In this document: positions 1-48,842 of the stretch, piece after piece
Position numbering within the stretch: position 1 is the first letter of the stretch
Layout of the letters: every line of letters starts with the position of its first letter
Origin: Paramagnetospirillum caucaseum
Lineage (GTDB): Bacteria; Pseudomonadota; Alphaproteobacteria; Rhodospirillales; Magnetospirillaceae
Length of the DNA: 48,842 bases
NCBI RefSeq assembly: GCF_000342045.1
Contig: NZ_AONQ01000034.1
Span: 1 to 48,842 of the forward strand
Reading direction: 5' to 3'
Translations under genes and position numbers: made by a program
The notes under the pieces: model-generated
Database searches by the model: none
The model's input: only the letters and a program-made list of their open reading frames with translations
Told to the model about the DNA's origin: nothing

Positions 1-178
1 CTAGGCCGATCTGGAACGAGTTGGTGCCGCTGCGCCGTTCACCGGGCTCAAGGTCGGCATAGACCGCCCCGGCTTTGAAATGCCGGGTTTCGGTGGCGAA
101 GGCGACCTCGATCAGGTCATAGAGATAGTGGGCGGCCTCCACATCGGCGGGCAGGCCGAAGAAGACATGGCGGACGAA
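1..178 (-). pseudogene. DUF2786 protein, internal fragment (second copy)
   Basis: Read on the minus strand this stretch encodes a piece of a DUF2786-family protein, with motifs such as HVFFGLPADVEAAHYLYDL and FKAGAVYA. It aligns without gaps to 6407-6578, inside the intact DUF2786 gene of this window, at roughly 80% nucleotide identity by eye. It is therefore a diverged paralogue and not a recent duplicate. The fragment runs off the window start, and its upstream end fades between about 172 and 200 into an integrase remnant. The reading frame stays open across the visible part. The biochemical role of the family is unknown. Confidence 0.75.
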
Positions 179-604
179 GCAGGGCGTAGCCGTCCTCGCT
201 GATCCGCAGGCCGCACGAATACATGACCTCGAAGCAGGTTCTGTGGATGGGGCTTCTTATGCAGCCCAGCAGACGGCGGACGTGCTCATCGGGAACGGCA
301 TCCGGCAGCCGCTTCTGTTGCGGAAGCCGAAATCGTCTTTTTTAAAAAGATCCCAATCCACATCGAGCGTCCTCGTGAAGAAGAACTTGATGCCGAACAG
401 GGCCGTCTTGAAGGTACCGCGGGCCACGCCCTTGTCGACCAAGCCGACAAGATAGGTCCTGACATCATCTTCACCGAGATGATCCGGGGAGCGCCGGTAG
501 TAGGCCGCCAGTTGGCGAACCGACCGTAAGTAGGCTCGCTGGCTTTCCGGCGCCATTCCCGCCAGAGTCATGTCCTCGATCATGCGTTCGCGCAATCTCG
601 ACAT
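179..604 (-). pseudogene. Tyrosine recombinase/integrase remnant (frameshifted, truncated)
   Basis: The start at 604 follows a good ribosome-binding site (AAGGAAG). The first part (604 to about 345) encodes an N-terminal SAM-like DNA-binding domain of the integrase type that accompanies IS91-like elements, including MSRLRERMIEDMTLAGM. At a T6/A5 run (338-348) the frame shifts. Reading on in the -1 frame restores homology (RLPDAVPDEHVRRLLGC, then SCGLRISE with the first catalytic arginine). Homology stops near 180-200, where the DUF2786 fragment begins. The rest of the catalytic domain, including HxxR and the tyrosine, is missing, so this is a dead gene. Confidence 0.75.
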
Positions 605-611
605 CGAATAC

Positions 612-659
612 TTCCTTCTGATGTTGATGCAGTCCGGGAAAATCCCGGTTCAGAAGGAA
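612..659. repeat. Nested inverted repeat upstream of integrase remnant
   Basis: Outer arms TTCCTTCTGA (612-621) and TCAGAAGGAA (650-659) are perfect complements. Inside them is a second perfect pair, CCGGGA (634-639) and TCCCGG (643-648). The structure sits immediately upstream of the integrase start at 604 and partly overlaps its ribosome-binding region, so it may be an operator or a transcript hairpin. No U-tract follows on either strand, which argues against a simple terminator. Confidence 0.55.
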
Positions 660-1343
660 TACCGCCAATCACGGCGAACGACGACCTGTAAGCCTGCTCC
701 CCTCGGCGAAGCCGTTCAGTCCAACTACCCATTCGGGCAGTTACCACAGAACCACCCATTCGGGCTGCTTTTGGGTAGTTTCCAGCGGGTAGTTACCACC
801 ATGGTTTCCACCCCGGCTACCACCATCAACACCGCATAATACCTGACGTTTCTGGTGGTACGGGTGGTAACCCAGAATTTTGGGCTGTCGCTAGCGAAAT
901 GGCGCGCTGTTGCCCCCCGTATAGCGAAAGTGCCAGGGAGGACCCGTGTTTTTCCGGCGCAGGGTGACCCCCTCGGGAATCTGCGGTGGGAGCTCCATCC
1001 GCTTCGGCCCGTCCCATTTGGTGCCGTGACCGTGGTGGGTTTGGTGGACATGGTGGGTTTGCTGCCATACCCCGTAGGAAACTGTCAGACGATAAATATT
1101 TTTACAAAGAGAGATGCATGTCATGTGAGGGAAAAAATATATGCATGACAAATATAAGGAAGGAGCGAGGGCAAACCCACTACTCCCACCAAACCCACCA
1201 CGAGGGAGATTGCCGCGATCTCTTCGGGTACAAGGGGGGGCGGGGAGAATGACGCATGGCGGCGGCTCCGCGTGATCGTTGATAGTCGTTGATGTGTCCG
1301 GCGATCAGAGCGATGGATGGTCCCACGAACAGAGGAGGCCATC
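660..1343. other. Non-coding, repeat-rich region
   Basis: No convincing gene is seen here on either strand. The left part has a direct repeat ACCCATTCGGGC (727-738 and 754-765, 27 bp apart), arms AACTACCC/GGGTAGTT (723-730 and 773-780), and several TTACCAC or TACCACC motifs in both orientations up to about 880. The right part holds a long inverted repeat listed separately. The layout (repeats, dyads, an AT-rich core, flanked by mobile genes) would suit a regulatory or replication/transfer site of a mobile element, but nothing identifies which. Confidence 0.5.
1033..1200. repeat. 28-bp imperfect inverted repeat around an AT-rich core
   Basis: Arms at 1033-1060 and 1173-1200 are reverse complements at 24 of 28 positions. 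The outermost 15 bases and the innermost 7 of each arm match exactly, and all mismatches fall in the middle. The 112 bp between them are much more AT-rich than the surroundings. They contain a shorter dyad, TGTCATG (1119-1125) with CATGACA (1144-1150). This may be a protein-binding or replication site of the island, or the ends of a tiny non-coding mobile element. Confidence 0.6.
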
Positions 1344-1565
1344 ATGAGCAAGCACATCGCCGAAACGGCCATTGCCGCCAATATCGACGCCCTGGCAGCT
1401 CTCTTGCGCGACATAACCTCGCGCATGGACGAAGCCACCGGCTATGTCCGCGACGGCCAGCGAAACGCTGCCATTGGTACCATCATCGATCTCGACCGCA
1501 TGCTGGCGGATGCGGCCGCACTGCACGGGGCGGCACTGGCCCTGCATCGGAACACGCCAGCCTGA
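1344..1565 (+). CDS. Small hypothetical protein (73 aa)
   Basis: The start at 1344 is preceded by a strong ribosome-binding site (AGAGGAGG), which favours it over the more upstream in-frame start. The product is a small, mostly helical, soluble protein beginning MSKHIAETAIAANIDALAAL. It has no signal peptide, membrane segment or motif that I recognise. It lies about 105 bp upstream of the broken DUF3489 gene on the same strand and may once have been co-transcribed with it. Function unknown. Confidence 0.6.
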   Translation: MSKHIAETAIAANIDALAALLRDITSRMDEATGYVRDGQRNAAIGTIIDLDRMLADAAALHGAALALHRNTPA

Positions 1566-1670
1566 TCACCTGACGCCCCGGTTTCCTCAACACCCCGACC
1601 GGGTCCATCCGGCGGGGCCCGGGGTGGTACAGGCGTGGAACCGCCACGCCGCCAACCCGAGGAAATCACC

Positions 1671-1702
1671 ATGATCCAACTTTCCGATTCCCAACGCGCT
1701 AT
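1671..1702 (+). pseudogene. DUF3489 gene, 5' fragment (before inversion breakpoint)
   Basis: ATG at 1671 with ribosome-binding site GAGGAAAT starts MIQLSDSQRA, the typical beginning of DUF3489 proteins. The frame breaks at the trinucleotide TAT (1700-1702). If the minus-strand sequence from 2801 downward is joined here, the frame continues seamlessly as ILSAACAREGG and on through the rest of a normal DUF3489 protein. This is one of three pieces of the same gene in the window; the others are at 2496-2801 (minus) and 5367-5481 (plus). Confidence 0.8.
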
Positions 1703-2413
1703 GCCGCCCTGCGCCATCCCGAACATGCCGCCACCATCGAGCGCGTTCTGGCCATTCCGCCGAAGCGCTTCGAACGGCGGCTCGTGACCTGGTTGACCGA
1801 GGCAGAGATCGATGTCCTGCTGGCTGCGCCGGACCGGGCGACCTGGACCGGGCGGCGCGACACGGCGCTGTTCGGTCTCGCCGTCCAGACGGGCCTTCGG
1901 GCCTCCGAACTGATCGGGCTGAACTGCGCCGATGTCCATCTTGGGGCCGGTGCGCATGTCAGTTGCACCGGCAAAGGGCGAAAGCAACGGATCACGCCGC
2001 TCACATCCGGTACCGTCGCGACCCTGCGGGCATGGCTCGCCGAGCGTGGAGGTCTGCCAGCGGAACCGCTGTTCCCGACACGGACCGGACGTGCCCTCAG
2101 TCGCGACGCGCTCGAACGTCGGCTGGCCGGATATGCCGTAGACGCAACTGCCCGATACCCGTCCCTCGCGCGAAAGCGGGTGAGCATGCACGTTCTCCGG
2201 CATTCAGCAGCCATGCGCCTGCTGCAGGCCGGTATCGACACGGCGGTGATCGCGCTCTGGCTCGGTCACGAACAGATCGAAACGACCCATATCTACCTGC
2301 ACGCGGATCTCCGGATCAAGGAACGCGCCCTCGAGAGGACAGCCCCGATCACGACCAAACCCGGCCGCTTCCGACCGACCGACAAACTCCTCGCCTTCCT
2401 CGAAGCCCTCTGA
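1700..2413 (+). pseudogene. ritC: RitC tyrosine recombinase, catalytic half (inverted)
   Basis: This open frame encodes a full tyrosine-recombinase catalytic domain: GLRASELIGL (first Arg), TGKGRKQR (Lys), HVLRHS (HxxR), WLGHEQ (His) and THIYLHAD (nucleophilic Tyr). It has no start codon of its own at the true N-terminus. The frame extends left to TAT at 1700, upstream of the first internal candidate (GTG near 1784). Joined to 2799-3077 read on the minus strand, it makes a continuous protein of about 330 residues (FRY then AALRHPEH). The catalytic half has been separated from its DNA-binding half by an inversion. Confidence 0.82.
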
Positions 2414-2495
2414 TTATGCCGACCCCTTCGCAGCGGTTTCCCCCAAAAACAACAGGTTCCGAACCGACATCGGCATAATCCGGGAATCGGCATAA
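2412..2495. repeat. RIT element end (ritC side, now inverted)
   Basis: GATTATGCCGACCCC begins at 2412, overlapping the end of ritC, and ACATCGGCATAATCC lies at 2467-2481, giving an internal dyad GATTATGCCGA/TCGGCATAATC. A further TCGGCATAA (2487-2495) marks the outer border. Immediately beyond it, reading the minus strand, DUF3489 coding sequence begins. The same architecture is present at the other end of the element (5261-5366). Confidence 0.75.
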
Positions 2496-2801
2496 TGCGC
2501 CTGCCAGTTCGCCGCTTCCATGATCTCCGCGATACTGGCGCCCTCGGGCCGCCTCAGCAGGGCGATCAGCGCTTCCTGCTTGGTGCCGACGCGGGCCTTG
2601 CGGACGGCCTTCGTGCCGGGGACTTCGAGGCCCAGCGCCGCGAAGGCGGTGGCGGTGACCACCAGCGCACCGGCACCGTCCTCTTCGACCATCCCCTTGG
2701 CGGCAAGACTGGCGATCACCTTGGTGACCGCTCCCCCCTTGATATGAGCCGGCAGCGGCAGGACCTCTCCACCCTCGCGGGCGCAGGCGGCGGACAGGAT
2801 A
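2496..2801 (-). pseudogene. DUF3489 gene, middle fragment
   Basis: On the minus strand this encodes the body of a DUF3489 protein: ILSAACAREGGEVLPLPAH, then KVIASLAAKGMVEEDG, then RRPEGASIAEIMEAANW. It lacks its first ten codons (now at 1671-1702) and ends at the RIT insertion point after NWQAH. Reading past that point gives only RIT end sequence and a stop at 2414. The 3' part resumes at 5367 on the plus strand. DUF3489 proteins are small and common next to mobile elements in alphaproteobacteria; their function is unknown. Confidence 0.8.
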
Positions 2802-3077
2802 CCGGAACAGCGACCTGATCGCGGCCAGTCGGGCGTTGCGGGTGCGCACGCCGTTCTGTCGTTCGTGCTCCAGATGGTCGAGGAAGGCGCCGATCAGGGG
2901 CGCATCGAGATCGTCGATGTCGAGCTTTCCCGGCGCCTTGCCGTGCCGCTCCGACGCGAAGATCAGGAGCAGCCGCAGCGTATCGCGATAGGATTGCACC
3001 GTGTTCGAACTGACATGGCACTGGCGGATGAGGCGGTCGGTGAAGAACGCCTGCAGGGTCGTGGCGAGCGCACTCAT
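2799..3077 (-). pseudogene. ritC: RitC tyrosine recombinase, N-terminal half
   Basis: Start at 3077 overlaps the ritB stop by ATGA. The frame encodes the SAM-like core-binding domain (MSALATTLQAFFTDRLIRQC, later RLAAIRSLFRY) and is cut at TAT (2801-2799), after which it enters antisense DUF3489 sequence in the wrong frame. The missing catalytic domain is on the plus strand at 1700-2413. Any product made here would bind DNA at most and could not recombine it. Confidence 0.82.
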
Positions 3078-3994
3078 GCGTCACCCGCCAAGTAGCGCTC
3101 GAGCCGGTCGCCCGCCAGACCCAGCAGTTCCGGCGCAGCGGACAGGTACCAGTAGGTGTCGCCGGGATCGGCATGGCCGAGATAGGTGGACAGGATCGCG
3201 AGACGGGAGCCGGGGTCGCCCATCCGGTAATCGTCGACAATGGTGCTGACGGCGAAGCTGTGCCGCAGATCGTGGATCCTGGGCCGGCACGTCGCCGAGT
3301 GCGGCACGATGCCGCAATGATGCAGCAGTTTCTGGAACGTCCACTGCACGTTTTTGTAGCGCAGTCGTCTGTCGGCCGAACTGGTCAGCAGGGCCGACGT
3401 GCCCGCCTGGCGGGAGCGATCGTCGCGGCGCAGGTAGTTGCCCAGGGCTGCGACGGCCGTCGGGTGCAACGGCAATTCGCGGGACTTGCCGAATTTGCCT
3501 TTGCGGATCGTCAGTATACCATGAACTGCGTCGAAGTCGGCATCGTCGAGGCCGATCGCCTCGCCGACCCGCATGCCGGTTGTCGCCAGGAGGCCGATCA
3601 GCGTCCGGTACGTAGCCTGCGAATGCGATCCGCGCAGGATCGCCGTGGCCCGCATCAGGTCCGTGACTTCTTGCGGCGTGTAGAGATACGGCGTTGCTCG
3701 GCGCACCTGTGCGGGCAGAAGGTCGGCGGGCGGCACCTCGGTTCTTGGGTCGAGCGTGCGCAGGTGCCGGGCAAAGAGACGAACCTCGGCCAGACGCCGG
3801 GAGGTCCAAATCGCATCAGCCCCTGCGGGCAGGGTCGCCCAGGCCAGCGCCGTTTCTGTCCGTACATGGGTCTCACCGCGATCCTCGGCGAAGGCGACAA
3901 ACTGGCCGAGAAGCCGCTCGGTCTTATCCAGCTTGTAGCCGAGGGCGCGCCGCAAGGTCAGATAATCGGCAAGGGCATTGCGCAGGTGGCTCAT
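3074..3994 (-). CDS. ritB: Tyrosine recombinase RitB
   Basis: A 306-residue tyrosine recombinase, second gene of the RIT trio. The start at 3994 overlaps the ritA stop (ATGA), which is why I prefer it to longer open frames upstream. An N-terminal SAM-like domain occupies roughly residues 1-110. The catalytic domain follows with TTGMRVGEAIGL (Arg), RKGKFGKSRE (Lys), HDLRHSFA (HxxR), STYLGHAD (His) and the tyrosine in GDTYWYLS. All catalytic residues appear present. Its own stop overlaps the ritC start. In RIT elements the three recombinases are thought to act together; with ritC broken, mobility is doubtful. Confidence 0.88.
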   Translation of the reverse strand: MSHLRNALADYLTLRRALGYKLDKTERLLGQFVAFAEDRGETHVRTETALAWATLPAGADAIWTSRRLAEVRLFARHLRTLDPRTEVPPADLLPAQVRRATPYLYTPQEVTDLMRATAILRGSHSQATYRTLIGLLATTGMRVGEAIGLDDADFDAVHGILTIRKGKFGKSRELPLHPTAVAALGNYLRRDDRSRQAGTSALLTSSADRRLRYKNVQWTFQKLLHHCGIVPHSATCRPRIHDLRHSFAVSTIVDDYRMGDPGSRLAILSTYLGHADPGDTYWYLSAAPELLGLAGDRLERYLAGDA

Positions 3995-5205
3995 AGCGCG
4001 CCCTCCGGCCAGGGGCGCGCGATCAGGCGCAGGGTGTCGCGGTCGACCTTGGCGTAGATCGCCGTGGTCCCGACACGACGATGACGCAGGAGCTGGCCGA
4101 TCTCCGGCAAGGATGCGCCGGAGCGAAGGAGCTCCGTTGCCGCCGTATGGCGCAGGCGATGCGCGTGGACACGCCCGATACCCGCGCGCCGGGCGGCGTC
4201 CGCCACGATAGTGCTCACGCGACTCGCGCCGAGTGCGTGATGGGGCGCAAAGTGCCGAACGAACACGGTCCGGCCCTGAGCGTCCGCCGGTCGGGCATGG
4301 CGCAGGTATTCGGCCACTCGACGGCCGACATCCGGCGGAAGGGGGAGCAGTTCGTGACAATCGCCATTGCCGCGCACGCGGATCGTGCCCGCGCGCCAGT
4401 CGATATCGTCAAGCCTGAGCCCGGCGACTTCGCCGCGCCGAAGGCCGAGGCGGACCAGCAGGGTCAGGATCGCCAGATCGCGGACACCAACGACCGTGCT
4501 GGCATCGCAGGCAGCGAGAAGGCGCCGCACCTGATCGGGCTCGAGCCCCTTGGGCAACCCGGCCAGTCGGCGGCGCAAGACCCTCGGAACGGCCGGGACG
4601 AGCGACCATTCCGTGACGCCGTCCAGATGCAGAAAGCCGAGGAACGACCGCAGCGCCGAGACCGTCAGCTTCGCCACGCCGGAGTTCAGGCACGGGCACC
4701 ACGCCACCACGAAGGAGGTGACATCGGCCGGGGTCAGGCCCCCGAGATCGAGCTTCCCCGCCGCCATCCTGCGGTCCAGGAACGGGCGCAGGCAATCGAT
4801 GTACCGACCGGCCGTCACCGGGACCAGGCCACGCTCCGTGGTCAGGAACCGCCGGTACCGGTTCAGGATTTCCCCGGCGGGGCCGTCTTCCACCGGTGCT
4901 TCGGCCGTAGGTGCCAACCCCAGCCCGCGCAGATAGCCAAGAATTGGGCCCAGTGCCTTGCGTGTCTTCAGTTTGCGTACGCCAGCGGCACGGCGGTCAG
5001 CCATGAATCGATCAACCTGCACCATGGACAAGTCGCCCATCGGGAGCTGCTGACCCTGCAACCAGCCACTCAGTTCGTTGAGCAGCTTGCGATGCTTCCA
5101 GATTGTGCCGGCCGCGTATCCTTGCCGCCGTAAATCCTCCTCGAGGCCATTAGAAAGGGCCGTGACCGGGTTCTTACCCCGTCTCTTTTTCGGTTCGATC
5201 AACAT
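3991..5205 (-). CDS. ritA: Tyrosine recombinase RitA
   Basis: A 404-residue tyrosine recombinase, first gene of the RIT trio. The ATG at 5205 follows a GAGGAG ribosome-binding site. A long N-terminal region contains SAM-like DNA-binding segments (roughly residues 15-95 and 110-200). The catalytic domain carries LGLRRGEVAGLRL (Arg), HRLRHTAATELL (HxxR), LLRHRRVGTTAIY (His and nucleophilic Tyr). The product appears intact. The ribosome-binding site lies in a perfect hairpin (5209-5238), suggesting translational control of the whole overlapping set. Confidence 0.88.
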   Translation of the reverse strand: MLIEPKKRRGKNPVTALSNGLEEDLRRQGYAAGTIWKHRKLLNELSGWLQGQQLPMGDLSMVQVDRFMADRRAAGVRKLKTRKALGPILGYLRGLGLAPTAEAPVEDGPAGEILNRYRRFLTTERGLVPVTAGRYIDCLRPFLDRRMAAGKLDLGGLTPADVTSFVVAWCPCLNSGVAKLTVSALRSFLGFLHLDGVTEWSLVPAVPRVLRRRLAGLPKGLEPDQVRRLLAACDASTVVGVRDLAILTLLVRLGLRRGEVAGLRLDDIDWRAGTIRVRGNGDCHELLPLPPDVGRRVAEYLRHARPADAQGRTVFVRHFAPHHALGASRVSTIVADAARRAGIGRVHAHRLRHTAATELLRSGASLPEIGQLLRHRRVGTTAIYAKVDRDTLRLIARPWPEGAL

Positions 5206-5208
5206 GAA

Positions 5209-5238
5209 GTCTCCTCGTTTCGACGTGAAAGAGGAGAC
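5209..5238 (-). promoter_or_regulatory. Hairpin sequestering the ritA ribosome-binding site
   Basis: GTCTCCTC (5209-5216) and GAGGAGAC (5231-5238) are perfect complements. An inner TTTC/GAAA pair extends the stem around a short loop. In the minus-strand transcript the 3' arm is GAGGAGAC, which contains the GAGGAG ribosome-binding site just upstream of the ritA ATG. Folding would hide it. This is an inference from sequence pairing. Confidence 0.6.
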
Positions 5239-5260
5239 GTTACCAGTCCTCAGCCCCGAG

Positions 5261-5366
5261 GATTATGCCGACCCAGACGCAACGGACTCGAGGGCATTCA
5301 GACGCTTACAGACCTACATCGGCATAATCCGCGCACCGAATGGGCCTTATGCCGACTTCGGCATAA
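5261..5366. repeat. RIT element end (ritA side)
   Basis: GATTATGCCGACCC (5261-5274) and ACATCGGCATAATCC (5316-5330) reproduce the dyad of the other end (2412-2481). The terminal TCGGCATAA lies at 5358-5366. Compared with the other end, this one carries about 26 extra bases between the inner repeat and the terminal motif. Those bases form one arm of the palindrome described at 5329-5384. Confidence 0.72.
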
Positions 5367-5384
5367 GGCCCATTCGGTGCGCGG
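5329..5384. repeat. 56-bp perfect palindrome at the RIT/target junction
   Basis: Arms of 27 bp (5329-5355 and 5358-5384) are exact reverse complements with a 2-bp spacer (CT). The right arm runs from the RIT terminus TCGGCATAA into DUF3489 coding sequence (CATTCGGTGCGCGG). The left arm is an inverted copy of both. One arm thus contains a reversed copy of the interrupted gene inside the element's end. Confidence 0.85.
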
Positions 5385-5481
5385 CTTTATTTCCGGTTCC
5401 CTGAAGAAGTCGCTGGGCCTTGAGGTCACCAGCGAAAAGGTCGAGACCGGTGGGCGAGTCTATCGCATCCGGGACTGCTGA
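5367..5481 (+). pseudogene. DUF3489 gene, 3' fragment
   Basis: On the plus strand this encodes the conserved C-terminus of DUF3489 proteins (SVRGFISGSLKKSLGLEV, ending GRVYRIRDC) followed by TGA at 5479-5481. It directly follows the right end of the RIT element. Joined after NWQAH of the middle fragment (2496-2801), it completes a normal-length protein. It has no start of its own. Confidence 0.8.
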
Positions 5482-5522
5482 TGGGAAGCCGCAGCCCCGG
5501 CAACGGGTGGCGGCACGTCCCT

Positions 5523-5828
5523 TCACGGCTCTCTCAGAACCTCCGGGATGTCCTGCGCTCCGTGCAGGATGCGCAAGATTCTCGGCGGGACCCGCTGGGA
5601 ATTGTAGACGATGACGTAGGGAAAGCCGGTGAGGGCCACGAAACGGTATGGTGGATCAGCCAAGTCGGGTCTAATCATCCCGATCTCCGGGTGGACGCCG
5701 ATCCGTCCCGCCGTAGCCGCGACTGCTTCCCTCAAGGCGCGCGCAGCGGCGGGATTGTCCTTGGTGATCCAGCGAATCGCCGCCAGCAGATCGTTCCGCG
5801 CCCTGGGCGACAGCGTCGCGACGCTCAT
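5523..5828 (-). CDS. parE: ParE/RelE-type toxin
   Basis: A 101-residue protein with the ParE/RelE plasmid-stabilisation fold signature: ARNDLLAAIRWITKDNPAAA at the N-terminus, then RPDLADPPYRFVAL and VIVYNSQ in the beta-sheet core. ParE toxins typically poison DNA gyrase, while RelE relatives cut mRNA; the sequence alone does not decide which. The start (5828) overlaps the antitoxin stop by ATGA, the standard antitoxin-toxin order. It lies just beyond the RIT-interrupted DUF3489 gene. Length is normal for the family. Confidence 0.85.
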   Translation of the reverse strand: MSVATLSPRARNDLLAAIRWITKDNPAAARALREAVAATAGRIGVHPEIGMIRPDLADPPYRFVALTGFPYVIVYNSQRVPPRILRILHGAQDIPEVLREP

Positions 5829-6076
5829 TGCTGGCTGGTCTCAATGATCTCATCGACCTCGGCCAGCACATCGTCCAGGGCAAAGTCACCCTCCCGATCG
5901 GCCTCGGCTTCCACCGCCGCCAGCATGGCGCGGAACCCAGCCCGGCGCTCCTCGGCCTCCTGCAGAAGGCGCAAGCCCGAGCGAACCACTTCGCTGACGT
6001 TGTTGTAGCGGCCGACCTCCACACAGGTCCGGGCGAAGCGCTCCAGTTCCGGCGTCAAACTCACATTGGTCGCCAT
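5825..6076 (-). CDS. parD: ParD-type antitoxin
   Basis: An 83-residue ribbon-helix-helix antitoxin. The N-terminus (VSLTPELERFARTCVEVG) and the YNNVSEVVRSGLRLLQE segment are typical ParD DNA-binding signatures. The acidic C-terminus (from about residue 50) is the usual toxin-neutralising tail. It precedes the toxin gene with a 4-bp overlap. Such proteins normally repress their own operon, and the palindrome at 6089-6105 just upstream is a good candidate operator. Confidence 0.87.
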   Translation of the reverse strand: MATNVSLTPELERFARTCVEVGRYNNVSEVVRSGLRLLQEAEERRAGFRAMLAAVEAEADREGDFALDDVLAEVDEIIETSQQ

Positions 6077-6088
6077 GACGAGCCTCGA

Positions 6089-6105
6089 ATGTCAAGCATT
6101 GACAT
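6089..6105. promoter_or_regulatory. Candidate parDE operator
   Basis: ATGTCAA (6089-6095), spacer GCA, TTGACAT (6099-6105): a perfect 7-bp inverted repeat starting 12 bp upstream of the parD ATG (6076). On the minus strand the repeat contains TTGACA, which could also be a -35 element. Autorepression through such a site would be usual for ParD. Confidence 0.55.
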
Positions 6106-6143
6106 AAGGTAGGTCGCCGGACGGTGGGATGCAAGAGGCATCG

Positions 6144-7925
6144 TCAGCGGGTTTTGCGTTCCCCCCGGCGATGCAGGCCGGGATGGATATCGAAGCGGTC
6201 GGCGGCTTCGTGGCCAGCCTCGTAGGCGTCGGTCAGCACCGTGCGTCCGGCCCGGCGGTCCTTGACCTTGAAGCTGATGCCCAACCGTTCCAGTTCGTCA
6301 TCGACTACCGACGCCTTGATCGGCACCAGATCACGCCCGGTGGAGCGGACCATCGCCGCTTCGCGCTCCTCGCGCAGGGTGTGCAGCTTGCGGGCGATGC
6401 CGTGACCCAGGCCGACCTGGAACGAATTGGTGCCGCCGCGCCGTTCGCTGGAATGCAACTCGGCATAGACGGCGCCGGCCTTGAAGCGTTCGGTTTCTGT
6501 GGCGAAGGCGATCTCAATCAGGTCGTAGAGGTAATGGGCCGCCTCCACGTCGGCGGGCAGGCCGAAGAAGACGTGGCGCAGCAGTCCGGCCGGATTTTTC
6601 TCGATCCAGGTGCGGCAGTCGAAGAAGGCGGCGACCGAGGGGGCACATTCGTCGATGGGGCCGGTGCGGCGGCGGGTGGTCTCGATTCCGACGCCTTCGC
6701 AGGCTTGGCGGCGCAAATCCAGTTCGCTGAGCGACAGGCCGTAGCGGTCCAGCAGTTCCGCCACCTTCTCGGCGGCGGTCAGGGCTTCCTGTTCGGTGCA
6801 GCCCTGGTCGACCGTCTTGGCCCTGAGCGCCTGGATGCGCTGGATCAGGCGGTCGAGATCGGCATCGCCGTGGGATCCGGCGGGCAGGACCCGCACCTGA
6901 CGGCGCAATTCCTCGAACAATTCCCGCACCGACGGGGGAAGTTCCCCCGTCGCCACCTTGCGGCTGATCGCTGCGGCGATGGCGTCCAGCGATGGTGCCC
7001 GCCCGCCCCAGCCGGAGCGGGCGCGGCGCTGGAGCGTTTCCATCATCACCGATGCAAGCTTGCCGTAGCCGTCCGCCAGATCGTCGCGCCCGCAGTGGCG
7101 AGCGAAGGCGCCGGTGGACACCGCTTCGATCAGGTTGTCGGAATCGGCCATGCGGCGGGCGAGGGCAAGGTCATCGTCACCGAGTTCGGCTTCGGCCCAG
7201 GCGAAGGCCAGGGCGTCGATGTCGCTGTCCTCGGGGCCGTAGGGAAACTCGGACGCTTGGCCGAGGCGGCCGGAGGTGTCGGTGAGGCCGGGGACCTCCA
7301 GCCCGCCATGGCGCAGGACATGGCGATAGATCGCCTCGGCGCAGCGATGGGGATTGGACAGGCCCTTGCCTCCGGGCCGGATGAAGGGCCGTGCCACCGC
7401 CAGGGTGGCGTCATCGAGCGGGGTGACGGCACTGACGGCGATGAAGGCATCGCTTCCCGGAATCGGGCACAGTCGCATCGCCAGCGTCAGCCCCGGCATC
7501 GCCGGCAGGGTGTCGTTGCAGAGGCGTAGCGTGGCGCCGTCGGCGATGTCGTCGAGCAGCAGGATTCCGGCACCGTCCTCACCCTTGATTCGCAGCAGGC
7601 GGAAGCGGATTTCCCGCAGGGCTTCATAGGCGTCCTCCTCACCCGGCTGCGGGCGGCGTTGGCGCAGCAGGCGGTCGATGGCGGTGCTGCCGCTGGCCGA
7701 GGGCAGGACCATCGCCAGATCGGCGGCCAAGGCCAAGGCGCGCGCCAGCACGGCTTCGCCGTCCGGATCGGTGGGATCAAAGCCCTTGCTCAGCCAGCCG
7801 TGGACGGTGGTCTCGACCTTGGCCCGCGGCGAGAATGCCAGCGCTTCCAGGGCCAGTTCCGTCACGGCTTGCCGCAGTCGGCGGGCCCGCTCGGCCAAAG
7901 GCAAGGGAGGAGCATGGATGGTCAT
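6144..7925 (-). CDS. DUF2786 domain-containing protein
   Basis: A 593-residue protein from the ATG at 7925; a start at 7994 is also in frame but would overlap the upstream gene. The C-terminal third matches the DUF2786 family: EKVAELLDRYGLSLSELDL, then RHVFFGLPADVEAAHYLYDL, FKAGAVYAELH and GHGIARKLHTLREEREA. The N-terminal 350 residues are acidic, helical and not recognised. There is no signal peptide or membrane segment. It follows the primase-helicase gene by about 35 bp on the same strand, so the two are probably co-transcribed and may act together. A diverged fragment of a second copy lies at 1-178. Function unknown. Confidence 0.8.
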   Translation of the reverse strand: MTIHAPPLPLAERARRLRQAVTELALEALAFSPRAKVETTVHGWLSKGFDPTDPDGEAVLARALALAADLAMVLPSASGSTAIDRLLRQRRPQPGEEDAYEALREIRFRLLRIKGEDGAGILLLDDIADGATLRLCNDTLPAMPGLTLAMRLCPIPGSDAFIAVSAVTPLDDATLAVARPFIRPGGKGLSNPHRCAEAIYRHVLRHGGLEVPGLTDTSGRLGQASEFPYGPEDSDIDALAFAWAEAELGDDDLALARRMADSDNLIEAVSTGAFARHCGRDDLADGYGKLASVMMETLQRRARSGWGGRAPSLDAIAAAISRKVATGELPPSVRELFEELRRQVRVLPAGSHGDADLDRLIQRIQALRAKTVDQGCTEQEALTAAEKVAELLDRYGLSLSELDLRRQACEGVGIETTRRRTGPIDECAPSVAAFFDCRTWIEKNPAGLLRHVFFGLPADVEAAHYLYDLIEIAFATETERFKAGAVYAELHSSERRGGTNSFQVGLGHGIARKLHTLREEREAAMVRSTGRDLVPIKASVVDDELERLGISFKVKDRRAGRTVLTDAYEAGHEAADRFDIHPGLHRRGERKTR

Positions 7926-7960
7926 TGGCTGTCGTCCGTGATTGTCGCCGTGTCGTTGTA

Positions 7961-10405
7961 TCACGGAAATGGCGCAGGCGAAGCCGTGGCACAACGGTAG
8001 CCCAGGCTGTCGTAGCCCTTGATCCGTTTGCCGCTCATGCGAGCCAGCACCGGGACGAAATCATCGACGTAATCGTAAACGATCACCTCACGCTTTGCCG
8101 GGTGGAGGCGGTGCAGGCGGCCAGCATATTGAGCCAACGTGCCTCGCCACGCGATCGGCATGGTCAGGAACAACGTGTCGAGGCGGGCGTCGTCGAATCC
8201 TTCGCCGATATAGCGGCCGGTGGCGATCAGCACCCGCTCCTCAGTGTCGGCAATGGCGGCAAGCTGTTCCGCCTGCGCACGCCTTGCTTTCACGCCCAAG
8301 CCGCCGTGCAGAACGATGACATTCCGGGCGAATCGCGATAGCCGTTCCGCCAGCAGCAGAACATGGTCCTTGCGCTCGGTTAGGATCACGGGCGAGCGTC
8401 CGGCCTCCAGCGACTTCAGCACGTCGTCAAAGATCATGGCGTTGCGGGCATCGTCCCTGGCCAGGGCATTGTAGAGTTCCTGGATGGCCGGGCGGTCGGC
8501 ATCCATCCCCGGCGGCAGCGCGAAGCTGGTGTGGCGGAGAACAACCCGATGCCCGAACGGACGCTGGGCCGCCTGCCGCTTTGCATCAACGCGGAACCGC
8601 ACCGGGCCGCACTGCATGAAGATGATCGGATGGTGCCCGTCTTTGCGGCTGACGGTTGCCGACAGGCCGAGGACGCATTTCGCCTTGCAGCGCCGGGCCA
8701 CCGCCTCAAAACTGACCGCCGACAAATGGTGGCATTCGTCGATGATCAGATGGCCATACTCGCCGACGATGTCATCGACCTCGCCCTTGCGCGCCAGACT
8801 TTGAATGACCGCTACATCGACAATGCCGGTGGGCTTGCGTTTGCCACCGCCGATCTGGCCGATGGATTTTGGCGGAAGATCGAGAAAGGTAGAGAGGCGG
8901 GCGATCCACTGGTCGAGGAGTTGCCGGCGGTGGACCAGAACCAGCGTGTTGGTCTTGCGGGCGGCGATGGCATAAGCGGCCACCACGGTTTTGCCGAACG
9001 CCGTGGTCGCCGCCAGCACCCCGGTGTCGTGGCGCAGTAGCGCATCGGCTGCCGCCTGCTGTTCCAGCGTCAGAGTTCCGACGAAAGAGGTTTCGACGGG
9101 GCGGCCGGCATGGCGTTCGTCGCGATAGTGGATGCCAATTCCCAACGAGGTGAGCAGGGCTTCCGCCTGATCACGGCAGCCTCGGGGCAGGGCGACGTGA
9201 TGCGACAGCAATTCGGCGCAGCCGATGATGCGGGGTGTTCCGAAAGTAGGAAGGCGCATGGCCTGGGCACTGTAGAACTCGGGATTCTGGAACGCGGCCA
9301 GACGGACCAGGCGATTGACCAAGGCCGGGGGGAGGGCGGTGCGGTCGATGTAGACCTGATTGCCCAGGACCATGTCCACCGTTTCCGGCAAGGGGCCGCT
9401 GATCGGAGCCTCAGGCTTGCGCCGGGATGGCGGTGCCAGCCACGGTTCCTCGTTATCGTCGTCGATGGGCAGGCGGACACCGAGGATGCGGCCCTGGCGG
9501 CTGGCCTCGTCGGTCAGGGTGGAGACCTCCGCCAGCGTCATTTTTCGGACCCCCGACAGGTATTGCCATTGATCGGGATGGGGTTCGAATTGGTCATCCA
9601 GGAAGACGCTGTTGCCGGCCTCGCGGGGGCGTCGCTGCAGGGGCAGGGCGATCAGGTTGCCGAACCCGCCCGCCGGCATGGTGTCCTGGTTGGGGAAGAA
9701 GCGGTCGTAAGAATCGAAGCCGAGCTCGGGGGCGCGCTCCATGGTCTCGGTCAGGATGTGGGCACCCAAACGGCGGGCCAGTCCGGCCGGAACCGGTTCG
9801 GCAAAGAATATCCAGACGTGTCCGCCGTTGCCGGACCGGGATCGCTCCACCGCCGCCGGGATGTTCTTGATCCGGCAGGTATCCAGGAAGGCGGCGACGT
9901 CGTCCCGCCATGATTTCTTGTCGAAATCGGCGGCGAGGAACCAGCAGGTTTCGTCAGTCAGCATCGGATAGACGCCGATGATGAAATTCCGCCCGTCCGC
10001 TCCTTCGCCGCGAAGATGCTGGGCGATGATGGTATCGGTCACGGGCAGGAAGTGCCGGTTTGGGCAATCACCGCATTTGACCTTGGGCTTGCCGCACAGG
10101 CGCGGTACCCATTCGTTGGCGCAGGCCGGGGAGTATCCCGACTTGCCACTCTTGGGATTGCTCCAGCGCTTGGGGAAGACATCGTCGCGTCCTCGGAACA
10201 GCGAGTGGAACAGAGCGATCTTGGCGGCGGGGGGAGATGCGCCGGTCACGCGGGCCGTTGGAGATCGTTCGGTATCCGTGGCGCGACGGTTGGCTTCGCG
10301 GGCGCGGAGGCGGGTGAGCCTGGATTCAAGGTCGGCGCGTTCGGCATCCAGAGCCGTCAGCCGAGCCATGATCGCGGCGATTTCGTCCGCCTCGGATAAG
10401 ATCAT
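7961..10405 (-). CDS. TOTE-type archaeo-eukaryotic primase fused to superfamily 2 helicase
   Basis: An 814-residue protein. An N-terminal coiled coil (residues 1-45) is followed by an archaeo-eukaryotic primase domain: CWFLAADFD gives the DxD-type metal site, SGNGGHVWIFF the conserved histidine motif, and FPNQDTMPAGGFGNLIALPL the C-terminal motif. An upstream cysteine cluster (CGKPKVKCGDCPNRHF) may bind zinc. The second half is a superfamily 2 helicase with an atypical Walker A (ATTAFGKTVVA), the DEAD-box-like IDECHH motif, GLSATVSRKDG, and motifs V/VI (IGEGFDDARLD, QYAGRLHR). Related AEP-helicase fusions are known from TOTE conflict systems, thought to act against or within mobile DNA. DUF2786 and HEPN/MNT genes flank it. 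Confidence 0.82.
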   Translation of the reverse strand: MILSEADEIAAIMARLTALDAERADLESRLTRLRAREANRRATDTERSPTARVTGASPPAAKIALFHSLFRGRDDVFPKRWSNPKSGKSGYSPACANEWVPRLCGKPKVKCGDCPNRHFLPVTDTIIAQHLRGEGADGRNFIIGVYPMLTDETCWFLAADFDKKSWRDDVAAFLDTCRIKNIPAAVERSRSGNGGHVWIFFAEPVPAGLARRLGAHILTETMERAPELGFDSYDRFFPNQDTMPAGGFGNLIALPLQRRPREAGNSVFLDDQFEPHPDQWQYLSGVRKMTLAEVSTLTDEASRQGRILGVRLPIDDDNEEPWLAPPSRRKPEAPISGPLPETVDMVLGNQVYIDRTALPPALVNRLVRLAAFQNPEFYSAQAMRLPTFGTPRIIGCAELLSHHVALPRGCRDQAEALLTSLGIGIHYRDERHAGRPVETSFVGTLTLEQQAAADALLRHDTGVLAATTAFGKTVVAAYAIAARKTNTLVLVHRRQLLDQWIARLSTFLDLPPKSIGQIGGGKRKPTGIVDVAVIQSLARKGEVDDIVGEYGHLIIDECHHLSAVSFEAVARRCKAKCVLGLSATVSRKDGHHPIIFMQCGPVRFRVDAKRQAAQRPFGHRVVLRHTSFALPPGMDADRPAIQELYNALARDDARNAMIFDDVLKSLEAGRSPVILTERKDHVLLLAERLSRFARNVIVLHGGLGVKARRAQAEQLAAIADTEERVLIATGRYIGEGFDDARLDTLFLTMPIAWRGTLAQYAGRLHRLHPAKREVIVYDYVDDFVPVLARMSGKRIKGYDSLGYRCATASPAPFP

Positions 10406-10421
10406 GAAGAACGGCGCGGGA

Positions 10422-10778
10422 TCACTCCCGCTCCTGCCGTTCGGCTTCCGCCGTCAACAGTCGGATTGCGGCCGCCAGCGGGGGCAGATGTTCGCCGACG
10501 ATATTCCAGGTCGCCCGCACGTCGGTACGCTGGTATTCGTGCCGCAGCAGGTTGCCGATGGCTGCAATCTGCCGCCAGGGAATGTCCGGGGCCAGTTCCT
10601 TGAGATCGTCGGGAATATGGCGACTGGCCTCGGAGATGATTTCCAGCCCGCGTTCGACGGCACGTTGCATGCCCCAATTGTCGGTATAGCTTTTGAAGCT
10701 GGCTTGGCCGATGACGGCTTCAATGCCGGAGATCGCATCCATGATGTCGGAAAGGCGAAGTAGGACGGTGCGTCCCAT
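10422..10778 (-). CDS. hepT: HepT-like HEPN-domain protein (DUF86)
   Basis: A 118-residue all-helical DUF86/HEPN protein starting at 10778 (MGRTVLLRLSDIMDAISGIE). In toxin-antitoxin pairs HepT is the RNase toxin and the MNT partner inactivates it. Here the usual active-site pattern (Arg, 4-6 residues, His) appears as WRQIAAIGNLLRHEYQ: the RN pair is GN and an Arg directly precedes the His. This may be a variant active site or an impaired one. The partner gene overlaps closely upstream (stop 10780, start 10778). The primase-helicase gene follows on the same strand. Confidence 0.8.
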   Translation of the reverse strand: MGRTVLLRLSDIMDAISGIEAVIGQASFKSYTDNWGMQRAVERGLEIISEASRHIPDDLKELAPDIPWRQIAAIGNLLRHEYQRTDVRATWNIVGEHLPPLAAAIRLLTAEAERQERE

Positions 10779-10779
10779 C

Positions 10780-11073
10780 TCAGAACACCAGCAGCGCTTC
10801 GGATTCGATCCGGGGCCGAAGCATCGGATGTAGGCTGGCACGGGTCATGACGTCGGATTCGGTGCCCAGGATACGGCTGACCTGCTCCTGGATGTCCACC
10901 AGTTCGATCAGGCTGAAACGGGGATTGTCGGTATCGAAGAAAAGGTCCACATCGCTGTCTGCCCGCGCCTGCTCGCGAGCGACGGAGCCGAACAGATACA
11001 GATGCGCGACACCGAAGCGGTGCAATTCCGCTTCGTGAGCCCGCAATGCCGCCATGACCTGCTCGCGATCCAT
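10780..11073 (-). CDS. mntA: MNT-type minimal nucleotidyltransferase (HEPN partner)
   Basis: A 97-residue nucleotidyltransferase with the signature LYLFGSVAREQARADSDVDL, which contains the GSxAR and DxD metal-binding elements. MNT partners of HepT act as antitoxins by AMP-modifying the HEPN protein. An ATG at 11079 is in frame, but the ribosome-binding site GAGGAG abuts it directly; the ATG at 11073 has proper spacing and is chosen. The hepT gene follows with almost no gap. No gene is seen in 11,080-11,147. Confidence 0.83.
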   Translation of the reverse strand: MDREQVMAALRAHEAELHRFGVAHLYLFGSVAREQARADSDVDLFFDTDNPRFSLIELVDIQEQVSRILGTESDVMTRASLHPMLRPRIESEALLVF

Positions 11074-11147
11074 GTCCATCTCCTCGGTCCGGTTGCGACT
11101 ATACAACGTCGGAGCGGGCGGTGCAAAAGCGCCTTTGGCAGTGGGGA

Positions 11148-13784
11148 TCAGCCCTGGTTGTGGGGAAACGGGCGGATATTGGAGGCGGGGGGTATGGATT
11201 GCGCCGCTTCGTCGCTGCTTCCCCGTAGCCGCCACCGGGAGATCCCGGAGACGATGCCGTCGGGGGTGATCCGCATGGTGTTGACGATGCGGCCCTGGTT
11301 GGCGGACAGCCACTTGCCCAGGCGCTTGCCGCTGATGGCGCCGCCGTCGCCGGCCACCGCCAGCAGGGCTTCCCGGAATTCGGGGTTGATGAAGTCCGCC
11401 CGGCCATGGAAGCTGGCAAGCTGATCGGTGGCGACATCGATCACCTCCTTGACCGAGACGCGGCGGCTGCCGAGATGGGTGTGCCATTGCTCGATCACCG
11501 TGGTCAGCGCCTCCAGCTTGGGATCGGCGCCGCGCACCTCTTCCATGGTGGCGCAGGGGTCGGCCTCGCCCAGCCAGATCAACCCGTCGCGGACCCAGCG
11601 CGACCACTCGGTGAAGGAGCCCAGCGGCGTGGTCTGCTGTGGGCGGCCGGCGAGGTGGAAGGCGCGCAGGATGGTCAGCGCCGCCGCCACGTAATCGCCG
11701 CGGGCGGCGGCGACCGTGGCGACCGGGTCCCGGTCGAACTCGCGCAGTTCGGGGCGCTCGACCCCGGCATCCAGGGTACAGCGGATGGCGCGCCGGGTCA
11801 TGTCGCCGACCACGGTCAGGTTGTTGCCGGTGGCAAACACCGCCGCCGTGCTGGGCACCTCGATATTGAGCGATTTTCCCAGCAGGCGCACCTTGAGCAT
11901 GGGCTGGGTCAGCACCTAGCACAGCAATTCTCCGCCAAGGCCGATCTCGCAATTGTCGATGGAGATCAGAGGATCACCGGCGATCAGGGCGGCTCCCAAG
12001 CGCTTTTCCATTTCTTCCTCGGTCTTGCCTTGGGCGATGACCGCGGCGGGGCGGCCCGAGGCGATCATGCTGGCGATGTCGACCAGCAGGGATTTGCCCG
12101 ATCCGGCGGTGGGAGCGTTGAAGCCGTGCAGCGGTGCCGCCGGCAGCGAGCGGCGGATGGTGGCGGTCAGCATCCCCGACAGCGCCACCGCCCGGTCGGC
12201 CCCGGTGACGAAGGGAAAGGTCTCGATCACGCCGCGCAGGAAACGCAGGGCGGACAACGCCAGACCGCGATCCGGATGGGCAGGGATGGCGGGGAAGAAG
12301 CCCCCTTGCGGGTCGTACAGCAGGCCGGTAGCGGCATCATAGCCGGGCTGGTTCAGCAACGAGCCATCTGCGCGGAGCGTCGGAGCGTTGATGATGCCGG
12401 TTAGCACCGGCAGCTTCCACATCCCTTCGCGGGCGAGATAGGTGTCGGCGATGCGCAAGGGGCAGTCGGTCGATACCCAGTCCTCGGCGCGGGCGTCGAA
12501 CCGTTCCCAGTTGGCGGCGAAGGTCATGGCCTCAGAAATATGGTGGCGGTTGACGACAACGAGGCGCAGGGCGCTGATCTTGTGCCCGTCGGTGATGGTG
12601 ACGGCGGACGAGGCCGGGCGCACCACCATGCTGCCGCGCTGATAGAGCGGAAGGCCGGCATTCATCATCGCCATTTCGCCTTCACCGACGATGCGGGGCA
12701 GATCGCCGGCGATGATGCGGATGGTGGGACGGCCGGACGGTGCCCAGTCGCGCTTCATGCCCTCGTAAGGGTTCTGCCGGGGTGTGCGGGGGCGGGCGGC
12801 TTTGGGGCGTTCCCAGCCGTTCTGTTTGGCCATCCAGAACAGGGTGGCGACGCCGATGCTGCGGCCCGCCGCGAAGCCGGGCCACTTCTCCATGGTGGCG
12901 GCGGGATCGTTCTTGGCCGACTGGGCCGACCAGCTTTCCCACAGATCGACCCCGTCCGGCCCCAGGCCGGCATAGAGGGCGAAGCCGACCTTGACCCAGT
13001 CGTCGTAGGGCAGGTCGTCATTGGGGATCTGGGCCAGGGCGGACGCGACGGTCTCGCGGTCGGGGGCGGCCTCGACACCGGCGGCGATGGCGCCCACCGG
13101 AAGTCCTGCCGCCTTGCGCCCGGCGCGTTCGCTCCCCTTGATCTCGGCCCGCGTCTGGCCGCCGAGGCCGCGCAGCACCGTCTCGGCCTGGGCGATGAAG
13201 TCCGCGCATTGCTCGGCACAGATCTCCGGCAGATCGCTGGCGGGCACCTCCAACGGTGAGCGGTCGGGCCAAACATAGTCGGCCTGGGTATCGGGGTGGA
13301 TGCCGAAGCCCACGAACTGCTGACCGGTGGCCAGGATCTCGACGCGGACGCTGGTGCCGTCGGGTAGCAGCAGTTCCGGGGTCTGGATCTTGTCGAATGC
13401 CTGGGTTGCCCGCATCACCAGCAGCAGCTTGGGGGCACGGCCGATGCGCTTCAGCGGCGTGTCGCCCAGTATGTCGCGGGCGAGGCGTTCGATCGCCGCC
13501 GCCGGTTGCTCGACCGGCACGTCGATGTCGATGCCGACGATCCCGCCGCACAGCAGGCCGGTATTGGTGCATTCGGGCTGCTTCTTGGCCCACCGACCGA
13601 TTTCGGCCTCGTCGGCGGTGGCGCAGACGGTTTCCCAACCCCGCATCAATGGCCGCTTGCCGGCGGCCTTGATGGACAGGTGGGCACCGGAGATCGGCAC
13701 GGGATGGTAGCCATTGTGCCGCAGGGTATGGCGCAACTCCGTCAGTGCCTTGGCTTGGTCGATGGCAGGGAGGACATCCGTCAT
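11148..13784 (-). pseudogene. Primase-polymerase/helicase split by an amber codon
   Basis: ATG at 13784 (ribosome-binding site GGAGG) begins an island-type replication protein. An N-terminal primase-polymerase domain has the metal motif GGIVGIDIDVP (about residue 80). A PriCT-like segment follows (YDDWVKVGFALYAGL), then a P-loop helicase (NAPTAGSGKSLLVDI, and LISIDNCE as Walker B). Directly after GGELLC comes TAG (11916-11918), and the same frame resumes (VLTQPMLKVRLLGK, then PSTAAVFATGNNLTVVGDM) to a stop at 11148. The missing residue was most likely Gln (CAG to TAG). The first part keeps Walker A and B but lacks the downstream helicase motifs and the C-terminus. Confidence 0.8.
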
Positions 13785-14242
13785 GCGTGGCCTCCATGGA
13801 CGGTGGCGACGATCAACGGCAATTCCGGCTGGACGGCGCGCAAGGCGTTGATCCAGGGAATTTCCTGTTCCGGGCGGGTTTCGACGATCACCGTGTTGAC
13901 GCCGAAGACCACCGGCATCATCGTCATGGCGGCATAGGCATCGACCAGCGGCGCACTGGATACCACCGCCCCACCGCCGATGACCGAAGCCAGATGGCGC
14001 AGGGAGTTCTGGTGGTAATGCCCCGGCCCGACGGCCCGGTCGGTGTCGTCGGCGATCAGCGCGACGAATGGGCGGGCCGGTTCCGTCAGGGCCTTGAGGA
14101 ACGGCTCTCCCGTCTGCGGCAGGATGATCAGGCGCAGACCGTTGTCGCGGACGGCATGGAGGAGGGGGAGCATGTGCGGCGCCCTGCTGCCGCTGCGGGC
14201 AATAACCGCATCGAGTCGCTCCCGAGTCATGGGGGCGCTCAT
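13781..14242 (-). CDS. Hypothetical island protein (153 aa)
   Basis: A 153-residue protein overlapping the primase gene start by 4 bp (ATGA) and the AlpA-like gene stop by 4 bp, so the three form one translationally coupled unit. Segments include RLDAVIARSGSRAPHMLPLL, RPFVALIADDTDRAVGPGHY and VVFGVNTVIVETRPEQEIPW. Alternating hydrophobic strands and helices suggest a soluble alpha/beta protein. I do not recognise the family. Its position between the DNA-binding protein and the primase suggests a part in element replication or its control. Confidence 0.65.
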   Translation of the reverse strand: MSAPMTRERLDAVIARSGSRAPHMLPLLHAVRDNGLRLIILPQTGEPFLKALTEPARPFVALIADDTDRAVGPGHYHQNSLRHLASVIGGGAVVSSAPLVDAYAAMTMMPVVFGVNTVIVETRPEQEIPWINALRAVQPELPLIVATVHGGHA

Positions 14243-14493
14243 TTGCGGCCTCCGGCGCGGGGTGCGGACGCCTTGCGCTCGACTTGGCGCTCACGCTCCA
14301 GCAGCCAGGTGCGGATACTGTCGATGCGGTACATGACGCGCTGGCCGACGACCGTGTAGGGCGGGGACTGGCGAAGCTGGCGGTCGCGCTGGGCGGTGCG
14401 CACCGAGATGCCGCGCTGGCGGCAGTATTCGTCCTCGTCAATGTAGCCGAGGAAGATGTTGGTTTCCGCCGGGGTGGGGGAGCTCTCCGTCAT
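14239..14493 (-). CDS. AlpA/excisionase-like helix-turn-helix protein
   Basis: An 84-residue small DNA-binding protein. The middle (YIDEDEYCRQRGISVRTAQRD, then PPYTVVGQRVMYRIDSIRTW) matches the helix-turn-helix of AlpA/excisionase-type (MerR-like HTH_17) proteins of P4-like islands, which regulate the integrase or assist excision. Its stop overlaps the next gene. Three 12-bp tandem repeats (14599-14634) lie about 105 bp upstream of its start and may be its binding sites or those of a replication protein. Confidence 0.72.
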   Translation of the reverse strand: MTESSPTPAETNIFLGYIDEDEYCRQRGISVRTAQRDRQLRQSPPYTVVGQRVMYRIDSIRTWLLERERQVERKASAPRAGGRK

Positions 14494-14598
14494 GGTCGAT
14501 TCCTTTCATGCCAAGCGGCGCAACGCCGCGTCGGCAATCCAGATATCGCCAATCAATCCCATGAATTAGATGCATTAAAATGCCCATGAAATCATAAT

Positions 14599-14634
14599 TT
14601 AATGGGGTTTTTAATGGGGTGTTTAATGGCCCCG
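14599..14634. repeat. Three 12-bp tandem iteron-like repeats
   Basis: TTAATGGGGTTT (14599-14610), TTAATGGGGTGT (14611-14622) and TTAATGGCCCCG (14623-14634) are in exact 12-bp register; the third is degenerate after TTAATGG. They sit in the gap between the AlpA-like gene and the 267-residue orphan, next to AT-rich sequence (about 14,560-14,600). The arrangement resembles iterons or a cooperative operator. Confidence 0.6.
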
Positions 14635-14643
14635 CCGGGGTGG

Positions 14644-15447
14644 TCAGTGTTTCGTGGGGGTACTCTTCAGTTCGCGGTGAAGCTGGCGCAGGCTGTTCTC
14701 CAGCGAGACCGGTTTTATCTGGTGTGCGGTGGGGTGATTGCTCCGCAGCCACTCGGAGAGATACCTGCATTCCCTGGCAAGGCTGGGTTCCATGCAGCCT
14801 GCGCCAGCCCGGCGGCGCAGTTCCGGCATGATCAGAGTCTCGACCGAGGACGGGCGTCCCTGGGTGCCGCTGTACAGAACCACTGGAGGCTGGGGGATGG
14901 ATTCCCCTTCGACAGGTTGGGCGTCATTGGCGACCTCTGGCGCGGCTGGGCAAGGCGCGGCCTTCGGGTGCCGTGCCGCGCGGATCTGTTCCATGATCGG
15001 ATGGTCAAGGGGGATGTCTTCTGCCCGCAGGCAACGGATGGCCCGGAAGGTCATGCCCTCGCCTGTCACGATCTCACCCTCAATATCAAGAGTCAGGAAG
15101 GGCCAGTACCGGGGTGGGATCACTTCCTGCGGAGTGTCAGGGTGGCGGAGCCCAAAGGCAAACCACAAGCCCGCTTCCGCGTCCTTGATCATGGCCCGGT
15201 GAAGCTTATTCATGGCCGTGGACAGCAGCTGGTCATGCCCTTCCATGACCGTTTGGTAAAGCTCGTGGTCCTCGGCGGTGTTGTTCGCGTTTCTATGGTA
15301 TAGCGCCGTTTCCTTGTCGCGGCTGTTCTGCCAGTGCTCCAATACTTCGGCCATGGTTCGCCCATCCGACATGACAGTGGTGGCGATCATGTGGTTGACG
15401 ATGTCCTGTAGGGTTCGCCACTGAAGGGGAGGGACACGGCTGGCCAT
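14644..15447 (-). CDS. Hypothetical island protein (267 aa)
   Basis: A 267-residue soluble protein with no signal peptide or membrane segment. The N-terminal part is helical (QWRTLQDIVNHMIATTVM, DHELYQTVMEGHDQLLSTAM) and contains a strand-rich core (GLWFAFGLRHPDTPQEVIPP, YWPFLTLDIEGEIVTGE). The middle is Pro/Ala-rich (about residues 160-190). I do not recognise the family. It lies between the integrase and the AlpA-like gene on the same strand, so it is probably an island accessory gene. Confidence 0.65.
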   Translation of the reverse strand: MASRVPPLQWRTLQDIVNHMIATTVMSDGRTMAEVLEHWQNSRDKETALYHRNANNTAEDHELYQTVMEGHDQLLSTAMNKLHRAMIKDAEAGLWFAFGLRHPDTPQEVIPPRYWPFLTLDIEGEIVTGEGMTFRAIRCLRAEDIPLDHPIMEQIRAARHPKAAPCPAAPEVANDAQPVEGESIPQPPVVLYSGTQGRPSSVETLIMPELRRRAGAGCMEPSLARECRYLSEWLRSNHPTAHQIKPVSLENSLRQLHRELKSTPTKH

Positions 15448-15483
15448 GCAGTTTCTCTATTCGTTCCATCTGCGGCGAGTTTG

Positions 15484-16641
15484 CTATTTCTTGCCCGCCA
15501 TGTCGATGGTTTTGCCGACATGGTCGGCGGCAGCCCGCAGCGGTTCGTCGTAGAGGTGGGCGTAGCGCTGGGTGGTCTGCACCTGGGTGTGGCCCAGCAT
15601 GGCGCCGATGATCGGCAGCGACGCGCCGCCGCTGACCAGCAGCGAGGCGAAGGAATGGCGCAGGTCATGGATGCGGGCGCCGGTGATGTCGGCCGCCTTG
15701 CACACCGCCGCCCAGGACCGCTTAACGTCGGTCAGCGGCTGGTCGCCGCCCTTGCCGGGGAAGACGTATGGCCCTTCGGCGGTTTCCCTGATCCGCTTCA
15801 ACAGCGTCAGGGCGTTGGCCGAAACCGGTACCCGGTGCTCTTTCCGCTGCTTGGTGTGGGCGCTGGGCTTGGTCCACACCCCGGCATCCAGGTCGAACAT
15901 CTCCCAGGTGGCACCCAGCACTTCGCTCTTGCGGGCGCCGGTCAGCATCAGCATGCGGATGGCGTCGGCGGAAACAGGTTCGTGGTGGGCCGCCAGCGCC
16001 GCCGACAGCCGGGACAGTTCCTCGGGCGACAGGTAGCGCTGGCGCTTCTCTTCCGGGTTGCGCAACTGGCCCGAGGCGGGATTCTTCTCGACCCATTCCC
16101 AGCGGATCGCCAGATTGAAGGCGCGGCGTACCACCTCGATGACGCGGTTGGCCCGCACCGGCGTACCGCGCTGGGTGGTGATGTCGCGGTGCAGGGCCTC
16201 GATGTCGGTATGGGTGACGTCCGTTACCTTGTGCTTGCCCAGGATGGGCAGCACCAGCTTTTCCCACATCATGGTTTCGTCGGCCTGGGAGCGGGCGGCC
16301 TTGCGCGGCAGGTGGTCGCGCTTGTAGCGGTCCCACAGGTCGCGCATGGTGGGGGCGGCGCGGTCGGCATGGCGCTCGCCCATGGGGTCATTGCCAAGGT
16401 CCACTTCCCGCTTCAGGTTGCCGGCCTCGGTGCGGGCGGCGGCCACCGACCAGTCGGGGTAGCTGCCGATGGTGATGCGTCGCTGGCGACCGCCGATGCG
16501 GTAATCCAGGATGAAGGACTTGGCGCCGCGATTGGTGACGCGCAGGCCGAATCCCTTGACGTCGGCATCCCAGAAGAAGACCTGGGGCCGGTCGCCTGCG
16601 CTGACCCGTTTGGCGATGGCGTCGGTGATGCGTTCTGACAT
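15484..16641 (-). CDS. int: P4-type tyrosine integrase
   Basis: A 385-residue integrase with the N-terminal DUF4102/Arm-DNA-binding domain (FWDADVKGFGLRVTNRGAKS, IGGRQRRITIGSYPDWSV), a SAM-like core-binding domain (about residues 95-195), and an intact catalytic domain: LMLTGARKSEVLGATW (Arg), HTKQRKEHRVPV (Lys), RIHDLRHSFASLL (HxxR), MLGHTQVQTTQRYAHL (His and Tyr). P4-type integrases insert islands at the 3' ends of tRNA genes; the tRNA-fMet fragment at 16,810-16,856 lies only about 170 bp upstream of its start. The start at 16641 has ribosome-binding site AGGAAA. It appears functional even though the rest of the island is decaying. Confidence 0.92.
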   Translation of the reverse strand: MSERITDAIAKRVSAGDRPQVFFWDADVKGFGLRVTNRGAKSFILDYRIGGRQRRITIGSYPDWSVAAARTEAGNLKREVDLGNDPMGERHADRAAPTMRDLWDRYKRDHLPRKAARSQADETMMWEKLVLPILGKHKVTDVTHTDIEALHRDITTQRGTPVRANRVIEVVRRAFNLAIRWEWVEKNPASGQLRNPEEKRQRYLSPEELSRLSAALAAHHEPVSADAIRMLMLTGARKSEVLGATWEMFDLDAGVWTKPSAHTKQRKEHRVPVSANALTLLKRIRETAEGPYVFPGKGGDQPLTDVKRSWAAVCKAADITGARIHDLRHSFASLLVSGGASLPIIGAMLGHTQVQTTQRYAHLYDEPLRAAADHVGKTIDMAGKK

Positions 16642-16809
16642 TGGGCTTTTCCTGTCAACACTATGTCAACACACCGTATGGTGCCGTTTGACGTGACATT
16701 GCGTCGATTTACAGAGGACATCAACAGAAAAGCGCGGAAATACAGGGGTTGTAGGGCGAACCAGAAAAATATGTCAACGAATCAAGGCGCTAGATATAGG
16801 GCGTTGCAT

Positions 16810-16857
<48 letters not shown>

Positions 16858-16860
16858 ATT

Positions 16861-16894
16861 AGCCCGTAACTTCAATAAGTTACGGGCTTTTTGA
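16861..16894 (+). terminator. Rho-independent terminator after the tRNA fragment
   Basis: A 12-bp stem (16861-16872 with 16877-16888), loop CAAT, followed by a T run. It presumably served the tRNA-fMet transcript. Its tail GGGCTTTTTGATTCT (16884-16898) recurs exactly at 18396-18410, on the far side of the IS3 elements. Confidence 0.8.
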
Positions 16895-16934
16895 TTCTCG
16901 GGTCGTGATGGCTCGAAAGTCATGTCAACGCCAT

Positions 16935-17111
16935 TGACCTGCCATGGGAAACCTCCTCCAGTCTGAAGTAGAGTCCGGCCCTGACAAGGACGGACGATAT
17001 GAAGCGCAGCAGGTTCACGGAAGAGCAGATCATCGGCATCCTGAAGGAGCAGGAGGCCGGGGCGAAGACGCTGGAATTGTGCCGCAAGCACGGGATCAGC
17101 TCGCCGACCTT
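16935..17111 (+). mobile_element. Truncated IS3-family element (5' end only)
   Basis: Begins with TGACCTGCCATGGG, the same terminal sequence as the intact IS next to it, and continues into the first 38 or so codons of an OrfA transposase gene from ATG 16999 ([20 protein letters not shown], ending near SSPTF). It is similar but not identical to the intact element, so it is a related IS. It is cut where the intact element starts (17112), and the remainder is absent on the other side of that element. Confidence 0.82.
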
Positions 17112-17129
17112 TGACCTGCCATGGAACTT

Positions 17130-18056
17130 TCATCCGGCTGAAAGTAGAGTCTCGGCCAAAGTTACGCCGTGTGGCGCGGTATGAGCAATGGGGCTGAGCT
17201 CGGAGCCCCGGAGGGGCGGAGAGACCGGCCCCATTGCTTTGAGTTTGGCGGCGTGGACCGCCGGGGTCTGGTATCCCAGGGCCGAATGGGGCCTGGTGGT
17301 GTTGTAGTCGGCCATCCAGGCCGAGATGACGGCGCGGGCCTGGGCCATGCTGGTGAAGACCGTCTCGTTGAGAAGTTCATCGCGCATGCGGCCGTTGAAG
17401 CTCTCGCTATAGCCGTTCTGCATGGGCTTGCCTGGGGCGATGTAGTGCCATTGGATGCAATGGTCCTGCGACCATTTCAGCACGGCGTTGGAGGTCAGCT
17501 CGGTGCCGTTATCGGAAACGATCATCCCAGGCTTTCCCCGCCTGGCGATCAGCGCCGACAGTTCGCGGACCACCCGCACGCCGGAGATCGAGGTGTCGGG
17601 AACCGATGCCAAGCATTCCCGCGTCACATCATCGACGATGTTGAGCACGCGGAAGCGCCGTCCGTTCTCCAACTGGTCATGGACGAAATCCAGCGACCAG
17701 CGGGCATTGGGCTTTGCCTCGACCAGGATCGGTGCGCGAGTTCCGATGGCTTTGCGCCGGGTGCGGCGCTTGCGCACCGCCAAGCCCTCCTCGCGATACA
17801 GCCGGTAGACGCGGGTGATGCCGGACGGCTCCCCTTCGCGATGGAGGAAGATGAACAGCCGTCGATAGCCAAACCGGCGGCGTTCCTGGGCAAGCGCTCG
17901 AAGTCGGAGGCGCAAGCTGCTGTCATCGGGCCGAACCGACCGGTAGCGGATCATGGTGCGATCCGCCGCGATCACGGCACAGGCCCGACGCTCGCTCATC
18001 TCAAATTGGCTTCGCAGATGGGCGACAGCATCCCGCTTGGCGGCGGGCCTCACCAT
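17130..18056 (-). CDS. IS3-family transposase OrfB (integrase core)
   Basis: A 308-residue DDE transposase subunit. It has an N-terminal HTH_21-type region ([18 protein letters not shown]) and an integrase core with the catalytic acids in [10 protein letters not shown] (D), [11 protein letters not shown] (D) and [16 protein letters not shown] (E). The C-terminal [13 protein letters not shown] is typical of the IS3/IS407 group. It is expressed by -1 frameshifting from orfA, whose end it overlaps. Full length, apparently functional. Confidence 0.92.
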
Positions 18057-18316
18057 TTTTTTCCCAGAAGATCGCGGAGCGCCGCCTCGTTCAGCATGGA
18101 CTCCGCCAGCAGCTTCTTCAAACGGGCGTTCTCGTCCTCAAGCGCCTTCAGCCGCCGGGCTTCCGACACATCGAGGCCGCCGTACTTGGCCTTCCATTTG
18201 TAAAAGGTTGGCGAGCTGATCCCGTGCCTGCGGCACACCTCCGCCGTCGGCGCACCGGCCTCCTGCTCCTTCAGGATGCCGATGATCTGTTCCTCTGAAA
18301 ACCTGCTGCGCTTCAT
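18050..18316 (-). CDS. IS3-family transposase OrfA
   Basis: An 88-residue HTH_8-type DNA-binding protein ([40 protein letters not shown]) with a C-terminal leucine zipper ([18 protein letters not shown]). It ends LLGKKW just after the slippery A7. It binds the IS ends and supplies the N-terminus of the OrfAB fusion transposase. Confidence 0.92.
18056..18062 (-). other. Programmed -1 frameshift site (A7) of IS3 orfAB
   Basis: Seven T on the plus strand read as A AAA AAA in the orfA frame, ahead of TGG TGA. Slipping back one base places the ribosome in the orfB frame (ATG GTG AGG) and yields the OrfAB fusion, the standard expression mode of the family. Confidence 0.8.
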
Positions 18317-18380
18317 GTCGTCCGTCCTTGTCAGGGCCGGACTCTACTTCAGACTGGAGGAAGATTCCCATGGCAGGTCA

Positions 18381-18410
18381 GAGGTAACGGCTTGCGGGCT
18401 TTTTGATTCT
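18381..18410 (+). terminator. Orphan 3' half of a terminator
   Basis: GGTAACGGCTTGCGGGCTTT followed by TTGATTCT looks like the descending arm and T-tract of a rho-independent terminator. The complementary ascending arm is missing: the IS3 end abuts the sequence at 18380. The last 15 bases repeat 16884-16898 exactly. Confidence 0.5.
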
Positions 18411-18434
18411 GCTGCAATTCGTGATCGCGCCGGC

Positions 18435-18453
18435 TCATAAAGCCGTCATAAAG
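18435..18453 (+). promoter_or_regulatory. Candidate KdpE box (11-bp direct repeat)
   Basis: TCATAAAG at 18435-18442 and again at 18446-18453, exactly 11 bp apart (TCATAAAGCCG, TCATAAAGAAC). This is the direct-repeat geometry bound by OmpR/PhoB-family regulators and looks like half of a pho box. KdpE, encoded downstream, belongs to that family, so this is the likely activator site of the kdp operon. Confidence 0.62.
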
Positions 18454-18456
18454 AAC

Positions 18457-18478
18457 GTTCCATAACTCCGTATGGAAC
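18457..18478. promoter_or_regulatory. Inverted repeat in the kdp upstream region
   Basis: GTTCCATA (18457-18464), spacer ACTCCG, TATGGAAC (18471-18478): a perfect 8-bp dyad just downstream of the candidate KdpE box and 60 bp upstream of the first small ORF. It may be a second operator or part of the core promoter region. No binding protein can be named. Confidence 0.5.
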
Positions 18479-18538
18479 CTTAACGCGCTTTGGAGCGATG
18501 GTCGGCATGACAGTCCGACCTTCCTCCGGAGAGCCCCC

Positions 18539-18622
18539 ATGCTCGACGTCATCTTCCTGCTCGCCACCCTCGCCCTGTTCGCCGGCTGCGCCCTGTTGGT
18601 GCGCGGCTGCGAGCGTCTGTAG
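18539..18622 (+). CDS. 27-residue membrane peptide ORF upstream of kdpF
   Basis: ATG at 18539, preceded by ribosome-binding-like GGAGAG, encodes a single hydrophobic segment ending in a short basic tail (FAGCALLVRGCERL). It ends 10 bp before kdpF and is the first gene of the operon. Similar short ORFs ending in RGCERL occur before kdpF in other alphaproteobacteria, as far as I recall. A role in the Kdp complex or as a leader peptide is possible but unproven. It is too small for routine gene calling. Confidence 0.6.
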   Translation: MLDVIFLLATLALFAGCALLVRGCERL

Positions 18623-18632
18623 GGAGGCTGCC

Positions 18633-18734
18633 ATGTCCGGCAACGAAGTCCTCGGGCTCATCATCGGCGGCATACTGGTGGTGGCCCTGTCCGGCTATCT
18701 GGCCTACGCCCTTTTCCGCCCCGAAAAGTTCTAG
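18633..18734 (+). CDS. kdpF: KdpF, small subunit of K+-transporting ATPase
   Basis: A 33-residue single-span membrane peptide (GLIIGGILVVALSGYLAYAL, ending FRPEKF) starting at 18633. KdpF stabilises the KdpABC complex in the inner membrane. The LxxALFRPEKF ending is the family hallmark. It lies between the 27-residue ORF and kdpA, 9 bp before kdpA. Confidence 0.9.
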   Translation: MSGNEVLGLIIGGILVVALSGYLAYALFRPEKF

Positions 18735-18743
18735 GAGCCGAGC

Positions 18744-20423
18744 ATGGACGCCTACGGCATTCTTCAAATCCTGATCTTCGCCGCGGCGGTACTGGCGCTG
18801 ACGCCGGTACTGGGCGGATTCATGGCAAGGGTTTATGACGGGCGGGCGCGCCTGTTCGCGCCGATCGAGCGCGTCCTCTATCGTCTCTGTGGTATCGACC
18901 CCGCCCGCGAGCAGAATTGGGTCGGCTACGCCCTGTCCTTGCTGGTGCTCCATCTGCTGGCGGTGCTGACTCTTTACGGATTGCAGCGTCTGCAAGGATT
19001 CCTGCCGTTGAATCCGGCCGGTCAAGGAGGCGTGCCCCCCGATCTCGCCTTCAATACCGCCATCAGTTTCAGCACCAACACCAACTGGCAGAATTACGGC
19101 GGCGAAAGCACCATGAGCACTCTGGTGCAGATGGCGGGCCTCGCGGTTCACAACTTCCTGTCGGCAGCGGCGGGAATCTCCGTCGCGGTGGCGTTGATCC
19201 GGGGCTTCGCCCGCCGCTCGGCCCGCACCATCGGCAATTTCTACGTGGACCTGACCCGCACCACGCTTTACCTGCTGCTGCCCATCTGCGTGGTGGGCGC
19301 GCTGGTTCTGGTGTGGCAAGGCGTGCCGCAGAACCTTAACGCCCATGCCGAGGCAGCCACCTTGGAGGGGTCCCGGCAGGTCATCGCCCAGGGACCGGTG
19401 GCCAGCCAGATGATGATCAAGCATCTGGGGACCAATGGCGGCGGTTTCTTCAACGCCAATGCCGCCCACCCTTACGAGAACCCCAACGGCCTGGTGAACT
19501 TGATTCATCTGGTGGCCATCGTCGCCATCGGCGCGGGATTGACCAACACCTTCGGCCGTATGGTCGGCGACACCCGCCAGGGCTGGGCCATCCTGACCGC
19601 CATGGGGCTGCTGTTCCTTGTCGGCGTCCTTGCCGCCTATGGGGCCGAGGCCCGGGGGAATCCTGCCTTGGGCGGGATGGTCAACCTGGAGGGCAAGGAG
19701 GTGCGGTTCGGCATTGCCGCCTCCACCCTGTTCGCCGTCGTCACCACCGCCACCTCCTGCGGCGCGGTCAACGCCATGCATGATTCGCTGCTGCCGCTGG
19801 CCGGCCTCGTTCCCATGGTCAACATGCTGCTGGGCGAGGTGGTGGTGGGCGGCGTCGGCTCCGGCCTCTACGGCATCCTGGTCTTCGTGCTGATCGCGGT
19901 GTTCATCGCCGGGCTGATGGTGGGGCGCACCCCGGAATATCTCGGCAAGAAGATCGAGGCCCGCGAGGTCAAGCTGGCCATGCTTGCCATCCTGGCCACG
20001 CCGCTGGGCGTGCTGGGATTGGGGGGGCTGGCCATGATCACCCCGGCCGGACTGGCCGGAATCGCGGCGGCGGGGCCGCACGGCCTGTCGGAGGTTCTCT
20101 ACGCCTTCGCCTCGGCCGCCAACAATAACGGTTCGGCCTTCGGCGGCCTGTCGGGCAACTCCGTCTTCTATAACACCGCCCTGGCGGTCGCCATGGTGAT
20201 CGGCCGCTTTGGCATCATCATCCCGGTGCTGGCCATCGCCGGTTCCATGGCCGCCAAGAAGACCGTGCCGTCTTCGGCCGGAACCTTCCCCACCCATGGC
20301 GGGCTGTTCGTCGCCCTGCTGGTCGGCGTGATCCTGGTGGTGGGGGGATTGACCTATTTCCCCCTCCTGGCCCTCGGCCCGGTGGTCGAGCACCTGGCGC
20401 TGGCCGCCGGAACCCTGTTCTGA
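18744..20423 (+). CDS. kdpA: KdpA, K+-binding and translocating subunit
   Basis: A 559-residue polytopic inner-membrane protein with the four selectivity-filter regions of the KdpA channel-like subunit: [39 protein letters not shown] and [16 protein letters not shown]. KdpA takes K+ from the periplasm with micromolar affinity and passes it to KdpB. Length is normal. The start at 18744 follows a GGAG ribosome-binding site, and kdpB begins 11 bp after the stop. Confidence 0.96.
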
Positions 20424-20434
20424 AGGAGAGCGTC

Positions 20435-22492
<2,058 letters not shown>

Positions 22493-22503
22493 CGGAGACG
22501 GAT

Positions 22504-23085
22504 ATGGTCAAGGAATTGCGGCCCGCCCTCACCTTGCTGGTTCTGCTGACCCTCATCGCCGGTCTGGCCTATCCCTTCGCCGTGACGGGACTGGCGGGAA
22601 TTGCCTTCCCCTGGCAGGCCAACGGCAGCCTGATCGAGAAGGACGGCCATGTGATCGGTTCGGCCCTGATCGGCCAGACCTTCACCGGACGGGGCTATTT
22701 CTGGGGCCGCCCCTCGGCCACCGCCGTCGCCCCTTACGACGCCGCCAATTCGGGGGGCAGCAATCTCGCCCCCAGCGCCAAGGCCCTGGCCGAGGCCGTG
22801 GCCGAGCGGGACGCGGCGCTGCGCGCCGCCCATCCCGAAGAAAGCGGCCCGGTTCCCGCCGATCTGCTGACCACTTCCGCCTCGGGGCTGGACCCCCACA
22901 TCACCCCGGCGGCGGCGATGTGGCAGATCAAGCGGGTGGCCATGGCGCGGCACATTCCCATGGATCAGGTCCGCACTCTGGTGATGGACCACGTGGAAGG
23001 GCGGGAATTGGGAGTCCTGGGCGAACCCAGGGTCAATGTCCTGCGCCTGAATCTGGTTCTGGACGAGCGCTGGCCCATGAGGTGA
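22504..23085 (+). CDS. kdpC: KdpC, accessory subunit of K+-transporting ATPase
   Basis: A 193-residue protein with one N-terminal membrane anchor (LTLLVLLTLIAGLAYPFAVT) and a periplasmic domain containing the conserved FTGRGYFWGRPSAT and SGLDPHITPAAA motifs. KdpC assists K+ binding and complex assembly. ATG 22504 is preceded by GGAG at good spacing. A GTG at 22489, overlapping the kdpB stop, is an alternative start. kdpD follows after about 10 bp. Confidence 0.95.
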   Translation: MVKELRPALTLLVLLTLIAGLAYPFAVTGLAGIAFPWQANGSLIEKDGHVIGSALIGQTFTGRGYFWGRPSATAVAPYDAANSGGSNLAPSAKALAEAVAERDAALRAAHPEESGPVPADLLTTSASGLDPHITPAAAMWQIKRVAMARHIPMDQVRTLVMDHVEGRELGVLGEPRVNVLRLNLVLDERWPMR

Positions 23086-23095
23086 AGCTGAAGCC

Positions 23096-25786
23096 ATGGC
23101 AGACGAAGAACAGCGACCGTCGCCCGATGCCCTTCTCGCCCAAGCCCGGCGGGAGGGGCATGGGCGTTTGAAGATCTTCCTCGGCGCCGCCCCCGGCGTC
23201 GGCAAGACCTATGCCATGCTCCAGGCCGCCCACCAACGACTGGCCGACGGCATCGATGTGGTGGCCGGGGTGATCGAGACCCATGGACGGCGTGAGACCG
23301 AGGCGCTGGTCAAGGGGCTGGACCTGCTTGCCACCCGGCAGGTGGAGTATCGCGGCCATTCCTTCAAGGAAATGGACCTGGACGGGCTGCTGGCCCGCCG
23401 TCCCGCCCTGGCCCTGGTGGACGAACTGGCCCACACCAACGTTCCCGGCTCTCGCCACGTCAAGCGCTGGCAGGATGCGGAGGAGCTTCTGGCCGCCGGA
23501 ATCGATGTCTATGCCACCCTGAACATCCAGCACCTGGACTCGCTGAACGACGTGGTCGAACAGATATCCGGCGTGAAGGTGCGCGAGACCCTGCCAGACA
23601 GCGTCCTGGCCAAGGCCGGCGAGATCGAATTGATCGACTTGCCGCCGGAAGACCTGATCAAGCGGCTGCACGAAGGCAAGGTCTATGTCCCCGAACAGGC
23701 CCGGCGCGCCATAGACAGCTTCTTTTCGCCGGGCAATCTGACGGCGCTGCGCGAGATGGCGTTGCGCCATGCCGCCGAGCGGGTCGATCGCCAGATGGTG
23801 GATTACATGCGGGCGCACGCCATCGCCGGGCCGTGGCCGGCGCGCGAGCGCCTGCTGGTCTGCATCGACGAAAAGGCGGACGGGGACCGGCTGGTGCGGG
23901 TCACCAAGCGGGCCGCCGAACGCCGGGGTGCCGCCTGGGTGGCGGTGACGGTGGACACATCACGCGCCCATGCCATGACCGAGGCGGAAAAGGACCGCAT
24001 CGCCGAGGCCATGCGGCTGGCGGCTCAACTGGGCGGGGAAACGAGCACCCTGCAAGGCGACGATATCGTCGCCGCAATCCTCGGCTATGCCCGGGAACGC
24101 AACGCCACCCAGATCGTGGTGGGGCGATCCCGCCGGCCGCGGCTGTTCCGGCTGGGAGCCTCGGTGACGGACCGGCTGATCCGTTCGGCCGGTGACATCA
24201 ATGTGCTGGTCGTGGGCGGCGAGGCCGACGGAAAAGCTCAGCGCCTCGGCTCATCCCACATGGCGGAAAAGCCCGACTGGCGGGGTTTCGCCATTGCCAT
24301 GGCCGCCGCCGCCGCCGCCACCGGCCTGGGCTTTGCCATCGATATCTGGCTGCCGGTGGCCAGCATCTCGGTGGCCTATCTTCTGGCCGTAATGGTTGTC
24401 GCCATGAAGGCCGGTCTCCGCCCCGCCATCCTGGCGTCGGTCGCCGGCTTCGTCGCCTTCAACTTCTTCTTTACCGAACCCCGTTTCAGCTTCGCGGTTT
24501 CCGACACCCAGAACATCCTGACCCTGCTGTTCTTCCTGATCGCCGCATTCATCGTTTCCAACATGGCCAGCCGCCTGCGTGCCCAGATCCAAACCACGCG
24601 GGAAAGCGCGCGACGGACGGGAAATCTCTATGATTTCGGCCGCAAGGTGACGGCGGCGGCGACCCTGGACGACGTGCTGTGGGCGGTGGTTCACCATGTC
24701 GCCAACACCATTCGGGGCCGCTCGCTGGTGCTGCTGCCGAGCGGAAACGGCCTTGCCATCGCGGCCGGCTATCCGCCGGAAGACCAGTTGGACGACAAGT
24801 CCAATGCCGCAGCCGAATGGGCTTGGGTGCAGGGTAAGCCGGCCGGGCGGGGCACCGCCACCTTGCCGGCCTCGCTGTGGCTGTTCCTGCCGCTCAAGAC
24901 CTCGCGCAGTCCGGTCGGCATCCTGGGCGTCCAGATGACCGAGGATGCCGATATGCCCAGCCCGGAGCAGATGCGGTTGCTGGAGACCCTGACCGATCAG
25001 GCGGCGGTGGCCATCGAGCGGACCACCCTGGTGTCCGACATCGAGGCCGCCCGTGTCGCCACCGAGCGCGAACGCCTGCGCTCGGCGTTGCTGTCCTCGC
25101 TATCCCATGATTTGCGGACGCCGCTGGTGTCCATCATGGGGGCGGCGTCCTCCATCATCAGCTATGACGAGGCCCTGGATGCCGCGTCGCGCCGCGACCT
25201 CGCCCAGACCATCCAGGACGAGGCCGAACGTCTCAACCGCTTCGTCCAGAACCTCCTGGACATGACCAAGCTGGGGGCGGGCGCCATGAAGCCCCGGGTG
25301 GATTGGTCCGATCTGCGCGACATCGTCGGCGCGGCGGTCCAGCGCTCTTCGCATCTTGCCAGCCGGCACGCCATCAAGGTGGACATTGCCGGCGACGTTC
25401 CCTTGCTGTGCGTCGATGCCGTGCTGATGGAGCAGGTATTCTTCAACCTGATCGACAACGCCTGCAAATACGCTCCGGCCGGAACCCCGGTCAAGGTCTG
25501 GGCCATGCGGACGCCGGAGCATGTGACCATCGAGGTGGCCGATCAGGGGCCGGGCATTCCGCCTGAGGACCGCGAGAAGGTGTTCGATATGTTCTACCGG
25601 GTCGGGCAGACGGATTCCCAGGCGGCGGGAACCGGGTTGGGGCTGGCCATCTGCCGGGGGATCGTCGAGGCCCATGGCGGCGTCATTCATGCCGAACCGG
25701 GCCTGCACGAGGCAGGAACCTGCATCGTCATCCACCTGCCGCTGCCGCCCGCGCTTGACCTGCCGCCGGCGGAAGCCGAGGCTTGA
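23096..25786 (+). CDS. kdpD: KdpD sensor histidine kinase
   Basis: An 896-residue sensor kinase. Order of domains: N-terminal KdpD ATP-binding domain with Walker A GAAPGVGKTYAML (about residues 27-40) and VDELAHTNVPGS; a universal-stress-protein-like domain (about 255-375); four close TM segments (DUF4118, about 395-500); a GAF-type domain; HisKA with LSSLSHDLRTPLVS (phosphoacceptor His); and HATPase with NLIDNACKYAP and GTGLGLAICRGI. It senses low K+ or turgor and phosphorylates KdpE, whose gene overlaps its stop codon. All catalytic motifs are present. Confidence 0.96.
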   Translation: MADEEQRPSPDALLAQARREGHGRLKIFLGAAPGVGKTYAMLQAAHQRLADGIDVVAGVIETHGRRETEALVKGLDLLATRQVEYRGHSFKEMDLDGLLARRPALALVDELAHTNVPGSRHVKRWQDAEELLAAGIDVYATLNIQHLDSLNDVVEQISGVKVRETLPDSVLAKAGEIELIDLPPEDLIKRLHEGKVYVPEQARRAIDSFFSPGNLTALREMALRHAAERVDRQMVDYMRAHAIAGPWPARERLLVCIDEKADGDRLVRVTKRAAERRGAAWVAVTVDTSRAHAMTEAEKDRIAEAMRLAAQLGGETSTLQGDDIVAAILGYARERNATQIVVGRSRRPRLFRLGASVTDRLIRSAGDINVLVVGGEADGKAQRLGSSHMAEKPDWRGFAIAMAAAAAATGLGFAIDIWLPVASISVAYLLAVMVVAMKAGLRPAILASVAGFVAFNFFFTEPRFSFAVSDTQNILTLLFFLIAAFIVSNMASRLRAQIQTTRESARRTGNLYDFGRKVTAAATLDDVLWAVVHHVANTIRGRSLVLLPSGNGLAIAAGYPPEDQLDDKSNAAAEWAWVQGKPAGRGTATLPASLWLFLPLKTSRSPVGILGVQMTEDADMPSPEQMRLLETLTDQAAVAIERTTLVSDIEAARVATERERLRSALLSSLSHDLRTPLVSIMGAASSIISYDEALDAASRRDLAQTIQDEAERLNRFVQNLLDMTKLGAGAMKPRVDWSDLRDIVGAAVQRSSHLASRHAIKVDIAGDVPLLCVDAVLMEQVFFNLIDNACKYAPAGTPVKVWAMRTPEHVTIEVADQGPGIPPEDREKVFDMFYRVGQTDSQAAGTGLGLAICRGIVEAHGGVIHAEPGLHEAGTCIVIHLPLPPALDLPPAEAEA

Positions 25787-26475
25787 TGGCCATGACCCGG
25801 AAAATCCTTGTCGTCGACGATGAACCGCAAATCCGCAAGTTCCTGCGCATCTCGCTCGGGGCCAACGGTTATGGCGTGATCGAGGCGGAGAACGGCGCCC
25901 AGGGCATCGCCGGAGTGCGTGACACCGCCCCCGATCTGCTGATCCTCGATCTCGGCCTTCCCGATCTGGATGGGCAGGAAGTGATCACCGCGGTGCGCCA
26001 GTTTTCCGAACTGCCCATCATCGTGCTGTCGGTGCGGTCCCAGGAATTCGACAAGGTCGAGGCCCTGGAGCGCGGGGCCAACGACTATGTGGTCAAGCCG
26101 TTCGGGGTGGCCGAACTGATCGCCCGCGTCCGCGCCGCCCTTCGCCCGCGCAGCCCCAGGGATGCCGCCGAAGCGGTGGTCATCGGTCCCGTCCAGATCG
26201 ACCTCGTCCGCCGAATCGTCACCCGGTCCGGCGGGGAAGTCCGGCTGTCCAAGAAGGAATGGGAGTTGCTTGCCTTCTTCGCCCACCATCCCGACCATGT
26301 GCTGACCCACAAGCACATCCTCAAGGAGGTCTGGGGGCCGGCCCATGTGGACGACACCGCCTATCTGCGGGTCTACGTCAACCAACTGCGCCAGAAGCTC
26401 GAGGACGATCCCAGCCAGCCCAGGCTGATCGTCACCGATCCGGGCGTGGGGTATCGGCTGAAACGCCAGGATTAA
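25786..26475 (+). CDS. kdpE: KdpE response regulator
   Basis: A 229-residue OmpR/PhoB-type regulator. The receiver domain has DDEPQI, the phosphorylation Asp in LLILDLGLPDLDG, and VVKPFGVAEL. The winged-helix domain includes VRLSKKEWELLAFFAHHPD and LRVYVNQLRQKLEDDP. The ATG at 25786 overlaps the kdpD TGA by one base; a TTG three bases earlier and an ATG at 25792 are also in frame. It activates kdpFABC, plausibly through the direct repeat at 18435-18453. modA converges on it 33 bp away. Confidence 0.96.
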   Translation: MAMTRKILVVDDEPQIRKFLRISLGANGYGVIEAENGAQGIAGVRDTAPDLLILDLGLPDLDGQEVITAVRQFSELPIIVLSVRSQEFDKVEALERGANDYVVKPFGVAELIARVRAALRPRSPRDAAEAVVIGPVQIDLVRRIVTRSGGEVRLSKKEWELLAFFAHHPDHVLTHKHILKEVWGPAHVDDTAYLRVYVNQLRQKLEDDPSQPRLIVTDPGVGYRLKRQD

Positions 26476-26508
26476 TGTCTGTCCGATTCGGCCTGGACCG
26501 GACGGACG

Positions 26509-27279
26509 CTAGTTGATCTTGAAGCCGTACTTGACGAAGACTCCCTTGGCCTCGGGACCCTTGATGGTGTCCAGCAGCGCCTTGGTGGCGGGGGTTTCCT
26601 TGCCGGCGATCAGGGCGAAGGGATAGACGATGGGGTCATGCATGGTGTCGGGGAACACGCCGACCACCTTGACCTTCTTGGACACAGCGGCGTCGGTGGC
26701 GTAGACCACGCCCAGCGGAACCTCGCCGCGCTCGACGAAGGCCAGGGCGGCGCGGACCGAATCGGTGGCGGCGATCTTGGGCTCCAGGGCCTTCCACTGG
26801 CCGGCCCGTTCCATGGCCTGCTTGAAGTAGAGGCCAACCGGCACGGCGTCGGGATTGCCGGTGGCGATGCGGCCCGCTCCCGCCAGGGCGGCGATGTCGG
26901 TCTGGGGCGTCAGCTCGATCCTGCCCTGCTTGGAATCGGCGGGGGCAACCAGCACCAGGGCGTTGCCCAGCAGGTTGAAGCGCGAGTCCTGGTTGATCAG
27001 CTTCTTCCCAGCCAGATAATCCATCCATTTCAAGTCGGCGGAGGCGAAGACCTGTCCGGGGCCGCCCTGTTCCACCTGCTTGGCCAGGGCCGACGAGGCG
27101 GCGTAGGAGGGAACCATCCTGTGGCCGGTCCGGGCGGTGAACTGTTCGCCGATCTCGTTCAGCGCATTGGTCAGCGAGGCGGCGGCGAACACCACCACGT
27201 CCTCGGCATGGGCCTGGGCCACGACGGCAACGGAAAGGAGGAGGCCGGCGACGGTCCCCAACAGGCGGTTCATCAGCAT
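26509..27279 (-). CDS. modA: ModA, periplasmic molybdate-binding protein
   Basis: A 256-residue ABC-transporter binding protein with a Sec signal peptide (LLGTVAGLLLSVAVVAQAHA, cleavage after AHA). The mature N-terminus VVVFAAASLTNALNEIGEQF and GQVFASADLKWMDYL are typical ModA ligand-loop motifs. The start at 27279 has ribosome-binding site AAGGAG; longer open frames upstream are ruled out by this signal. It is regulated by the ModE box 20 bp upstream. Oddly, no modB or modC permease or ATPase gene follows: the next gene on the left, kdpE, points toward it. Confidence 0.94.
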   Translation of the reverse strand: MLMNRLLGTVAGLLLSVAVVAQAHAEDVVVFAAASLTNALNEIGEQFTARTGHRMVPSYAASSALAKQVEQGGPGQVFASADLKWMDYLAGKKLINQDSRFNLLGNALVLVAPADSKQGRIELTPQTDIAALAGAGRIATGNPDAVPVGLYFKQAMERAGQWKALEPKIAATDSVRAALAFVERGEVPLGVVYATDAAVSKKVKVVGVFPDTMHDPIVYPFALIAGKETPATKALLDTIKGPEAKGVFVKYGFKIN

Positions 27280-27298
27280 CGGCTCGCTCCTTGCTCCG

Positions 27299-27327
27299 AT
27301 CGAAATATAGTACATGTATATAGCGAT
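27299..27327. promoter_or_regulatory. ModE operator (molybdate box)
   Basis: ATCGAAATATA (27299-27309), 7-bp spacer, TATATAGCGAT (27317-27327). This matches the known ModE consensus, with half-sites related to ATCGCTATATA and a 6-8 bp gap. It begins 20 bp upstream of the modA ATG, where ModE bound to molybdate would block transcription. The modE gene lies divergently downstream. Confidence 0.88.
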
Positions 27328-27361
27328 GGGATTTTCCCGGCAACCCGGAATGGGCATGATA

Positions 27362-27404
27362 CCTCCGGCCTTATGAACCGGCTTGCGGTTCATAAGGCCG
27401 GAGG
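27362..27404. repeat. Perfect 19-bp hairpin between modA and modE
   Basis: 27362-27380 and 27386-27404 are exact reverse complements with a 5-base loop (GCTTG). No T-tract follows on either side, so it is not a standard terminator. It is 35 bp beyond the ModE box and about 110 bp before modE. It could be an operator, a structured 5' leader of modE, or a mobile palindromic repeat. Confidence 0.75.
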
Positions 27405-27514
27405 CAAGCGCGACCGCGCGTCTCGGCTCATGCCGAGAAAGCCAAGCAAAGCGCCCGGCGCCGCCGCATTTTCTGGCTGACGGCGGCAAGCCTGGCGTCA
27501 TATTGTCAGGACAC

Positions 27515-28327
27515 ATGACGAGGGGCGCCGCCGTGACGGACAGTAAAGTCGAAGCCATTTTGGCGCTGAGGGGCGGCGGCCGTTCGCCCGTCGGGCGCGA
27601 CCGCATCGCCCTGCTGGAGGCGGTGGACCGCCACGGCAGCATCACCAAGGCCGCCCAGGCCGTGGGACTCAGCTACAAGGCGGCGTGGGACGCGCTCAAC
27701 GCCGTCAACAACCTGCTGCCGCGCCCGGCGGTGGCGGCCCAGACCGGCGGCCGCAACGGTGGCGGTGCCGTGGTCACCGAGGACGGCAAGGCCCTGATCG
27801 CCGCCTTCCGTCTGCTGGAAGATCGGCTGTCCCGCGCGGCCGCCCTGTTCGGCGATGCCAGCACGCCCATCGATCCCATCATCCTGCTTCGGAGTCTCGG
27901 CATGAAGACCAGCGCCCGCAATGCCTTCCGCTGTACCGTCTCCGAGATCCGCCGGGGCAGCGTCAACGCCGAGGTGATCCTGCGCCTCACCGATACGCAG
28001 ACCCTGGCCGCCACCGTCACCGAAGAGAGCCTGCGCGATCTCGGCATCACCGTCGGCCAGCCCGTTACCGCCTTGGCGAAGGCCTCCTTCGTCATGCTGG
28101 CGACCGGCACGACGCCGCCGCCGGTATCGGCGCGCAACCGCATCCCCGGCACCGTCGCCCGCCGCGAGGATGGGCCGGTCAGCAGCGAGATCACCCTGGA
28201 CATCGGCGGCGGCAAGGTCCTGACCGCCATGGTGACCCGGGACGGAGCCGACGAACTGGGGCTGCAGCCCGGCACGTTTGCCTGGGCCTTGTTCAAGGCG
28301 TCCCACGTCATCCTGGCGGTGGAATAG
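27515..28327 (+). CDS. modE: ModE-family molybdate-responsive regulator
   Basis: A 270-residue regulator. The N-terminal winged helix (AVDRHGSITKAAQAVGLSYK, then AAWDALNAVNNLLPRP) binds DNA. The C-terminal half has two Mop/TOBE repeats (SARNAFRCTVSEIRRGSVNA and SARNRIPGTVARREDGPVSS), which bind molybdate. The ATG at 27515 gives MTRGAAVTDSKVEAILAL; a GTG at 27532 is possible. ModE represses molybdate uptake genes when molybdate is plentiful; its likely target is the box at 27299-27327. Confidence 0.93.
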   Translation: MTRGAAVTDSKVEAILALRGGGRSPVGRDRIALLEAVDRHGSITKAAQAVGLSYKAAWDALNAVNNLLPRPAVAAQTGGRNGGGAVVTEDGKALIAAFRLLEDRLSRAAALFGDASTPIDPIILLRSLGMKTSARNAFRCTVSEIRRGSVNAEVILRLTDTQTLAATVTEESLRDLGITVGQPVTALAKASFVMLATGTTPPPVSARNRIPGTVARREDGPVSSEITLDIGGGKVLTAMVTRDGADELGLQPGTFAWALFKASHVILAVE

Positions 28328-28436
28328 GCGGCGTGGCCGAATACGGAGCTGGCCGATATTTTGACAACCATGGCAACCTTATGGCAGCATTTGTCGGGGG
28401 ATATGGCCACCAATCAGTATGATCACGAGGGGCGGT

Positions 28437-29237
28437 ATGGGGTGGTGGAGGCGGGTGCTGCAAATTTTTCGCACGGAGGACGGTGGCGTGGCCGACCCGG
28501 CCGGCCCCGCGCCGGTGCGCCTGGAGATGGCCGCGCTGACCGATCCCGGCAAGGTCAGGCAGAACAACGAGGATTGCTGTTTCGCCGATCCCGACCTGCG
28601 GCTGGCGCTGGTTGCCGACGGCATGGGCGGCCATGAGGCCGGCGAAGTCGCCAGCCGGATGGTCGTCGACGAGATCGTGACCCGGCTGGCCACGTGCCGG
28701 TCCGACGACATCCAGGCGGCCATGGTCTCCGTTCAGGAGGCCGTGGCGAGCGCCAACGGCAAGCTGGTGGCGGAAAACGTCCGCCGCGGCGGGGACGGGG
28801 CGAAGCGGATGGGCACCACCCTGGCCGGGGCGTGGTGGCCCAGCCTGGACCGGGTGGTGGTCTTCAACGTCGGGGACAGCCGGGTCTATCGCCTGCGCGG
28901 CCAAGGCCTGACCCAGCTCAGCCAGGATCACTCGGTATACGAGGAGTGGCGGCGGGCCGGGGCGGTCGGCGCCGCCCCGCGCCGCAACATCCTGTCGCGG
29001 GCCATCGGCCCCTCGGACGAGGTTGCCGCCACCGTGACCCTGCACGATTGCGGCCAGGGGGATGTGATCATCCTGTGCTCGGACGGTTTGTGGGGCGTGG
29101 TGGAGGATGACCGCCTCGCCGAACTGGCCCGATCGGCATCGGGTGATGTCGCCGCCCTGTGCCGGCTGGCGACGGACAGCGCGCTGGCCGCCGGTGGCCC
29201 CGACAACGTCACCGTCGTCGCCGTGGCCGCCGGCTGA
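28437..29237 (+). CDS. PP2C-family Ser/Thr phosphatase
   Basis: A 266-residue PPM/PP2C phosphatase. Motifs in order: VRQNNEDCCF (metal-binding Asp), LALVADGMGGHEAGEVAS, MGTTLAGAW, VVVFNVGDSRVYRLRG, LSQDHSVYEEW, ILSRAIG, VIILCSDGLWGVVEDD and GGPDNVTVVAV. All metal ligands expected for the family are present. There is no membrane segment. The start at 28437 follows GAGGGG; an ATG at 28419 is also in frame. It ends 5 bp from the convergent kinase gene, so it very likely reverses that kinase's phosphorylations. Confidence 0.92.
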   Translation: MGWWRRVLQIFRTEDGGVADPAGPAPVRLEMAALTDPGKVRQNNEDCCFADPDLRLALVADGMGGHEAGEVASRMVVDEIVTRLATCRSDDIQAAMVSVQEAVASANGKLVAENVRRGGDGAKRMGTTLAGAWWPSLDRVVVFNVGDSRVYRLRGQGLTQLSQDHSVYEEWRRAGAVGAAPRRNILSRAIGPSDEVAATVTLHDCGQGDVIILCSDGLWGVVEDDRLAELARSASGDVAALCRLATDSALAAGGPDNVTVVAVAAG

Positions 29238-29242
29238 GGCGA

Positions 29243-30982
29243 TCAGCGGACGATACGGACCGTATACTCACCCTGACCGAAGGCGCCGGCCGCCTGATAG
29301 GCTTGCACCAGGGAGGACAGATCCGTGGTGTCGAGGGGGGCCAGATCCTTGCCGTGAAGGGCTTCGGCTACCTTGGGCGCGCTTTGGGTGGCGAAGCAGA
29401 TGAACCGCTCCTCCTGCCCGGCATTGTCCATCACCAGCTTGAACTTGCCGTTCGGGACGGCGAGGGGCTTGCCCGGCGCCGCCGCCCCGCTCGGCTGGAA
29501 GCGGTTGGGGAAGACGCGGGTGATGGTGCTCGACGCCTGCCGGTAATAGCAGGTCACCCAGGCCGGGCGGGTGACGGCGATGGAAAGCGTCAGCGGCGTG
29601 CCGGCGGGATAGGGCTTGTCGCCAAGCTGGCCGGTCACCGCAAGCACCGGGGCCGCCGCCGTGGCGGCGGGCTTGGCGGACGCCGTGGCCCCCGACGTCT
29701 TGGTCTTGACCTCGCCCAACTCCTTCTCCAGGTCGGCGTCGGCCCCCGCCACCGGGGTGGAGGCGGCCGGGGCCGGCGCGGTGGGCTTGGCGTCGCCGCC
29801 CTTGATCCGGACCTCGCCCAGTTCCTTCTCCAGGTCCATGTCCGAACCGGCCTTGGCCGGGTTGGAGGCCGGCGCCGGAGCGGGAGCCGGGGCCGGCGGC
29901 GGCTTGGGGGAGGAGGCGAGGAAATAGGCCCCCCCCGCCCCGGCCAGCGTCAGGCCGGCGACGGCAGCGGCGATCAGCGGCATGCGGCTGCCTTGCCGCT
30001 TGTGCTGGACGACGATGGTGGCGTCGTCGGTGCTCCCGATTATGGTGGCGGCCATCAGGGTTGCGTCACCGCCGCGCGTCACCACGGTGGGGTCGTCGCC
30101 GGAAACGGCGCGGCCGGCGGCCGAGGGCATGGCGAGCGGCGCGGCGACCTTGCCGGTGGCGGCCATGGCGAGGGCGTCGGCGAATTCCTTGGCGGTCTGG
30201 AAGCGCTGGTCCGGGGCGCGGGCCATGCCCCTGACGACGACGGACTCGATGGCCGGCGGAATGCCGGCGGCCAGGCGGGTCATGGGGATCGGCTCGGTGG
30301 TCAGCACCCGGTGCATGACGGCGGTCAGGTTGTCGCCGGCGAAGGCCTTTTCGCCGGTCAGGCCCTGGTACAGGATCACGGCGGCGGAATAGAGGTCGCT
30401 GCGCGCATCCACCGGTTCGCCGGTGAACTGCTCCGGCGACATGTAGCTGGGCGAACCCATCACCGTGCCGATCTGGGTCAGGGTCGAGGATTCCAGGCGG
30501 GCGATGCCGAAATCCATGATCTTGGCCTGGCCGTCCTCGGTGATCAGGATGTTGGACGGCTTGATGTCGCGGTGGACGATCCCCTGGCGATGGGCATGCC
30601 CAAGGGCGGACAGAACCTGATCCATGATGGACAGCATGGTCTCGGTGGAGAACCGCTCGCCGGCCTGAAAGTACTGGGCCAGGGTCCGCCCCTTGACCAG
30701 TTCCATGGCGATGAAGGCGCGGCCGTCATCCTCGCCGTATTCGTAGACGGCGACGATATTGGGATGCTGCAGGCGGCCGGCGGCGATGGCCTCGCGCTTG
30801 AAGCGCTCGGCCGCCTCGGCGAACTCGGCGTCGGCGCCGCCGTCGTCGTTCTTCCTGGTCTTGATGGCGACAAGACGGCCGATGACCGGGTCGCGTCCCT
30901 GATAGACGATCCCCATCGCCCCCCGGCCAAGTTCGCCGATGATCTCGTACTTGCCGATCCTGCCGCTATCAACCGTTGCCAC
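29243..30982 (-). CDS. PknB-like membrane Ser/Thr kinase with DUF4384 domain
   Basis: A 579-residue kinase from GTG 30982 (AAGGGG ribosome-binding site). Motifs: GRGAMGIVYQGRD (P-loop), VAIKTRK (Lys), IVHRDIKPSNILI (catalytic loop), KIMDFGIARLE, GSPSYMSPEQF and DLYSAAVILYQGL. After a linker comes one TM helix (PLIAAAVAGLTLAGAGGAYF), then a Pro/Ala-rich periplasmic stretch with two repeats (DMDLEKELGEV and DADLEKELGEV). A C-terminal DUF4384-like domain has YPAGTPLTLSIAVTRPAWV and RVFPNRFQPSG. It is the last gene of the cyclase-RND operon, 20 bp after the barrel gene. Its natural target could be the FHA-bearing transporter two genes upstream. Confidence 0.9.
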   Translation of the reverse strand: MATVDSGRIGKYEIIGELGRGAMGIVYQGRDPVIGRLVAIKTRKNDDGGADAEFAEAAERFKREAIAAGRLQHPNIVAVYEYGEDDGRAFIAMELVKGRTLAQYFQAGERFSTETMLSIMDQVLSALGHAHRQGIVHRDIKPSNILITEDGQAKIMDFGIARLESSTLTQIGTVMGSPSYMSPEQFTGEPVDARSDLYSAAVILYQGLTGEKAFAGDNLTAVMHRVLTTEPIPMTRLAAGIPPAIESVVVRGMARAPDQRFQTAKEFADALAMAATGKVAAPLAMPSAAGRAVSGDDPTVVTRGGDATLMAATIIGSTDDATIVVQHKRQGSRMPLIAAAVAGLTLAGAGGAYFLASSPKPPPAPAPAPAPASNPAKAGSDMDLEKELGEVRIKGGDAKPTAPAPAASTPVAGADADLEKELGEVKTKTSGATASAKPAATAAAPVLAVTGQLGDKPYPAGTPLTLSIAVTRPAWVTCYYRQASSTITRVFPNRFQPSGAAAPGKPLAVPNGKFKLVMDNAGQEERFICFATQSAPKVAEALHGKDLAPLDTTDLSSLVQAYQAAGAFGQGEYTVRIVR

Positions 30983-31002
30983 TTGCCGTATCCCCTTCCA
31001 GG

Positions 31003-32580
31003 TCAGTGGTTCAAGACGACGCCGAAACGGATGAAGTCGTTCCGCCGCCAGCGCCCGTACAGCGTGTCCGGCTCGCCTCCGAAGGCGCTCATGTCGAGCT
31101 TGAACTTGATGTCTTCCGCATACTTGTACTCGGCGCCGGCCGATGCCGAGTGGTCGCCGTCGACAAAGTTCCTGGCGCCGCCGACATAGGTGCTCCACGC
31201 ATTGGAGATGCGGAAGATCACGCGGCCCAGCACGGCGTCGCGGAGGGGCCGGGACGACGAGGAATTGGCCAGGAACTGGCCGCTGCTCGACTGCTGGTCG
31301 GTGACCAGTTCGCCGGCATATTCCAGGATCGGCTGAATCTCGTCCAGCCCCAGGCTGTTGGCCAGGGCCGAGTCGCGATAGCTGAAGCCGACCACGTGCT
31401 TGATGAAATCCTGGTCCTGGTTGTGGCTGGCGATCTGCCACGACGCCTCGCCATGGAATTCCCAGCGGTCGATGGTGGTCGAGACGCCCGCCGCCAGCGT
31501 GCTGGCCATCGGGCGGTAGATCTCGGACATGGCCGCCCCGCGCTGGCGCAGGATGGGGTAGATGGTGGGGCCGTAATGGGCCAGGCCGAAATAGTCGAAG
31601 CCGCCGGCGGTGCCCTTGTAGCGCCCCAGATAGCCCCAGTTGCGCGCCGCGCCGTCATGGTAGTTCTCGGCCAGCGACGCGCCCGCCCCCAGGGCCGGCA
31701 TGGCGGTGAAGGCATAGCTGGAGGTGCCGCCGAACCAGCGGGAATTCTTGTGCGGCACGACGCTCACGTCGTCGGTCGGCAGGACCGCCAGGGTGAACTG
31801 GTCGTCTCCCACCGCCCGGTCGTAGCGGGCCTGCCAGCGGCCGGTGCGGAACGCCTGGGTCGGGTCGGCGGCATAGCTCGGCTCGAAACGGTCGGCGGGT
31901 GAATAGAGGGTGGACACCCCCATGGACAGCGGCGCCTTGCCGATGGTGACCGTGTTGCTTCCCATCTGGTGGGCCAGGGAGAGGGTGTCGACATCCACCC
32001 ATTTGGCGCGGTTGCCATGGGCTCCGGGGGCGGTGAAGACCCCCTTGTGCTCGTTGGTCGCCGTCGATCCGACGGCGTGCATCTTGAGGTTGAACTGGGT
32101 GTCCGGGGTGAGCGACGCCCGCGTGGTGATCTGGAACTTCGACCAGCCGACCGCATGGTCGTCCACCACCTGCCGGTTGGAATAGCCCATGGGGAAATAG
32201 GTGGTGAACAGGTCGAGCTGGTATTGCGCGCGCTTCACCAACTGGGCGAAGGGGTTGTCGGCAGTCTGCGGCGCCTTGCTCTCCTTCTTGGCGGCCGGCG
32301 CCGCCGTGTCGAGGAACTCGTCGTCGGAGGTATCCAGCATGCTCTTGCCGGCGGGAGGAGCCGCCTTCTTGACCGGCTGCGCCTCCATCTGGCTTTCGAT
32401 GTCGCCGAAGCTGTCGTCGATCTTGTCCTTGGCCTGGGCGGTTCCGGCAGCCGTGACGACCATGCCCGCCAGGATCGGACCCGCCAATATCAGGGATGAG
32501 ATCCGCACGTTTTTCCTCCAATCCACACTGCGTCTTCCGCTGGCCGTCCCGGCCGCGATGATGGTCGATGTTCCGCTCAT
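31003..32580 (-). CDS. Putative outer-membrane beta-barrel protein
   Basis: A 525-residue exported protein whose start overlaps the RND gene stop (ATGA). The N-terminal signal has a long n-region (MSGTSTIIAAGTASGRRSVD), a hydrophobic core and cleavage after AQA. An acidic/Lys-rich linker with DSFGDIESQ and DTSDDEFLD follows. From about residue 115 there are regularly spaced aromatic strands (YQLDLFTTYFPMGYSNRQVV, FQITTRASLTPDTQFNL, and the C-terminal NDFIRFGVVLNH). The strand pattern fits a beta-barrel. I do not recognise a named family. Its place next to an RND transporter and a LolA-like carrier suggests the outer-membrane part of an export pathway. Confidence 0.7.
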   Translation of the reverse strand: MSGTSTIIAAGTASGRRSVDWRKNVRISSLILAGPILAGMVVTAAGTAQAKDKIDDSFGDIESQMEAQPVKKAAPPAGKSMLDTSDDEFLDTAAPAAKKESKAPQTADNPFAQLVKRAQYQLDLFTTYFPMGYSNRQVVDDHAVGWSKFQITTRASLTPDTQFNLKMHAVGSTATNEHKGVFTAPGAHGNRAKWVDVDTLSLAHQMGSNTVTIGKAPLSMGVSTLYSPADRFEPSYAADPTQAFRTGRWQARYDRAVGDDQFTLAVLPTDDVSVVPHKNSRWFGGTSSYAFTAMPALGAGASLAENYHDGAARNWGYLGRYKGTAGGFDYFGLAHYGPTIYPILRQRGAAMSEIYRPMASTLAAGVSTTIDRWEFHGEASWQIASHNQDQDFIKHVVGFSYRDSALANSLGLDEIQPILEYAGELVTDQQSSSGQFLANSSSSRPLRDAVLGRVIFRISNAWSTYVGGARNFVDGDHSASAGAEYKYAEDIKFKLDMSAFGGEPDTLYGRWRRNDFIRFGVVLNH

Positions 32581-35500
32581 GCGCCTGCCCCGAGCACCTC
32601 GTAGGCGACGGCGGTGGCCTCCGAGCCACCCTTGCGGCCGAGGCTGACCACGCCGCGGCCGGTCAGCTCGACGGTCTTCATGTGCAGGTCCCCGCTCTCG
32701 GCGAAGGTGCCGTTGGTGCTGTGGTCGCTGATGAAGAACCTCTGGTTCACGTACCGTACCGAGGCGTGGTTGCGCGACACCCGCTGCTCGCGCACGATCA
32801 GGTCGCAGGTGTCGGAACGCCCCAGCATCGCTTCCGGATTGCCGGCCCCCACATCCACCGTCTTGCCGCCGTGGGTCAGGCGCAGGCGCACCCCTTCCAC
32901 CGGCCCGCCGCCTCCGGCCCGGCGATTGCCGGCGACGCGCTCGGCGATGATCGCCGACAGGTTCTTGTGCAAGGTGGCGCGCAGCCAGGGATAGAAGCGC
33001 AGGCCGGTCCGGATGGAATCGGCGTCCATGGCGATGATCTTGCCGTCGCGGTTGGCGCGCACGGTGGCCAGGCGGGCGGTTTCGCCGACGAACCCGATCT
33101 CTCCGAACGTCTGGCCCGGCCCCAACTGGGCCAGCAGGGTCTCGCGGCCGTCGGCGTCGGTCTGCACCACGTCCACCGACCCCTTGAGGATCAGATAGAA
33201 ATTCCGGCCCATCTCTCCCTGGCGGATGATGGCGGTGCCCGCCGACACGTCCACCAGGCGCGAGGCCAGGATCGCCTTCTTGATCGACCATTTCGACATG
33301 GACTTGAACAGCGACGACTGCACCAGGGCGGTGTCGCCGACATTGAGGGCCACCACGTCCCAGACGCCGACCAGCCGGACGCCGCGCAGCAGGGCCGGCG
33401 TCATGAACAGGTCGACGAACATGGCGACGAAGATGGTGAAGGCCGACATCAGCCCGTATTGCGAGACGATGGTGAAATTGGACCCGGCCAGGATGACGAA
33501 GCCCAGCGACAGGGCCAGGGTGGTGGTGATCACCGGCACCACCTCGGAATAGAACGTCAGCTTGATCGCCTTGTCGGGGTCGGCCTCGTGGCGGCAGACG
33601 CCCAGATAGGCGGAAAAGAAGTGGATGGTGTCGTCCACGGCGATGCCCAGCGCCACCGCCGCCACCGACGCGGTTCCCGGGTTGAGCGGCAGACCGATGA
33701 GCCCCATGGTGCCGAAGCAGATGACGATCGGCACCATGTTGGGAATCATCGAGATGATTCCGGCCAGCAGCGACTGGTACAGCAGCGCCATCATGGCGAG
33801 GATCACCAGCGTCACCCACATCAGCGAGTCGGCCTGATTGTAGATCATGCCCTCGGCGGTGCGGTTGATCATCAGGTTCTTGCCGATGAAGTCAACGGCG
33901 GTGCCGTCCAGGGCCACCGAGCCCAGGCTGGCCTGGACCTTCTTGATGACCTCGTTGAAGTCGCTGGAATCCGAGATGTTGTGACGGACGATGATGTTGG
34001 TGTTGCGATAATCCGTGGTGACGTAGCGGTCCAGGTCCTGCCGCTTGAACAGCAGCAGGTACTGCTCGATCAGCTTGCGGCTGTCCGGCACGGTGTGGAA
34101 GGTCTCGGCTCCCCGATTCATCTCGCGGTGGACCAGGGCGAGGTGATCGGACAGCCCGGTCACCTTGTCGAAGACGGCGGCCTTGGTCAGCACTTTTTCC
34201 ACGGCTTCGGCCTGCCGCAGCATGGCCGGGTCGCGGAAATCCTTGTCCCCGGTGGCCCGCAGGGTGACGTAGAAGACCTGCATGCCGCTGATGTCGTCAT
34301 GCAGGCGCCTGGCGTCCTGGACCAGCGGGCTGGTGTCGTGGAAATAGGACAGCGGGTCGTTGCTGACCCGGATGCTCAGGGCGAAATACCCCATGACCAC
34401 GGTGATGACGGCGAACACCGCCAGCACCAGGCGGCGCTGGTCGCGGCCGACCATTTCCAGCCAGGCGACGAAGCGTCCGAGAATGCCGGTGGGGGCCTCC
34501 TCCATCGGCGGCAGGGAACTGGTGGTCGGGCCGATCAGGCGCAGCGCCAGCGGCATGGTCAGCACGGTGACCACGAAATTGGCGCTGAGGGCGAAGGCGG
34601 CCGAGAAGGCGAAGTCGATCATGATCGGAACGTCGTAGAGGGCATCGGACAGGAAGCCGATCACCGTGGTGGACGACGTCAGGATCAGGGCCAGGCTGAC
34701 ATGGCTGGTCATGAAGCGGATGGCGGCCATCCGGTCGACCTTCTGGCCGTTGGCCCGCTGGTTGGCGATGGCGCGCAGATAGCCCGACATCATATGGGTG
34801 TCCTCGGCCGAGCCGATGACGATGTTGAGGGCCGGCACCAGGGTGGTCAGCAGGGTCAGGGGGATGTTGGTCCAGCCCATGAAGCCCACGGTCCAGACGA
34901 TGGAGAGCCCCGCCGTGATCAGCGGGACCACGCTGGCGGTCCAGGTCCGCAGGAAGAAGAAGACCGTGCCGACCAGAATCACCGTCGACAGCGGCATGAA
35001 CAGGGTCAGGTCATAATTCATGCCCCGTTCGATTTCGATGTTCAGGCGCGGCGGGCCGATCTGGTAGATCCGCTCGAACTCGCCCTTGACGCGCCCGATG
35101 CTGTCCTCGATGCCGTCGTAGATCGTGTAGTTGGTGTCGCGGTCGATGGAGGCCCGGTTGAGGGAGATGGTGACCGCCGTGACCTTGCCGTCGTCGGACA
35201 GCAGATTGCGGCGCACCAGGGGGCTGTACAGCGCCTTGGCCAGGGAGGCCTGGGCCTCGGCCATGCCGGTGGGGACGGTATCGACCACCGGCTCGGTCTT
35301 CAGGGCGCCGTCCTCATCCTTGATGCTGAGGGCCGAGAACAGGCTGTCGACGCGCTGGATCTCCGGGTTCTTCTTGAGATCGCGGACCAGCCGGTCGAGG
35401 GCGGCCAGCTTTTCCGGGCTGAACAGGCGCTCGTCCCGGACATAGACGATGACGGTATTGTCCGAGCCGAACTCCTTGACCGAACGCGCATAATCGGCCC

Positions 35501-35675
35501 AGCCCGGATCGTGGTCCGAGATCAGCCTGTCATAGCTGGTGTCGATCTTCAGGCGGAGCGCGCCCATCACCATGAAGGTGGTCACCAACAGCAGGAAGAT
35601 GCCGGTGATCAGCGGCTGACGCGCACCGAAGGTAAATACGGCCTGAAGCCGGCCTTCCCCATTGCCTCCGGACAT
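32577..35675 (-). CDS. RND/MMPL transporter with C-terminal cyclic-nucleotide and FHA domains
   Basis: A 1,032-residue inner-membrane protein. Residues 1 to about 760 form an MMPL/SSD-type RND transporter: TM1 (PLITGIFLLLVTTFMVMGAL), a large periplasmic loop, TM clusters with VPALNIVIGSAEDTHMMSGY and VAALGIAVDDTIHFFSAYLG. Residues about 795-915 form a cyclic-nucleotide-binding domain (AGTAIIRQGEMGRNFYLILK, then the phosphate-binding FGEIGFVGETARLATV). Residues about 929-1030 form an FHA domain (MLGRSDTCDL, VSRNHASV, DHSTNGTF) with all phosphothreonine-binding hallmarks. Genes for a class III cyclase and a Ser/Thr kinase are in the same operon. The inferred role is export or inter-membrane transport of lipid or lipoprotein, gated by both signals. 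Confidence 0.9.
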   Translation of the reverse strand: MSGGNGEGRLQAVFTFGARQPLITGIFLLLVTTFMVMGALRLKIDTSYDRLISDHDPGWADYARSVKEFGSDNTVIVYVRDERLFSPEKLAALDRLVRDLKKNPEIQRVDSLFSALSIKDEDGALKTEPVVDTVPTGMAEAQASLAKALYSPLVRRNLLSDDGKVTAVTISLNRASIDRDTNYTIYDGIEDSIGRVKGEFERIYQIGPPRLNIEIERGMNYDLTLFMPLSTVILVGTVFFFLRTWTASVVPLITAGLSIVWTVGFMGWTNIPLTLLTTLVPALNIVIGSAEDTHMMSGYLRAIANQRANGQKVDRMAAIRFMTSHVSLALILTSSTTVIGFLSDALYDVPIMIDFAFSAAFALSANFVVTVLTMPLALRLIGPTTSSLPPMEEAPTGILGRFVAWLEMVGRDQRRLVLAVFAVITVVMGYFALSIRVSNDPLSYFHDTSPLVQDARRLHDDISGMQVFYVTLRATGDKDFRDPAMLRQAEAVEKVLTKAAVFDKVTGLSDHLALVHREMNRGAETFHTVPDSRKLIEQYLLLFKRQDLDRYVTTDYRNTNIIVRHNISDSSDFNEVIKKVQASLGSVALDGTAVDFIGKNLMINRTAEGMIYNQADSLMWVTLVILAMMALLYQSLLAGIISMIPNMVPIVICFGTMGLIGLPLNPGTASVAAVALGIAVDDTIHFFSAYLGVCRHEADPDKAIKLTFYSEVVPVITTTLALSLGFVILAGSNFTIVSQYGLMSAFTIFVAMFVDLFMTPALLRGVRLVGVWDVVALNVGDTALVQSSLFKSMSKWSIKKAILASRLVDVSAGTAIIRQGEMGRNFYLILKGSVDVVQTDADGRETLLAQLGPGQTFGEIGFVGETARLATVRANRDGKIIAMDADSIRTGLRFYPWLRATLHKNLSAIIAERVAGNRRAGGGGPVEGVRLRLTHGGKTVDVGAGNPEAMLGRSDTCDLIVREQRVSRNHASVRYVNQRFFISDHSTNGTFAESGDLHMKTVELTGRGVVSLGRKGGSEATAVAYEVLGAGA

Positions 35676-35728
35676 CGATTCCCCCTCTGTCCTTGGTCCC
35701 GCCCGCCCCTATGCGCCGGGTCGCAAGC

Positions 35729-36532
35729 CTATTTCACATGCCGGTTGGACGACACATACTGCGTGGTGAACACCTCCGCCGGAGCGGCGGTGGATTCGAA
35801 CGAGCGCTCGGCCACCTGCACGGCGGTGACGTGCTTCTGGTCGAGGTTCTTCATGACCGCGAGATTGGCCCGCCAGGTCTCTCCGGCGATGTTCTGCAGC
35901 TTGCTCCAGGTCTGGCGCTTGATCAGTTCGCCCTGGCGGTCGAAATAATCGATGCGGACCACGAAGAAGATATCCTTGCGGATCCACATCTTGGTGAACT
36001 TGTAGCCGGATTCCTTCTTCAGGACCTCGTCGACCGGGGTCGAGGTGACGACGAAGCAATCGGTGTTGTCGACCGTCTCATCGGGCTGGCGGTCGTAGGA
36101 GAACTTGCTGCGCGGCTCGGTGGCCAGATCCTCATAGGTGTAATCGGTGCCCATGAAGTAGTTCTTGCGCCCGCCCTTGGCGATCCGCTTCAGTTCGGCG
36201 CCCGAGGCCGGCAGATAGATCCACTGGTCGTCCTCGCGGTCGCGGTTCTGCCAGGTCAGCAGGGCGGTCCCCTTGACGCCGGCCGGCTCCTGGAAGACCA
36301 GCAGGTATCGCGACCCGGCCTCCACGTCGCGCTTGAACCTCTCGACCTCCCGCCGCTCCTTCGACTGATCGGCGTTGATCAGCGTCATGACCTGGGATTC
36401 GTATTCGTAGGGACGGTCGTGGCGACGCGACACCTCGTCGAGAATTTCGCGGCCGTTCATTTCCGCCGCGGCGGCCGGAAACACGGTGAACACGGCGGCC
36501 ACGGCCGCCAGGGCAAAGCTCCGAAACAACAT
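35729..36532 (-). CDS. LolA-like outer-membrane lipoprotein-sorting protein
   Basis: A 267-residue periplasmic protein from ATG 36532 (strong G-rich ribosome-binding site). The signal peptide is FRSFALAAVAAVFTVFPAAA, cleaved near AAA-EM. The mature part matches the LolA-like family found with MMPL transporters: GREILDEVSRRHDRPYEYES, EPAGVKGTALLTWQNRD, DDQWIYLPASGAELKRIA, NYFMGTDYTYEDL, YKFTKMWIRKD and FDRQGELIKRQTW. Such proteins have a half-barrel that holds a lipid or acyl chain. It lies 53 bp upstream of the RND gene, its expected partner. A longer upstream open frame reads through the neighbouring gene and is rejected. Confidence 0.88.
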   Translation of the reverse strand: MLFRSFALAAVAAVFTVFPAAAAEMNGREILDEVSRRHDRPYEYESQVMTLINADQSKERREVERFKRDVEAGSRYLLVFQEPAGVKGTALLTWQNRDREDDQWIYLPASGAELKRIAKGGRKNYFMGTDYTYEDLATEPRSKFSYDRQPDETVDNTDCFVVTSTPVDEVLKKESGYKFTKMWIRKDIFFVVRIDYFDRQGELIKRQTWSKLQNIAGETWRANLAVMKNLDQKHVTAVQVAERSFESTAAPAEVFTTQYVSSNRHVK

Positions 36533-36554
36533 ACCCCCCCCTCCGATCACGAAA

Positions 36555-37292
36555 TCACTGCGCAAGAGTTGATAGAAGCGCGCGCGCCTGTCTGTCGCAC
36601 ATCTTGTCGGCCATCCTGGCGGCCCGGTGGGCGTCGCTCGGCAGGTCGGCGGGAATGAGGTGGAGGCGGAGGCCGACCTTCTGGACGCCCTTGACCGGTT
36701 CGGACAGCGCCATGCTGTAATTGGCGCCGTCGACGATCTTGAGATTGTCCGGCCAATCGGCTCCGGCGCCGTCCAGGGGCACCACGGCCGCCGTCTTCTT
36801 GCCCGAGGCGATGCTGAGGAAGATGCCCTGGGTGGCCCCCTTGACGGACAGGCGCGGCTGCCGGCCCTGGATGACGCATTGGTTGCCGCCTTCCAGGACG
36901 TTGATTTCCTCGGCCGCCGGTGCCGGGGTGTCGACCGCGTTGTCGATGGGGACGCTTCGGAACGTCCCCAGCTTGCGGGTCTCCACATCCCCTCTGGCGA
37001 TCAGCCCGGACAGCGCCTGGCTGACCCTGTCCTTATCCTTGTCCTTGCCGCCGCCGCCGGGGGCGGGAGGACCGGTGAACGGCCCTTCCAGCGTGACGGA
37101 CTTGCCGGATTCGGTGACCAGGGTCACCCGCGAGCCGGCCGCCAGCTGGATGGGGGCGTCGCCGTCCAAGACCTTTCCCGTGGGCAGATCGGGGGCCGAA
37201 GACCGCACCACCACCACTTCGGCGGCCATAACCGGTTGCGTCATCAAGGCGCCGGCCAGAAGAAACAGCGAAAACCCGCGCTTCATTCTCAT
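36555..37292 (-). CDS. Secreted protein of unknown function in cyclase operon
   Basis: A 245-residue exported protein (signal FSLFLLAGALMTQPVMAA). The N-terminal mature part contains LAAGSRVTLVTESGKSVTLE, a pattern like FecR-type beta segments often seen beside CHASE2 proteins. The middle has a charged GGGGKDKDKDRVSQAL stretch, and the C-terminal half has strands (GIFLSIASGKKTAAVVPLD, VQKVGLRLHLIPADLP). Its start overlaps the cyclase stop (ATGA), so the two are translationally coupled. It may be a periplasmic partner of the CHASE2 sensor domain. I do not assign a function. Confidence 0.7.
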   Translation of the reverse strand: MRMKRGFSLFLLAGALMTQPVMAAEVVVVRSSAPDLPTGKVLDGDAPIQLAAGSRVTLVTESGKSVTLEGPFTGPPAPGGGGKDKDKDRVSQALSGLIARGDVETRKLGTFRSVPIDNAVDTPAPAAEEINVLEGGNQCVIQGRQPRLSVKGATQGIFLSIASGKKTAAVVPLDGAGADWPDNLKIVDGANYSMALSEPVKGVQKVGLRLHLIPADLPSDAHRAARMADKMCDRQARALLSTLAQ

Positions 37293-39274
37293 TTATCCTT
37301 CAGTTCGATGACGACACCCGCCTCTCCATTGCGGAGGCGGTCGAGATGGAAACGCGTAAGCGTATCATAGGGGTATTTCTCTGCCAATCCGCATAGCTCG
37401 TCCAGGACGTTCGGCGCATTGTCGGCCATGGCCCGGTAGGCGTCGCAATAGCGGCGGAACAGGTCGGTCCGGGCTTCGTCCGGCGTTACCGGCATGAAGG
37501 TTTCGATACCCTTCGTCTTACCTTTCAGGATCAGGATGGCCATGGGCCGGAAAGCGATGGAGGGCGGGCAGAGCGCCGCCGTCGCCCCGGAGATGCACAG
37601 CCGCGTGCCCAGATACTTGTTGGCGCCCTCGAGCCGCGAGGCGCTGTTCACGGTGTCGCCGTGGCCGGTGTAGTTGAAGAAGTGGCTGCCGCCGAAATTG
37701 CCCACGGTGGCCCGGCCGGAATGCACGCCGACCCGGGTGACGCCGAACTCCACTCCCTCGGCTTTCTTGCGGCGGCGAAAATCCTCGGCGAAGTCGTCGA
37801 TGGCCAGGGCCAGCCCCACCGCCATCGCCGCGTGGTCCGGCTGGGAGATCGGAGCGTTGAAGAATCCGACCACCGCATCGCCGACGATCTTGTCGATGGT
37901 CGCCTGATGGCGGCTGAACAGCTCGCACATCTTGTCCAGGTACTCGTTGACCAGGGCGACCACCACTTCCGGGGGCTCGCGCTCGGTCATGGCGGTGAAG
38001 CCGGCGACATCGGTGAACACATAGGTTATCTCGCGCACTTCGCCGCCCAGGCGGAAGCTTTGGGGCGAGCGCACGATCTCGTTGACGATGGCCGGGGCCA
38101 CGTAGCGCTGGAAAGCCGTGCGGAGGAAGGCGCCCTGCCGCTTCTCCTCGCGCCAGAGATAGCCGCTGACCGCCCCGGCCGAGGCGACGAAGGCCAGGGT
38201 CGGGGCAAGAACCGGGACGACCAGCAGGAACGCGTGGCTGAGGATGAAGGACAGCCCCCAGTAGCCGCCCAGGGCGGCCAGGGCGAGGCACAGGCGCCAG
38301 AGCAGGGCCACGTCCAGCCGGGCGAGCAAGGCTCCGGCGATGGCCACGGCCAGCAGCAGCCCGACTTTGCCCGCCAGTCCCGGATATTCCGGCGAACGGC
38401 CCGAAATCAGTTGGGTGACGGCATGGGCATGCAGCACCACCCCGGGGATGGTGCCGGCATCGGCCCCGTACAGGGCGATGGCCTGGGAACGGTGGCGGTC
38501 CTCGATGGGCAGGTCGAAGCCCACCAGGACAAGCTTGTCCGCCAGCCACGACGCCGGCATCACCGCCAGGGCGGCGGCGGGCATCACCCTCACTCCGGCG
38601 GGGCGTTCCTCGGTGAAGGGGCGCAGCATCAGCGGCACCATCTCGCGCTTTTCCGGCGCGCCGTGGGCCTGCGCCAGGGCGGCGGCCATTCCGGGAAGCC
38701 ACGCTCCGTTTTCCTCCCGGCCGGGAAAGATGGCGCGGGTGATGCCGTCGTCGCGATCGCTCGCCAGATTGGCCCAGGCCGGCCGGACGAGGCCGGTGGC
38801 GGGGAGATAGGACCGCAGATAGGCGGCCTGGTCCCTGGTCAACCGCTCCTCCTCGCTGGCATGGGCGACGAAGACGGGAACCGTCGAGGCTTTCAGGACC
38901 TGGCGCAGCCGTTCATCCTTGGCGGCTTCGGTGGGCTGGTCGAACAGGATGTCGATGGCGATCGCCCGGGGTTTGCGGTCGATGATCGTCTGCAGCACTC
39001 CGGCAAGGAAGGCCCGGTCCACCGGAGAGCGGTAGGGAAAGGCGCGCAAATCCTCTTCCCCGATGGCCACCACCACCACATCGGTGTCGGTCTGGCTCTC
39101 CGCCATGGTCAACAGGCGGATGTCGGCCGTCCAGTTCTCGGCGATCCGCGCCACCGGAACAAATGTCGTAATCGAGAGGGCTACCAGGACGACGGTGGGG
39201 ATAACCAATACATAGGCCCCCCAATATCGGATCGACTCCCCCCGCAGCACCGTTACAAATCGTCCCCACCCCAT
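37289..39274 (-). CDS. CHASE2-domain class III adenylate/guanylate cyclase
   Basis: A 661-residue membrane cyclase. An N-terminal TM (AYVLVIPTVVLVALSITTF) leads to an extracytoplasmic CHASE2 domain (about residues 45-300: DVVVVAIGEEDLRAFPYRSP, AIAIDILFDQP, KLVLVGFDLP, PGVVLHAHAVTQL). Three TM helices follow (about 300-385), then a class III catalytic domain (about 430-600) with both metal Asp (YVFTDVAGFTAM and KIVGDAVVGFFN), GVHSGRATVGNFG and GDTVNSASRLEGANKYLG. It probably makes cAMP in response to a periplasmic cue. Two cyclic-nucleotide-binding proteins are encoded nearby: the RND protein in this operon and the divergent gene at 39407. Confidence 0.92.
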   Translation of the reverse strand: MGWGRFVTVLRGESIRYWGAYVLVIPTVVLVALSITTFVPVARIAENWTADIRLLTMAESQTDTDVVVVAIGEEDLRAFPYRSPVDRAFLAGVLQTIIDRKPRAIAIDILFDQPTEAAKDERLRQVLKASTVPVFVAHASEEERLTRDQAAYLRSYLPATGLVRPAWANLASDRDDGITRAIFPGREENGAWLPGMAAALAQAHGAPEKREMVPLMLRPFTEERPAGVRVMPAAALAVMPASWLADKLVLVGFDLPIEDRHRSQAIALYGADAGTIPGVVLHAHAVTQLISGRSPEYPGLAGKVGLLLAVAIAGALLARLDVALLWRLCLALAALGGYWGLSFILSHAFLLVVPVLAPTLAFVASAGAVSGYLWREEKRQGAFLRTAFQRYVAPAIVNEIVRSPQSFRLGGEVREITYVFTDVAGFTAMTEREPPEVVVALVNEYLDKMCELFSRHQATIDKIVGDAVVGFFNAPISQPDHAAMAVGLALAIDDFAEDFRRRKKAEGVEFGVTRVGVHSGRATVGNFGGSHFFNYTGHGDTVNSASRLEGANKYLGTRLCISGATAALCPPSIAFRPMAILILKGKTKGIETFMPVTPDEARTDLFRRYCDAYRAMADNAPNVLDELCGLAEKYPYDTLTRFHLDRLRNGEAGVVIELKDK

Positions 39275-39406
39275 GACGCTTGCCTTTGGTTCAGAATGGA
39301 CTATCCTTCAACAACGTAACCGGAGCCACGGGACGTCTCAATCGTCGAATTGGTTTCAAAGTTTTTACCTCGACGGGCGGGGTGGTGCGTTATTCCCGGG
39401 GATGGC
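39275..39406. promoter_or_regulatory. Divergent intergenic region of cyclase and cNMP genes
   Basis: These 132 bp separate the cyclase operon (minus) from the cyclic-nucleotide-binding protein gene (plus) and must hold both promoters. They are more AT-rich than the flanks (TTGGTTTCAAAGTTTTTACC around 39,350). I could not identify a clear operator or unambiguous -35/-10 pair. Confidence 0.5.
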
Positions 39407-39859
39407 ATGAAAACGAGGAAAGCTGGCCCAGACGAGGTCGAACGCTCGTTCCGGGATGGTGAGCTTATTTTCCGCGAAGGCGAGCAGACGCGGGAAATGT
39501 TCATCATCCAGCAAGGCGAAGTGGCGATCATCGCGACGATCAACGGCGTCGAGAAGGAAATCGAAACCCGCCGGCGGGGCGAATTCTTCGGGGAAATGGC
39601 CCTGCTGGAAAGTCTGCCCCGCTCCGCCACGGCTGTGGCCAGGGGCGACACCCGGCTGCTGGTCATTCAGTGCGGCGGATTCCTCCAGAAGCTGCGCCGC
39701 GATCCGACCTTCGCCTTCGAGATGCTGCAACGGCTGAGTTCGCGCTTCCGGAAGGTGCATCAACAGCTGATGACCATGATGGAGGAGCGCGACCGGGAGA
39801 CCCCGGAGCGGCAATGCGCCGGCATGCTGATCGAGTTCCGCGGGGACGATGCTCCGTGA
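39407..39859 (+). CDS. Stand-alone cyclic-nucleotide-binding domain protein
   Basis: A 150-residue protein that is almost entirely one Crp-type cNMP-binding domain: DGELIFREGEQTREMFIIQQ, RRGEFFGEMALLESLPRSAT (canonical phosphate-binding cassette with FGE and RSA), LLVIQCGGFLQKLRRDP. No DNA-binding helix-turn-helix follows, only a helical tail, so it is a sensor or adaptor, unlike a Crp transcription factor. The ATG at 39407 is preferred over an upstream in-frame start because the domain begins right after it. It overlaps the phosphoesterase gene by 4 bp (GTGA), implying joint function. Confidence 0.88.
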   Translation: MKTRKAGPDEVERSFRDGELIFREGEQTREMFIIQQGEVAIIATINGVEKEIETRRRGEFFGEMALLESLPRSATAVARGDTRLLVIQCGGFLQKLRRDPTFAFEMLQRLSSRFRKVHQQLMTMMEERDRETPERQCAGMLIEFRGDDAP

Positions 39860-40638
39860 TCATCGACATAGCTGAGGAAAAGCTGGTCGTCATTTCCGAC
39901 CTTCACATCGGAAACCCCATCTATTCCTGCAAGCGCGTGCTGACCTCGTTCATCCAGCAGGCCATGGACGAAGGGTTTTCCGTCTGCCTGAACGGCGACG
40001 GCCTGGATGTCGTGCAGTCGTCCTTCCAAAAGATGGCCGGCGAGATTCCGGAAGTGTTCGGCCAGTTCCGGCAACTGCGCGACCGCGGCCTGCGCGGCTA
40101 TTACGTGATCGGCAATCACGACATCATCCTCGAACACCTGCTGGCCGACTGGGATTTCCTGATTCTGACGCCGTTCCTCAACCTGACCTCGGGGGGATAC
40201 CGCATCCGGATCGAGCACAGCCATCTCTACGACCCGGCCTTCGCCGGACACCCGCATCTCTATCACCTGCTGACCAAGATGGCCGGCTGGGTCCTGGACA
40301 ATTGGCCCGGAGCCTTCGCGCTGTGGACCGAGTTCGAGCGCCGCCGTTTCAATCCGGGCGCCGGCGAGCCGCGCCTGAGGGGCGAACCCGCAGCCATCAG
40401 CCAGGCGGCCCGCGAGATCCTGCGCCGGGGATTCGATTGGGTGATCTTCGGCCATACCCATCATGCCGGCGTGGTTTCCATGCCGGAAAGCGGCCATTAC
40501 CTCAATACCGGAAGCTGGCTGGTCCGCCCGACCTTTGCCCGCATCGTCTCCGGGAAGGTCGATCTGTGTGAGTTTCAACAGATCGGGGGCGGGAAATACT
40601 GCACAATCACTGATGCCCCGGTGATCACCGGGGGGTGA
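39856..40638 (+). CDS. LpxH-like calcineurin-type metallophosphoesterase
   Basis: A 260-residue metallophosphoesterase from GTG 39856, overlapping the preceding stop. Metal ligands are clear: VVISDLHIGN (D-x-H), LNGDGLDVV (GD), YVIGNHDIILEH (GNHD), IEHSHLYD and IFGHTHHAGVV (GHxH). The overall plan resembles UDP-2,3-diacylglucosamine pyrophosphatase (LpxH) of lipid A synthesis, but GDGLD replaces the usual GDxxE/D pattern and the substrate is uncertain. There is no signal peptide. Coupling to a cNMP-binding protein suggests allosteric or assembly control. Confidence 0.85.
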   Translation: MIIDIAEEKLVVISDLHIGNPIYSCKRVLTSFIQQAMDEGFSVCLNGDGLDVVQSSFQKMAGEIPEVFGQFRQLRDRGLRGYYVIGNHDIILEHLLADWDFLILTPFLNLTSGGYRIRIEHSHLYDPAFAGHPHLYHLLTKMAGWVLDNWPGAFALWTEFERRRFNPGAGEPRLRGEPAAISQAAREILRRGFDWVIFGHTHHAGVVSMPESGHYLNTGSWLVRPTFARIVSGKVDLCEFQQIGGGKYCTITDAPVITGG

Positions 40639-40693
40639 GGATGCCTACTCCATCGGTCCGGCGGCCGATGCGGTCAGACACAGGAGCGCGCCG

Positions 40694-41071
40694 ATGTTCT
40701 CTGCCGATCAATTCGTAGCCCATCTCGTCGGCGACTTCGTGCTGCAATCGGACTGGATGGCATCCGAGAAGGTCCGCAGCCATTTCGCGGCGGCAGTCCA
40801 TGTGGTGGTCTATACGCTCCCCTTCCTGTTCATCAGCCAGGACCCGGCCGTGCTGGCGGTGATCGCCGGGACCCATTTCATCATCGACCGCTGGCGGCTG
40901 GCCCGTTACGTGGTTTGGGTCAAGAACCTTCCCTGGCGCCCGTGGGCGGAATGCTCCGCGACCGGCAGCCATGAGAGCCGCCCGCTTTTTCTCACGGTGT
41001 GGCTGTTGATCATCGTGGACAACACCATGCACATCATCTGCAACGGCCTCGCCCTGCGCTATCTGGGCTGA
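40694..41071 (+). CDS. DUF3307 membrane protein
   Basis: A 125-residue protein with the DUF3307 pattern: FSADQFVAHLVGDFVLQSDW at the N-terminus, HVVVYTLPFLFI and AVIAGTHFIIDRWRLARYVV in the middle, and a C-terminal TM (LTVWLLIIVDNTMHIICNGL). Two or three membrane helices are expected. The His and Asp residues within the helices are conserved in the family, whose function is unknown. The start at 40694 has a CAGGAG ribosome-binding site. It lies 55 bp after the phosphoesterase gene. Confidence 0.88.
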   Translation: MFSADQFVAHLVGDFVLQSDWMASEKVRSHFAAAVHVVVYTLPFLFISQDPAVLAVIAGTHFIIDRWRLARYVVWVKNLPWRPWAECSATGSHESRPLFLTVWLLIIVDNTMHIICNGLALRYLG

Positions 41072-41228
41072 GCCGGCCGGGGCGCGCCATGCCGTGGCCG
41101 AGAATGCCATTGCCATGCCTTTCGCTCTGGTTTTAATTGGTTGGGGTCTTCCTCCCGGGAGGGGGGCGCTCCCGTGTCGCGATGGGCGGCGGCGTCTTGG
41201 TTTGAGATCTGGTTGAAGGGATAAGGAA

Positions 41229-41801
41229 ATGCGTAACCGTATCGATCCGCGGTCCGTGTCCATGTGGTTCGGCGCGTTTCTCGCCATTTGCCTCGGGCTG
41301 GCCGCCGGAGGGGCGCGCGCCGAGGAGGTCAAGATCTTCTCCAGCCCCCCCTCGATTGAGGAACTCGAGAAGGCCCTGTCCGCAGGGGGAGGCGGCAAGC
41401 CGAAATTCAAGACCCGCTCCATCGTCATCGACGACGATCCGTCGCGGCCGCCGCAAGCGGCCCAAGGGGCCGTGGTCGGCTTCCCGATCAACTTCGACCT
41501 GGGGTCGGCGAGCATCAAGGAGGATTCCCTGGGGTATCTCGACGCGATCGCCAATCTGATGCGGAAGAACACGGCGCTCCGCTTCCTGGTCGAGGGGCAT
41601 ACCGACATCACCGGCAATCCCGGCCGCAACGTCGAACTGTCCAAGGCCCGGGCCGCATCGGTGCGGAATTATCTGATTTCGCGCCAGGGCATCACCAAGT
41701 CCCGCCTGGAATCCGTCGGCAAGGGATCGTCCGAGCCGATCAACCGCAACGATCCGGCGGCCGGGGAAAACCGCCGGGTGCAGTTCCGAGTCCTGGGCTG
41801 A
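41229..41801 (+). CDS. OmpA-family peptidoglycan-binding protein
   Basis: A 190-residue exported protein. The signal (WFGAFLAICLGLAAGGARA) is followed by a linker (about residues 32-80) and an OmpA C-terminal domain: GFPINFDLGSASIKEDSLGY, FLVEGHTDITGNPGRNVELS, KARAASVRNYLISRQGI, SVGKGSSEPI and ENRRVQFRV. The Asp and Arg that grip diaminopimelate are present (HTD, NRRVQF). It probably anchors the cell wall in the periplasm. The 157 bp before it contain GC-rich dyads (CCTCCCGGGAGG) but no gene. Confidence 0.9.
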   Translation: MRNRIDPRSVSMWFGAFLAICLGLAAGGARAEEVKIFSSPPSIEELEKALSAGGGGKPKFKTRSIVIDDDPSRPPQAAQGAVVGFPINFDLGSASIKEDSLGYLDAIANLMRKNTALRFLVEGHTDITGNPGRNVELSKARAASVRNYLISRQGITKSRLESVGKGSSEPINRNDPAAGENRRVQFRVLG

Positions 41802-41844
41802 GGACGCGGCAGGCCATGGGCGCGCGTGGCGGGGCCTGAGGCCG

Positions 41845-42744
41845 GTGACCGCACGGGCCGGCCGGATGATCCGCTGGCTGGCCGCCGTCCTGGCCTTCGG
41901 CCTGTCGGCGCCCGGCGCCCTTGCCGGGCCGCAGGTCAAGACCGCCCCCTCGATCGAGGCGGTCGACGCCAGCCGTTCGGGCGAATTGGTGGTGCACGCC
42001 CTGGCCGGCCTTCCCGCCATCCTGATCTTCGACTTTCCCTCCCTGGCGCAGCAGGGAGAGATGTTCAACCGCGTGGTGGCCCTGGCCGAACGGGGCAAGG
42101 CGCCGCGCGACCGGATCCTGTCCGCCGACGAACTGGCGGCGCTGATCTCTTCGCTGGGCAAGACGCCGTCCACCTTCTCGATGGGCAACGACTTTGCCGT
42201 CGGCGAACTGGCGCGCTTCTTCAATCTGGCCCGTCAGGGCCGGATGGATTTGAACGGCCAGGAGGCGGCGCTGCGCGATTTCCTGATGGAGAACGGCCTG
42301 GCCAGCCTGAAGGACGATGTCCTTCAGGCCATGGAGCCGGAACGCGTCGTCCTGTCCATACCCCAGGCCCAGCCCATGGGGGAGCGGGACGGCGTCCCGA
42401 TCGGCGCCGCCTTGCGCTCGACGATCCTCCGGCACGAGATGGGGCATGGCGAGTACTACGCCAATCGCGAGTATGCGGAATATTGCCGGCGGTTCTGGGC
42501 CGATGTGATGACCGAAGCGGAACGGAACGCCTTCATCGGTTTTCTCGGCAGGAAGCACTACGACGGCAATAATCGGGAACTGATGATCAACGAGGCCCAG
42601 GCCTATCTGATCCACACCCCCGATCCGGCGGCCTTCAACGCCGGCATGGTCGGTCTGCCGCCGGCGGCGGTACAGGGACTCCGCGACGCTTTCTGGGCGG
42701 GACGGCCGCCAACCACCCTTTCGCGTTCAAACCTATTCCACTGA
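41845..42744 (+). CDS. Exported putative zinc metallopeptidase (HEXXH)
   Basis: A 299-residue protein with a signal peptide (IRWLAAVLAFGLSAPGALA). The start is either GTG 41845 or ATG 41866, both in frame. The core motif is STILRHEMGHGEYYANREYA, which contains HEMGH, the zinc-binding and catalytic signature of gluzincin-type peptidases; INEAQAYLIHT further on may give the third ligand (Glu). The N-terminal half is helical (SGELVVHALAGLPAILIFDF). I do not recognise a named family. It sits between the OmpA-like gene and the caspase-like gene on the same strand. Confidence 0.75.
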   Translation: MTARAGRMIRWLAAVLAFGLSAPGALAGPQVKTAPSIEAVDASRSGELVVHALAGLPAILIFDFPSLAQQGEMFNRVVALAERGKAPRDRILSADELAALISSLGKTPSTFSMGNDFAVGELARFFNLARQGRMDLNGQEAALRDFLMENGLASLKDDVLQAMEPERVVLSIPQAQPMGERDGVPIGAALRSTILRHEMGHGEYYANREYAEYCRRFWADVMTEAERNAFIGFLGRKHYDGNNRELMINEAQAYLIHTPDPAAFNAGMVGLPPAAVQGLRDAFWAGRPPTTLSRSNLFH

Positions 42745-42800
42745 TACACAGCGAGAGGGATTCGTGGGATCATGGCGGGCATGATGAGGAGACGGGCGGC

Positions 42801-45110
42801 ATGCGAATTCTAGCACACCTTGTGGCGGCGTTGAGCATTCTGGCCGCTTCCGGAACGGCCTGGGCGCAGAGCGTGCAGCGCGTCCAGACGCGGATCATCG
42901 AAAGGGCGGTTTCCCGGAACCTGGATACCGTGTTCCGCCCAAAGCTGGTGATCAATTCCGGCGCCACCGGCCCGGTGACGGCCCTGGCCCTCAGCCATGA
43001 CGAACGCCACCTGGTGACCGGGGTGGGCAACAACACCTTGCGCGTCTGGGATCTTTGGGTCGGGCGCGAGATCGCCCGCCTGTCCGGGCATACGGCCCGC
43101 ATCACCAACGTGGCCATCAGCCGCGACGGCCGCCGGGCCATTTCCGTCGATGCGGACCGCTCGGTCAAGGTCTGGAATCTCGGGGCGCTGGGCGAGGTCT
43201 CCTCCCTGGGCACCCATCCCTCTCCGGTGACGGGCATGGCCCTGGCGGGCAACGACAGCGGCGTGTTCATCGCCTCGTCCGACGGCCGCATCCGGGCGAC
43301 GGCCCTGCAGGACGGCAAGGTCCAATGGGATGTTCCGGCCCATGCGCCGGGCGTGGTCAAGCTGGTGGTCGCCGCGGATGGGCGGAGGCTTGTCTCGGCC
43401 GGAGCCGACGGAGCGGTGCGGGTGTGGGACGCCGCGACGGGCAAGGCCACGGTCGAGATCGCCTGGGACTCGCCGGTTCAGTCCCTGGCCCTGTCGGCCG
43501 ACGACAAGCGGATCGCGGCGGGCAACAACCGGGGAGAGATCGCGCTCTGGTCCATGGACGGCACCAGGATGGCGACGGTCGAGAGCAAGGCCGACCGCAT
43601 CCTGTCCATCGCCTTCGTCGGGGATGGCGGCTCGCTGGTGGCCGGAGGGGCCGACGGGTCGGTGGTCCAGCTTTCCCCCGGCGGCGAGTCCCCCCGCGTT
43701 CTGGGCAAGCACGACGCTCCGGTGAGCTACATGGTGGTGAGCGCCGATTCGAGCTTCGCACTGTCGGCCTCGGAGGATGGCACCTCGCGGCTGTGGAGCC
43801 TGCGCGGCGGCACCCATCTGCTCACCTTGGTCTCCACCGAGACGGGGTGGGCGGTGATCGACGCCAAGGGGCGCTATGACGGCAACCAGCAGGCCCTGAA
43901 CGGGATCGACTGGCAGGCGGACAGCGGCGTCGCCAATATCGAGGACTTCGCCGAAACCCACTACCAGCCGGCATTGCTGCCCCGGACCCTGCAGAATGGC
44001 GAGATCGCCGCGGCGGCGGACATTCCCGCCGGCGTCAGCTTCCCGCCCTCGGTGCGCTTCCTGTCGCCGGCGTCCGCCGGCGGGGCGGAGGCCCGCAGCA
44101 TCGTGGTCGAGGTGGTGGCCGAGGACAAGGGGGGAGGGGTCAGTGAAGTCAGGCTCTATCGCAACGGCAAGCTCCTGCCCCGTGATATCGGCCAGGTCGA
44201 GCGGCAGGACGTCGACGGCCGCGCCCAGGTGAAGGCCCGCTATCAGCTCGATCTAAGCCAGGGGGGCAACGTGCTTTCCGCCACGGCCATCAACAACGAA
44301 CGGCTGGAGAGCCGGCCGCAGACCCTGACCCTGGCCGAAGGTCCGCGTCCGCCGGGGCGCCTGCACCTGCTGACCGTCGGGGTGAACCGCTACAAGGAAA
44401 CCAGGCTCAACCTGGAATACGCGCGCCCGGATGCGCGGGCGATCAGAGAGACCATGGGGGCCGAGCTCCAATCCTCCCACACCGTGGCCGAGGTGGTGAC
44501 GCTGGAGGATGAAAAGGCGACCAAGGAGAGTATCCTCGCCGCCCTGAGACAATTCCGCGCGGTGCCGTCCGACGACGTGGTCGTCGTCTACATGGCCGGC
44601 CACGGCGTCAGCGTGGGAGACGACTGGTACTTCATCAGCCACGAGACCCTCATCCCGCGCGATCAGCGGCAATTGTCGGGCCATGCCCTGTCGTCGGCCG
44701 AGCTGAAGGCCGAGATGGAGGCGCTGAGCGCCGACCGGACCCTGTTGCTCCTCGATACCTGCCACTCCGGCACGGCGGTGTCGCCGTTGAAGGATTATCG
44801 CGGCATGAAGGCGTTGCGCCTGCTGGCCCGGTCGGTGGGAACCCATGTGCTGGCCGCCACCGACCGCCAGCAATACGCCGTCGAGCTGGAGGCCCTGGGG
44901 CACGGCATCTTCACCTATACGGTGCTGTCCGCCCTGGGGGGGAATGGCGACATCAACCGCGACGGGACGGTCTCGGTGACCGAGCTGATCAATTTCGTCG
45001 AGGGTGCGGTGCCGCCGCTGTCCAAGAAGTATGCCGACTATGCCCAGTATCCCACCGGCTATTCGCGGGGCAGCGACTTCCAGGTCTCCCGGATCGTGCC
45101 GGGCAAGTAG
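42801..45110 (+). CDS. Secreted WD40-repeat caspase-family (C14) protein
   Basis: A 769-residue exported protein (signal LVAALSILAASGTAWA). About seven WD40-type repeats span residues 50-355, with signatures such as NTLRVWDLWVGREIARLSGH and GAVRVWDAATGKA. A beta-sandwich linker follows, then a caspase-like peptidase domain (about 525-765). The catalytic His is in VVVYMAGHGVSVGDDWYF and the Cys in LLLLDTCHSGTAVS. GDINRDGTVSVTELINF looks like a complete EF-hand calcium loop (D, N, D, T, S, E at the coordinating positions). The WD40 propeller probably recruits a partner and the protease cleaves after a signal, perhaps Ca2+. Confidence 0.9.
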   Translation: MRILAHLVAALSILAASGTAWAQSVQRVQTRIIERAVSRNLDTVFRPKLVINSGATGPVTALALSHDERHLVTGVGNNTLRVWDLWVGREIARLSGHTARITNVAISRDGRRAISVDADRSVKVWNLGALGEVSSLGTHPSPVTGMALAGNDSGVFIASSDGRIRATALQDGKVQWDVPAHAPGVVKLVVAADGRRLVSAGADGAVRVWDAATGKATVEIAWDSPVQSLALSADDKRIAAGNNRGEIALWSMDGTRMATVESKADRILSIAFVGDGGSLVAGGADGSVVQLSPGGESPRVLGKHDAPVSYMVVSADSSFALSASEDGTSRLWSLRGGTHLLTLVSTETGWAVIDAKGRYDGNQQALNGIDWQADSGVANIEDFAETHYQPALLPRTLQNGEIAAAADIPAGVSFPPSVRFLSPASAGGAEARSIVVEVVAEDKGGGVSEVRLYRNGKLLPRDIGQVERQDVDGRAQVKARYQLDLSQGGNVLSATAINNERLESRPQTLTLAEGPRPPGRLHLLTVGVNRYKETRLNLEYARPDARAIRETMGAELQSSHTVAEVVTLEDEKATKESILAALRQFRAVPSDDVVVVYMAGHGVSVGDDWYFISHETLIPRDQRQLSGHALSSAELKAEMEALSADRTLLLLDTCHSGTAVSPLKDYRGMKALRLLARSVGTHVLAATDRQQYAVELEALGHGIFTYTVLSALGGNGDINRDGTVSVTELINFVEGAVPPLSKKYADYAQYPTGYSRGSDFQVSRIVPGK

Positions 45111-45130
45111 GGGGGCGGGGATAAAGCCGA

Positions 45131-45159
45131 TTGACAGCAATGTAGCGGACCCGTAATTA
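45131..45159 (+). promoter_or_regulatory. Sigma70-type promoter of the barrel gene
   Basis: TTGACA (45131-45136), exactly 17 bp, then TAATTA (45154-45159), 40 bp upstream of the autotransporter-like gene start at 45200. A perfect -35 and good spacing suggest strong constitutive transcription separate from the upstream genes. Confidence 0.72.
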
Positions 45160-45199
45160 AGCCGAAGTTCCATCGAAAGTGGGCCATGTGGAGGGGGAA

Positions 45200-46258
45200 A
45201 TGAAGCATATCAGGCAGATCGCCGTCCTGTGCGGCGCGGCAGCCCTGGGCGTTGTCGCCATGCCCGGAACCAGCGCCGCGTGCAGTTGGTTCGGCTCGTC
45301 GGGTTGGTCGTGCTCGGGCAGCGCGTCCAATTATAACGCCCAGCCGGGCGCGCCGGTCGCCGGCGCCGTCCAACGCAGCGGCACCACCACTCAGGTCTCG
45401 GCTATCGCCAATCATCTGGGCGGGGCGTTCTCGGCCAGCGGCGCCCGCCGCGTCGCCTCCCTGGGGGAGACGGGCATCGCCGGCGGCGACGCGTCCAGCC
45501 GCTATTCCCTTTGGGTGAACGGCAGCGGCGGCCGCGTGTCGAGCACGTCTCCGGCCAACGATTTCAGCGGCAACAACAAGGGTGGCGCCGTCGGCATGGA
45601 TTATGCCCCGAGCGACAACCTCCTTGTCGGCGTCGCCCTGATGGGCGAGCACATTTCCCTGAACACCAAGTTCAATCTCGGTTCCCTGAACCGGGTGGGC
45701 TATTCGGTGGTTCCCTACGTCGCCTATTCCTTCGGGCAAGGCACCTCCATCGACGTCATCACCTCGGCGACGTTCCTTGACGCCGACGTGGTCCGGGCCC
45801 AGAACGGCCGGGGCAGCTATGACGGCTATCGCCTGATGGGGGCGTTCAACGTCCACCACGGCGTGGAACTGGGCGCCTGGAGCGTCCGCGGCGATATCGG
45901 CTACATGTACTCCCGCGAGTGGCAGGGCTCCTACCGGGAGGAGGTCTCCAACGCCCATATCGGGGCGGTCGCCTCCAATCTGGGGCAAGGCAAGATCGGC
46001 GGCCGGGGCGGCTACCTGCTGGACAAGGTCGAGCTGTTCGCCCAGGCGCACTATGTCCGCGATTTCGTCGCCAAGAGGACGAGCACGGTTCAGGGCCAGC
46101 CGAACACTCCCGACGACCGGGACGAAGTCCTGGCCGGCATCGGCATGGATTGGTTCCCGACCCAGACCGAATCCATCGGCCTGGAAATCTCGCATGGCTT
46201 CTTCCGCGAGGCGGAAGCCAACACGACGATGATGATGAACGCCAAGATCAAGTTCTGA
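45200..46258 (+). CDS. Autotransporter-type beta-barrel outer-membrane protein
   Basis: A 352-residue exported protein from ATG 45200 (GGAGGGGG ribosome-binding site). The signal (IAVLCGAAALGVVAMPGTSA) is followed by a short Ser/Gly/Cys-rich passenger (ACSWFGSSGWSCSGS). A beta-domain begins near residue 110 (YSLWVNGSGGRVSS, AVGMDYAPSDNLLVGVALMG, GYSVVPYVAYSF, AGIGMDWFPTQTESIGLEIS) and ends in aromatic Phe (MNAKIKF), as outer-membrane proteins do. With almost no passenger it may be a plain porin-like barrel. It has its own promoter upstream and a strong terminator after it. Confidence 0.82.
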   Translation: MKHIRQIAVLCGAAALGVVAMPGTSAACSWFGSSGWSCSGSASNYNAQPGAPVAGAVQRSGTTTQVSAIANHLGGAFSASGARRVASLGETGIAGGDASSRYSLWVNGSGGRVSSTSPANDFSGNNKGGAVGMDYAPSDNLLVGVALMGEHISLNTKFNLGSLNRVGYSVVPYVAYSFGQGTSIDVITSATFLDADVVRAQNGRGSYDGYRLMGAFNVHHGVELGAWSVRGDIGYMYSREWQGSYREEVSNAHIGAVASNLGQGKIGGRGGYLLDKVELFAQAHYVRDFVAKRTSTVQGQPNTPDDRDEVLAGIGMDWFPTQTESIGLEISHGFFREAEANTTMMMNAKIKF

Positions 46259-46321
46259 CGGCGAAGCCCCCGGGATCGCACCTCGTCGGTCCGATGTGGT
46301 TGCCGTCCTTCGAAACCAATG

Positions 46322-46358
46322 AAAAACCACTGGAACGGGACCGTTCCAGTGGTTTTTT
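46322..46358 (+). terminator. Rho-independent terminator
   Basis: A 17-bp stem (46322-46338 with 46341-46357) with a tiny GA loop, ending in a six-T run. It lies about 64 bp after the barrel gene stop. The A-rich start of the stem makes it usable in both directions. Confidence 0.9.
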
Positions 46359-46499
46359 GATTCCGGTCCCAGGACGCGGAGCCGTCACTTTTCATTCCTT
46401 TGCCGGTATCGCGGGTGTGCATATCCTTTCCGGGGAGAAGGATCGACGCTAATATTCCATACGGTATAGGCGGGCATGAGATCGCTTCAGGGGGACAGG

Positions 46500-48065
46500 A
46501 TGGACGGGGTTGCTCGGCTTGCTGTGGAAAAGCCCCGCTCAACGATGGTCGCCGCTGTCCTTTCCATTGCGGCCATCGGCTTCGGGGTCGCGTTCGGGGC
46601 GAACGAAATCAAGGAAAGGGAACGTCTTTCCATGTTGCGCTCCGAGGCCCGCCGCTATGGCATCGAGATCATGTCCCAGACGCTCAACGGGAATCTCATG
46701 GGGTCGGTGGCGGTTCTCGGCCTGCTTGACGAGGAAATCAAGCAGGAGACCCAGGGGCGCGGCCAGCCCAATGGCCCCCGGCTGCAGGGCATGCTCGAGA
46801 GCGTGGCCCGGGCCTACGACGCCCATGGCGTCTTCCTGGTCGGCCAGGATGGCGTCGTCCAGTCGTCGTGGGACAGCAGCGGCAAGCCGTCCACCGGCAT
46901 CGATGTCCGGTTCCGGCCGTATTATCAGATGGTCATGCAGCGCAAGGAGAACGTCTACGCCGCCGTCAGCATGGCCCGGGGCGACCGCTCCCTCTATTTC
47001 GCGGCGCCGGTCCTTGCCGGCCGGACCAGGGACGGTGCGGCGGTGGGCGGCGTCGTGGCGCGGACCGATCTGTCGAGGATCGACGGCCTGCTGCGGGACA
47101 AGTCCGACATCACCCTGCTTCTCTCCCCCCAGGGCGTGGTGTTCGCCGGCAACCGCGGCGACTGGATCGGCTTTCTGGCCGAGCGGCCCACCCCGGAACG
47201 GCTGGCGGCCATCCGCGATCTGAAGCAGTTCGGTTCCCTGTTCGAAATCAACGAACCGTCCATTCTGCCGGTATCCGTGGGCGAGGAGCGGGCGTGGTTC
47301 GACGGCCGGCGCTATGCCCTGGCCAATGCCCGCGTGCAGTGGAACGATCCCTTCGGCGACTGGACGCTGGTGCTGATGGAGGATCTTTCCCGGACGGTTC
47401 CCCGTGGCGGAAGCGCCCTGGTCGGCGGCGGCGCGGCGCTGGCGGCGGGAATCTTGCTGCTGACCCTGCTGAACATGCTGCGCAGCCGCCATGCCCAGCA
47501 GGTTTCGGCCCGGCAGGTGACCGCCCTGGCCCAGGCGCAGCGGCTTGCCGCCGAGCGCAAGGCTCTGCTTGCCGGCACGGCGCTGCGGCTGCAGCAGGCC
47601 AGGGGCGCCGCCGAACTGGCCGATGCGTTCCTGCGCGAGTCGCACACATTGCTCGGGACGCTTCAGGGGCTGGTCTATGTCGGGGCCGATGACGCGGGCG
47701 CCATGATGCGGCTGGCCGCCGGCTATGCCACCGGCGCCGGGGTGAGCCCGGAAATCCGGCCGGGCGAGGGGCTTCTGGGCCAATGTGCCGTGGACCGCCG
47801 GATGCGGGTCGTCGCCATGCCGGCGGACGATACCTGGGTCATCCGGTCGGGATTGGGGGATACCCGTCCCCGCGCGGTGGTCATGGCGCCGATCCTGCTG
47901 AACGAATCCCTGCTGGGCGTGGTGGAGGTCGCCTTGCTCGACATTCCCGATGGCGGGATCACCCAGCAATTCGAGGATATGGTCAGGATCCTGGCCCTGA
48001 ATCTCGAGCTTGTGCGCCGGCACGAGCGCGGCGGCGACACGTCGCCATCCGTGGAGACGCCGTGA
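46500..48065 (+). CDS. Membrane sensor with extracytoplasmic sensor domain and GAF domain
   Basis: A 521-residue protein from ATG 46500 (GGGGGA ribosome-binding site); ATG 46476 is in frame. An N-terminal TM (MVAAVLSIAAIGFGVAFGA) is followed by a dCache/CHASE-like extracytoplasmic domain (about 35-285: YDAHGVFLVGQDGVVQSSWD, FRPYYQMVMQRKENVYAAVS, LYFAAPVLAGRT). A second TM (ALVGGGAALAAGILLLTLLN), a coiled coil and a C-terminal GAF domain follow (GTLQGLVYVGADDAGAMMRL, IRPGEGLLGQCAVDRRMRVV). No kinase or methyl-accepting output domain is present. The next gene overlaps by one base and probably supplies the output. Confidence 0.82.
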   Translation: MDGVARLAVEKPRSTMVAAVLSIAAIGFGVAFGANEIKERERLSMLRSEARRYGIEIMSQTLNGNLMGSVAVLGLLDEEIKQETQGRGQPNGPRLQGMLESVARAYDAHGVFLVGQDGVVQSSWDSSGKPSTGIDVRFRPYYQMVMQRKENVYAAVSMARGDRSLYFAAPVLAGRTRDGAAVGGVVARTDLSRIDGLLRDKSDITLLLSPQGVVFAGNRGDWIGFLAERPTPERLAAIRDLKQFGSLFEINEPSILPVSVGEERAWFDGRRYALANARVQWNDPFGDWTLVLMEDLSRTVPRGGSALVGGGAALAAGILLLTLLNMLRSRHAQQVSARQVTALAQAQRLAAERKALLAGTALRLQQARGAAELADAFLRESHTLLGTLQGLVYVGADDAGAMMRLAAGYATGAGVSPEIRPGEGLLGQCAVDRRMRVVAMPADDTWVIRSGLGDTRPRAVVMAPILLNESLLGVVEVALLDIPDGGITQQFEDMVRILALNLELVRRHERGGDTSPSVETP

Positions 48066-48842
48066 TGAAATCCCTGATGACCGCGATCGAGAAATGGCCG
48101 CTGGTCCGCAAGGTCCTGCTGGGACTGTCCTGCATCGTCGTGGTGGCGCTGGGCATCAATCTCTATTCCATTCACAGCATGACCCTGATGGGCCGGAGCT
48201 TCGACCGGCTCTATGAGGGTGAGCTTCGCAGCGTCTCCCATCTGAAGGAGGCGCGCGTTCAATACGCCATCATGGGCCGGGCCCTGCGCCAGGCGATTCT
48301 GCCCCAGGCTCCCGGCGAGCGGGACAACGCTTATAAGCAGCTTGCCGACGCCGAAGCCAATATGCGCCGGTCCGTGGCCGAGGCCCGCAGGCTCTTCGAC
48401 GCCGAGGAGAACAAGGCGGCGCTGGCGCGCTTCGAGGAGGCCTTCGCCCAGTACAAGCTGAATGTCGAGACTGTGGTCGCCACCCAGAAGCGGGGCGACC
48501 TCAGCGACGCCCTGGCCCTGCTGGCGTCGGCCGAATTCCAGCGGACCGGCCGGGCGGCCAACGATGCCCTGGGCGACATCGTCCAGGGTCGGGAAGAGCG
48601 CGCGCGGGCCATGGCGGCGGCGGCCAAGGCCCGGTCCGGCGACGCCATCGTCTTCGCCTTCGCCATTCTGGCCGGCGGCATGGCGGTGGTGCTGGCGCTG
48701 GGCGGCGTGATCGTCCTGTCCATCCGCGTCCCGTCGGAGCGCTTGCGGACCACCGTCGACCGGCTTGCCGCCGGCGACCTGGAGGTCACTGTGCCGCACA
48801 CCGATTATCCCAATGAAATCGGCGGGCTGGCCCGCTCCATCG
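48065..48842 (+). CDS. Chemoreceptor or histidine kinase, N-terminal part (cut by window end)
   Basis: ATG at 48065 shares a base with the preceding TGA. The first 259 codons are visible: TM1 (VLLGLSCIVVVALGINLYSI), a four-helix-bundle-type sensor region (about residues 35-195) with heptad-like EEERARAMAAAA-style helices, TM2 (IVFAFAILAGGMAVVLALGG), and the start of a HAMP domain (LRTTVDRLAAGDLEVTVPHT, NEIGGLARSI). The output domain lies beyond the window, so a methyl-accepting chemotaxis protein and a hybrid histidine kinase are both possible. Partner of the GAF sensor just upstream. Confidence 0.8.
   Translation, partial: MKSLMTAIEKWPLVRKVLLGLSCIVVVALGINLYSIHSMTLMGRSFDRLYEGELRSVSHLKEARVQYAIMGRALRQAILPQAPGERDNAYKQLADAEANMRRSVAEARRLFDAEENKAALARFEEAFAQYKLNVETVVATQKRGDLSDALALLASAEFQRTGRAANDALGDIVQGREERARAMAAAAKARSGDAIVFAFAILAGGMAVVLALGGVIVLSIRVPSERLRTTVDRLAAGDLEVTVPHTDYPNEIGGLARSI

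Follow-up and report, generated by a model that had tools for sequence, protein, structure and literature searches.

An RND transporter with cyclic-nucleotide-binding and FHA domains beside a nucleotide cyclase, a kinase and a phosphatase in Paramagnetospirillum caucaseum

The window, a stretch of 48,842 nucleotides from Paramagnetospirillum caucaseum (contig NZ_AONQ01000034.1), carries genes for a probable envelope transporter next to genes for signalling proteins. Reading frames were called from the DNA and domains were assigned by a Pfam scan of 14 window proteins; the start codons are our choice. The features are as follows.

28419-29237, plus strand: PP2C-type Ser/Thr phosphatase (Pfam PP2C_2, 56.3 bits against a cut-off of 24)
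29243-30982, minus strand: Ser/Thr kinase with a C-terminal DUF4384 (Pfam Pkinase 168.1 bits, DUF4384 44.5 bits)
31003-32580, minus strand: outer-membrane barrel protein, 525 aa (predicted structure and family profile)
32577-35675, minus strand: RND/MMPL transporter with C-terminal cNMP_binding and FHA domains, 1032 aa (Pfam, above cut-off)
35729-36532, minus strand: LolA-like periplasmic carrier, 267 aa (Pfam LolA_like, 160.9 bits)
36555-37292, minus strand: secreted protein without a Pfam match, a frequent partner of CHASE2 cyclases
37289-39274, minus strand: CHASE2 receptor-class III nucleotide cyclase, 661 aa (Pfam CHASE2 87.2 bits, Guanylate_cyc 69.4 bits)
39350-39859, plus strand: soluble cyclic-nucleotide-binding protein (Pfam cNMP_binding, 79.5 bits)
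39856-40638, plus strand: calcineurin-like metallophosphoesterase, a distant LpxH relative (Pfam Metallophos, 28.7 bits)
42801-45110, plus strand: WD40-repeat protein with a C-terminal caspase domain (Pfam WD40 and Peptidase_C14, above cut-off)
45179-46258, plus strand: autotransporter-type outer-membrane barrel (Pfam Autotransporter, 79.6 bits)

The series of six minus-strand genes described in an earlier note, from the cyclase to the kinase, agrees with both the frames and Pfam, and its gaps are short. The cyclase gene overlaps that of the secreted protein by 4 bp, as the pump gene does that of the barrel; gaps of 22, 53 and 20 bp separate the secreted-protein gene from the LolA-like gene, the LolA-like gene from the pump gene and the barrel gene from the kinase gene, respectively. 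From its GTG start the kinase has 579 residues, and the frame stays open further upstream. The PP2C gene indeed converges on it at a distance of 5 bp. The range first assigned to the cluster, 28437..39859, is too narrow at both ends: the PP2C frame starts at 28419 and the phosphoesterase frame extends beyond 39859. Promoter-like sites (3, versus 1.2 in shuffled sequences) and terminator-like sites (8 versus 6.1) both occur near chance level.

The pump contains two MMPL stretches in a single chain (PF03176, 78.7 bits versus a cut-off of 20.5) and misses the cut-off of the NCBIfam HAE3 subfamily (TIGR00921, 188.4 bits versus 351.9). Its homologues were searched with the membrane part only, which gave 34 loci in 33 other genomes. 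Gene families at these loci were defined by BLAST linkage and by profiles built from window proteins, with Pfam applied only to examples (L093, L116, L112, L123, L108, L089, L110, L094 and L128). A partial pump (L107), a contig ending past the pump (L111) and short contigs were retained and scored as misses, and a pump fragment in G429 (49% over 140 residues) was left out.

The cyclic-nucleotide receptor that the earlier note saw on the pump (PF00027, 73.9 bits) is present on all 34 homologous pumps, although the query lacked that domain, and thus on 35/35 with the window. Glu859 and Arg868, which belong to the phosphate-binding cassette, are invariant in 35/35. By sequence, the closest solved relatives of the tail are the cAMP-binding type I regulatory subunits of PKA (E 1.4e-18). 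The pump thus has the domain, with both phosphate-binding residues, that marks a cyclic-nucleotide-regulated transporter. The FHA domain behind it (43.3 bits in Pfam) occurs on 1/35 pumps, that of the window. Hence all relatives examined share the cyclic-nucleotide switch, but FHA, the second switch, was seen in the window only.

Some CRP-like folds do not bind nucleotides, and both domains could be structural or localisation modules devoid of a signalling role. We consider this highly improbable, as structure alone does not demand the invariant Glu and Arg, and the FHA sequence retains the GR, S-R-x-H and NGT motifs of FHA domains. Among described systems, there are channels and MFS proteins that combine a membrane transporter with this regulatory domain (PDB sequence matches; PMC10710835). 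The part of that source available names channels or MFS proteins but no RND fusion, whereas the window pump is an RND protein. Among the papers listed by our literature search, in a collection without most subscription journals, none describes a cyclic-nucleotide domain fused to an RND pump.

Around the pump, the most constant companion is the LolA-like gene, present at 29/34 loci by the window-built profile. At 26/34 it shares the strand of the pump gene and precedes it by no more than 230 bp; this adjacency is more than chance. Members of the barrel family are found at 14/34 loci by the family profile, with an equal count by direct query, and are absent from 20/34. The label 'barrel' for the window gene is supported by its predicted structure (mean pLDDT 76.3, with AlgE and porins as best folds) rather than by Pfam. 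A pqiB/MCE-family gene lies at 16/34 loci, its MCE domain being recognized by Pfam in L093, the sole member scanned. At 10 of those 16, the pqiB-family gene, a pqiC-like gene, the LolA-like gene and the RND-cNMP pump gene form a single same-strand run, which recalls PqiABC/MCE systems; unlike these, the window has no MCE (MlaD) domain among the 14 proteins scanned. Genes for an Acetyltransf_5 protein and a PlsC-type acyltransferase flank the core at 3/34 loci (L116-L118; Pfam on L116).

Since the cyclic-nucleotide domain accompanies 34/34 pumps, the LolA-like gene 29/34, the barrel 14/34 and pqiB/MCE 16/34, the core is probably a cyclic-nucleotide-controlled envelope lipid transporter; its substrate, direction and ligand are inferred. 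The export route proposed earlier stands insofar as pump, carrier and, at 14/34 loci, barrel occur together, its outward direction being conjectural.

Two described systems resemble this core and bear on that direction. In Thalassolituus oleivorans, the MMPL-LolA protein TOL_3187 and the porin TOL_3188, proposed to act on long-chain alkanes (PMC6304351), form a comparable set of MMPL, LolA-like and porin parts; MMPL and LolA are joined there in a single protein but encoded separately in the window, and the available part of that report mentions no signalling domains. By this analogy, the core could import hydrophobic molecules such as long-chain alkanes or lipids, with the signals tuning uptake. 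The second system, the aryl polyene set of E. coli, points the other way: ApeL, ApeM and ApeN are LolA-like, RND and LolB-like proteins for which delivery of a lipid to the outer membrane is proposed (PMC8253772). As there, the window's LolA-like gene adjoins the RND gene. Unlike that set, the window has a barrel gene, and the 14 proteins scanned by Pfam include neither dedicated lipid-synthesis genes nor a LolB-like DUF3261. Conversely, no cyclic-nucleotide or FHA domain is described for the aryl polyene set in the accessible portion of PMC8253772, whereas the window pump has both. The acyltransferase genes flanking three loci also speak against uptake. The direction of transport by MCE systems is itself not settled, but most RND pumps of this type export their substrates. 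Overall, import is unlikely, and we retain export as the preferred direction.

The cyclase belongs to a second unit. At 19/20 fetched CHASE2-cyclase loci the secreted partner lies beside it. This partner has a poor structural model (pLDDT 54.9), and a search of its family against Pfam at E up to 1 gave four families, each matched by 1/19 members. Two further genes, outside the coordinates of the earlier note, recur with the cyclase: homologues of the WD40-caspase gene at L108, L123/L128 and L130, and of the autotransporter-type barrel gene at L123, L142 and L143. The WD40-caspase protein is a probable member of this sensor module and the autotransporter-type barrel a possible one. The CHASE2 cyclase and its secreted partner thus form a separate module, whose history differs from that of the pump. 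The tree of the cyclase conflicts with that of the pump, suggesting that the adjacency was acquired with different cyclases in the window and in L108.

A cyclase domain nevertheless lies within 5 kb of the pump at 6/34 loci, against 0.97 expected from the numbers of cyclases per genome (Poisson P ~5e-4), so that this proximity is commoner than expected, in line with the earlier note. The L125 cyclase is fragmentary and interrupted by an in-frame stop, and counting five loci gives P ~0.003; these values are rough, given the non-independence of the relatives and the many short contigs. At the sensitivity of the profile, no cyclase domain was detected in the fetched stretch of 28/34 loci.

In a rival account, the genes are mere neighbours in a variable slot, the cyclase, secreted protein, WD40-caspase protein and autotransporter forming a sensor system of their own and the kinase and phosphatase serving other targets. 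Beside none of the 20 cyclase loci does the membrane part of the pump occur (several contigs are short), and L130, from the same family, has the WD40-caspase, cyclase and partner genes with no pump nearby. The slot does vary: in G009, of the same genus, a different 16.8 kb lies between the genes that flank this stretch in the window. Across the order, the cyclase (E <= 1e-70) occurs in 64/317 genomes, the pump (E <= 1e-100) in 11/317 and both in 2/317, versus ~2.2 under independence, which is no co-occurrence beyond chance. On the other hand, cyclase and pump are at most ~2.3 kb apart in all three genomes where both were found (two in the order and G974 outside it), and other cyclase types also lie near pumps (L090, L110 and L124). 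The six genes on the minus strand are closely spaced, and the pump itself bears domains for both signals. We judge a mere neighbourhood unlikely, and lean towards a functional link between sensor and transporter.

The phosphorylation layer is more local still. The window kinase gene lies two genes downstream of the pump with short gaps; among the 34 other loci a kinase adjoins the pump at L089 alone, which is not significant (P ~0.10). The profile of the window's PP2C detects none at these loci. Since the 34 loci yielded neither FHA nor PP2C, and a kinase at L089 alone, the evidence for a second input comes from a single genome. None of the three reaches the cut-off of the named class with which it was compared: the FHA domain scores 37.5 bits against 120.25 for the T6SS TagH type (TIGR03354), the phosphatase 179 bits against 230 for the Stp1 equivalog, and the kinase 322.2 against 450 for PknB_PASTA. 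A functional parallel is Rv1747 of M. tuberculosis, an FHA-bearing exporter in an operon with the kinase PknF, which modulates it positively (PMC3908365). Both cases combine an FHA domain on the transporter with a kinase gene in the same run. However, Rv1747 is an ABC transporter while the window chassis is MMPL/RND with no ABC domain, and the window adds a cyclic-nucleotide domain and a local PP2C.

As a single conserved system, the proposal of the earlier note is not supported: FHA is on 1/35 pumps, PP2C at 0/34 loci, and CHASE2 cyclases mostly occur without the pump. Homologues of the pump do occur with the expected enzymes, contrary to the note's own refuting case, a cyclase within 5 kb at six loci and an adjacent kinase at one. 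Core conservation, the separate history of the cyclase module and the window-only FHA and PP2C together give a composite picture: the transporter is conserved, the sensor module borrowed and the kinase/phosphatase/FHA layer local, and the three may act jointly.

In the mechanism that we propose, the LolA-like carrier, RND-cNMP pump and barrel would most likely carry a lipid or a similar molecule out of the inner membrane and across the periplasm towards the outer membrane, the pump being driven by the proton gradient on which RND pumps run. Upon a periplasmic cue, the CHASE2-cyclase/secreted-protein module would make a nucleotide whose binding at the cytoplasmic tail of the pump could switch transport. 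The local kinase would probably phosphorylate either the pump or itself; the FHA tail of the pump may then dock on phosphothreonine, and the PP2C phosphatase would reset the phosphorylation. We give the mechanism, taken as a whole, an even chance. A wider reading, which we put forward tentatively and would not ourselves expect to hold in full, is that cyclic nucleotides directly gate a whole family of RND lipid transporters, widespread and as yet unnamed. In its two-key version, that of the window, the pump would read both a cyclic nucleotide and protein phosphorylation; adjacent genes would encode the enzymes that make the two signals and one that erases phosphorylation, and the cue would come from a sensor module that includes a caspase.

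To our knowledge, little is known of signals that adjust bacterial envelope lipid traffic directly, bypassing gene expression. The cyclic-nucleotide domain in each RND family member examined would make direct control testable on purified protein, and in the window version, if true, a single pump would receive two classic signals. The association with MCE genes in other Pseudomonadota is a lead to the substrate.

As for the origin of the locus, a recent horizontal gain was considered and set aside. The pump has no match at E <= 1e-35 in 16/16 same-genus genomes and the slot differs, but G+C shows no difference (0.653 in the left flank, 0.661 in the cluster and 0.668 in the right part) and no tRNA gene lies within the window; therefore, we claim neither date nor vehicle for the gain. 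Beyond the locus set, a scan of genome contigs gave one Verrucomicrobia RND match (24% identity) and none nearer. In a plasmid collection four records matched, three of them rejected as generic RND (23-26%). The one true relative, on Thalassospira marina pCSC3H3 (40% identical), is L112 by coordinates and so adds a name, not a locus; it is annotated there as an outer membrane lipoprotein-sorting protein, an MMPL family transporter and a hypothetical protein.

On the plus strand, the coupling of the soluble cNMP-binding protein to the phosphoesterase is borne out by a 4-bp overlap of their genes, but the likeness to LpxH is more distant than had been suggested (32.7 bits versus an NCBIfam cut-off of 134, PRK05340; best E 1.6e-6 against nine PDB LpxH sequences). 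The metal-site motifs of the phosphoesterase are identical in 4/4 aligned sequences, and the pair recurs at L108, L109 and L123.

Reading frames and Pfam domains bear out the gene layout of the earlier note: six close-packed minus-strand genes, a PP2C gene convergent with the kinase gene, and a gene for a cNMP protein coupled to a plus-strand metallophosphoesterase gene.

Genes of the cluster in the window, with the evidence for each.
28419-29237, convergent with the kinase gene: PP2C (frames, Pfam)
29243-30982, minus: kinase with DUF4384 (frames, Pfam)
31003-32580, minus: barrel (frame)
32577-35675, minus: MMPL-cNMP-FHA pump (frames, Pfam)
35729-36532, minus: LolA-like carrier (frames, Pfam)
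36555-37292, minus: secreted protein (frame; without Pfam hit)
37289-39274, minus: CHASE2 cyclase (frames, Pfam)
39350-39859, plus: cNMP protein, overlapping the metallophosphoesterase gene (frames, Pfam)
39856-40638, plus: metallophosphoesterase, overlapping the cNMP protein gene (frames, Pfam)

Motifs read in the window sequence are HRD and DFG in the kinase, DGMGG and GDSR in the PP2C, GR, S-R-x-H and NGT in the FHA domain, and FTDVAGFT, KIVGDAV and GDTVNSASR in the cyclase. By the usual meaning of these motifs, all four look competent.

With only the pump's first 772 residues, its membrane part, as the query, searches covered 317 genomes of the order, 398 of the phylum and 385 of the class. 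Outside the window, relatives of 30-65% identity occur at 34 loci in 33 genomes (11 loci from the order, 19 from the phylum and 4 from the class search); a further 48 genomes, from the class of genome G457, gave six pump matches, none of them new. A cNMP domain, which the query did not include, is present on all 34 relatives (35/35 counting the window). In its phosphate-binding cassette, Glu859 and Arg868 are invariant across the pumps, and the solved relatives closest to the pump tail by sequence are PKA type I regulatory subunits. The FHA domain is found on one pump of the 35, that of the window.

A LolA-like gene lies at 29 of the 34 pump loci, in 26 of them on the same strand and at most 230 bp upstream of the pump. 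The barrel family is present at 14; the predicted structure of the window's barrel and a fold search lead to AlgE and porins, with a query TM-score of at most 0.46 and residues 1-106 forming a low-confidence part of the model. A pqiB-family gene occurs at 16 loci, ten of which (L090, L093, L095, L096, L100-L103, L105 and L106) carry pqiB, a pqiC-like gene, LolA and the RND-cNMP pump as a single same-strand run. Pfam identifies PqiA, MlaD and ABC_trans_aux members in L093, which also holds AsmA, a family with a member in L095. In other Pseudomonadota, then, such runs may encode an MCE lipid system linked to cyclic nucleotides. In L116-L118 the core of carrier, pump and barrel is flanked on both sides, by Acetyltransf_5 and a PlsC-type acyltransferase (Pfam on L116), and the whole set may synthesise and transport an acylated lipid. 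Their row runs Acetyltransf_5, LolA, RND-cNMP, barrel, PlsC-type acyltransferase, with a cupin-like gene on the opposite strand. The neighbours of the pumps, among them LolA, pqi, AsmA and acyltransferase genes, point to a lipid.

Cyclase domains lie within 5 kb of the pump at six of the 34 loci (L108, L123, L124, L090, L110 and L125, the last a fragment only), where about 0.97 would be expected from per-genome cyclase numbers; the P values, ~5e-4 and, without the L125 fragment, 0.003, are rough because the loci are related. The cyclase is of CHASE2 type at L108 and L123 only, the same two loci that hold the secreted protein; the cNMP-phosphoesterase gene pair is at L108, L109 and L123. A kinase is near the pump at one locus of 34 (L089, 79 bp upstream; P ~0.10), and a profile built from the window's PP2C found that family at none of the 34.

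The cyclase largely occurs apart from the pump. Among the 317 genomes of the order, the window cyclase is matched in 64 (E <= 1e-70) and the pump in 11 (E <= 1e-100); both occur together in G000 and G313, against ~2.2 expected if independent. Cyclase loci were fetched for 20 of the 64 genomes. The secreted protein, a family without Pfam hit, adjoins the cyclase in 19 of these 20 and so looks like an undescribed frequent partner of the CHASE2 cyclase; a caspase-region homologue lies within the stretch in seven. Two further window genes, within 42801-46258, turn up again elsewhere: the WD40-caspase gene accompanies the CHASE2 cyclase in L108, L123/L128 and L130 (the last with no pump nearby), and the autotransporter-type barrel gene has a counterpart in L123. 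Genome G974 has two CHASE2 cyclases ~6 kb apart (L123 13410-15401 and L128 3987-5600), with the WD40-caspase gene in between.

The window and L108 pumps are sisters (support 1.000). In the cyclase tree, built from a selection of cyclases, the window groups with G149 of its own family (0.999) and L108 with G314 of its own (1.000). The two trees disagree. Most simply read, they show a travelling pump unit that more than once came to lie next to a resident cyclase module, or recruited it. This repeated adjacency is the best sign of joint action, from few cases and a selected cyclase tree.

ApeLMN (PMC8253772), Rv1747-PknF (PMC3908365) and TOL_3187/3188 (PMC6304351) each have one part of their design in common with the window cluster. 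The available portion of a review names MFS transporters as bearers of cyclic-nucleotide domains and no RND protein with one (PMC10710835).

A cue sensed by the CHASE2 receptor would raise a cyclic nucleotide, upon which the pump tail would open or close transport from the inner membrane through the LolA-like carrier to the barrel. In the window's genome the kinase, in whose sequence a hydrophobic segment precedes the C-terminal DUF4384, would provide another input, which the FHA tail would read and PP2C would erase. Sequence comparison shows the phosphoesterase to be distantly related to LpxH, with its metal motifs conserved; together with the cNMP protein, it may have as its target either a lipid precursor or the nucleotide itself.

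Window positions 28.3-46.6 kb form a variable slot between two conserved flanking genes (27466-28327 and 46599-48028, one of them presumably modE-like): in the same-genus genome G009 (locus L150) these two stand on either side of 16.8 kb with different gene content. In 16/16 same-genus genomes the pump gave no match at E <= 1e-35, and the composition of the slot does not differ from its surroundings.
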